NCBI GenBank assembly: GCA_949285735.1
Contig: CASEAQ010000020.1
Span: 1-40,624, forward strand
Reading direction: 5' to 3'
Source of the DNA: an uncultured Bacteroidales bacterium
GTDB lineage: Bacteria > Bacteroidota > Bacteroidia > Bacteroidales > Muribaculaceae
Length of the DNA: 40,624 bases
The translations under genes and the position numbers were made by a program. The notes under the pieces are model-generated. The model was not told where the DNA came from. It did not search any database and saw only the letters and a list, made by a program, of their open reading frames with translations. Shown here one piece after another: positions 1-40,624 of the stretch; within the stretch, counting starts at the first letter, position 1, and every line of letters starts with the position of its first letter.

Positions 1-4
1 AATG

Positions 5-36
5 CTTTGCGTACCCCAAAATCAGGGTACGCAAAG
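5..36. repeat. Perfect 12-bp inverted repeat at window edge
   Basis: Positions 5-16 (CTTTGCGTACCC) pair perfectly with 25-36 across an 8-base loop. No T-run follows on either strand, so a classical terminator is not obvious. It could end a gene lying left of the window, or be an operator palindrome. The perfect pairing is seen directly; the role is unknown. Confidence 0.6.
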
Positions 37-332
37 TTACAAAACATTATCTATCAATATATTATAAATTTGATGTTTTTATAGTGACGAAGTCAGGAAA
101 AAAAGAACTTGTTCATTTTTTTTCGCTTTGCCGAGACGCAGTCTATATTCTCGAAATATGCGGAAAATTTCAACGCCCCTTGTTTTGCATTATATATATG
201 TGTTTGCCGACGGCAAAAAAAGTTTTTATGAGTATTAGATTGCTTCTTGCTTGATTATGTGCGCATTATGCCGATTCGGGAGAGACTTGTTGCGGCAAAG
301 GTGAAATTTTTTTCAATTTTTTTGCTGAAAAA
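37..332. other. AT-rich intergenic stretch without a gene
   Basis: About 300 bases with no open frame of credible composition on either strand. It holds several A/T runs and one small hairpin (TTTGCC at 203-208 against GGCAAA at 212-217). I see no other feature here until the tRNA promoter. Confidence 0.5.
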
Positions 333-363
333 TTTGGTATGTTGAAAAAAGTGCGTACCTTTG
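333..363 (+). promoter_or_regulatory. Bacteroidetes-type promoter of the tRNA-Lys gene
   Basis: TTTG at 333-336 and TACCTTTG at 356-363 are separated by 19 bases, matching the -33 / -7 (TAnnTTTG) promoter pattern of Bacteroidetes. The tRNA begins 31 bases after the -7 box. Motif and spacing are seen; activity is inferred. Confidence 0.7.
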
Positions 364-394
364 CAACCGAAATCAATCAACGACTTCAAAATTT

Positions 395-467
395 GACTCC
401 GTAGCTCAGTTGGTAGAGCAAATGACTCTTAATCATTGGGTCGAGAGTTCGAGCCTCTCCGGGGTCA
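395..467 (+). tRNA. tRNA-Lys(CTT)
   Basis: A complete 73-base cloverleaf can be folded. The acceptor stem is GACTCCG with CGGGGTC (one T-G wobble), the D stem is GCTC/GAGC, the anticodon stem AATGA/TCATT encloses the loop CTCTTAA, the variable loop has 5 bases, and the T stem GAGAG/CTCTC encloses TTCGAGC. The anticodon CTT reads the lysine codon AAG. The 3' CCA is not encoded. It is a single tRNA with its own promoter and terminator, not part of a cluster, and I see no integrase or duplicated 3' end nearby. Confidence 0.95.
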
Positions 468-473
468 CAAGCA

Positions 474-506
474 AAGCGGTCAGCAAATAGCTGTCCGCTT
501 TTTTTG
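474..506 (+). terminator. Rho-independent terminator after tRNA-Lys
   Basis: AAGCGG-T-CAGC pairs with GCTG-T-CCGCTT (one T-T mismatch, 5-base loop) and runs directly into seven T residues. It isolates the tRNA transcript from the fusion gene that starts at 584. Confidence 0.85.
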
Positions 507-583
507 TCTTGCATTTTCGCAATACCAATAAAAATGGTGGCAAAAACTTTGTAACTTTATGGGTGTGCTAATTGTATTGTTAT

Positions 584-1690
584 ATGTATAAAAAGATAAT
601 TGCAAGGTGGCAGGTGTGGAGTGGGCGTGCCATCGATATATGGTCGAGGGGGCAATATCCTGCCGACGTGTTGAGCAACCTGTGCAGCAATGGCTTTCGC
701 TATGACGGGATGGTTTGCGGCAGCATGGAGGGGTTTCTGCAATCGCTGAAGCAGCAGTACCTCGCCAAGCAGCGGCAGATATGCAGCATGAAGGGCAAAA
801 ATGCAAGGAAAATGTCGGTTACTGGCTGGCAGACCGACCAGATTGTGTGGTGGAAGGGGCAGGCGATAGACCGTCAAAGCGACGCTTTCCGTTCGTTGGT
901 AAAGGGTGCATACAGGGCAATGTTTGAACAGAATGAGCGATTCCGCACGGCATTGATGGCGACCCGCGGGAAGAGGCTTTGCCACAGCCGCGGCGAGCGC
1001 GATTCATACAAGACTATATTGACCGAGCAGGAACTGTGTGGCATACTGACCGAGATGCGCGACAACTATGACCGTCGCGACAAGACACAGGAGTTGGAGG
1101 CAAAATCGGTCGGCAGGAAGAGGCTCATCTACTTGCACGGGTTCGGCTCATCGGCTGCCAGTGGCACGGTGAAGACTTTGTGCGAACAGTTGTATGATTT
1201 CGATGTCATAGCCCCCGACATTCCTGTCGATCCGGCAGAGGCATTGCCATTCCTGCGCGGCTTGTGCATGAATGTCGTGCCCGACGTGGTTGTGGGCACC
1301 AGCATGGGTGGAATGTATGCCCAGCAGATGCGCGGCTACAACCGCATCTGCGTCAATCCTGCCCTCGAAATGTCGGAGAAGAGCACCGTGCTCACCATCG
1401 GGAGGCATGAATACTACAACCCACGTAAAGATGGGGCGACGCATTTTGAGATTACCCCCGAAATTATACGCCACCATGCCGAAATGGAGGCACACCAGTT
1501 TGACGGCATCACCGACGATGACAGGAAGCAGGTGTGGGGAATGTTTGCCGACAAAGACGGGCAGGTGAACAGCGAACCGCTGTTCAGCCAACACTACCAG
1601 CAGGTATTGCATTACAGCGGAGGGCACCGCCTTGACGAAAATGCAATTGTCCACACACTCGTGCCACTTATCAGGAGCATAACCAAGTAG
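584..1690 (+). CDS. NADAR (YbiA-like) domain fused to a YqiA-like alpha/beta hydrolase
   Basis: The protein has 368 residues. Residues ~10-160 resemble E. coli YbiA, founder of the NADAR family (N-glycosidases acting on riboflavin intermediates or ADP-ribosylated guanine). Visible matches are an LSN motif, SMEGFLQSLK with Glu49 where YbiA has SEHYFQ, and the FEQN..R..L.AT..K block. The family Asp is Asp140, but the Trp-Gly that follows in YbiA is replaced. Residues ~178-368 are a YqiA/UPF0227-like serine hydrolase with HGFGSS near its start, nucleophile Ser240 in GTSMGG, an acid at Asp323 or Asp325, and His348 in SGGHRL, so the triad looks intact. ATG at 584 is preferred to a TTG at 572. A weak promoter-like TAACTTTA lies at 552-559. 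No signal peptide is seen, so it should be cytoplasmic. The substrate is unknown. The C-terminal hydrolase call is firmer than the NADAR activity. Confidence 0.75.
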   Translation: MYKKIIARWQVWSGRAIDIWSRGQYPADVLSNLCSNGFRYDGMVCGSMEGFLQSLKQQYLAKQRQICSMKGKNARKMSVTGWQTDQIVWWKGQAIDRQSDAFRSLVKGAYRAMFEQNERFRTALMATRGKRLCHSRGERDSYKTILTEQELCGILTEMRDNYDRRDKTQELEAKSVGRKRLIYLHGFGSSAASGTVKTLCEQLYDFDVIAPDIPVDPAEALPFLRGLCMNVVPDVVVGTSMGGMYAQQMRGYNRICVNPALEMSEKSTVLTIGRHEYYNPRKDGATHFEITPEIIRHHAEMEAHQFDGITDDDRKQVWGMFADKDGQVNSEPLFSQHYQQVLHYSGGHRLDENAIVHTLVPLIRSITK

Positions 1691-1724
1691 CGATATTCTG
1701 CACGGTTCACCGGGGCAGGAATAT

Positions 1725-1759
1725 GAAAGCAGAATGCCACCACGGCATCCTGCTTTCCT
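1725..1759. terminator. Hairpin between convergent genes
   Basis: GAAAGCAG-A-ATGCC (1725-1738) pairs with GGCAT-C-CTGCTTTC (1744-1757), with one mismatch and a 5-base loop. It lies between the converging fusion gene and the GH92 gene. The T-run is poor on both strands, so a bidirectional terminator role is inferred from position and stem strength. Confidence 0.6.
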
Positions 1760-1824
1760 GTGATTTAACTAAAACTAAAGCTAAAAACTTAAAACCTATA
1801 AAATTATACCAGAAAAAAACGAGT

Positions 1825-4062
1825 TCATGTCAATGGTAGCAACTTGGAGCGTCTGGCAGGCTTGTTTGTCAGCCAAAATTCAAGTTGCCCTCCTTCCACG
1901 ATTGACTTGTGTGGAAGTTGGAAGTCTTTTATCTCTTTGCCGTTGAGCAGCACTTTGTCGATATATATCGCGTCCTGCCCGTCTTTGTGCACGGTTATTG
2001 TGAATGCCTTGCCGTTGCCAGTCGATATTTTGGCATTTTCAATCGACGGAGTGCCAATGATGTATATTCCCGAGGCGGGGTTGACTGGATAGAAGCCAAG
2101 GGCACTGAATATGTACCATGCCGACATCTCACCGCAGTCGTCGTTTCCAGCATAGCCCGACGATGAGCGGTTGTAGAGTGTGCGTTTTATGTAGTCGATG
2201 AGTTGTTGGGTCTTTGCTGGTTGTCCGGCAAGGGCATACAGGTAGGCAACGTGGTGGCTTGGCTCGTTGCCGTGGGCATACAGCCCTACAAATCCCGATG
2301 CGTTGTCGTTCTTCTTGCCACTTGTGACGGTCGATGTGAAAAACTCGTCCAACTTATTGCAAAAAGCCTCCTTGCCGCCAGTCAGGGCAATAAGCCCGTC
2401 AACGTCGTGCGGCACATACCAGTAGTATTGCCATGCGTTTCCCTCGGTGAACGGGTAGCCACCGTTTGCCCCGTATTTGTATGGGTCGAACGGTTCAATC
2501 CACTCCCCGTTGCTGTTGCGCGAGCGGAAGAATCCCGTGCCGCTGTCGTGCAGGTTGCGGTAGTATTGCGACCGCGCCATGAATGCCGCCGCATCGCTGT
2601 CGTTGCCCATCGCCTTTGCAAGCTGTGCGGCACACCAGTCGTCGTAACTGAACTCAAGTGTTATCGACACCGATTGCGATTGCAGGTCTTCGGGCATATA
2701 TCCATATTTCTCCCACACGTCGAATGGTGCGTTGAGGTGTGGCGTGGTGAGGCTGGCTTTCACTGCCTCGTAGGCGTGTCGCTTGTCGATGCCGTCGATC
2801 CCCTTCAATACAGCGTCGGCGATTACCGGCACGGCGTGGTTGCCTATCATGCAATAGTTGTCTTGCCCCCACAGTTGCCACACTGGCAGGTAGCCATAGT
2901 AGTCGTATTGTCGCACCATGCTTGCCACGAATTGTGCTGTGAGCCGCGGTTCGATGATGGTGTAGAGCGGGTGAGCGGCGCGGTAGGTATCCCAGAGCGA
3001 GAATGTGGAATAGTGCTCTTCACCCTTGCTAAGCTGTTGTGTCGAATAGTCGGCAGCCATATATTCTCCGTTTACGTCGGAGAACAGGTTGGGTTGCACC
3101 ATTGTGTGGTATAGCGCGGTGTAGAATATCTCTTTCTCGTCTTCGGGGGCATCGATTGCGATTTTCCCCAATTGGCGGTTCCACTCATTGCGGGCAAGGG
3201 CTTTCAGCTCGTCGAAGCTGTGGTTTGCAGCCTCGGCTTGCATGTTGAGTTTTGCGTTTTCTATCGATACGGGCGATATTGCCACGCGGCACTCCACTTC
3301 GCGGCATTTGCCAAACGAGAACAGGGCCTTCAGGCACGTGCCGTTGGCAACGGCTGCATTTTCTGTCGTCCTGCCGTCGTTGTCGAGCGTCCAGCCGGCA
3401 AGCGGCTGCGAAAACTCGATGTGGAAGTATATCTTGCGCAACTTTGCCCATCCAGTGATTATGCGGTAACCCTCGACTGTGGTGGGGCTCGTGACGCGTA
3501 TCTGCGAATTGATTATCCTGCGTCCCCAGCTATCCTTGTTTGCCGAGTGGTCGAGGTCGAGCCTTATAGCGGCATTGCTTGTGCCGCTGCGGTAGGTGTA
3601 GCGATGTATTCCAGTGCGGCGAGTGGCAGTCAGTTCCACGTTGATACTGTCATCTTCGAGCAGCACTTGGTAATACCCAGGTGCAGCACTCTCGTTGTTG
3701 TGAGAGAAGCTGGAGCAGGTTCTGGCAGGGTTCTCCACCGGCAACAGCATGATGTCGATGAAGTCTGACGCACCCGTTCCGCTGAGTCGCGTGTGAGAGA
3801 AGCCATATATCGTGCTGTCGTTGTAGTCATACCCGGCAGCACAATCCCAGTCGGGGGCGTTGCGGGTGTCGGGCGACAATTGCACCATTCCAAACGGCAT
3901 GGTCGCTCCGGGGTAGTTGTTTCCGCTTAGTCCGCCTTCGATGGCACCGGTGCCTATGAACGGGTTGACGTAGGCAGCCACATCGGCTGTGGCGGCATTC
4001 GCCGCCACGCTGATGCATACTGTCAAAACGGGAGCAAGCAATATTTGCTTCATGTCAATCAT
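1825..4062 (-). CDS. GH92 alpha-mannosidase-type glycoside hydrolase
   Basis: The protein has 745 residues, usual for GH92, a family of calcium-dependent inverting exo-alpha-mannosidases. A signal peptide (MKQILLAPVLTVC..., cleaved near ANA) points to the periplasm or cell surface. The mature protein opens with the family hallmark YVNPFIGTG and continues with YPGATMPFGMVQLSPD. EGNAWQYYW carries Glu540, the likely general acid, and NDDCGEMSAW carries Asp642, a likely general-base region residue; both follow the characterised BT3990 by motif memory. Its ATG overlaps the stop codon of the upstream GH95 gene (ATGA), so the two are translationally coupled. A second ATG, 9 bases downstream, is an alternative start. 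In context it would remove alpha-linked mannose or a related sugar. Linkage specificity cannot be read from the sequence. Confidence 0.92.
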   Translation of the reverse strand: MIDMKQILLAPVLTVCISVAANAATADVAAYVNPFIGTGAIEGGLSGNNYPGATMPFGMVQLSPDTRNAPDWDCAAGYDYNDSTIYGFSHTRLSGTGASDFIDIMLLPVENPARTCSSFSHNNESAAPGYYQVLLEDDSINVELTATRRTGIHRYTYRSGTSNAAIRLDLDHSANKDSWGRRIINSQIRVTSPTTVEGYRIITGWAKLRKIYFHIEFSQPLAGWTLDNDGRTTENAAVANGTCLKALFSFGKCREVECRVAISPVSIENAKLNMQAEAANHSFDELKALARNEWNRQLGKIAIDAPEDEKEIFYTALYHTMVQPNLFSDVNGEYMAADYSTQQLSKGEEHYSTFSLWDTYRAAHPLYTIIEPRLTAQFVASMVRQYDYYGYLPVWQLWGQDNYCMIGNHAVPVIADAVLKGIDGIDKRHAYEAVKASLTTPHLNAPFDVWEKYGYMPEDLQSQSVSITLEFSYDDWCAAQLAKAMGNDSDAAAFMARSQYYRNLHDSGTGFFRSRNSNGEWIEPFDPYKYGANGGYPFTEGNAWQYYWYVPHDVDGLIALTGGKEAFCNKLDEFFTSTVTSGKKNDNASGFVGLYAHGNEPSHHVAYLYALAGQPAKTQQLIDYIKRTLYNRSSSGYAGNDDCGEMSAWYIFSALGFYPVNPASGIYIIGTPSIENAKISTGNGKAFTITVHKDGQDAIYIDKVLLNGKEIKDFQLPHKSIVEGGQLEFWLTNKPARRSKLLPLT

Positions 4063-6446
4063 TTTATCTCGATTTTATCGCCTTTGTGCAATTCTGTTGT
4101 CAGGAAGCCGTCTTTGTCGATAGCCGTGTTCTTGATGCCGTTTACATAGGCATTATACTTGCCCTTTGGCATTTTCACCTTGAATTTGCCGTCGGCAGTG
4201 GCAGTCATCGACGCTTCGGTAATTTTCCCCTTCTTCCATGCTGCCGACACCTCGGCTCCGCCTTTCACGCACAATCCGCTGAAGCTGCCGTCATTCCATT
4301 CTTTGGGCAGGCAAGGCAACAGTTCCACATATCCCTCGTGGCACTGAACCAGCATCTCGGCAATACCTGCCGCACCGCCGGCGTTGCCATCGATGGCAAA
4401 TATGTCGTAGGGTGCGCCGGCTATGCCTTCGGGCGAAATTGTGAACAGGTTTTCGCGGCTGAGCGTGCCGAGCAGTGTGTTGACACTTTCAACGGCTTTT
4501 TCAGCATTTTTCAACCGTGCATAGAAGCATATCATGTTGGCTCGGCTCCATTCCACGTCTTCCCAGCCTTCGGCAGAGAGGCGGCGTTCGATCGACACGC
4601 GTGCGGCGCGTGCCAAGTCGGGTGTCTTGTCGAGCGTTATTTGTGCGTATGGGTAGAGCGAGAGCAGGTGCATGGTGTGGCGATGGTTGGGGTGGGTCTC
4701 GTCATAGTCTTCGAGCCATTCCATCACGCCGCCATATTTCTTGCTGATGCCGATTGGCGGCAATTTGGTGATAGCCATGCGCAACGAGTCGGCAAACGGC
4801 TTGTCGATGCCCAATATGTCGGACGATTGGATACAAGCGTTGAATATCTCGTAGGCAAACACGCGGTCACACGTGGGCATCATCGAGGCACACAAGTCGT
4901 GGCCGTTCCAGCCAAATGAGTTCTCGGGCGAGATGCTCGGACCCGTGAGCAGGTAACCCGTTTTGGGGTCTTCTACCATGTAGTCGAGCAAGAATTGTGC
5001 GTTACCTTTCAGCAGCGGATAGGCTGTGTTGGCAAGGAAGTCGCGGTCTTGCGTGTATTCATATTGCGTCCACAGGTGGGTGGCAATCCAGCTGCCAGCC
5101 GTCGGGTGCAAGCCCCATGCGATTGCGCCGGAGAGTGCCGAGAAGCCCCAAATGTTGGCAGTGGTGTGGGCAGTCCAGCCACGGCAGCCATATACCTTGG
5201 CGGCAGTTTCGGTGCCGTAGTATGCAAGGTCGTTGATGTAGTTGAACAGCGGAACGTTGCATTCGGCAAGGTTGCCCACGTTGCTAATCCAGTAGTTCTG
5301 CTGGGTGTTCATGTCGAGGTGGTAGTCGTTGGTCCAACCCATGTTGCAGGCAAGGTTGTCGTTGAAAAAACCCTGCAATGCTATCGGCAGCGGCGAGTTT
5401 TCCCTCGAAGAGGCGATTTCGAGATAACGCCCGTATTGGAAAAACAATTCGTGCAACCCGGCATCTTCGCCTCCGTCTTCCACGGCTTGGCGGCGCACAT
5501 CGGTGGGCACGGCGCTGTTGTCCTTTCCAAGTGTCATCGATACGCGCGAGAATATCGGTGCGTAATCGTCGATGTGCTCCTGCTTGAGGCTCTCGAAGTC
5601 GTTGCTCAGCGCGGTGCTTGTCTCTTTGTTGCAAAGAGCCTTGTAGTATTCGTTCTTGTAGTCGGTTCTCACGTCGGCGATAATCTTCACTGCATCGGCT
5701 CCGGCAACCGTGATGGTGCTGTCGGTGGAGCTTACGTTGCCGTTGGCAGCATCGATGGCAATGCGTCCGATGAAGCACACGCCGGGTTCTTGTTCGCTGT
5801 TTAGGAATGCGCGGCCCTCAAAGATGAGCTGGTTGCCCTCGGTCCTGATTTCCGACTTCCTCAGCAAGTCGAGTTTCACATCGAGCGAAATTGCGCCCGG
5901 GCGGCTTGCGGTGAAATTCATTGCCAGCACGTCCTTGGGGTTGGACGCGATATATTCACGCCTGTATTCGGTGTCGCCTATCTTGAATGTAACGCTGCTC
6001 ACGGCTGTGGCAAGGTCGAGTTGGCGGCGGTAGTCGCTCACTTCCCCTTGCGGGTAGTCGAATTGTATTTTCAGGTCACCTATTGGCAGGTGCGAGCCAA
6101 ATGTGTTGGTGCGCCCGGTGAGGTTGTCGCTTGCGATTTTGTTGCCTTCTACCATTTTCCCGTCGAGGAACATCTGTTGCAATTCCTTCATACGTTCGCC
6201 GCCAAACAGGCGGTCTTGTGTGGGATTGTAGCACCCCGACCACATGCTCGATTCGTTCAATGCTAAGGTCTCTTCTTCGATTCCTCCATAAATCATTGCT
6301 CCAAGTCGCCCGTTGCCAATCGGAAGCGATTGCATCCATTCCGTGGCAGGCTGCGCATACCACATCATGGTATCGCTTGCAAGTGCCGGGAAACAAGTAG
6401 CCAATATGGCACAGCAGCCAATGGCAATTCGTGAATATATTTTCAT
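4059..6446 (-). CDS. GH95 alpha-L-fucosidase / alpha-L-galactosidase-type hydrolase
   Basis: The protein has 795 residues with a signal peptide ending near ALA, so it is exported. Its mature start, WYAQPATEWMQSLPIGNGRLGAM, is the GH95 signature, followed by LALNESSMWSG. GH95 enzymes invert and cleave alpha-1,2-L-fucosyl or alpha-L-galactosyl ends. The likely general acid is Glu508 in SPENSF. In the active-site motif that in Bifidobacterium AfcA reads Asn-x-Asn, this protein has Asp378-Met-Asn380, followed by TQQNYW rather than the more common MNYW. That may mark a subgroup with another sugar preference. It is the first gene of a two-gene operon with GH92, transcribed away from the HTCS. A TAATTTTG box and a tandem 13-base repeat lie upstream. 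The family call is secure; substrate choice between fucose and L-galactose is not. Confidence 0.92.
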   Translation of the reverse strand: MKIYSRIAIGCCAILATCFPALASDTMMWYAQPATEWMQSLPIGNGRLGAMIYGGIEEETLALNESSMWSGCYNPTQDRLFGGERMKELQQMFLDGKMVEGNKIASDNLTGRTNTFGSHLPIGDLKIQFDYPQGEVSDYRRQLDLATAVSSVTFKIGDTEYRREYIASNPKDVLAMNFTASRPGAISLDVKLDLLRKSEIRTEGNQLIFEGRAFLNSEQEPGVCFIGRIAIDAANGNVSSTDSTITVAGADAVKIIADVRTDYKNEYYKALCNKETSTALSNDFESLKQEHIDDYAPIFSRVSMTLGKDNSAVPTDVRRQAVEDGGEDAGLHELFFQYGRYLEIASSRENSPLPIALQGFFNDNLACNMGWTNDYHLDMNTQQNYWISNVGNLAECNVPLFNYINDLAYYGTETAAKVYGCRGWTAHTTANIWGFSALSGAIAWGLHPTAGSWIATHLWTQYEYTQDRDFLANTAYPLLKGNAQFLLDYMVEDPKTGYLLTGPSISPENSFGWNGHDLCASMMPTCDRVFAYEIFNACIQSSDILGIDKPFADSLRMAITKLPPIGISKKYGGVMEWLEDYDETHPNHRHTMHLLSLYPYAQITLDKTPDLARAARVSIERRLSAEGWEDVEWSRANMICFYARLKNAEKAVESVNTLLGTLSRENLFTISPEGIAGAPYDIFAIDGNAGGAAGIAEMLVQCHEGYVELLPCLPKEWNDGSFSGLCVKGGAEVSAAWKKGKITEASMTATADGKFKVKMPKGKYNAYVNGIKNTAIDKDGFLTTELHKGDKIEIK

Positions 6447-6474
6447 AAGTAAAAAGGTTGTGTTGGTTTTGCTG

Positions 6475-6482
6475 CAAAATTA
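6475..6482 (-). promoter_or_regulatory. -7 box (TAATTTTG) of the GH95-GH92 operon
   Basis: On the minus strand this reads TAATTTTG, a full TAnnTTTG match 29 bases before the GH95 start. No good -33 TTTG lies at the expected distance, as is common for promoters that depend on an activator. This fits regulation by the divergent HTCS. Confidence 0.55.
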
Positions 6483-6551
6483 GTGGCTCATATTACATCA
6501 GTGTTAAAAACTATTCACCTGAATATGCTAAGATTCAACCAAATAACGGGG

Positions 6552-6586
6552 TTTGGCGCATTTGTTGCAATATTTGGCGCATTTGT
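6552..6586. promoter_or_regulatory. Tandem 21-bp-spaced direct repeat, candidate HTCS operator (copy A)
   Basis: TTTGGCGCATTTGT occurs at 6552-6565 and identically at 6573-6586, start to start 21 bp, which is two helical turns. The CGCATTTG core begins 75 bp upstream of the GH95 -7 box. The second copy ends in a small palindrome, CATTTGTCAAATG (6580-6592). A closely matching pair with the same spacing lies before the FG-GAP/SusCD operon (34518-34551), which supports a shared regulator, most simply the adjacent HTCS. Sequence and spacing are seen; binding is inferred. Confidence 0.7.
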
Positions 6587-6592
6587 CAAATG

Positions 6593-7025
6593 TTATTGGT
6601 GATATTTGTATGGAAGGGGTAAAAATATATTTCGTGAGAGAATTTTTGACTTTTATTTAAAGTGCCGAGTTAATAATATTTTACATTTAAGTACAATTGG
6701 TCGGAAAACCAGTAAATTACCACTTTTTGTTTTGATGCTTATTAACAATGTAATATCTTTTTGCCTGAAAATAAATTGTTTAATGTTTGGTACATATTGT
6801 TATTTTTAATTATTTTGCCGATGATTTGTGGGCTTGGATGATTTTGCTCAAGGGGGGCTTTTAGATTTTAGATGTAGAAACTACCAATAAGACTTGATTG
6901 CAGATGCCGCGTAGCTTGACATCATTTTGACAATTAAAATTTAAGGGGTACTCTTAACGGGGTGATATTGTCTGAGTCCATTATTTTGTTATACAACCAC
7001 CTAAAAACAACTTTTGCCAGTTATC
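6593..7025. other. AT-rich divergent intergenic region
   Basis: About 430 bases between the operator and the HTCS start. No credible gene is present; the one longer open frame (6606-6809, plus strand) is AT-rich, resembles nothing and has no recognisable start context. The HTCS promoter should lie here, but I find only near matches to TAnnTTTG (for example TTATTTTG near 6981-6988) and do not call one. Confidence 0.5.
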
Positions 7026-10000
7026 ATGAATTTCAGATTTATCCTCTTTTTGCTCCTCATGACCATGTTGTGCCCTTTTGCTGCGGCATTGCCGGCTGCC
7101 AAGGCGAGTTATTCGTTTGTGCGAATCGGCAGCGAAAATGGTTTGTCGCAAAGCAACGTCAAGGCGATTTTGCAAGATAGCTATGGGTTCATGTGGTTTG
7201 GAACCAAGAACGGGTTGAACCGCTACGATGGCAACCGCATCGTGTGCTTCGACTGCCACGATGCCGAAAAGAAGCTCAGCAACCATAACATCTCGGCTCT
7301 GTTTGAAGATGACAATCGCCGCCTGTGGGTGGGTACCGACGAAGGTGTGTACATCTATGACTTGCGACGCGATGAATTTTCCTTTATCGACAATCTCGCC
7401 CCCGACGGACAGATGATGACTACATGGGTTGCCTGTATCGAGAAGGACTTGAGCGGGAACATTTGGATTGTCATACCCGAAAAAGGAGTTTTCAGGTGGA
7501 GCGACAACGAACTGTTTCACTATACTTTGCCCGTGCGCGATCAACCGAGCGACTTGTGTGTGACTGACAACGGCGAAGTGTGGGTGTGTGGTTGGAACAT
7601 GGGGCTGATGAAGTATGACCACGCCGCCGACAAGTTTGTGCAGGTGAGCCGTGACCGCACTGGGCGTTCGTTGCTTGGCATCGAAACCAACACTATAAGC
7701 GCCTATGGAGATTGCTTGGTTATGGCGGTGCAGAATGGTGGGTTGAAAAAGTATGACTATAAGCAAGACTTGCTACAAGATATTGTAGTTGACGAGTTGC
7801 GTCACACGTTTGTAAGGAACGCCGAGGTGTATGGCGACGAGATATGGGCGGGCACGCACGACGGGCTTTATGTAATTAATGAAAAGACGGGTGATGTCGT
7901 GCATTCACGGTCGAGCATGATAGACCATTACAGTCTATCCGACAACATTATCTATTCGATATACCGCGACAGGGAGGGTGGAACTTGGCTCGGAACAATG
8001 TTTGGCGGTGTCAACTATTATGCCAATCGAAATTTCAATTTCTACAAGTTCTTGCCGCGCAACGACGGCAATTCTTTATCGGGGCGTCGCATACGTGAAC
8101 TTGTTGCCGATGGGAGCAGTATTTGGGTCGGTACTGAAGATGCAGGATTGAATGAACTCGATGTTGACAGTTACACCATTAGGAGATGTACAAGTCCTGC
8201 CGCGGTGAAGGAGGCTGTGACGCTTGCCATTTGTGTCCACCAGGGTGTTACGTTTTGCAGTTATTTCAAGGGTGGCTTGCAAGTGATTGACCAGCAAGGT
8301 GGCACGAAGTTTTATAATAATTCGCAATTGAATATCGACAATAGCATATATGCCCTTGTGGTTGACAGCAAGGGCAGGTTGTGGGCTGGCGGCGATGCCG
8401 GGCTTTACTGGTCGGAGTCGTCCACCGAGTTGCAGTTCAAGCCTGTAACTAATTTGAATGATATATGGGTGTGGGATATATTGGAAACCAGTGACGGCAA
8501 TTTGTGGCTCACAACGATGGGATATGGAGTGGCTCGGTTTAATCCGGCTACAGGGCAGGTTAAGTTTTACACCAATAACCCTGACGACGACAAGTCGATA
8601 AGTTCCAACTCGGTGAGTTCGGTAATGGAAGACTCGTCGGGAAATTTGTGGTTTTCGACCGACCGTGGAGGTATATGCCGCTACAATGCCGCTACCGACG
8701 ATTTCTCTTGTTTCTCGCTCGACCAGGGATTCCCCGACGATGTTGCATACGAAATTCTTGAAGACAGTAACGGCTATTTGTGGTTTGGCACGAATTGTGG
8801 CTTGGTAAAATTTAATCCACGAGATGGCTATGTGCGCACCTATACCACCAAAGACGGATTGTGCAGCAACCAGTTTAATTACAAGTCGGCGGAGAAAGGC
8901 AACGACGGACGGTTTTATTTTGGAACAATCGACGGGCTTGTGTCGTTCAATCCCGATGCCGACATAGAGCTGCTGCCCGATGCGCCGATATACTTCACGC
9001 GGCTGTCAATAGCCAATGAAGAGGTTACCGAGCATTCACCCGATTCGCCGCTTAAGGAGAGCATACTCGAAGCCGACAAAATCACTTTGCCCTATGACAA
9101 GGCAAGCATAAGCCTTGACATTGCCCTGTTGTCCTATTCCACATCGCCTGTCAATGAATATTATTATATGCTCGAACCGGTTGACAAGCATTGGATAAGG
9201 TCGAGCCAGGCGAGCATCCAGTATGCCAATTTGTCGCCGGGCGAGTATGTGCTGCACGTCAGTGCCACCAATGGCGACAGTGAAGCATTGGAAAGGGGCG
9301 ATGTTCCGTCGCGCTCGTTGGCAATCACTGTTTTGTCGCCGTGGTGGAGTTCAGATATTGCCATCGTTTGCTGGATTGTGCTGGCAGTGTGCTTGTTCAC
9401 GGTGTGGTTTATATGGTATCGCCGGCACAAAAACAAGCAGTTGTCAGAGCGGCAGAAGTTGTTTGAGGTGGAAAAAGAGAAGGAACTGTATGAAAACAAG
9501 GTTGACTTCTTTACCGAAATTGCCCACGAGATACGCACTCCGTTGACGCTCATCAACGGACCGCTTGAGATAATAAAGGAGCAGGGCGATGTGCAAAATC
9601 CACGATTGGCAAAGAATTTGAAAGTGATTGAGCAAAATACCAAGCGATTGCTCGACCTTGCCTCGCAGCTGCTCGACTTCCAGAAAATTGGTGCCAACAA
9701 GTTGAAGCTGAAGTATGAGATTGTTGACGTGTCGCAACTGTTGCGCGAAACGGTGGCTCGCTTTGAGCCGACGTTTGCCCACGACAACAAGTCGCTGACA
9801 ATAACTCGCTGTGTTGATAATCTTGTGGCTTGCATCGACAAGGAGGCTATTACCAAGATATTCAGCAATTTGTTGAATAATGCCTTGAAATATGGTCAAA
9901 AGACTATAACGGTAGAACTGTTGCAGCGCGACAATAAGTTTGTGGTGCGCGTGTCGAGCGACGGCACCAAGATACCGCAGGAACGCTCGGAGCAGATTTT

Positions 10001-11108
10001 TGAACCATTCTATCAGCTTGACAACCGCACCAAGGAGAAGCGCGGAGTGGGTATAGGTTTGTCGTTGTCGCGTTCGCTCGCGATGGCACACAAGGGCACG
10101 TTGATACTCGATGCCAATCCCGATGAACAAACCAACACATTTGTGCTCACCATTCCGTTGAATACCAATGGCGGGCAAGTGCCGGTGCCAGTGGCGGCTG
10201 CGGCGACGAACAGCAACGAAGTGATTATGGAAGCCGAAGATGGCGAATATGCCGACGACGGGCAGGAAGATATGCACGACTACAGGATTTTGGTCGTGGA
10301 AGACGAGCCAGAGTTGCTCGATATCTTGTGCGAACGGTTGTCGCAGTCGTTTGAAGTGGAACGTGCCACCAACGGCAAAGAGGCACTCGAAGTGCTGAAG
10401 CAGTGCAATGTAGATCTCATTCTTAGCGATGTGATGATGCCCGTGATGAATGGTGTGGAATTGTGCAAAAGCGTTAAGTCGGATCTCGATTTGTGCCATA
10501 TCCCGGTAATTTTCCTTACTGCGAAGAATGATATTAACAGCAAAATAACTGGTTTGAAAGCTGGCGGCGAGGCTTATATTGAGAAGCCATTCTCATACGA
10601 CTATCTGAAGTCGCAAATCGTGTCGATGCTCACCAACCGGCAAAAGGAGCGTGAGGCATTCTCCAAACGCCCATTCTTCCCCATGCGCAATATGCAGATG
10701 AGCAGCGAGGACAAGGCTTTTATGGACAAACTGCTGAAGGTAATCAACGACCACATTACCGATGAACAATTCAATGTGGCGCAGCTTGCCGATGAGTTGT
10801 GCATGAGCCGTTCGAGCCTGTTGCGTAAAATCAAGAGCGTGTTCAACCTGCCGCCACTCGACTTCATTCGACTCATAAAGCTGAAGAAGGCTGCCGAGCT
10901 CATTCAAGAGGGCAAGTACAAGGTGGGCGAGGTGTGCTTCATGGTGGGATTCAGTTCACACAGCTACTTCAGCAAGTTGTTCAGCAAGCAATTTGGAATG
11001 TCGCCAAAAGATTTTGAGCGTCAGGTGCAGGCGCAGCGCGAGAAGTCGGGCAGCCGTCAAGATGTGGCTGAAGAATTGGTGCAGATGCAGCAAAGCCCGT
11101 CGGAGTGA
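7026..11108 (+). CDS. Hybrid two-component system sensor/regulator (HTCS)
   Basis: The 1360-residue protein joins a sensor and its response regulator in one chain, the usual PUL regulator of Bacteroidales. In order it has a signal sequence; a periplasmic two-bladed propeller sensor built of Reg_prop-type repeats (many W.GT..GL.R/Y motifs, ~30-690); a Y_Y_Y domain (~700-765); one membrane helix (~778-800); a histidine kinase with His834 in FTEIAHEIRTPLT and an ATPase domain (~930-1040); a receiver with acidic EDE and phospho-acceptor Asp1135 in LSDVMMP; and an AraC-type HTH at the C-terminus (~1250-1350). A TTG 12 bases upstream is rejected in favour of ATG at 7026, which begins the signal peptide. 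It is divergent from GH95-GH92 and followed at 92 bp by GH2-SASA. It probably senses an oligosaccharide of the target glycan and activates the PUL promoters; the tandem repeats at 6552 and 34518 are its likely sites. Confidence 0.95.
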   Translation: MNFRFILFLLLMTMLCPFAAALPAAKASYSFVRIGSENGLSQSNVKAILQDSYGFMWFGTKNGLNRYDGNRIVCFDCHDAEKKLSNHNISALFEDDNRRLWVGTDEGVYIYDLRRDEFSFIDNLAPDGQMMTTWVACIEKDLSGNIWIVIPEKGVFRWSDNELFHYTLPVRDQPSDLCVTDNGEVWVCGWNMGLMKYDHAADKFVQVSRDRTGRSLLGIETNTISAYGDCLVMAVQNGGLKKYDYKQDLLQDIVVDELRHTFVRNAEVYGDEIWAGTHDGLYVINEKTGDVVHSRSSMIDHYSLSDNIIYSIYRDREGGTWLGTMFGGVNYYANRNFNFYKFLPRNDGNSLSGRRIRELVADGSSIWVGTEDAGLNELDVDSYTIRRCTSPAAVKEAVTLAICVHQGVTFCSYFKGGLQVIDQQGGTKFYNNSQLNIDNSIYALVVDSKGRLWAGGDAGLYWSESSTELQFKPVTNLNDIWVWDILETSDGNLWLTTMGYGVARFNPATGQVKFYTNNPDDDKSISSNSVSSVMEDSSGNLWFSTDRGGICRYNAATDDFSCFSLDQGFPDDVAYEILEDSNGYLWFGTNCGLVKFNPRDGYVRTYTTKDGLCSNQFNYKSAEKGNDGRFYFGTIDGLVSFNPDADIELLPDAPIYFTRLSIANEEVTEHSPDSPLKESILEADKITLPYDKASISLDIALLSYSTSPVNEYYYMLEPVDKHWIRSSQASIQYANLSPGEYVLHVSATNGDSEALERGDVPSRSLAITVLSPWWSSDIAIVCWIVLAVCLFTVWFIWYRRHKNKQLSERQKLFEVEKEKELYENKVDFFTEIAHEIRTPLTLINGPLEIIKEQGDVQNPRLAKNLKVIEQNTKRLLDLASQLLDFQKIGANKLKLKYEIVDVSQLLRETVARFEPTFAHDNKSLTITRCVDNLVACIDKEAITKIFSNLLNNALKYGQKTITVELLQRDNKFVVRVSSDGTKIPQERSEQIFEPFYQLDNRTKEKRGVGIGLSLSRSLAMAHKGTLILDANPDEQTNTFVLTIPLNTNGGQVPVPVAAAATNSNEVIMEAEDGEYADDGQEDMHDYRILVVEDEPELLDILCERLSQSFEVERATNGKEALEVLKQCNVDLILSDVMMPVMNGVELCKSVKSDLDLCHIPVIFLTAKNDINSKITGLKAGGEAYIEKPFSYDYLKSQIVSMLTNRQKEREAFSKRPFFPMRNMQMSSEDKAFMDKLLKVINDHITDEQFNVAQLADELCMSRSSLLRKIKSVFNLPPLDFIRLIKLKKAAELIQEGKYKVGEVCFMVGFSSHSYFSKLFSKQFGMSPKDFERQVQAQREKSGSRQDVAEELVQMQQSPSE

Positions 11109-11164
11109 CGCATATTTGTCATTTAATGGCGTGTATGTTTTAACGTCGATATGTCGGTGTAGGA

Positions 11165-11172
11165 TAATTTTG
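11165..11172 (+). promoter_or_regulatory. -7 box (TAATTTTG) before the GH2-SASA genes
   Basis: TAATTTTG lies 28 bases before the GH2 start, in the 92-bp gap after the HTCS. There is no TTTG at -33. A degenerate relative of the operator element (TGACGCATATTTGTC, 11106-11120) sits about 45 bp upstream. GH2 and SASA may therefore be expressed separately from the HTCS. Confidence 0.45.
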
Positions 11173-11200
11173 TGCCATAACATAAACCTATTTTACACCG

Positions 11201-14152
11201 ATGAATTTAAGGAAATTTTTATTCGCGTCATTAGCTGTGCTACTGTCGTTTTTCGGCGTGGCACAGGCAAAAGAGTTTTATCTGCATAGCGACGACGGCA
11301 GCGCGCGCTGGACTGTGATGCCGGCAGCATCGGTCGCCGATGTGCAGCAGTTGTTCAAGCAGGGATATACCAATCCCGACGAAGTGGAGGCTGTGGTGCC
11401 GGGAACGGTTTTCACTGCTTATGTCAATGCCGGAAAGGAGAAAGACCCCAATTTCGGCGACAACATTCACAATGTTGACAGGTCGAAGTATGACCGCAGT
11501 TTCTGGTATCGCACATCGTTTACGGTGCCGAGCGACTTCGACAAGGATTATGTGTGGCTCAATTTCCGTGGTATAAATCGTCGAGGCGACATTTACCTGA
11601 ATGGGCAGTTCCTTGGCACTCTCGACGGGTTCATGCACCGTGGTTGTTTCGATGTGTCGCCGTTGCTCGACCGCGACGGCGAGAATGTACTTGCCGTACT
11701 CGTGCATATACCCAAGACACCGCTTGCCAACCAAGGGAGTCCAAACTACCTTTCGAGTGCCGGTTGGGACTGGATGCCATACGTGCCGGGGCTTAACAGC
11801 GGCATCACCGACAAGGTGTATTTGTCTAACACGGGTGCGACGACGCTGAAAGACACATGGGTTCGCTCGGCTGTTCCAACGAGGGCGATAGGCGAGCTGA
11901 CTGTCTCTACCGAAGTGACCAACAATGGCAGCGAGAAGTCGAGTGTGGAGCTAAAAGGCACTATCATGCCTGGTAATGTGGAATTTTCGCAAACGGTGGA
12001 ACTTGCTCCGGGCGAAACTAAGACCCTGAGTTTCGACAAACGCTATTACAAGCAGCTCGTTATCAACAATCCTCGTTTGTGGTGGCCCAATGGCTACGGC
12101 AATCCCGACTTGTATAATTGCCGCCTTGAGGTGGTGCAAGACGGGGTGGTGTCGGACTGCCAAAGTGTGGATTTCGGTATCAAGGAGTATTCCTACGACA
12201 AAGACGGCGGCGTGTTCCATATCAAGATTAACGGTGTGCCAGTGTTTGTGAAAGGTGCCGACTGGGGCATGTCGGAATATATGCTGCGTTGCCGCGGTGA
12301 GGAGTACGAGACAAAGATAAGGTTGCACAAGGAGATGAACTTCAATATGATACGCAACTGGCTCGGCTCTGTCACCGACGACGAGTTTTATCAATATTGC
12401 GACAAGTATGGTATTATGGTGTGGGATGACTTCTGGATTAACTCCAACCCCAATTTGCCATACGACTTGAACGCCTTTAACAACAATATGATAGAAAAGA
12501 TAAAGCGAGTGCGCAACCACCCGTGCGTGGCTGTGTGGTGTGGTGACAACGAGGGTACGCCCGAACCGCCGCTCACGGGGTGGATGGCTGAAAACATAAA
12601 GACTTTCGACGGCGGTGACCGCTATTTCCAGCCTCGTTCAAATGCCGGCGGGTTGAGCGGTAGCGGCCCGTGGGGTGCGAAAGACCAGCGATGGTACTTC
12701 TTGCCCTATCCCGTATATGGACTTGACGACCAGATGCAATGTGGCTGGGGGTTCCGCACAGAAATAGGTACTGCCGTAGTGCCAAATGTGGAAAGTTTGC
12801 GTAAATTTATGCCTGAGAAAGATTTGTGGCCCATCAACGATATGTGGAACTTGCATTATTTCGGTTCAAACGCCGGCAACGGGCTTCCCGACCAGTATGC
12901 TGCCGACATCAACAACAAGTATGGCACAGCTACGGGCGTGGAAGACTTCTGCCGCAAGGCGCAGCTCATCAACCTTGAGTCGAACAAGGCTCTATATGAG
13001 GGTTGGCTCGACCGTATGTGGAACGATGCTTCGGGCGTGATGAACTGGATGGGACAGTCGGCTTATCCGTCGATGGTGTGGCAAACGTATGACTACTACT
13101 ACGACCTCACCGGTGCATATTTTGGTTGCAAGAGCGGTTGCGAACCGTTGCACATCTTCTGGAATCCTGTCACCGACGAGGTGAAGGTTGCCAACACCAC
13201 AAAGCAAGATTATGAGGGCTTGACTGCCGAGGTGGCTGTTTACAATATGGATGGCAAGGTTGTCGAAAGGTATTCAAAGAGTGCGACAATCAACAGCCCC
13301 TCAAACACTGCGGCCACATGCTTTGTCATAGATTTCGAGAAAGGGCGTGATATAATCTCACGTGGCAAGACTGCGGTGGCTTCATCTACATCGGTCGGCG
13401 ATGCGTCAATGGTGATTGACTGCGACAAAAATACTCGATGGGCTGCCGAGAAAGCCGACAACGAGTGGATATATGTTGACCTTGGCGAGGTGATGCCAGT
13501 GGGAGGCGTGCGCCTCGACTGGGAAGCAGCCTACGGAAAAGAATACAAGATAGAGGTTTCGACCGACGGCAAACGCTGGACCGAGAAATTCCACGTGACC
13601 GATGGTGAACCGGGTATGAGGGAGATTATCTTCCCCGACGTTGATGCCCGATATGTGCGCCTGCTTGGGTTGAAACTTGGCTGGTGGTTTGGCTATTCGT
13701 TGTGGAGCATGGACGTGCTTGGCGGCGTGAAGCCTTCGCAAGGATTGAGCGATGTGCATTTCATTCGCCTCACGTTGAAGGACAAGAATGGCAACACCGT
13801 CTCGGAAAACAACTATTGGCGAGGCAACGACCGTTGCGACTTCACTGCACTCAACGATTTGCAGCCTGTTGACTTGAAGGTTTCGTCGAAACTTGTTCGC
13901 AGCGGCGACGGACGTGCCACAATCAATGCCACCGTCAGCTTGCCTTCGTCGGCAAAAAGCCCAGCCTTTGCAGTGCACCTCCAGGCTTTGCGCAAGAGTG
14001 ATGGCGAACGTCTGTTGCCGGCTATAACGAGCGACAACTATTTTACGCTCATACCTGGCGAGAAAAAGGTTGTGACTATCGAGATGGACGAAGCGTTGCT
14101 CGAAGGCGATGATTATACACTTTCGGTAATACCTTACAACAATAAAAAATAA
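11201..14152 (+). CDS. GH2 exo-beta-glycosidase (exo-glucosaminidase / beta-mannosidase type) with F5/8C domain
   Basis: The protein has 983 residues and a signal peptide ending at AQA. The N-terminal GH2 sugar-binding domain contains VPGTVFTAYVNAG and WYRTSF, then SSAGWDWMPY and WWPNGYGNPDLYN, as in the CsxA exo-beta-D-glucosaminidase and endo-beta-mannosidase branch of GH2. The catalytic barrel carries acid/base Glu451 in WCGDNEG and the probable nucleophile Glu521 in FRTEIGT; their spacing of 70 is close to the 72 of CsxA (Glu469/Glu541, from memory). A galactose-binding-like F5/8 type C domain (~725-850) is inserted between the barrel and the C-terminal immunoglobulin-like domain. It would act on beta-linked glucosamine or mannose. 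It precedes the SASA esterase by 8 bases in one operon. The family is certain; the substrate is open. Confidence 0.88.
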   Translation: MNLRKFLFASLAVLLSFFGVAQAKEFYLHSDDGSARWTVMPAASVADVQQLFKQGYTNPDEVEAVVPGTVFTAYVNAGKEKDPNFGDNIHNVDRSKYDRSFWYRTSFTVPSDFDKDYVWLNFRGINRRGDIYLNGQFLGTLDGFMHRGCFDVSPLLDRDGENVLAVLVHIPKTPLANQGSPNYLSSAGWDWMPYVPGLNSGITDKVYLSNTGATTLKDTWVRSAVPTRAIGELTVSTEVTNNGSEKSSVELKGTIMPGNVEFSQTVELAPGETKTLSFDKRYYKQLVINNPRLWWPNGYGNPDLYNCRLEVVQDGVVSDCQSVDFGIKEYSYDKDGGVFHIKINGVPVFVKGADWGMSEYMLRCRGEEYETKIRLHKEMNFNMIRNWLGSVTDDEFYQYCDKYGIMVWDDFWINSNPNLPYDLNAFNNNMIEKIKRVRNHPCVAVWCGDNEGTPEPPLTGWMAENIKTFDGGDRYFQPRSNAGGLSGSGPWGAKDQRWYFLPYPVYGLDDQMQCGWGFRTEIGTAVVPNVESLRKFMPEKDLWPINDMWNLHYFGSNAGNGLPDQYAADINNKYGTATGVEDFCRKAQLINLESNKALYEGWLDRMWNDASGVMNWMGQSAYPSMVWQTYDYYYDLTGAYFGCKSGCEPLHIFWNPVTDEVKVANTTKQDYEGLTAEVAVYNMDGKVVERYSKSATINSPSNTAATCFVIDFEKGRDIISRGKTAVASSTSVGDASMVIDCDKNTRWAAEKADNEWIYVDLGEVMPVGGVRLDWEAAYGKEYKIEVSTDGKRWTEKFHVTDGEPGMREIIFPDVDARYVRLLGLKLGWWFGYSLWSMDVLGGVKPSQGLSDVHFIRLTLKDKNGNTVSENNYWRGNDRCDFTALNDLQPVDLKVSSKLVRSGDGRATINATVSLPSSAKSPAFAVHLQALRKSDGERLLPAITSDNYFTLIPGEKKVVTIEMDEALLEGDDYTLSVIPYNNKK

Positions 14153-14160
14153 AAAATTAT

Positions 14161-16143
14161 ATGGATAAGATATTAAAAAAAGCCATTGTGGCAGGTGTGG
14201 CTGGATTGGCAGCTCTGGCTGGGGGCGACCTCAATGCACGTGTGACGCTTCCCGGCATTTTCACCGACAACATGGTGCTGCAACGCAACGACACGGTTAC
14301 GCTTTACGGCACTGCCGACAAGAATAGCCGAGTGACAGTAAAGGCTGGTTGGCTGCGCGATGCGGTCGAGGCTCGCTCGGGTGCCGATGGCACATGGAGC
14401 GTCAGGGTGGCAACTGCCGATGCCGGCGGTCCCTACGAGATTGCAATTTCCGACGGCAAAGAGTTGAAGTTGCGCAATGTAATGCTTGGCGAAGTGTGGT
14501 TCTGCTCGGGGCAATCCAACATGGAGATGCCGCTTGCCGGGTGGGGCAAAATCAAGGATTATGAGCAGGAAGTTGCCAATGCCAATTACCCTAATATTCG
14601 CCTCTATCTTGTGAAGCAAGCCACATCGATTGTGCCTACCGACAAGGTGGAATCGCCGCTCGGCGGGTGGCAGGAATGTTCGCCCTCGACTGTTCCCGAA
14701 TTTTCGTCGCTTGCCTACTTCTTTGCTCGCCGCCTGTGGCAGGAACTTGGTGTGCCTGTGGGCGTTGTGGCAAGCACATGGGGCGGAACTCCTGCCGAGG
14801 CGTGGACGAGTGCCGAGACGCTGAAGAATGTGTATGGTTACAGCGAGAAGATTGCCGACTTGGAGGCTCTCGGCTTTGACAGCGACAAGATTTTTGCACT
14901 CTACCAAAAGCAACTCGATGAGTGGAAAGCTGCCGTGTATAAAATCGATGAGGGATATGATGCAGCTGGCAAGGAACGCTGGATAGGCGAGGAGGTTGAC
15001 GACTCGGGTTGGAGCGAGATGTCTGTGCCCAACTATATCGAGCAAGCCGGTCTGTCGGCATTTGATGGCGTGGTGTGGTTTCGCCGCACCGTCGAGGTGC
15101 CGCAGCAGTGGGCTGGCAAGGAGTTGAAACTCGACTTGGGCGCAATCGACGATGAAGACATTGTTTACTGGAACGGCAAGAAGATTGCCGAGGGGAGCGG
15201 ATACAACACTCCGCGGCACTACGTGGTTCCTGCGGCGTGTGTCAAGGCTGGTAGGAATGTTATCGTCGTCAGGGATTTCGACACTGGCGGCGAGGGCGGT
15301 CTCACCGGACCTGCCGATGCCATGGCGTTGCACCGTGGCGGCAAGGAATCTATCTCGCTTGCTGGCGCATGGAAATATCGTGTGGGCTGCTCGCTTGTTG
15401 ACATGCCGGCATTGCCCATGTCGCCCGGCAGTTCGAGCCACCCCACCACTTTGTTCAATGCTATGGTCAACCCGTGGCTGAAGTATAAGTTCAAGGGAGC
15501 GATATGGTACCAGGGCGAAGCCAACGTGGGGCGTGCCAAGGAGTATGAAACGCTGTTCCAGTCGCTCATATACGACTGGCGCAAGCACTTTGGCGACGAC
15601 GATATGCCATTCTACTTCGTGCAGCTTGCCAATTATTTGCAACGTGCCGATGTGCAACCCGAATCGCAATGGGCTGCCTTGCGCGAGGCTCAGGCTGCGG
15701 CATTGCACATGGAAAATACGGGCATGATGGTGAATATCGACTTGGGCGAAGCCAACGACATCCATCCGAAGAACAAGCAGGAAGTGGGTCGCCGCTTGTC
15801 GGCTATAGCACTGTCGCGCACCTACGGCTTGGATATTGTGGCAAGCGCACCTGTTTACAAGGATTATGTGGTGACAGGCAACCGTGTGTGTATCACGTTT
15901 GATATTCCTTCCGACGGTGAGCCGTTTGTGGAATCGAACGACGTGAAAGGCTTTGTCGTTGCTGGCAGCGACCGTGTGTTCCACAAGGCAAAGGCTTACA
16001 CCGAGAATGGCAAGGTCGTGGTTTATTCCGACGAAGTGGATATTCCCGTTGCAGTGCGTTATGGCTGGGCTGACAATCCCGAGTGCACATTGAAGACCGC
16101 TTCGGGCTTCAGCGTAGCACCTTTCCGCACCGACAATTGGTGA
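14161..16143 (+). CDS. SASA-family carbohydrate esterase (sialate O-acetylesterase-like)
   Basis: The protein has 660 residues with an N-terminal hydrophobic export signal. The SASA/DUF303 hydrolase core holds the nucleophile Ser119 in CSGQSNMEM and the catalytic dyad Asp533-x-His535 in NDIHPKN; WYQGEAN near the middle is another family block. A beta-galactosidase-like jelly-roll domain (~residues 275-350, with WFRRTVEVP and LGAIDDEDIVYWNGK) interrupts the core, the usual layout of the long forms. Family members remove O-acetyl groups from sialic acids or from xylose and other sugars. It starts 8 bases after GH2, so the two are probably cotranscribed. It would deacetylate the glycan before exo-enzymes act. 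Whether sialic acid is the real acceptor is unknown; no sialidase is in the window. Confidence 0.88.
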   Translation: MDKILKKAIVAGVAGLAALAGGDLNARVTLPGIFTDNMVLQRNDTVTLYGTADKNSRVTVKAGWLRDAVEARSGADGTWSVRVATADAGGPYEIAISDGKELKLRNVMLGEVWFCSGQSNMEMPLAGWGKIKDYEQEVANANYPNIRLYLVKQATSIVPTDKVESPLGGWQECSPSTVPEFSSLAYFFARRLWQELGVPVGVVASTWGGTPAEAWTSAETLKNVYGYSEKIADLEALGFDSDKIFALYQKQLDEWKAAVYKIDEGYDAAGKERWIGEEVDDSGWSEMSVPNYIEQAGLSAFDGVVWFRRTVEVPQQWAGKELKLDLGAIDDEDIVYWNGKKIAEGSGYNTPRHYVVPAACVKAGRNVIVVRDFDTGGEGGLTGPADAMALHRGGKESISLAGAWKYRVGCSLVDMPALPMSPGSSSHPTTLFNAMVNPWLKYKFKGAIWYQGEANVGRAKEYETLFQSLIYDWRKHFGDDDMPFYFVQLANYLQRADVQPESQWAALREAQAAALHMENTGMMVNIDLGEANDIHPKNKQEVGRRLSAIALSRTYGLDIVASAPVYKDYVVTGNRVCITFDIPSDGEPFVESNDVKGFVVAGSDRVFHKAKAYTENGKVVVYSDEVDIPVAVRYGWADNPECTLKTASGFSVAPFRTDNW

Positions 16144-16164
16144 AAACTATATAAAATAACACTT

Positions 16165-16213
16165 AAAAGGGTCGTGTCATTGCTCCATACAGAGCTTGAC
16201 ACGACCCTTTTTT
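16165..16213 (+). terminator. Strong rho-independent terminator after the SASA gene
   Basis: AAAAGGGTCGTGTCA (16165-16179) pairs perfectly over 15 bp with 16197-16211, followed by more T residues. The symmetric A/T ends would also permit function on the minus strand, between the converging GH2-SASA and GH97 transcripts. Confidence 0.9.
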
Positions 16214-16276
16214 CTGTTAGTTTTTATGCGATACGCTTGTATGACATTATGAGGTACAGCTCTTTCATTTAAAGAT

Positions 16277-16303
16277 GGAACGAGGGGGCGGCTCCGCCGT
16301 TCC
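16277..16303. repeat. GC-rich interrupted inverted repeat
   Basis: GGAAC (16277-16281) and GTTCC (16299-16303) enclose GGCG/CGCC, with a 5-base bulge on one side. It is much richer in GC than the sequence around it and lies in the non-coding gap between two terminators. Function unknown; possibly a remnant of a dispersed repeat. Confidence 0.4.
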
Positions 16304-16351
16304 GTGTTTCGTAGCATACCGTCATTACACTTGATGGCTGCAGCTGGTGCA

Positions 16352-16390
16352 AAAAATAGGACGTACAGAATGGTCCTGTGCGTCCTATTG
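16352..16390 (-). terminator. Terminator of the eight-gene PUL operon (after GH97)
   Basis: On the minus strand a 14-bp stem (positions 16377-16390 with 16356-16369, one wobble, 7-base loop) is followed by a run of T residues. It lies 21 bases beyond the GH97 stop and ends the operon. Confidence 0.85.
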
Positions 16391-16410
16391 TCATGAGAAT
16401 TGGAGTATGC

Positions 16411-18372
16411 TTATTTTACTTTTGTGAACTTTATTGCAAGTCCGCCGCCGCGCACCATTTCCACGTCGATGTTGCTCTTTGATGTCACGTTCATCTCCTT
16501 TATTTCGCAATTCTTGGGATTGTCGCCCGAGTCTTTTGCGTCACGGTAAATGGTTGCCTTGTATTTGCCTGCGCCCAAGAAGGAGAGCGGTAGCTTGAAG
16601 CTCGTGGGTGTCCAGCCGGTTATTGCGCCGAGATACCAGTCTTCACCATTGCGGCGGGCGACGGTGATGTGAGAGTCGGGGTTGCCGTTGAGGACGTGTG
16701 TCTCATCCCATCGAGCAGGAATATCCTTGATGAAATTGAAGGTCGGGTCGTTCTTGTAAACTTCGGGCCAGTCTGAAATCATAGGCAGCGGAGAGTCGTA
16801 AACGGCATACAGTGCCAAGTGCTGTGCGCGAGTACCCATCACCTCGGGGCGATCCATGTTGGGAACAAACTCTTCGGGTGTTACGTTGTCGAATCCGCCA
16901 GGAGTGTAGTCCATCAATCCGGGAATCATGCGGGTGAATGCCAGCGACACGCGGTTATCGGGATTGTCGCGCCAGCCTGCCTTGGACTGTTCCATGCCGA
17001 GTATTGCTTCATAGCCCACAACGTTGGGATATGTGCGGTGCAGACCCCAAGGAATGGTGCAACCATGGTAATCGACCATCAGGTGGTGTTCAGCCGCCTT
17101 TTCCGCCACACGATAGTAGAAGTCCATTCCGGCTTGGTCGTTGCGCTCGATGAAGTCGATTTTCAACCCAGCTACGCCCCATTGTTCGTATAACGGGAAA
17201 GCCTTTTCCATCTGGTTCCACACAAAGCGCGAGTATAGCCAAATGAACACCTTCACGCCCTTCGATTTGGCGTATGCCACAACTTCGGGTACATTGACGT
17301 TGTCGCGGCACTTGGTGATGTCCTCGCCACTCCAGCCGGCATCGATGGTCATGTATTCAAAGCCATTTTCGGCGGCAAAGTCAACGTAGTATTTCATCGT
17401 TTCGGTGGTATAGGCGATTTCACCAGCCTTGTTGCGGCTTCCGCACCACCAGTCCCACGACGACTTGCCTGCGCTAATCCACGATGTGTCGGCTATGCGG
17501 CACTCGGGGTTGAGGCTTGTAACAACGTCGGTCTCGGCAAAGTGCCCGGGTTGGTCGGCAAGCATTATCACGCGCCACGGCGACTTGTGGGGGAGGGTCG
17601 AAGCTATGGCAACTTCAGCTGCCGAGCGGCTTGGCGAAACAACAGTAGTCAATTTATGCCCGAGCCACGAGCCAGTGGGGTTGGTCAGGTAGGTGGCAGC
17701 GTTGCCCTCGATGTCGGTTTCGATAATTGCGCCCCAACCCACGCCCGGCATGTTGAGCAGCAGCGGCATACCCACCAAGTAGTGGCTTGCCACGCCGCCC
17801 TGGTTGGCAAGTGCCGACACGGGCATCTTGTGGTATTCGCTTTCGTAGCCCGACTTGAAGTTGGGCAATACGAGGGCGTATGCCGTTGCATCTTTAGCCA
17901 GGCAAAATTCGGTGCATTCTTCAACCAAGTTGTAGTCGGTGAGGTGTGTCTGTTCGGGCACGATGTAGCGGAATGCAACTGCGTCGTCATAGGCGCGGGC
18001 TTCGATAACGAGCTTGCGCTCGGTGAGATCCTGTTCCTGCATTTCGAGCCTCAGTGCGTTGTAGCTGTCCTCGACCTTGCCCGAGCGGCCGTGTACCAGC
18101 GTGTAGCTGTCAGTGCCTTGCGATTGCCGTGCATCGGTTATCTGCACGTTCGAGCCAAGCACGTTGGCTCCTTGTAGGTTCAGCCCGAGTTTCGAGCGTT
18201 CGATAAACGGCTTGCCATGATACACTACTTCATAGCTCAGTTTCAGGCTGTCGTCCGAGAATTTTATGGCAATGTTTCCATCGGGAGAAACCAATTCGTG
18301 AGTTGCGGCATTGGCTCCGGCAATGCATATTGCCGACAGGGCGCAAGTTGCCAGTCGTTGATAGATATTCAT
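16411..18372 (-). CDS. GH97 retaining-type alpha-galactosidase
   Basis: The 653-residue protein has a signal peptide ending near GANA and the GH97 opening HELVSPDGNIAIKF. GH97 contains inverting alpha-glucosidases such as SusB and retaining alpha-galactosidases such as BtGH97b. This one has Asp406 in GLKIDFIERNDQ and Glu461 in AILGMEQ. Both are offset by exactly 9 from the nucleophile Asp415 and acid/base Glu470 of BtGH97b (numbers from memory), which points to the retaining alpha-galactosidase branch. The GNH...N-type calcium site residues are not checked individually. It is the last gene of the operon, 135 bases after GH36 and separated by a stem-loop, so it may be expressed at a different level. 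Likely periplasmic, removing terminal alpha-galactose. Confidence 0.9.
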   Translation of the reverse strand: MNIYQRLATCALSAICIAGANAATHELVSPDGNIAIKFSDDSLKLSYEVVYHGKPFIERSKLGLNLQGANVLGSNVQITDARQSQGTDSYTLVHGRSGKVEDSYNALRLEMQEQDLTERKLVIEARAYDDAVAFRYIVPEQTHLTDYNLVEECTEFCLAKDATAYALVLPNFKSGYESEYHKMPVSALANQGGVASHYLVGMPLLLNMPGVGWGAIIETDIEGNAATYLTNPTGSWLGHKLTTVVSPSRSAAEVAIASTLPHKSPWRVIMLADQPGHFAETDVVTSLNPECRIADTSWISAGKSSWDWWCGSRNKAGEIAYTTETMKYYVDFAAENGFEYMTIDAGWSGEDITKCRDNVNVPEVVAYAKSKGVKVFIWLYSRFVWNQMEKAFPLYEQWGVAGLKIDFIERNDQAGMDFYYRVAEKAAEHHLMVDYHGCTIPWGLHRTYPNVVGYEAILGMEQSKAGWRDNPDNRVSLAFTRMIPGLMDYTPGGFDNVTPEEFVPNMDRPEVMGTRAQHLALYAVYDSPLPMISDWPEVYKNDPTFNFIKDIPARWDETHVLNGNPDSHITVARRNGEDWYLGAITGWTPTSFKLPLSFLGAGKYKATIYRDAKDSGDNPKNCEIKEMNVTSKSNIDVEMVRGGGLAIKFTKVK

Positions 18373-18395
18373 ACTTTTTTCAGTAATAAAAGGTT

Positions 18396-18465
18396 AAAAA
18401 ACAAATGAGTCCATTCTCATGCCTTGTTGCGAAACAGGTTGTTGCCAATACATGAAAATGGACTC
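18396..18465 (-). terminator. Internal terminator/attenuator between GH36 and GH97
   Basis: GAGTCCATTCTCATG (18407-18421) pairs with 18451-18465 over 15 bp with one mismatch and a 29-base loop. On the minus strand the stem is followed by ATTTGTTTTTT. No TAnnTTTG box is visible between it and the GH97 start. Either GH97 relies on read-through, making this an attenuator or processing site, or its promoter is cryptic. Confidence 0.7.
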
Positions 18466-18507
18466 GAAACAAATCAAAATATATATGTTAAAATAGACTG
18501 TGTGAAA

Positions 18508-20700
18508 TCAATTTACAGCCTTGAGTTCATAGACGCGGCTTGAATATTCACGCTCAAACGGAACTTCAAATCCGGTGTTCATCAGCAATGAACCCTTGAA
18601 GCGTTTCCCGTTAAGGTGCGACGGGCTGGCACCGACAGGCACGCTCAATTCGCGGAACTCATAGGTCTTGTCGGGGTCGAGCCCAGTCAAGCGCAGGCGC
18701 GGAATGAGCATATTGTTGAAGTTTGCCATGCGGTAGGCAAATACCACGGCACGGCTGGCATCGTCGTTGGTGTACATGAGCGACGAAAGTCCTTTACCGT
18801 CGAATGGCGATACGAGCCTGTATAGGTTGCCCTGTTGCACCACTGGGCGTATCTCCTTGTATTCGGCCATCGTCTTCTTGGCAAATTCACGCTCTTCGTC
18901 GGTCATGCTTCCCGGTTGCATCTCCATGCCGAGGCGGCCAGTCATGGCAACGTCGAAGCGGAATTTGAGCGGAACCACGCGTGCCGTCTGGTGGTTGGGC
19001 GATGCGCTCACGTGCTGTGCCATTGCATTGGAGGGATAGAAGTAGGAGGTGCCCCACTGCATGAATATGCGTTGCAGTGCGTCGGTATTGTCGCTCACCC
19101 AGAACTCGTCGAAGTAGGGCATTACGCCATAGCTCGAACGTCCGCCACCGCCACCGCAGGCTTGCATCACCACGTCGGGGAACTTGGCGCGAATGCGTTC
19201 CAGCACCTTGTTGAGCCCGCGGTGGTAGTCGATGTAGATGTGCGATTGTTTGTCGGCTGGCAAGTAAGATGAGCCATAATTCTTGAGTTCGACATTTGCA
19301 TCCCATTTTATGTAGGCAATTTCGGGATAGTTGGAGAGCAGGTCGTCAACCATGTTGAAGATGAAATCCTGCACCTCGGGGTTACACAAGTCGAGCAGCA
19401 CCTCGCCGTCGCCACGACCAAGGTTGAGGTCGCGCCCTTTAACGTTGAGTACCCAGTCGGGGTGGTTCTCATACAGTTCGCTCTTCACGTGGAGAGCTTC
19501 GGGTTCAATCCATATGCCGAATTTCAATCCATATTTTTTTGCGGTGTTTATAAGCCCTTGTATGCCGTTGGGCAACTTCTGCTCGTCAACCACCCAGTCG
19601 CCGAGGGCTTGGCGGTCGTCGATGCGACGGTACTTGTCGCCAAACCATCCGTCGTCCATCACAAACATTTCGCCGCCTATGCTTGCGAAGTCGCGCATCA
19701 TCTCGTCCATCTTGGGCTCATACACGTCGTAGTAAACCCCTTCCCAACTGTTGAGCAGCACGTCGTGCAGCTTCTTGCCGTTATACACGTTGCCCTTTTC
19801 GCGAGCCCAACGGTGGTAGCTGCGGCTCACTTCGCCCATGCCGCAATTGGAGTAGGTGAGAGCCACGCGCGGAGTTTCAAACACTTCGCCACGAGCCAAG
19901 TGGTAAGCCGATGCCTCGTCGTTCATGCCGATGAAGAATTTGTGAACATCGCGGAAGTCGGTGTGGAAACGCAACTTGAAGTTGCCGCTCCAGCAAAGCA
20001 CTGCGCCGTAAACGCGGCCGCTGTTTTCCTGCGGCTTGCCGTCGAGCGAAATCATCACTTCGGGGTGCGACAGGTGCCCGTTGCGTGCGCCGTCGATGTT
20101 GGATATTTCCTTCACGCCCGGCATGAGCGGTTCGGTGGCAACGGCTGTCTCGGCAGCCCATGAGCCATAGAGATGTGAAATCCACACGTCGTTTTGCCTT
20201 ATGGGCATCTGGAACGAGTCGAAACGTTGCAGCACCACATCTTTCTTTTCGTTGTGGCGGTAGGTAGCCCAACTTTCGATTATGTCAATGTCCTTGTATG
20301 CACGGTAGTTCAGCTCGACGGTGAACGGATATACCTTGTCGGCAAGTGTTATCACCGTGACGGTGGCATCACCCTCGTCGTGCGTTTTTACGTCTTGCAC
20401 CGTGAGTTCGAGGGTCATGTTGCCATCGGCGTGCACCACTTGCAGTGCCGACGGTTCATAGATTTTCTCTCCGAATGCCGGGTATGCCTCCTTGTTCAGC
20501 CCCGCCCAGGCATCGTGGATTTGGTGTATATCCTGTTCTTCGATGCGTTCGCCATAGTAGGCAAATCGCAGGTCGCTCCCTTCGTCGGCATGCAGCAGCA
20601 TCGACGTGTTGGGCGTGGAGATGAGCACGCTGCCGTTCCATGCCATCAATGGCATGGACGCAGCAACTGCAGCACTCATAATCATATATCTGAGTTTCAT
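18508..20700 (-). CDS. GH36 alpha-galactosidase (first paralog)
   Basis: The protein has 730 residues, the normal size for bacterial GH36, and a short signal peptide ending near LMA. It has the N-terminal beta-supersandwich, then the catalytic barrel with FVMDDGWFG, nucleophile Asp467 in IKWDANVE and acid/base Asp537 in WVSDNTDALQR. The spacing of 70 residues equals that of Geobacillus AgaA (478/548, from memory). GIWIEPEALHVKSEL and QACGGGGGRSSYG are further GH36 blocks. A retaining enzyme releasing terminal alpha-D-galactose, probably periplasmic. It lies 13 bases after the clan GH-D lipoprotein gene. A second GH36 of near equal length lies two genes upstream in the same operon; the two are clearly paralogs but differ in sequence (QACGGGG here, QLCSSGG there), suggesting different linkages or chain lengths. 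Confidence 0.93.
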   Translation of the reverse strand: MKLRYMIMSAAVAASMPLMAWNGSVLISTPNTSMLLHADEGSDLRFAYYGERIEEQDIHQIHDAWAGLNKEAYPAFGEKIYEPSALQVVHADGNMTLELTVQDVKTHDEGDATVTVITLADKVYPFTVELNYRAYKDIDIIESWATYRHNEKKDVVLQRFDSFQMPIRQNDVWISHLYGSWAAETAVATEPLMPGVKEISNIDGARNGHLSHPEVMISLDGKPQENSGRVYGAVLCWSGNFKLRFHTDFRDVHKFFIGMNDEASAYHLARGEVFETPRVALTYSNCGMGEVSRSYHRWAREKGNVYNGKKLHDVLLNSWEGVYYDVYEPKMDEMMRDFASIGGEMFVMDDGWFGDKYRRIDDRQALGDWVVDEQKLPNGIQGLINTAKKYGLKFGIWIEPEALHVKSELYENHPDWVLNVKGRDLNLGRGDGEVLLDLCNPEVQDFIFNMVDDLLSNYPEIAYIKWDANVELKNYGSSYLPADKQSHIYIDYHRGLNKVLERIRAKFPDVVMQACGGGGGRSSYGVMPYFDEFWVSDNTDALQRIFMQWGTSYFYPSNAMAQHVSASPNHQTARVVPLKFRFDVAMTGRLGMEMQPGSMTDEEREFAKKTMAEYKEIRPVVQQGNLYRLVSPFDGKGLSSLMYTNDDASRAVVFAYRMANFNNMLIPRLRLTGLDPDKTYEFRELSVPVGASPSHLNGKRFKGSLLMNTGFEVPFEREYSSRVYELKAVN

Positions 20701-20713
20701 TTTCTTTGGGGGA

Positions 20714-22717
20714 TTACTTTGTATTTACAACAAACTTGAGCAATCTTGCATCTTTGGCAGGTATTGCCACGTTTTCGGTGTCACCGTCGATGGTGGTGGT
20801 TTCGCCGCTCCACAAGTCTTTTACTTGGGTTGCACCAGTTGTGCCGATGCGTTGCAATGGCACTTGGATTGTGGTGTCGCGTTCGGTGTAGTTGAAGGCG
20901 GCGTAATATACCGACCCGTCGGCTTCGGAGCGTACAAACTGGCACTCCGACCTGTCGCCATTTCCTTCAACCGGGCGGAACGAGCGTCCGTCGGCTACGG
21001 CATTCACATCGGCGTTGGTCAAGAACTTTTCGGCGCGTTTCTTCACTTGCGGGTCGCCAGTCTTGCTGAAGTCGTCGCCGACGATATACAAGCCGGTGAT
21101 TACCGACGATGTCACGCGGGCGCGGTTTTCGCTCTCCTCGGCATCGCGAAGCACGATGTGGTCGGCATCGTTGTATTGGTAAACACGGTCGATCCACCAG
21201 CCATACGACAAGGCATTCATCGTGTATTCGGTGTCCTTAATCTTGTTCCAAGCATCGCAGGCTATGCGGCGCGATTGTGCATATTGCGACGGGAAAATGG
21301 GCGAAATCGACAAGTTGAGGTACATGTCGCCGAAATACTTGTTGAGCAACTGCATACCATAGTTGTAGGCTTCGATACCGGTGTGTATCGAGGGGTTATA
21401 CCACTTGTCGCCTTCCATTGTGCCGTGTGACATGAAGTCCATCTTCACATACTTGAATCCGCAGCGGCGGAAGAGTTCGGAAGTTTGCTTCATCATAGCC
21501 TCGATGGCTGGGTGTGTAGGGTCGTAGGCATACGCACCGTCGAGTTCTTGCGGCTTCTCGTTGGCATAGAGGTAAACATCCTTGTTGCGGTATTCGGGAG
21601 CTGCATCTATCTTGCGTTCGGGGTCACGGCTCCAGTCGGTGAACGGAGTCCAGTAAACGCCAGCCACTTGCCCGTTGGCTTCGCACAGTTCTACAAATTC
21701 CTTCAGTTGCTTTTCGCTCATTGCGTTCCAGCCCGAGTCGAGCCCGATGTAAACAGTCGAGTCGGCATTGAGGAAATTGGCTGTCTGGAGCGATTTTGCA
21801 AAGTAATTAGAAACCTCAGTAGCATTCTTGAAGTTGAGGTTGAATTGCAAAGTGCCCCAGCTGTTCCAGCCGAAAGGAATGCTCTTTTCCCAGGCTTTGG
21901 GTGCGGCTACCGTGGCGTTGGCATCGGCAAACGCTTCGAGTCCGTCGCGCCAGTCGGCAAACGAGCCTATGAGGATTTTGGGCGACTTCACTTCCTGTGC
22001 CGACACTGTGCCGTGTGCCTTGGAGTCGCGTGTAGTCTTGTCGGCTACGCCGCCGTAGCACACGAGCGACTTCAGCTCGTTGCCCGATGCCGACTGCATA
22101 TCGATGGCAGTTTTCCACACGTCGTGTTCCACCGAGCCTATCACGATGCCCTCGCGAGAGGCGTTGTTGAAGATTGCCGTTACTTCATAGCTGCGCAGCG
22201 TGTCGAATCCCATTGCGTGTGACTGGTATCTGATGAAGCAGTCGTTGTCGAACGGAATGAAGAGCGCACGGTTGTCGCCTTCGGCAGGGAATTTCATCAC
22301 CGAGGTGGTGTTGACGGGTGCCATATAGTTGGTTGCCGTTTCGCCATACTTTGCACGCACGGTGAAGTCGGTTAGTACATATTGCAGGCTGTCATACACG
22401 TAGTAGGTCTGCACGAGTTCGGGCAATGAGTCGGCAGAGTAGGAAAGTACCAAGCTGCGTCCGTTGCCGAAGTTGTCGCTAATCTCGCTCACAGTCGTGC
22501 TGCACGAGGTGTAGTCGGCAGCCGAGACAATGCGGTCGCAATATTTGTAGGAGGCATAAACGCCTTTCATTATCGTGTTGCCGTTGTCGGTTATCGTTAC
22601 AGTCTTGGAAGAGGTGTCGAAACTTACTTCCATGCCAAGACCGTTTTCTACCGATGGCGACGAGCAGGCACACATCATCAATGTGCCGAGCGCCATTGTT
22701 GCTATTTTGAATTTCAT
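20714..22717 (-). CDS. Clan GH-D (GH27/GH36-like) glycoside hydrolase, lipoprotein
   Basis: The 667-residue protein starts with a lipoprotein signal (MALGTLMMCACSS, lipidated Cys probably Cys18), so it is anchored in a membrane, perhaps at the surface. After an N-terminal beta-sandwich (~20-280) the barrel opens with PFGWNSWGTLQ. It contains the likely nucleophile Asp427 in YVKMDFMSHG and acid/base Asp488 in RRIACDAW. These are clan GH-D features; family assignment (GH27, GH36 or an unnumbered relative) is not certain. It shares its whole architecture with the T9SS-tailed protein at 24943-27276 but lacks the tail. It lies between two GH36 genes with gaps of 13 and 16 bases. Alpha-galactosidase activity is the best guess. 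Confidence 0.8.
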   Translation of the reverse strand: MKFKIATMALGTLMMCACSSPSVENGLGMEVSFDTSSKTVTITDNGNTIMKGVYASYKYCDRIVSAADYTSCSTTVSEISDNFGNGRSLVLSYSADSLPELVQTYYVYDSLQYVLTDFTVRAKYGETATNYMAPVNTTSVMKFPAEGDNRALFIPFDNDCFIRYQSHAMGFDTLRSYEVTAIFNNASREGIVIGSVEHDVWKTAIDMQSASGNELKSLVCYGGVADKTTRDSKAHGTVSAQEVKSPKILIGSFADWRDGLEAFADANATVAAPKAWEKSIPFGWNSWGTLQFNLNFKNATEVSNYFAKSLQTANFLNADSTVYIGLDSGWNAMSEKQLKEFVELCEANGQVAGVYWTPFTDWSRDPERKIDAAPEYRNKDVYLYANEKPQELDGAYAYDPTHPAIEAMMKQTSELFRRCGFKYVKMDFMSHGTMEGDKWYNPSIHTGIEAYNYGMQLLNKYFGDMYLNLSISPIFPSQYAQSRRIACDAWNKIKDTEYTMNALSYGWWIDRVYQYNDADHIVLRDAEESENRARVTSSVITGLYIVGDDFSKTGDPQVKKRAEKFLTNADVNAVADGRSFRPVEGNGDRSECQFVRSEADGSVYYAAFNYTERDTTIQVPLQRIGTTGATQVKDLWSGETTTIDGDTENVAIPAKDARLLKFVVNTK

Positions 22718-22733
22718 AATTTTTGTGTTGTTT

Positions 22734-24929
22734 TTATTGTTCGACTAAATGTAATACCATGCTGGTGTAGGCACCGCCTACTGGTAGCGACAGTCCTGCT
22801 TTCATCAGGAATTCGCCGCTGTACACCTTGCCGTTGCCTGGGTAGCTGCTGCCCGAAGTGGTGTTGACTTCGGTGAGCATATAATGCTTCGCAGGATCGA
22901 GTCCGTGCAGTTTTATGTCGTAAGACTGGGTGCGGTTGTGGTAAACGGTGCTGAATGCAAACACCACTGCCTCGCTGCGGTCTTTCGACACATACATATC
23001 GGAGCAGTAACCGTCTTCGTCGTATGGCGAGTCGAGGCGGTAGAGGTCGCCGAGCTGTATCACTGGGCGCAATTGCTTGTAGAGCTTCACTGCATTCGAG
23101 GCAAACGTCTTCTCGTCGCCTTCGAGCTGGCGTGGTTGCAGCTCCATGCCCAGCCTGCCCATCATTGCCACGTCGAAACGGAACTTGAGCGGAAGCATCA
23201 TTCCCGTCTGGTGGTTGGGGCTGGTTGACACGTGCGAGGCTGTTGCCATTGCAGGGAAGAAAAGATTGGTGCTGTACTGGATATACAAGCGGTTGAGCGC
23301 GTTGGTGTTGTCGCTTGCCCAGAACTCGTCGTGATACTTCAGGGCACCGAAGTCAACACGTCCGCCGCCCGACGAGCAGAGTTGTATCAATACGTCGGGA
23401 TACTTGGCACGTATTCTCTCATATACGCTGTACAAGCCGCGAATGTAGTCATTCCAGAACCTGTTTTGCTGGTCGTCGCCAAGGTAGGTCGAGCCTACGT
23501 TGTCGGCGTGTCGGTTGGCATCCCATTTTATGTATGAGATGTTGGGCGACATCTTCAGCACGTTGTCGAAAGTCTCGAACACGAAGTCTTGCACCTCGGG
23601 ATTGGTGAGGTCGAGCAAGTGCTGGTTGCGCATTGGCAGCAGGTCGCGCTTGCCACTTTGCACTATCCATTCGGGGTGCTTGTGGGCAAGTTCGCTGTCG
23701 GGGTTCACCATTTCGGGCTCAATCCAGATGCCGAATTTCATTCCCTTGCTCACGGCGTAGTCGGCAAGATAGCCGATGCCGTGTGGTAATTTCTTCTTGT
23801 TCACTTGCCAATCGCCAAGCCCGGCGTTGTCGCCGTTGCGTGGGAACTTGTTGCCAAACCAGCCGTCGTCGAGCACGAACATCTCCACGCCGAACGCTGC
23901 GGCATCGTCAATCATGTCGGTTATCACTTTCTCGTCGAATGAGAAGTATGCACCTTCCCAGCTGTTGAGAACGACGGGGCGCAACAGGTCGCCGTGGGCA
24001 AGGTTGTATTTGCGTGCCCAGTCGTGCAGGTTGTGGGTGATTTGGCTGCAACCTTGGTTGCTATATGTGAGCACCATGTCGGGAGTGACAAATTGTTCCC
24101 CGGCGGCAAGCGAAATCGATGATGCAAAGGGGTTGATGCCGCCGATGATGTGCAGCAAGCCAGCCTCGTCAACCTCGAATTGCATTTTGTAGTTGCCCGT
24201 CCATGCCAGTGCTCCGGCATACACCTCGCCGCTGTATTCCTGTGCCGGCGCGTCGAGTGACAGCAGGAATGCCGAGTTGTCGGACTGTGCCGTGCGCATA
24301 CCCTTCTTCGACTCAACCACTTTCACCCCGGGAGTCAACCGTTCTTCCGACAGTTGCATCTCGTTTGCCCAAGTGCCGTGGAAGTGGGTCAGGTAGTAGT
24401 CGGAGGCTTTGAGCGTGATATACGACGATGCGATGTTTTCGACGGTCACGTTGCCGCTTTCGTTGTGCGAGAATGCCACCGATTGCGTGATTACGTTTTC
24501 GGCTTTGTAGGCAGTGAAGCGCAAGTCGATGCTGGCATCATACAGCTTGTCTTGAAGATGCACGACGGTTTCGGTTCTGTTGGCATCCACTTGGCGGCTC
24601 TCGTGGGATTTATACACGAGTTCGGTTGTCAGCACGCCATCGGCGTGTGTCAACTTCAATGCCGGGTTCAGGAAGAAACGTCCGCCATAGGCAGGGTATA
24701 GCTGTGTGCCGTATTGGTCGTTTGTGTCGGGCTGCGTGATGTGCCAGGCGTATCCAAACTCGGCAGTATTGGCTATCTTCTCTCCAAAGTAGCACAGGTT
24801 GAGGTATTTTCCTGTTTCTCCGTCGAGAACGAGGCTTATGTCGTCGGTTTCAATCTTTATTTGGGCTGCGTTGAGTGCAGTGGCAGTAAGCGCCATTGCT
24901 GCGGCAGCCATAATCTTGCTTTTATTCAT
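22734..24929 (-). CDS. GH36 alpha-galactosidase (second paralog)
   Basis: The protein has 731 residues with a signal peptide ending near LNA. GH36 blocks are plain: FVLDDGWFGNK, nucleophile Asp470 in IKWDANRHAD, acid/base Asp540 in WASDNTNALNR (spacing 70), GIWIEPEMVNPDSEL and QLCSSGGGRVDFG. It is a retaining alpha-D-galactosidase, probably periplasmic. It starts 13 bases after the T9SS-tailed clan GH-D gene and ends 16 bases before the lipoprotein one. The operon thus alternates GH-D, GH36, GH-D, GH36, which suggests duplication of a two-gene unit followed by divergence. Confidence 0.93.
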   Translation of the reverse strand: MNKSKIMAAAAMALTATALNAAQIKIETDDISLVLDGETGKYLNLCYFGEKIANTAEFGYAWHITQPDTNDQYGTQLYPAYGGRFFLNPALKLTHADGVLTTELVYKSHESRQVDANRTETVVHLQDKLYDASIDLRFTAYKAENVITQSVAFSHNESGNVTVENIASSYITLKASDYYLTHFHGTWANEMQLSEERLTPGVKVVESKKGMRTAQSDNSAFLLSLDAPAQEYSGEVYAGALAWTGNYKMQFEVDEAGLLHIIGGINPFASSISLAAGEQFVTPDMVLTYSNQGCSQITHNLHDWARKYNLAHGDLLRPVVLNSWEGAYFSFDEKVITDMIDDAAAFGVEMFVLDDGWFGNKFPRNGDNAGLGDWQVNKKKLPHGIGYLADYAVSKGMKFGIWIEPEMVNPDSELAHKHPEWIVQSGKRDLLPMRNQHLLDLTNPEVQDFVFETFDNVLKMSPNISYIKWDANRHADNVGSTYLGDDQQNRFWNDYIRGLYSVYERIRAKYPDVLIQLCSSGGGRVDFGALKYHDEFWASDNTNALNRLYIQYSTNLFFPAMATASHVSTSPNHQTGMMLPLKFRFDVAMMGRLGMELQPRQLEGDEKTFASNAVKLYKQLRPVIQLGDLYRLDSPYDEDGYCSDMYVSKDRSEAVVFAFSTVYHNRTQSYDIKLHGLDPAKHYMLTEVNTTSGSSYPGNGKVYSGEFLMKAGLSLPVGGAYTSMVLHLVEQ

Positions 24930-24942
24930 GGGTATATGTGTT

Positions 24943-27276
24943 TTATTTTACGAATTTCACACTGCGAACATTGCCGTCGGCATCGGTAGCCTTGACAATG
25001 TAAACACCGCTGCCCATGCCATCGAGGTTAATCTCGGCACTTGTCTCACCATTGAGCGTCGATGACTGAACCATGCGCCCGTCGAGGCTGTAAAGCGAAA
25101 CAGCCTGCACGCCACTGGTCGAAGCCACGCATACGGTGTTGCCATGTTTCCATACTGCCATGTTGTCGCCGTTGGCATCGCCTACTTCGTTGATGGCAGC
25201 CGCTTTTTCAAACTTGAACATCAACACATCTTTGGCAGGAACGGTAAATTCGAGTTTGCCGTCGGCTGTGATGTTGTAGGTATCGCCGCTCCACAGTTCC
25301 TTGACCGAGGTCACGTCGGTGGCTTCGAGTCCGAGGTCGCTCAATGGCATTTCGCCAGCCATCTCGCTGCCGCCATAGTTGATTGCTGCGAGGTAAAGCA
25401 CTGAGCCTGTGTCGAACATCATGTATTTTTCTCCTGCACCAGTCTGCGAGCTGTAGCCATATACGGGCCAAAATGTGCCACCGCAAGTGTGGGCTATTTC
25501 ATTGATTTCTGCATTGTTTATCACTTTCAAGGCTTGGTCGCGTATGGCTTGTGTGCCAGGCTTACGGCCACTGAGGCTAAAGTTGTCTCCAAGCAGCACG
25601 TAGCTGTTCATTATTTCTGATGTTAAGCGCACACGGTTTTCGCTCTCCGAGTAACCCTCAAACTGGGCATGGTCGCCGTCGTTGAAGTTATACAAGCGGT
25701 CGAGCCACCAGCCATATGCCATGCAGTTCAACACCATTTCACTATTGCTTATGTCGCCCCAAGCATCGCAGCTTATGCGGCGTGCATTGGCATACTGGGC
25801 AGGCAGAGTGGGTGCAATCGAGTAATCTATGAAAATATCGTCGCCACAGTAGTCGGCTATGTATTTCATGCCCTCGTTATAGGCCTGCATACCTGTGTGT
25901 ACGTCGGGGTTGTACCACTTGTCGGCTTCCACTATGCCATTGCACAAGAAGTCGAGTTTTACATATTTGTAACCCCACGACTTGAACTGGTCGATATTGT
26001 ATTTTGCCAATGCCTTTGTGCCAGGGTGTGTCGGGTCGAGAGCCCAACCGTTGTCGAGCCTTATAGGTCTGCCGTTATATGTAAGTATTATGTCCTTATA
26101 TGTATAATCCGAGCCGTTCACCTTGCCGCTACCCCACCGTGGGTCGTCATAAGGGATGCCGTCATAGCCGTTCCAATCGCTGAACGGGGTATTGTAGATG
26201 CCTGATTTGAATCCGCTTCTCACCGCCTGGCGTGTGATGTCCTTCAGTTCGCTGGGTTTAATGTTGTCGTTCCACCACGAATCGAGTACCACATACACTG
26301 CATCTTCGTTGTCGCGGAACTCAGTGGCTTCATTTTTGAAAAAGTCGATAACATCGAGCACACCTTCATAGTTGACATCGGTCTGCAATACTGCCCAGCT
26401 GTTCCATCCAAAGAATGAGTTGCCTGTGATATTCTTGCGTTCTGGCGTGACTGTGGCTACTGCGTCGGCATAAGTCTCCATGCCTCGTCGCCAATCATCG
26501 AAGTAACCCACAAGTATGCGCGATGATTTCAATTCCGTGCCAACGATGCTGCCGTGCTGCATTGCCACATTGGCACGCAGGTCGTCGGGAGTGACGCAGC
26601 CACAAGCGGTCTCAAGGCTGCGCAGGCCGTAGCCACGTGCGCCCTCGGCACGAATCACGAATTTCCACGTGTCGAAGTCAACCGAACCTATCACATAGCC
26701 ATTGCGCGATACACCGTCGTAGAGTGCCGTCACATAATACGACGACAGGTTGCCATTCACTTCGGGCGTTTTGTAGCGGGTGAAGTTGTCGTTGCTGAAA
26801 GGTACCGACAGCCAGCGGTTGGTGCCATCTTCGGGCAGTACCGATGTAGCAGTTTCGGTAGTAAGGGGCGATATATAATTGGTTTTTGTCTCTGTTTCTG
26901 ATTTAATTGTCACCTCGGTAAGAAAATACTCGGGGTGGTTGTCGTAGGCATAAAAAGCCTGTTCGATGTTGGCTCCGTCGGCCATTTCATAGAAGACGAT
27001 ATATTTAGTACCCTGCCCGAAAATGTCGTTGACGGTCTCTCCTGTCGAAAAAAACACGCTTGTGGCGCTGGTACTCTTTATCGTTACTCCATCGGCGTTT
27101 TTGTATTGCGCATAGCCTTGCTTGAGCAGCGTGGTTTCGCCGTGGGTTATATCCATAGCCTTGGTTTCGGGGTCGATGCTTACGGTCCACTGCCCGCATT
27201 CAAAGCTGTCGGCAGCATTCACAGCTGTGCTGGTAATGAAAGCCGCGCCAAGGCTTAACAGTAATTTCTTGTCCAT
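24943..27276 (-). CDS. Clan GH-D (GH27/GH36-like) glycoside hydrolase with T9SS sorting domain
   Basis: The 777-residue protein has a signal peptide ending at VNA. The N-terminal beta-sandwich (~25-290) is followed by a barrel beginning FFGWNSWAVLQ, with nucleophile Asp442 in YVKLDFLCNG and acid/base Asp504 in RRISCDAW, then a beta-domain. The last ~75 residues (VSLYSLDGRMVQSS ... GVYIVKATDADGNVRSVKFVK) form a type A C-terminal sorting domain of the type IX secretion system, so the enzyme should be released or attached outside the cell. The frame is open 28 codons further upstream, but that part comes from a repeat tract; ATG at 27276 begins the signal peptide. It follows SusD by 143 bases and would be the surface enzyme that starts glycan breakdown. 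Substrate is inferred to be alpha-galactoside. Confidence 0.82.
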   Translation of the reverse strand: MDKKLLLSLGAAFITSTAVNAADSFECGQWTVSIDPETKAMDITHGETTLLKQGYAQYKNADGVTIKSTSATSVFFSTGETVNDIFGQGTKYIVFYEMADGANIEQAFYAYDNHPEYFLTEVTIKSETETKTNYISPLTTETATSVLPEDGTNRWLSVPFSNDNFTRYKTPEVNGNLSSYYVTALYDGVSRNGYVIGSVDFDTWKFVIRAEGARGYGLRSLETACGCVTPDDLRANVAMQHGSIVGTELKSSRILVGYFDDWRRGMETYADAVATVTPERKNITGNSFFGWNSWAVLQTDVNYEGVLDVIDFFKNEATEFRDNEDAVYVVLDSWWNDNIKPSELKDITRQAVRSGFKSGIYNTPFSDWNGYDGIPYDDPRWGSGKVNGSDYTYKDIILTYNGRPIRLDNGWALDPTHPGTKALAKYNIDQFKSWGYKYVKLDFLCNGIVEADKWYNPDVHTGMQAYNEGMKYIADYCGDDIFIDYSIAPTLPAQYANARRISCDAWGDISNSEMVLNCMAYGWWLDRLYNFNDGDHAQFEGYSESENRVRLTSEIMNSYVLLGDNFSLSGRKPGTQAIRDQALKVINNAEINEIAHTCGGTFWPVYGYSSQTGAGEKYMMFDTGSVLYLAAINYGGSEMAGEMPLSDLGLEATDVTSVKELWSGDTYNITADGKLEFTVPAKDVLMFKFEKAAAINEVGDANGDNMAVWKHGNTVCVASTSGVQAVSLYSLDGRMVQSSTLNGETSAEINLDGMGSGVYIVKATDADGNVRSVKFVK

Positions 27277-27309
27277 TCTAAAAGATAAATGATAATTAGA
27301 GGTTAAAAG

Positions 27310-27419
27310 CAATTGACAGCTGACAATAGACAATTGACAATGGATTACCCTGATTGCCAACTATCGATTGCCAACTGTCAATGAATAGCAGTTAATTCTT
27401 AATTGTCAGCGACAATTAA
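27310..27419. repeat. AATTGACA-type intergenic repeat tract and hairpin
   Basis: The gap between SusD and the T9SS-tailed enzyme contains CAATTGACA twice (27310-27318, 27331-27339), GATTGCCAACT twice (27352-27362, 27366-27376) and other GACAAT/TGTCAA fragments. A 9-bp palindromic hairpin (TTAATTGTC at 27399-27407 with 27411-27419, loop AGC) touches the SusD stop codon. Such CAATTGACAATT tracts are known as dispersed intergenic repeats in many bacterial genomes, including Bacteroidales (from memory). It interrupts the otherwise tight spacing of the operon. Confidence 0.6.
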
Positions 27420-29105
27420 TTAGTATCCAGGGTTCTGATTGTTGGATTGCCCTTGCAAATCGGTGTTCTTGTTGATTTCATCGAGAGGTATAGGCCAGTA
27501 ACGGTAGTTGGAGTTGACTGTACCCACTCCGAAGTTAACAAAATTCTTGTTACGTTGCATGATTGGTATGCCATTGCGGTCATTGCCAGTCAAGAAGCCG
27601 GTGCGGATAAGGTCAAACTTGCGCCATCCTTCAAAATTAAGCTCGCGCATACGTTCGTCCATCATCTCGTGCATGAAAGCATTCTCGTCGGATATTGCCG
27701 ATGCCTGCAATGCTCCACGACGGCCCAAGGCACGAATCCTGGTAGCATTGAAGTAAGGCAGTGCTGCCGATACACCCTCGGTGCGGTACAAGCATTCAGC
27801 ATAGTTCAGGAAAATGTCGCCCAATCGAATGAACGGCACTGCGCGACCGCTTTGGTAAGTGTTCATGCCGATTTCCTCAACGTATGGGTCTTCAAACTTG
27901 GCAGTGTGAGGGTCAAGTTCGTCGCCAAAGCAGTAACCTATGAGCTGGGCAGTCCAGCCGTTGCGTGGGTCATTGAACTCGGCAGGGTTCATCTCGCTGT
28001 CATTCTCGTTTATGCCACGGAACGAAACGAAGCGACGTGCGTCACCTTTTTCCCATACGCCACCATCTTCCTTGAACTTCCAGCAATAGTCGCTCGGGAG
28101 CATGCCATCGAACCCAGCCCAAAAACACATTGCCTCGCCGGTGGTTGACATAATCGACACGGCACGGCTGCCCATTGACCACTGGATGCTGTTTTCATCG
28201 CCGTTGGCATGGCCGAAACGGAAAGCATATACCCATTCGCGTTCCACATTTGCTGTTCCCTCGGCGGCATCACCGTAGGCAGGAATAGTGGGATTGTCGA
28301 GATCCTTGGTGTTGCCGAAAATCTCATCGACAGTACCAGGCAACGTAGTGCCCACGCCCGACTCGTCGATTACTTGCTTGAATGCCTTGGCAGCCTTGGC
28401 ATAGTCGCGCCATGATGAGCCGTCTTCTCGAGTTACATCGGCATCGGCATACATATACAGCTTGCCAAGCATTGCCCAAGCCAGGCGAGTCGTGGCGTGG
28501 CTCTTGTCGGTCTGCTCCTCCATTGTTGGCAGGTACTCGATTGCACGCAACAAGTCGCTTTCCATGAGGGCATACACCTCGCTGCGTGGGTGGCGTGCAC
28601 CGTCGCTCACATTGAGGTAGTCAACGATAGGCACATCGCCAAAGAGCATTACGAGTTCAAAATAGTTCACGGCGCGGAGGAACGATGCATCGCCTACAAA
28701 CACTTGCGTGATGCTGTCGGCAGTTTCCACCGTCGGCTGCTTTTCTTGCAGCAATGTTGCCGCAGCAGCTATTACCGAGTAACGCTTGTTCCAGGCATTG
28801 AGCACCACGTTGTTGGATGTGGTGATGTCTTGGTATATGTCAAGTTGGCGTTTGTCAAGATTGTCGCGGTTCTGCACACCACCCTGTGCTGCCTCGTCGG
28901 TGCCAAGATAGATGTCGATTTGCTCCTTGTGAATGTCGCGCCATTGCTTGTAGAGTCCTTGAACGTAAGACTCCATGTTTTTCGTGTCGGAGAAAAGTTG
29001 CTCCTGCGACAGACTCGATTTCGGTTGTTGGTCGAGGAAGTCGGCACAAGAGTTCAGCGACATCAATCCCACGAGGGCAATTGCTCCATATTTTAAGATT
29101 TTCAT
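27420..29105 (-). CDS. SusD/RagB-like outer-membrane glycan-binding lipoprotein
   Basis: The 561-residue protein has a lipoprotein signal (GLMSLNSC, lipidated Cys20) followed by ADFLDQQPKSSLSQEQLF, the usual SusD start. The helical TPR-like N-terminal half and blocks such as RAVNYFELVMLFGDVPIV, FIRLGDIFLNYAE and the C-terminal YRYWPIPLDEINKN...QNPGY ending are all hallmarks of the family. SusD proteins cap the SusC barrel on the cell surface and bind the glycan. It starts 27 bases after the SusC stop, as partner genes usually do. Confidence 0.96.
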   Translation of the reverse strand: MKILKYGAIALVGLMSLNSCADFLDQQPKSSLSQEQLFSDTKNMESYVQGLYKQWRDIHKEQIDIYLGTDEAAQGGVQNRDNLDKRQLDIYQDITTSNNVVLNAWNKRYSVIAAAATLLQEKQPTVETADSITQVFVGDASFLRAVNYFELVMLFGDVPIVDYLNVSDGARHPRSEVYALMESDLLRAIEYLPTMEEQTDKSHATTRLAWAMLGKLYMYADADVTREDGSSWRDYAKAAKAFKQVIDESGVGTTLPGTVDEIFGNTKDLDNPTIPAYGDAAEGTANVEREWVYAFRFGHANGDENSIQWSMGSRAVSIMSTTGEAMCFWAGFDGMLPSDYCWKFKEDGGVWEKGDARRFVSFRGINENDSEMNPAEFNDPRNGWTAQLIGYCFGDELDPHTAKFEDPYVEEIGMNTYQSGRAVPFIRLGDIFLNYAECLYRTEGVSAALPYFNATRIRALGRRGALQASAISDENAFMHEMMDERMRELNFEGWRKFDLIRTGFLTGNDRNGIPIMQRNKNFVNFGVGTVNSNYRYWPIPLDEINKNTDLQGQSNNQNPGY

Positions 29106-29132
29106 AATCGTGTTCCTTTTTTAAGTTGTTTT

Positions 29133-32100
29133 TTAGAATGTGGCATTAACACCTATCACATACATCTTTGCCGACGGGTAGTCTTCACCGGTTTCGGGGT
29201 CGTAACCCTTATACGGGGTCCAAGTGAACAGGTTGTTGCAAGTTGCATACACGCGCAGGTTTTGGCACACGGGGCTTATCCACTTGGTAGGCAAGTTCCA
29301 GCTCAGTGTCAATGCCGACAGGCGCAAGTAAGAGGCATCGAGCAGTACCCAGTCGGTTTCGCCAATGTTGAAACGCTGAACATCGGCACCGCGGAATGCA
29401 CGTGGAACATCGGTATCGGTGTTGGTGGGAGTCCAGCGGTCGAGCGCGTCAACGTGCGAACAGTAATCCCAGCCACCAAGGTTCATGGTGCTTTCATACA
29501 TGCTTGAGTAGCGGCGAGCGCCATATGAGTAGCTGAACGTAGCCGACAGCGTGATGTCCTTCCAAGTGAGGTCGGTCGAGAATCCTCCGTAGAACTTCGG
29601 GTCTTTGCGACCTATGATATACATATCGTCTTCGTAAGTGATTTTGCCGTCACCGTTGCGGTCTTCGGGAAGAAGGTCGCCAGGGTGAACTTCCTTGCCG
29701 CCCACAAAGTGGTTGGTGTAACCGCCGTTGCCGTCGGGCAGGTTGCGCTCGTTCATATAGTTCAGGTATTCAATATCAGACATCTGTGCGATGCGTGCCT
29801 TGAAAGAGTGGTAGGTATTGACAGGTTCGCCCACGAAGAGGTTGCCTTCGCGCGAAGTGATTGAGTTTCCGCTCCATATCACTTGCAATCCGTCATAAAG
29901 TTCCTTAACCTTGTTTTTATCGTGCGAAATGTTGGCAGAGAAATTCCACGTCCAGTCGCCGCGTTGCAGCAATTTGGCATTGATTGAGAGTTCCACACCT
30001 TGGTTTTCAAGTTTTGCCACATTGGCGATGCGGTTGTTAAAACCGGTGGTTTGTGACAACGACATCTGCATGAGCAAGTCGCTGTTGATGGTGTAGAAGT
30101 AGTCGGCGCTGAACGACAGGCGGTCGTTCAAGATTGATGCGTCCACTCCCACGTTGAACTGGTTCTGCTTTTCCCAGGTGATGTCGGGGTTGCCTTGGCG
30201 GCCGTCGGAAACGAATGAGGTGTTGCCATTTGAGTAGCTCGGGTTGTAAATCGACAGGTAGGCATATTCGGGAATTGCCTGGTTGCCAACGAGACCCCAG
30301 CCCAAACGCAACTTCAACATTGAAAGCCAGTCAACATTGTTGAGGAATTTTTCCGACGACATGTTCCATGCAGCCGAGAACGACGGGAACACGCCCCATT
30401 GGTTGCCGCTGGCAAAGCGCGATGAACCGTCTTGGCGCAAGCTCACTGTGAACAGGTAGCGGTTGTCGTAGGTGTAGTTGACGCGTTGCACAAACGAAAC
30501 GGCTGTCTGCGTGATAAAGCTCGAAGAATAGTTGGCCTTGTCCTTGTTGGCTCCGGCGGCTATGTTATACCAGCCCATGATGTCGCTCGGGAAACCCGAT
30601 ACCGATATGTTGGTGGCATCGGTCATATCCTTGGTCAAGCTGGCGGTTGCCATTGCGAAAATACGATGTTTCTTGTTGAACACCTTCTCGTAGCTCACCG
30701 AGTTATCCCATTGCCAAGAGAATGCGCGTCCGCGCCATTGGGTAGCCTGGCCGTGGTCGTTGCGAGGACCTTCTGCCGAAGTCATCGGGCGGTAAGTGAA
30801 GTCGCTCTTGTTAAGGTAGTCGATAGAGAACGTGGTACGGATATTCAAGCCCTCGATGGGGTTGATGTTGATATAGTTTGACGACAATACGCGGTCGTGT
30901 GTCTGCTCGCGGCGTACATCCATCAGCTTGAGTGGGTTGCCACTTGAGTCGTGTCCGCCACGCCAGTACATGTAGTCACGGTCGTCAATGGTCTGCATTG
31001 GGTTGGCAGTGACACAACGAGTATATAGGTTGTCTTCCTGCGTGTTGGTGATGGCACGCGACAATGTGGTGTTGGTACCTATCTTCAACCAAGGCTTTAC
31101 TTCCTGTTCCACGTTGATTTTGCCCGAGAAGCGCTCATAATCTGAGTTGATTATTATACCCTGCTGGTTGGTGTAAGACACGCCAAGGTAGTAAGCAGTC
31201 TTGTCTGTACCACCCGAGAAGCTAAGCGAGTGGTTGTGCTGGATACCCGTGCGTGTGATGGGGCCCACCCAGTCGGAAGTTATGTCGTTCTGACCGTTGT
31301 AAAGTTCCTCTTCCGAGAAAGCGGTGTTGGCTCCACCCGATGCGAGGATGGTGTTGTTGATATAGTCTTGTATATCAGCGTCAGATGCATTTGGATTAGC
31401 TGTGAGGTATTGGTTGAGCCAAGCGTCATAGCGTAGGTTGAAGAGGTCGCGTGAACCGAGCATCTTCATGTTGCCTTCATCATAGGATTGGAAACCTACC
31501 CATCCATCGTATGTGACTTTGCCTTCACCCTTGCGGCCCTTCTTGGTGGTGACAAGGATAACGCCGTTGGCTGCACGGTAACCATAGATGGCTTTCGACG
31601 AGGCATCTTTCAATACTTCGATCGAGGCGATGTCATCGGGGTTGATGTTGTTCAAGCCTTCATCGACCACGATACCGTCGATTACATAGATGGGGTCTTG
31701 CCCATAGTTGATTGAGTTGGTACCACGTACCTTGATGGAAGGAGCATCGCCGGGGCGGGCAGAGCTGTTTACAAGCACACCAGCCACCTTGCCTTGCATC
31801 GATTGAGTAAAGCTCGACGAAGGTATCTCCTTCAATTGTTTCTCCGACAGGCTGCCGACGGCACCTGTAAGGTCGCTCTTCGTCATGCGCGTACCGAGCA
31901 CGATTACGTCGTCGAGCAATTCGCTCTCTGTTTCCATGGCAACATTGTAAGTGCCGCCTTTCACATTTTCGATTATGTGGTTCTTGTAGCCAAGGAATTG
32001 GAACTCAACCGAGGATCCATCCTTAACCTTCAAGTTGTACCGCCCTTCGAGGTCGGTAAGCACGGCATTGTTGGTTCCGCGTTCCATTACTGCAACGCCG

Positions 32101-32234
32101 GGCAACGGTTCGGAAGTGCTTCTATCGGTAACGATACCGCTCACGTTTACTTGAGCATAGGCAGCTGCCGAAAGCATCAAGCACGTCATTGCCATAAGCA
32201 CGGCGCGCATAGTTCTTGTTAATAAATTTCTCAT
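29133..32234 (-). CDS. SusC/RagA-like TonB-dependent outer-membrane transporter
   Basis: The 1033-residue protein has a signal peptide ending at AYA, an N-terminal carboxypeptidase-regulatory-like domain (VSGIVTDRSTSEPLPGVAV, ~22-105), a plug domain and a C-terminal 22-strand barrel ending in an aromatic residue (NATF). The SusC plug signature is present as IYVIDGIVVDEG and IEVLKDASSKAIYGYRAANG, a variant of the usual AAIYG.RGANG. An open frame extends 29 codons upstream but crosses a stem-loop; ATG at 32234 starts the signal peptide. It imports oligosaccharides across the outer membrane using TonB energy, with SusD as lid. It lies 101 bases after the FG-GAP gene. Confidence 0.96.
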   Translation of the reverse strand: MRNLLTRTMRAVLMAMTCLMLSAAAYAQVNVSGIVTDRSTSEPLPGVAVMERGTNNAVLTDLEGRYNLKVKDGSSVEFQFLGYKNHIIENVKGGTYNVAMETESELLDDVIVLGTRMTKSDLTGAVGSLSEKQLKEIPSSSFTQSMQGKVAGVLVNSSARPGDAPSIKVRGTNSINYGQDPIYVIDGIVVDEGLNNINPDDIASIEVLKDASSKAIYGYRAANGVILVTTKKGRKGEGKVTYDGWVGFQSYDEGNMKMLGSRDLFNLRYDAWLNQYLTANPNASDADIQDYINNTILASGGANTAFSEEELYNGQNDITSDWVGPITRTGIQHNHSLSFSGGTDKTAYYLGVSYTNQQGIIINSDYERFSGKINVEQEVKPWLKIGTNTTLSRAITNTQEDNLYTRCVTANPMQTIDDRDYMYWRGGHDSSGNPLKLMDVRREQTHDRVLSSNYININPIEGLNIRTTFSIDYLNKSDFTYRPMTSAEGPRNDHGQATQWRGRAFSWQWDNSVSYEKVFNKKHRIFAMATASLTKDMTDATNISVSGFPSDIMGWYNIAAGANKDKANYSSSFITQTAVSFVQRVNYTYDNRYLFTVSLRQDGSSRFASGNQWGVFPSFSAAWNMSSEKFLNNVDWLSMLKLRLGWGLVGNQAIPEYAYLSIYNPSYSNGNTSFVSDGRQGNPDITWEKQNQFNVGVDASILNDRLSFSADYFYTINSDLLMQMSLSQTTGFNNRIANVAKLENQGVELSINAKLLQRGDWTWNFSANISHDKNKVKELYDGLQVIWSGNSITSREGNLFVGEPVNTYHSFKARIAQMSDIEYLNYMNERNLPDGNGGYTNHFVGGKEVHPGDLLPEDRNGDGKITYEDDMYIIGRKDPKFYGGFSTDLTWKDITLSATFSYSYGARRYSSMYESTMNLGGWDYCSHVDALDRWTPTNTDTDVPRAFRGADVQRFNIGETDWVLLDASYLRLSALTLSWNLPTKWISPVCQNLRVYATCNNLFTWTPYKGYDPETGEDYPSAKMYVIGVNATF

Positions 32235-32254
32235 GTTTTCGGTTGTTATTTGAT

Positions 32255-32318
32255 TGGTAAAAGAAAAGAGCCGGCAACGCGAGTGCCGATGTGCGTGAGC
32301 AACAGTGTGTTGCCGGCT
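32255..32318 (-). terminator. Stem-loop (terminator/attenuator) between FG-GAP gene and SusC
   Basis: On the minus strand AGCCGGCAAC and GTTGCCGGCT (32309-32318 and 32269-32278) pair perfectly over 10 bp around a 30-base loop, followed by CTTTTCTTTTA. It begins 17 bases beyond the FG-GAP stop. I see no TAnnTTTG box between it and SusC, so SusC appears to depend on read-through. It may set the ratio of the first gene to the rest. Confidence 0.7.
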
Positions 32319-32335
32319 CAAATTTCGTCAAGGTT

Positions 32336-34378
32336 TTAGAAAACAACTTTGGTGGTCTTGCAAGCGGTCTCGGTTTCGACCCTCACGAGATACATTCCAT
32401 CATAGTCGGCGCAGTTGATAGTTGCCGAGCCTGAGATTGCAATTGTGGCAACTTGGTTGCCTGCAACATTGTAGATGGTGACAGTGGCTGCACTTTCGGC
32501 ATTGACGTTAAGCACGTCGCCAGCTGCCCACACATTGATTCCGTCATTGTTGGCGATTTCCTCTACGCCCGTACCGCTACCGCCGACGGGGATAAATTTG
32601 CTCACTTGCTTGGAACCGTCAACCGATTGCACATAGGCTTGCTTGATGTCGGCAATTGGGATATTGACAGTGTAGCTGTTGCCATATACCAAGTTTTGCA
32701 GCATGGCAACCTTGAGTGCGCCGGTTTCGACGTCGGCAGGAACAAGCGAAACTATTTCACCATTGTTCTTCTCGATAACCACATTGTAGCGAAGGCGGTC
32801 GTTGGGGGTGACATCATCACTGCCGTTGCCCCATGTAATCTTCACGCCATTGCCCTCGGCTGCCATCTCAACGCTCGACGGACCTTCGGGTGCATTGTTG
32901 GTAGGATATTCGTGAGTGTTGAAGTCGGCATCTTCATATATACCAGTGTTGTGGAACAATGCGAACTTGTGACCGTTATCACGGTAGCCCATGCCGAAAA
33001 AGTCGAGGTAGCCGTCGCCGTCATAGTCCCAAAATTCCATCGAGCTACCGCTGCGGAAGTCGGCCTTATTGGTCGAGTTGTCTTCGGTGAATGTCATGTC
33101 GCCGTTGTTCATGATGAAGTCGGTCATTGCACCTGCGCCTTCACCAGTTACTATTATGTCCATGTAGCCGTTCCCGTCAAGGTCAACAATGTCGGTAGCG
33201 TTACCCTTAACTGCGCCCACGCTGATGCCAGACTCGCTTGCCGGAACACGTTGGAATTGAGATTCCGGGAAGTTTACGAGGTCGATATCTGCATTTTCAG
33301 GGTCATTGCCACGGTTGAGCAGGATGTCGGCTGTACGGCCCCAGTTGCTTCCATCGTATGTTTCACCGCATACAAACAAGTCGAGCCAGCCATCGTTATT
33401 GAAATCTGCCCACATGAGCATACCTTTTTGTGTACCAGGTTGGTTAGGCAAGTAGTCGTAGGTAGGATCGTATGCAGCCATATCCAAGCATAGGAATGTG
33501 TCATCGCCGTTGTTGCGGCAAATGATAGTGGCTACACCGCCTACAGTGTCGCTCCAGCCATTGATGGCGAAATCGGGGTAACCATCGTTGTTGAAGTCGC
33601 CCCAAGCGATGGAACCTGAAGAAAGTGCCAAATCATAAGATGCACCCATCCAATCAATGTAGGTGGTGGCAGGATCGAGCAATGAGAACGTGCCGTCGCC
33701 ATTATTCTTGTAGAGCGATACAAAACGTTCACCGTCTGTAATACCAGTCAAGGCGAGGTCTTGGTATCCGTCACGGTTGAAATCGACAACGGTGGTGATG
33801 CCGCTGTAAAGGCATTCCTGCTCAGTGCCGATAACCTGCAATCCGCTGTTTTCAACAAGTGTGAATGTGCCATCGCCGTTGCCACGGTAGAGATTGATGA
33901 ACAAGTCGGCCGAAGCAGTGGAATTTTCAGCTTCAGCTCCTTCCTTGATACCACGTTGGACGACATCGATGTTGCCATCGTTGTTGTAGTCGATATAAGC
34001 AATAGTTACATTGTTGGTACCGCGTGTGTCGCCTGCCGGGCAAGCATTGCCGTCGCTGCGTTGATAGAATGGCAGGTTTTGGATTTCGGTGAAAGTGCCA
34101 TTGTTGTTGGTCCATCCATAAATGTGGGAGTGCCAGCCGGCAGCTGTGGTGTTGCCCACGACGAACAAGTCCATCTGCCCGTCGTTGTTCACATCAGCCC
34201 ACATTGCATTGCCGCGGAACATATCGGTGTGCCATTGCCCCGGAGTGGCATCGGTGGCATCCGAAGAAATAAATTGCGGATCTTCCTCGAAAAGGGGAAC
34301 CATCTGCGCATTGGCAGAAACTGCGAACATTGACATGATGCCAATGCCGAGCATCGTTCTTGAGAAATTTTTGTCCAT
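32336..34378 (-). CDS. FG-GAP/VCBS seven-bladed propeller protein with T9SS sorting domain
   Basis: The 680-residue protein has a signal peptide ending at ANA. Seven calcium-binding-type motifs of the form D-x-(N/D)-x-DG or close variants (for example DVNNDGQMD, DYNNDGNID, DFNRDGYQD, DFNNDGYPD, DFNNDGWLD, DLDGNGYMD, DYDGDGYLD) recur roughly every 50-70 residues, matching a complete integrin-like propeller. A fibronectin-III-like domain (~490-600) and a C-terminal type A T9SS sorting domain (~615-680, VTIYNVAGNQVAT ... YLVRVETE) follow. It is the first gene of the SusCD operon, directly behind the regulated promoter. I infer an extracellular glycan- or matrix-binding role, comparable to a surface glycan-binding protein. 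No catalytic residues are recognised. Confidence 0.85.
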   Translation of the reverse strand: MDKNFSRTMLGIGIMSMFAVSANAQMVPLFEEDPQFISSDATDATPGQWHTDMFRGNAMWADVNNDGQMDLFVVGNTTAAGWHSHIYGWTNNNGTFTEIQNLPFYQRSDGNACPAGDTRGTNNVTIAYIDYNNDGNIDVVQRGIKEGAEAENSTASADLFINLYRGNGDGTFTLVENSGLQVIGTEQECLYSGITTVVDFNRDGYQDLALTGITDGERFVSLYKNNGDGTFSLLDPATTYIDWMGASYDLALSSGSIAWGDFNNDGYPDFAINGWSDTVGGVATIICRNNGDDTFLCLDMAAYDPTYDYLPNQPGTQKGMLMWADFNNDGWLDLFVCGETYDGSNWGRTADILLNRGNDPENADIDLVNFPESQFQRVPASESGISVGAVKGNATDIVDLDGNGYMDIIVTGEGAGAMTDFIMNNGDMTFTEDNSTNKADFRSGSSMEFWDYDGDGYLDFFGMGYRDNGHKFALFHNTGIYEDADFNTHEYPTNNAPEGPSSVEMAAEGNGVKITWGNGSDDVTPNDRLRYNVVIEKNNGEIVSLVPADVETGALKVAMLQNLVYGNSYTVNIPIADIKQAYVQSVDGSKQVSKFIPVGGSGTGVEEIANNDGINVWAAGDVLNVNAESAATVTIYNVAGNQVATIAISGSATINCADYDGMYLVRVETETACKTTKVVF

Positions 34379-34428
34379 AAGAAATGTTATTAAGTTTAGG
34401 TTTATGTGTCATTGCTTTTGTGACGATG

Positions 34429-34456
34429 CAAAGTTATTTTTCAATAGTTTAACAAA
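34429..34456 (-). promoter_or_regulatory. Promoter of the FG-GAP-SusCD-glycosidase operon
   Basis: The minus strand reads TAACTTTG at 34436-34429, a full TAnnTTTG match 51 bases before the start codon. A TTTG lies at 34456-34453, giving a 16-base spacer, shorter than the usual ~19, so the -33 is suboptimal. The tandem repeats upstream suggest activator dependence. Confidence 0.6.
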
Positions 34457-34517
34457 TAAGAACGTTCTCGGCAATAATCAACAATTTTGCAGCAATTACA
34501 GCCGTCACGGGTTGCAA

Positions 34518-34565
34518 TTGACGCATTTGTGCAGTGGGGTGACGCATTTGCACCAATTGCGTCAC
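34518..34565. promoter_or_regulatory. Tandem 21-bp-spaced direct repeat, candidate HTCS operator (copy B)
   Basis: TTGACGCATTTGT starts at 34518 and GTGACGCATTTGC at 34539, exactly 21 bp apart. The CGCATTTG core begins 86 bp upstream of the -7 box, 11 bp further than in the GH95 promoter, about one helical turn. A reversed TGCGTCAC (34558-34565) forms an 8-bp inverted repeat with GTGACGCA of the second copy. The four copies in the two promoters share TTGRCGCATTTGT with at most two differences. Confidence 0.7.
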
Positions 34566-34671
34566 AAAATTTGCATCATTATATGGGTGTTTTCCAGTCG
34601 CGCGAGACATAATATATGGGGTATGCTTGCGGCATATCCGGCAATGTGTGGGATGTGAATGTTTGGGAGTG

Positions 34672-35025
34672 TTAAAAGTGGAGGGTGATGGAGACGGCGG
34701 CGATTTGGCACTTGAAGGGGGGCGTGAGCTTCGACACGGTGATGCTGCCGCCCTCGATGAGCGGGAATCGGGAGCGCAGGGCGCGGATTATGCGACCGGC
34801 GATGTGTTCGAGCAGTTGTGAGGGGCGTGCCATTTCGGCTGCCACGATGTCGTATGCCTCGGCATAGTTGAGCGTGTCGGCGAGGTTGTCGCTTTGCGAT
34901 GCTTTTTCCAATGGGTAGCGCAGTTGCAGGGTGACTTCGAAGTCGTTGCCCACGCGCCGCTCTTGCTCCAGCACGCCGTGGTGGGCGTGGAACTGCATTC
35001 GTTCTAATGTTATGGTGCCTGTCAT
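34672..35025 (-). CDS. folB: Dihydroneopterin aldolase
   Basis: The 117-residue protein matches FolB, which cleaves 7,8-dihydroneopterin to 6-hydroxymethyl-dihydropterin in folate synthesis. LERMQFHAHHGVLEQER at the N-terminus carries the conserved Glu (Glu20 to Glu22 region) and KLTPPFKCQIAAVSI near the end carries the catalytic-type Lys105. Length is normal and no signal peptide is present. ATG at 35025 overlaps the stop of the upstream lipoprotein gene as ATGA, so the two are coupled. The longer upstream frame is only the shadow of that gene. Between the stop and the operator region I see just a weak hairpin near 34618-34638. Confidence 0.93.
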   Translation of the reverse strand: MTGTITLERMQFHAHHGVLEQERRVGNDFEVTLQLRYPLEKASQSDNLADTLNYAEAYDIVAAEMARPSQLLEHIAGRIIRALRSRFPLIEGGSITVSKLTPPFKCQIAAVSITLHF

Positions 35026-36461
35026 TGTTCGGGAGTCGTTTCGGTGTTGTCGGGATTGACCCAAGTGTAGGCACCGATGTCGATGCCACCGTTGATGAAG
35101 CGGTTCACGCCGTAGCGGTCGGTTTCGGCACCCTCGGGCAGCAGCGACGCATCGCCGCTGCCGATGGCATCGCTTTCGGGCTTGAGGCGGTAGTCGAAGA
35201 TATATTCTTCGCGGACGGTGTAGAAGAGCGGGTCGCCTCCCCACACGCAATTGATGAAGTTGTTGTCGTCGCTACCGTCTGCTCCAAACAGGCAGTTGCG
35301 TATGAGTACCGTCGAGCCTGTGAGGTCGCCCGGGGTGATTTCGGAGGCGTTGCCATAGAAGATGCAATTGTCGAAAGTGCCGTCCATCAATGGCGCCGAG
35401 CCGTCGCTGTCGTCGGGCAGCAGGTAGTTGAGCGTGAGTATCGAGCCTGTGATTACGTCAAACAGGTAGTAGTTGGCAAATGTGCATTGTGCAAACTTGG
35501 CATATCCGCCCGTGAGCGCGACGACTGCCTCGGCGGCATCTGAAAACTCGCAGCCGGTAGCTTCGACCCAGGCGTGGCGCGAAGTGAGCACCGACGACGA
35601 TGAGTTGTGCAACACGCTGTTGAAGAGGTATAGCTTGCGTTGCCCGATTCCCGTCGAGTCGATGACCACGCCCGACGACGAGCCGCGCATGTTCACGTAG
35701 CGCATCTCGTTGCCCGACGACGAGGCTGTGAAGCGTATTCCATCCCATTGCCCCGACATGATGTCGTAGTCGGAGCCGCCGACTACGTTGTCGAGCCTGT
35801 CGCCGCGCAGGTTGATTTCGTTGCCTTGCTCTCCGGCGGCAACCAGTGTGCCGTCAACCACCATGCCGCTCTTGTCGTGGAACATGAGTGTGGTGCCGGC
35901 ATCGAGGGTGAGTGTCGCCCCCTGGGCAACGCGCAGGGTGTCGTAGATGACGTAGGGCTTTATTCCCGACAGGTGGGTGTCGGTGTCGATTACGGGCGAG
36001 TGCAGGCGAGTCACGTCTTGCCCCCATGCGGTGAGCACAACTTGCTGTTCCACGCCGTTGGTGACGAAACGTATCTTGTCTTCCATTTCAACGGGGAGGT
36101 CGTCGCCAGTGGGGTTGATGTAGGCTTCAACGAAGATGAAGATGCTGTCCTCGCCACGGATTTCGACATTGCTGAACGACTCGCTGCTGACGCCATCGAC
36201 GTTGAGGTAGAACCGCACTTGCGAACTGCCGTCGAGGGTTATCGATGAGATGTTGACCATCTTCTTGTGGCGGTTGTAAACCATGAAACGGCGTGTTGCC
36301 GTGCCCTCCTCGGTGAGCACGGTGTCGAATGCGAGCGTGTCGGTCGAAAATTCCAGCACGTCGCTGTTGCTTGTGGTGAAGTCATCTTCGATGCACGAAG
36401 TCAGTGCCATGAAGGCAATGGCGGCAAAGATGAGAATGACAGTGTGCAAACTACTTTTCAT
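35022..36461 (-). CDS. Putative lipoprotein with right-handed beta-helix-like repeats
   Basis: The 479-residue protein has a lipoprotein signal (IAFMALTSC, Cys23). Residues ~30-160 look like one or two immunoglobulin-like domains (LEFSTDTLAFDTVLTEEG...). Residues ~165-440 consist of short beta-rich turns (GATLTLDAGTTLMFHD, MVVDGTLVAAG, NEINLRGDRLD, MRYVNMRGSSSGVVI) like a parallel beta-helix. The end, IDIGAYTW, resembles the closing motif of such proteins. ATG at 36461 is chosen over GTG at 36467. It is a conserved-looking Bacteroidales envelope protein, probably structural or polysaccharide-binding; I do not recognise a specific function. It overlaps folB by four bases. Confidence 0.8.
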   Translation of the reverse strand: MKSSLHTVILIFAAIAFMALTSCIEDDFTTSNSDVLEFSTDTLAFDTVLTEEGTATRRFMVYNRHKKMVNISSITLDGSSQVRFYLNVDGVSSESFSNVEIRGEDSIFIFVEAYINPTGDDLPVEMEDKIRFVTNGVEQQVVLTAWGQDVTRLHSPVIDTDTHLSGIKPYVIYDTLRVAQGATLTLDAGTTLMFHDKSGMVVDGTLVAAGEQGNEINLRGDRLDNVVGGSDYDIMSGQWDGIRFTASSSGNEMRYVNMRGSSSGVVIDSTGIGQRKLYLFNSVLHNSSSSVLTSRHAWVEATGCEFSDAAEAVVALTGGYAKFAQCTFANYYLFDVITGSILTLNYLLPDDSDGSAPLMDGTFDNCIFYGNASEITPGDLTGSTVLIRNCLFGADGSDDNNFINCVWGGDPLFYTVREEYIFDYRLKPESDAIGSGDASLLPEGAETDRYGVNRFINGGIDIGAYTWVNPDNTETTPEQ

Positions 36462-36477
36462 AATCACATATAATAAC

Positions 36478-36510
36478 GCATGGCAGTGCCTTTTTATTAC
36501 ACTGCCATGC
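36478..36510. terminator. Perfect 11-bp hairpin between two lipoprotein genes
   Basis: GCATGGCAGTG (36478-36488) pairs perfectly with 36500-36510 around the loop CCTTTTTATTA. No T-run follows the stem on either strand. On the minus strand it lies after the coiled-coil lipoprotein gene and 16 bases before the beta-helix lipoprotein, so it may separate two transcription units or act in the leader of the second. Confidence 0.55.
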
Positions 36511-36545
36511 GCATCATGCCGGTTTTAAACAAGCCCCGTATGGAA

Positions 36546-37418
36546 TCAGTCGATTTGTACGACCAGGAAGTTGGAGAGCGACCAGAATTTTGCCGGATTG
36601 GTGATGACGAGTGTCTTCACGCCTTCGTTGTCGGCAATTTCGTATGAGTCCTCGGGGTGCTTGGTGTAAACTTTGGCTTTCTTTGAATGCAAAGGTATCT
36701 CGGTGAGCGACCGCTTGTCGGCTTTTGTGAAATATGTGATTTCGTAGTCGGCTTCCAGTACCTTGGTCTTGCGCAAGAATCCAGTTTCGATGATTTTGTT
36801 GTCCTTGAGCTCGCTCTTCGAGCCAATCACGTAGTAGCACGTGTTGAGTTCGTTGGCAAGGAGTTCCGATTTTTCTTCGGCGATTTCTTTTTGTTCGGTG
36901 ATGGCTTGGTTTGCCACGTTGAGCGAATCGACAGCGGTATTAAGCACCTGTATCTCGATTTTTGCCTTGCGCAACTCTTCTGCCATTTGTGCTATTGTGG
37001 CTTCTTGCTCGGCAAGTTGCTTTTTCAGCCCGTCGATGGTTTCTTGCAACTTAGAGTTGTCGCCCGACGAGTTTTTAATGCGGCGTTCGAGCGATGCGAG
37101 CTTTTCGCGGCGGTCTTTCAACGCTTTCTGGATAAGCATCATGTTGTCCATGATTTCCTGCCTCTTGTTGCGAGTTTCATTGTTCAGGTTGGAGGTGGAG
37201 ATTATCTTTTCCATGTCGCGAATTTGCATCATTCCGTTGTTGATGTCGTTGATGAGGCTCAATAGGCTGTCTTTTTCGGCATTTGCCATCAGCAGTGAGT
37301 CGTTGAGTTCTGCCACGATGTTGCTTTCTGTGGCATTGCTATCGGTCTTGTTGCTGTCGTTGCAAGCAGCGAGGCACATGAGTCCTGCGGCTGCAAAAAA
37401 TAAGATAGTCTTTTTCAT
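36546..37418 (-). CDS. Coiled-coil lipoprotein of unknown function
   Basis: The 290-residue protein has a lipoprotein signal (GLMCLAAC, Cys19) and a long charged alpha-helical stretch (~30-195) with heptad-like Leu/Ile spacing (KLQETIDGLKKQLAEQEATI and onward). A compact C-terminal domain (~200-290) contains CYYVIGSKSELKDNKIIETG and LVITNPAKFWSLSNFLVVQID. This layout occurs in uncharacterised Bacteroidales lipoproteins. It would sit in a membrane with the coiled coil projecting. Its ATG overlaps the rsmI stop (ATGA), so its translation is tied to rsmI. Function not recognised. Confidence 0.82.
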   Translation of the reverse strand: MKKTILFFAAAGLMCLAACNDSNKTDSNATESNIVAELNDSLLMANAEKDSLLSLINDINNGMMQIRDMEKIISTSNLNNETRNKRQEIMDNMMLIQKALKDRREKLASLERRIKNSSGDNSKLQETIDGLKKQLAEQEATIAQMAEELRKAKIEIQVLNTAVDSLNVANQAITEQKEIAEEKSELLANELNTCYYVIGSKSELKDNKIIETGFLRKTKVLEADYEITYFTKADKRSLTEIPLHSKKAKVYTKHPEDSYEIADNEGVKTLVITNPAKFWSLSNFLVVQID

Positions 37419-38170
37419 TGTTCCGATTGTTTAAAAATTTGTTGTGTATTGTGATTTTTGAATTGTGCGTATTTGTCGATTTTCACGTTTTCGGCAGGTT
37501 CTTTGCCGGCTACGATTATCACTATTTCGCCACGAGGCTCGTTGGCGGTGAAGTATTCGGCAAGTTCGGCAAGGGTGCCGTTGTGGGTGGTGTTGTGCAA
37601 TTTCGATATTTCTCGGCTCACCGATGCCTCGCGCTCGCCGCCAAATGCTTCTGCCAGTTGCTTGAGCGTCTTGAGCAGGCGCATTGGTGACTCGTAGAAG
37701 ATCATTGTGCGTGGCTCTTCGGCAAGTTGGGCGAGCCTTGTCGCCCTTCCCTTTTTCTGCGGCAGGAATCCCTCGAAGCAGAAACGGTCGCAAGGCAGCC
37801 CCGAGTTGACAAGTGCCGGAATGAGGGCTGTGGCTCCTGGCAGAGTCTCCACCTCGATGCCGCAACGGCGGCATTCGCGCACGAGCAGGAAGCCTGGGTC
37901 GGATATAGCCGGAGTGCCGGCATCGCTCACGAGGGCGACGGTTTCTCCTCCTTGCAGGCGCGACACCAATGCTGGCAACGTGTCGTGCTCGTTAAACTTG
38001 TGATGGCTCTGCATTCGGGTTTCTATGCCGAAGTGCTTCATCAGCACGCCCGATGTGCGAGTGTCCTCGGCAAGGACGCAGTCGGCATCCTTCAGCACTG
38101 CGATGGCTCGCGGTGTCATGTCGTCGAGGTTGCCGACGGGTGTCGGCACTATGTATAGCTTTCCTGACAT
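37415..38170 (-). CDS. rsmI: 16S rRNA (cytidine1402-2'-O)-methyltransferase
   Basis: The 251-residue protein is a clear RsmI, which 2'-O-methylates C1402 of 16S rRNA in the ribosomal decoding centre using S-adenosylmethionine. The family blocks TPVGNLDDMTPRA, AEDTRTSGVLM, HHKFNEHD, LVSDAGTPAISDPG and PGATALIPALVNSGLP appear in order. It is slightly shorter than the ~285 residues of E. coli RsmI, lacking part of the C-terminal domain, as often in Bacteroidetes. It lies 10 bases after the acidic protein gene and overlaps the coiled-coil lipoprotein gene by 4 bases. Confidence 0.96.
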   Translation of the reverse strand: MSGKLYIVPTPVGNLDDMTPRAIAVLKDADCVLAEDTRTSGVLMKHFGIETRMQSHHKFNEHDTLPALVSRLQGGETVALVSDAGTPAISDPGFLLVRECRRCGIEVETLPGATALIPALVNSGLPCDRFCFEGFLPQKKGRATRLAQLAEEPRTMIFYESPMRLLKTLKQLAEAFGGEREASVSREISKLHNTTHNGTLAELAEYFTANEPRGEIVIIVAGKEPAENVKIDKYAQFKNHNTQQIFKQSEQ

Positions 38171-38180
38171 GGCGGTGGGA

Positions 38181-39050
38181 TTATTTTGCGTAGAAGTGGT
38201 TGCGAATGATAGCCATGAAGTCGGTGACTTCGGGCGATTGCTTGTCCCAGTTGAGCATGTCGTAGAAGTATTCTTCTGCCTCGGCGTATGATTGCATGGC
38301 TTCGACCAAGTTGAGAGCGTCGTTCATCTCGATGTCGCTGTTGCCAAACAGTTCGCGGCGGTAGCGGAAGCGGTCGTTGATGGTGAATGCCTTTTTCAGG
38401 TCGCGGCTCATGTTGCGTTGCAACGCTTCATCTACAGTCACTGCGGCTGGCGTGTCGTTGATGTTGTCTGGTGCCGGCAGGGGGTAGGTTTCCTCTGTGG
38501 CTGTTTCTTCTTTGTCATCGATGGTGGCTGGCTCGTATTCTTCCTGTTGCTCCTTTTCTTCGATGGCGACCTTTGGCGGTTCAACGTAGTCGAACGTCAT
38601 TTCGGCTGCCGGTTCTTCGGGACAATCGTGCTGGCTGCTTCCATCGTCTTCGACTTCGGTCAAGATGGGGGAGGCAATTTCTTCCTCAGCCTCCTTGTCT
38701 TCCTCATTGGGTGCAGGTGTTTCTACAGTCACTTCGGCAAGCGGGGGCTCGTCATAAGGCATCTGCCCGCTTACGGCTGGGGTAGGTTCTGCCTGGACAG
38801 TGGCTTCTGCCTGGAAGGCGGCAGGTTCTTGCTCGACGGGAGTAGTTGCTGCCGCCTCTTGAGACTCTTCGACATTCGATTCTGTTGTTTCAGCCGATTC
38901 GACGTCGAGTGCCGCGCCTATCTCGGCAGTCTTGTCACGCATCATTTGCAGCAGGATTTCGAGGTCGGTGCCGTCGCGCCTTGCAACCAGCACAAGACCT
39001 TCGAGCTCATAGATGTGCTTTAATATATCGTTAAAGAAGGTGTGTTCCAT
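38181..39050 (-). CDS. Acidic low-complexity protein with conserved ends, unknown function
   Basis: The 289-residue protein has a short N-terminal helical region (HTFFNDILKHIYELEGLVLVA, about residues 3-23), a long Glu/Pro/Ala/Thr-rich disordered centre (~45-215) and a folded-looking C-terminal segment (~220-289, KKAFTINDRFRYRRELFGNS ... YFYDMLNWDK). No signal peptide is seen. The ends look conserved while the centre looks like a variable linker, so it may tether two small domains or partners in the cytoplasm. It is the first gene of the rsmI operon, with a TATGTTTG box upstream. I do not recognise a function. Confidence 0.8.
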   Translation of the reverse strand: MEHTFFNDILKHIYELEGLVLVARRDGTDLEILLQMMRDKTAEIGAALDVESAETTESNVEESQEAAATTPVEQEPAAFQAEATVQAEPTPAVSGQMPYDEPPLAEVTVETPAPNEEDKEAEEEIASPILTEVEDDGSSQHDCPEEPAAEMTFDYVEPPKVAIEEKEQQEEYEPATIDDKEETATEETYPLPAPDNINDTPAAVTVDEALQRNMSRDLKKAFTINDRFRYRRELFGNSDIEMNDALNLVEAMQSYAEAEEYFYDMLNWDKQSPEVTDFMAIIRNHFYAK

Positions 39051-39121
39051 AAAGGTTCAATTTTTTTCTGTATTAGCCCTGCAAGGAGGATTGTGCATGA
39101 GCCTTCTTAGCAGAACATACG

Positions 39122-39129
39122 CAAACATA
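39122..39129 (-). promoter_or_regulatory. -7 box (TATGTTTG) of the rsmI operon
   Basis: The minus strand reads TATGTTTG, matching TAnnTTTG, 71 bases before the acidic protein start. No clear TTTG lies about 19 bases further upstream. Confidence 0.4.
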
Positions 39130-39212
39130 TTAATAAAATTTCGATTATGATTATTATTATGCTTAAAAAAAGTTTTAACGGCTAAAATTTCCCGTCATCG
39201 GGCATTTTATGT

Positions 39213-39220
39213 TAATTTTG
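39213..39220 (+). promoter_or_regulatory. -7 box (TAATTTTG) of sdaA
   Basis: TAATTTTG matches TAnnTTTG and ends 33 bases before the chosen sdaA ATG at 39254. Its position makes the longer frame from 39209, which would overlap the promoter, unlikely. The -33 element is not clear. Confidence 0.5.
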
Positions 39221-39253
39221 CGGATAGGGCAAATACACAAAAACAATTGTGTT

Positions 39254-40471
39254 ATGAAATCGATAAAAGAATTATACAGGATAGGCACGGGGCCGTCGAG
39301 CAGCCACACGATGGGCCCGCGCAAAGCCGCCGAGATTTATTGCAAGCGGCACCCTCGCGCTTGCGGATTCAGGGTAACGCTTTATGGCAGCCTTGCCGCT
39401 ACGGGCAAGGGGCACATGACCAATGTGGCGATTAGCGACGTGCTGTTGCCGGTGGCACCGGTCGAGATAATATGGCAGCCTAAGGTGTTTTTGCCGTTCC
39501 ACCCCAATGGAATGAAGTTTGCCGCGCTCGACCAGGATGGCGAGGAAATTGACCCGTGGACGGTGTTTAGCATCGGTGGCGGCGCGCTTGCCGAGGAGGG
39601 CGACGGACACGACACGGTGAATACGCCCGATGTGTATGAGATGTGCCATCTGTCGGAGATACTTGCATGGTGCGAGCGCACGGGCAAAAGTTATTGGGAA
39701 TATGTGCAGCAGTGTGAGGAGAGCGACATTTGGGATTACCTGCGCGAGGTGTGGAAGACGATGCAGGAGTCGGTTCGCCGTGGTCTCGATGCCGAGGGTG
39801 TGTTGCCGGGACCTCTCAACCTGAGGCGCAAGGCATCTACCTATTATATAAAGGCGAGTGGCTACCGGGCTTCGTTGCAGTCGCGCGGACTGGTGTTTGC
39901 CTATGCGTTGGCAGTGAGCGAGGAGAATGCTTCGGGCGGCGTGATTGTCACTGCGCCCACTTGCGGCTCGTGTGGCGTGGTGCCGGCGGTGCTCTACCAC
40001 TTGCAGCAAAGCCGCGACTTCAGCGACACTCGCATATTGAGGGCGTTGGCGACAGCCGGGCTTGTCGGCAACATCGTCAAGCACAATGCCTCGATTTCGG
40101 GCGCAGAAGCTGGTTGCCAAGCCGAGGTGGGAACAGCCTGCTCTATGGCTTCGGCGGCTGCCAACCAGCTTTTTGGCGGCAGTCCGTCGCAGATAGAGTA
40201 TGCTGCCGAGATGGGGCTTGAACACCATTTGGGCATGACTTGCGACCCCGTGTGTGGACTGGTGCAAATCCCCTGCATAGAGCGTAATGCGTATGCCGCT
40301 GCCCGTGCACTCGATGCCAACTTGTATTCGTCGTTCACCGACGGGCGGCATCGTGTGTCGTTCGACCGCGTGGTTGAAGTGATGAAAGAAACGGGCAACG
40401 ACCTCCCCTCGCTTTACAAAGAAACCAGCGAAGGCGGGCTTGCCAAAGACTATCACCCCCAAGATACCTAA
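39254..40471 (+). CDS. sdaA: L-serine dehydratase (L-serine ammonia-lyase), iron-sulfur type
   Basis: The 405-residue single-chain protein converts L-serine to pyruvate and ammonia in the cytoplasm. It opens with SIKELYRIGTGPSSSHTMGPRKAA, the family start. The 4Fe-4S ligands are Cys288 (GCQAEVG), Cys330 and Cys341 (CDPVCGLVQIPC). Their spacings of 42 and 11 equal those of the Legionella enzyme (343/385/396, from memory). It is shorter than E. coli SdaA (454) but near the usual Bacteroidales size. The start at 39254 is preferred to a frame opening at 39209 because it lies just after the promoter box and aligns with the family start. It stands alone, divergent from the rsmI operon. Confidence 0.96.
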   Translation: MKSIKELYRIGTGPSSSHTMGPRKAAEIYCKRHPRACGFRVTLYGSLAATGKGHMTNVAISDVLLPVAPVEIIWQPKVFLPFHPNGMKFAALDQDGEEIDPWTVFSIGGGALAEEGDGHDTVNTPDVYEMCHLSEILAWCERTGKSYWEYVQQCEESDIWDYLREVWKTMQESVRRGLDAEGVLPGPLNLRRKASTYYIKASGYRASLQSRGLVFAYALAVSEENASGGVIVTAPTCGSCGVVPAVLYHLQQSRDFSDTRILRALATAGLVGNIVKHNASISGAEAGCQAEVGTACSMASAAANQLFGGSPSQIEYAAEMGLEHHLGMTCDPVCGLVQIPCIERNAYAAARALDANLYSSFTDGRHRVSFDRVVEVMKETGNDLPSLYKETSEGGLAKDYHPQDT

Positions 40472-40624
40472 TAAACGAGAGACAATCACTTGTTAATAAA
40501 TGTATTGTGGCTGTGAGACGCAATGAATCGCACTGGTGTCTAATAAAGACTGTTAACATTTTCCACAACTCATTAAACAACAAAGTTTTATATAATCTTT
40601 TGGAGCGCGGAGGATTTTAGAATC
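40472..40624 (+). other. Intergenic tail with DnaA-box-like site
   Basis: No gene is visible before the window ends. TTTTCCACA at 40559-40567 fits the DnaA-box pattern TTWTNCACA, next to GTTAAC, and an AT-rich TATATAATCTTTTGG follows, ending in a purine-rich GGAGCGCGGAGG. This may be the leader of the next gene. One box alone does not make an origin. Confidence 0.35.

Follow-up and report, generated by a model that had tools for sequence, protein, structure and literature searches.

The window (the whole stretch of 40,624 nucleotides analysed here) carries a PUL in which two operons, GH95-GH92 and FG-GAP-SusCD, are each preceded by the same short direct repeat, which raises the question of which protein recognizes this repeat and which features of its arrangement are conserved. 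Upstream of GH95, TTTGGCGCATTTGT occupies positions 6552-6565 and recurs without change at 6573-6586, an offset of 21 bp, exactly as a first-pass annotation of this DNA had claimed for the interval 6552..6586. Upstream of FG-GAP, TTGACGCATTTGT (34518-34530) and GTGACGCATTTGC (34539-34551) are likewise offset by 21 bp. The 13-base word TTGRCGCATTTGT is treated as the half-site; its copies in the GH95 pair start at 6553 and 6574, and the distal FG-GAP copy (34539) differs from it at two positions, the identity within that pair being 11 bases. Both pairs lie on the plus strand and both downstream operons on the minus strand, so that the element has the same orientation to transcription at the two promoters, in agreement with the earlier claim. 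The -7 consensus of Bacteroides promoters is TANNTTTG. The coordinates of the half-sites, the putative -7 boxes and the PUL genes are collected in Table 1.

Table 1. Half-sites, putative promoter boxes and PUL genes of the window
Feature	Position	Strand	Detail
GH95 gene-proximal half-site	6553..6565	+	TTGGCGCATTTGT; along transcription ACAAATGCGCCAA; 83 bp before the -7 box
GH95 distal half-site	6574..6586	+	21 bp further upstream, in 5/5 genomes
FG-GAP-SusCD gene-proximal half-site	34518..34530	+	TTGACGCATTTGT; 94 bp before the -7 box, 5/5 genomes
FG-GAP-SusCD distal half-site	34539..34551	+	GTGACGCATTTGC; spacing 21 in the window
Putative -7 box, GH95-GH92 operon	6475..6482	-	TAATTTTG, fits TANNTTTG
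Putative -7 box, FG-GAP-SusCD operon	34429..34436	-	TAACTTTG
GH95, first gene behind the element	4059..6446	-	Pfam PF22124
GH92, second gene of the GH95 operon	1825..4062	-	Pfam PF07971
HTCS (hybrid two-component system), proposed binder of the element	7014..11108	+	Pfam, translation
AraC-type DNA-binding region of the HTCS, residues 1221-1345	10674..11048	+	
GH2-like and SASA genes, following the HTCS gene	11201..16143	+	
Remaining genes of the probable operon (two Melibiase_C proteins, two GH36, GH97)	16411..27360	-	
SusD-like protein	27420..29105	-	Pfam PF07980, PF14322
SusC-like TonB-dependent transporter	29133..32321	-	Pfam PF07715, PF13715
FG-GAP repeat protein carrying Por_Secre_tail; heads the long operon	32336..34378	-	Pfam PF13517, PF18962

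The long array on the minus strand runs from 34378 to 16411 and comprises the genes for the FG-GAP protein, SusC, SusD, two Melibiase_C proteins, two GH36 and GH97. Within its 16411..27360 portion the gaps are 13-59 bp, then 135 bp before GH97, and the intergenic gaps make co-transcription of the array probable. GH95-GH92 (minus strand, 6446-1825) and the HTCS gene (plus strand, from 7014) are divergent, and the element is located upstream of the PUL operons (GH95-GH92, FG-GAP-SusCD) of the HTCS's own locus; for the GH2-like and SASA genes the scan, at its threshold, shows no separate pair. The 135-bp gap before GH97 also contains, at 18407-18465, the inverted arms GAGTCCATT / AATGGACTC, 41 bp apart, which may form a hairpin for processing or attenuation within the long operon. 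Near the start of the window, a tRNA gene (395-467) is followed by an ORF (572-1690) with matches to Phage_30_3 and UPF0227. This tRNA is the only Rfam match in the window, and no Rfam family overlaps the element.

The genome of the window is a draft of 2.6 Mb (2,600,075 bases scanned), about 80% complete. The pattern GRCGCATTTG-N11-GRCGCATTTG has two matches in these bases, both at the two PUL promoters, while its reversed control has none; in this genome-wide search for 21-bp pairs, a check proposed by the first-pass annotation, the paired core is thus not scattered. The single word KRCGCATTTGY is found 26 times (5 for its reversed control), so that the pairing holds most of the signal. Throughout the window, no other 14-base direct repeat at 21 bp reaches at least 13 matches, a bar below which the FG-GAP pair, with its 11-base identity, itself falls, and none of 1000 first-order Markov resamples of both intergenic regions shares the two-copy structure. 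The observation is confirmed as exact and far above chance. To regard the likeness as a coincidence, or the words as members of a dispersed repeat family, one could point to the frequency of the single 11-base word and to 3 of 396 other family genomes (G286, G057, G205) in which the 9-base core is paired exactly at 21 bp, although the pair is confined to two promoters of the draft genome, is kept at a fixed distance in five genomes, and is matched by none of the resamples or reversed controls; such an origin has next to no probability. The matches in G286, G057 and G205 belong to a nearly identical 30-base stretch common across genera, taken for coding sequence from its look. Three genomes of different genera have in common, near base 1500 of L030, L031 and L032, ACGCATTTGCCGG(C/A)TC(G/C)TTCTACGCATTTG, in which this core is directly repeated at 21 bp, perhaps as a repeated peptide in coding sequence.

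Conservation was examined in nine genomes of the genus with a relaxed pattern that tolerates at most three mismatches in 26 fixed positions at spacings of 19, 20 and 21. This yields six matches at spacing 21, three at 19 and one at 20, the reversed controls yielding none, and all ten matches are the GH95 and FG-GAP promoters of the five HTCS-bearing genomes and nothing else. The pair is present at 10/10 promoters in the 5/5 genus genomes with an HTCS ortholog; comparison of orthologous promoters, also suggested by the first-pass annotation, hence finds it kept before both operons. In these five genomes the HTCS is 69-100% identical to that of the window (the next best match being 37%) and the FG-GAP gene 74-100%; at an E-value of 1e-40 the FG-GAP gene is absent from the four genus genomes that have no HTCS ortholog. 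By coordinates, L034-L037 are the loci of G044, G098, G082 and G138, and since L034 and L035 are near copies the sample represents four independent lineages, not five. In alignments of four sequences per promoter (L035 being left out as a near copy of L034), 22 of 26 half-site columns before GH95 and 24 of 26 before FG-GAP are invariant, against 57/240 and 56/235 columns, respectively, outside the half-sites in about 240 bp upstream; in the spacer, 4/8 columns are invariant before GH95 and 0/8 before FG-GAP. The half-sites are nearly invariant while the flanks drift, and an unsupervised search of the window's own HTCS group returns this element as the best conserved direct repeat.

The FG-GAP-SusCD operon differs in place and strand between L034-L036 and the window and L116, while GH92-GH95-HTCS-GH2-SASA stays collinear. 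In L034-L036 the operon follows SASA on the plus strand; in the window its start is on the minus strand, 18 kb past SASA; and in G138 it lies some 22 kb from the HTCS gene, in the opposite orientation to it. Despite these moves and inversions, the distance and orientation of the element to FG-GAP are constant, and an element that stays with its moved and inverted operon is what is expected for an operator of that operon.

At the R position, every one of the ten GH95 half-sites has G and every one of the ten FG-GAP half-sites has A; the letter is promoter-specific and kept across species. Since this split occurs in all five genomes, the two promoters were probably separated before these species. 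It also bears on the proposal that one promoter segment was recently copied onto the other operon, with no selection for a common regulator. Copying would account for the words of 11-13 bp and the orientation common to both promoters; against it stand the flanks and spacers of the two promoters, which differ by reading, the far stronger conservation of half-sites than of flanks, and the R position itself, and we regard it as very improbable. Two further sequences lie close to the FG-GAP operator. A third, inverted near-copy (GACGCAATTG, 34554-34563, minus strand) beside it was rejected, being not conserved in the alignment of relatives. Between the operator and the -7 box, a second block (34463-34497; TTGCYGCAAA...ATTGCY.A.AACG along transcription) is conserved in 4/4 aligned genomes; it may be the site of another factor and, by reading, has no resemblance to the BT4338 palindrome.

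The arrangement relative to the promoter proves more constant than the spacing within the pair. Measured from the start of the proximal half-site to the -7 box, the distance before GH95 is 83, 83, 83, 83 and 82 bp in the five genomes, and before FG-GAP it is 94 bp in all five. The GH95 boxes of the four relatives also fit TANNTTTG, and the FG-GAP box in G138 is TAACTTCG. The first-pass annotation had placed the element 75 and 86 bp from the -7 box, counted from another reference point; its 11-bp difference is retained in our 83 and 94 bp, and the claimed offset of one helical turn between promoters is found for the proximal copies. The spacing of the pair is 21 bp before GH95 in 5/5 genomes; before FG-GAP it is 21 in the window and 19, 19, 19 and 20 in the relatives, so that the assertion of a near-identical pair with exactly the same spacing holds for the window genome and fails for the FG-GAP orthologs. 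What is conserved is therefore how the proximal copy is phased to the -7 box, not the spacing of the pair, and the two promoters differ by one turn.

The HTCS is the only regulator in a Pfam scan of 19 window proteins. Above the Pfam cut-off, its chain comprises a Reg_prop/Y_Y_Y sensor, HisKA, HATPase_c, a receiver and HTH_18/HTH_AraC, a predicted domain content that is that of the HTCS family, and a CHIP motif is present by reading. Across the four orthologs the DNA-binding region keeps 84-86% identity, and the two HTH recognition stretches are, by reading, nearly unchanged. Operator pairs of AraC-family activators such as araI1-araI2 and the XylR sites consist of two direct-repeat half-sites about two turns apart, contacted by two AraC-type domains. 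The present element resembles these operators in its two direct-repeat half-sites about two helical turns apart, and differs in that the half-site starts span 82-115 bp upstream of the -7 box instead of abutting the promoter and in that the proposed regulator is a membrane-bound hybrid kinase.

A closer likeness is offered by HTCS sites that have been predicted in Bacteroides. According to the accessible passages of a study of 11 Bacteroides genomes (Ravcheev et al. 2013, PMC3878776), motifs were predicted for 16 of the 36 HTCSs of B. thetaiotaomicron, all 16 being direct repeats at an average distance of 21 bp that were interpreted as bound by dimers, two turns apart on a single face of the DNA. 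Predicted target sites of HTCSs are, going by those passages, less rare in print than the first-pass annotation implied in calling them seldom defined. The same layout is found here, with two direct boxes about two turns apart (19-21 bp) before PUL operons and an HTCS in the locus; because direct-repeat motifs of this type were already predicted in 2013, the element would belong to a known kind, and its sequence, regulon and anchoring rule would be what is new. The comparison with these motifs is one of layout and not of motif letters, the present genome lying outside the 11 Bacteroides genomes and its element having a sequence of its own. What goes beyond the passages of PMC3878776 is that the spacing varies between 19 and 21 before one operon while the distance from proximal copy to -7 box is fixed. 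Neither this operator nor a fixed distance from an HTCS half-site to the -7 box was found described in the accessible literature text, which covers papers without their figures and supplements and few subscription articles; the accessible part of PMC12125979 concerns a Vibrio XylR-like protein, not HTCS sites.

Taken together with the position of the element in the HTCS's own locus, these features make it very probable, as judged from sequence comparison, that the element is the operator pair of the PUL's own HTCS, with the HTCS as candidate binder and activator. The first-pass interpretation as an HTCS site is supported by the rarity of the pair, its conservation before both operons and the published 21-bp layout, and loses the equal spacing, which is not conserved. 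The element could instead be the site of another transcription factor encoded elsewhere (AraC, SusR-like or Crp-like, activator or repressor), with the HTCS binding some other sequence. The HTCS, GH95 and FG-GAP pass on together as a single locus, and co-occurrence of element and HTCS, confounded by this shared inheritance, cannot by itself name the binder; the second conserved block in the FG-GAP promoter could, moreover, be such a factor's site. On the other side, the pair occurs only at this PUL in the draft genome, contrary to what a regulator with further targets would suggest, the Pfam scan of 19 window proteins yields no second regulator, and a direct repeat near 21 bp is the HTCS layout given in the accessible text of PMC3878776. 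SusR-like motifs predicted there are also direct repeats with two conserved sites, but their centres lie 67 or 77 bp apart; with a spacing of 19-21 and a proposed binder of another protein family, a SusR-like operator was rejected. A site for the Crp-like BT4338 was likewise rejected, the motif described in the passages seen (PMC6989115, PMC3878776) being the palindrome wwwTATGTTnTAnAACATAwww, a different sequence that TTGRCGCATTTGT, by reading, does not fit. A diverged pair accompanies a diverged HTCS in two more distant genomes, G167 and G175, and altogether recognition by another factor is unlikely.

The next HTCS relatives are 37-46% identical over the chain (47 matches), and 20 of these cousin loci were analysed, the majority lying in related PULs that contain several of SASA, GH36, GH92, Melibiase_C, GH95 and GH2. 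G167 and G175 are sister genomes from a single genus other than the window's; their HTCSs are 44% identical over the chain and 59% in the DNA-binding region, and GH95 and the HTCS are again divergent neighbours. A diverged 21-bp direct repeat, ACATTTACGTCAA / ACAAATGTGTCAG, precedes GH95 in these genomes, its proximal copy located 72 bp from TAATTTTG, and a second diverged pair before GH2 is likewise 72 bp from its box; 72, 83 and 94 bp are steps of 11. With a PWM cut of 14, chosen after the scores were seen, pairs scoring at least 14 occur in 7 of 68 upstream regions of the 20 cousin loci vs 0 of 86 in 19 other HTCS loci. At cuts of 6, 8, 10 and 12 the counts are 13, 12, 11 and 9 of 68 for the cousins vs 9, 8, 3 and 2 of 86 for the others, the contrast thus fading at the lower cuts. 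The seven matches fall in 5/20 cousin loci (15/20 have none); four come from the sister genomes G167 and G175, and of the remaining three, two lack TANNTTTG in range and the box of the third lies at 54 bp. These data suggest, with moderate but not conclusive force, that the word follows the protein.

Consensus scans add isolated matches. Of 25 cousin HTCS genes (L072-L096) scanned over 1.5 kb of upstream sequence, just two, L092 and L094, whose genomes belong to the same genus, exceed 18/26 (21 each). Among the cousin loci, positions 2099-2130 of L125 score 22/26 at spacing 19 and adjoin an ORF start in a cousin PUL; the control locus L110 scores 19/26 at spacing 22. In the case of L128 and L129, a low-scoring match before the HTCS, with its box at 94, was not taken as support. 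The GH2 stretch of these two loci is nearly palindromic, and different scans read it in either direction. The R letter is equal between half-sites in both L128 pairs and unequal in the weak GH2 pair of L129.

The distances invite a more general reading, which we put forward only tentatively: an operator grammar of HTCSs in which the proximal half-site would sit on a helical ladder counted from the -7 box (72, 83, 94 bp; 11-bp steps), while the distal half-site slides over 19-21 bp. Within this ladder, it is conceivable, if somewhat doubtful, that a membrane-tethered dimer contacts polymerase through one of its domains, the other serving as a flexible anchor. The ladder is weakened by the three of seven cousin matches without a box on it. 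An unsupervised search of 19 loci from four further HTCS groups in the genus gave no conserved direct repeat, a weak negative in view of heavy ORF masking and of 6/19 loci having no candidate, so the grammar is not generalised. If true, it would make the operators of many uncharacterised HTCSs predictable from sequence.

The accessible portions of PMC11253607 report that the response-regulator parts of HTCSs bind susCD promoter DNA in a phosphorylation-dependent manner in gel shifts, and describe an inhibitory contact of the receiver with the S/CHIP motif. For the present PUL, we infer that the HTCS is the binder, that it binds as a dimer and depends on phosphorylation, and that it activates transcription. 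In this mechanism, a membrane-bound HTCS dimer would sense a glycan breakdown product in the periplasm and phosphorylate its receiver domains, freeing the two AraC-type DNA-binding domains. The proximal half-site TTGRCGCATTTGT would be occupied by one domain, and its partner would sit in the same orientation on the distal half-site, about two turns upstream. The proximal domain, placed at a fixed rotational position to RNA polymerase (83 or 94 bp from the -7 box), would activate transcription, and the distal domain, being loosely tethered, would accept 19-21 bp. In this way a single sensor would switch on two operons, GH95-GH92 and FG-GAP-SusC-SusD-glycosidase.

The general picture of how HTCSs find their targets is unchanged by these results. 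For the PUL of an uncultured gut bacterium, a probable member of the Muribaculaceae, they yield a concrete candidate operator, a predicted regulon of two operons and ten genes, and a candidate binding protein, and they add a testable quantitative promoter rule in which the phase of the proximal half-site is fixed and the spacing to the distal one is loose.
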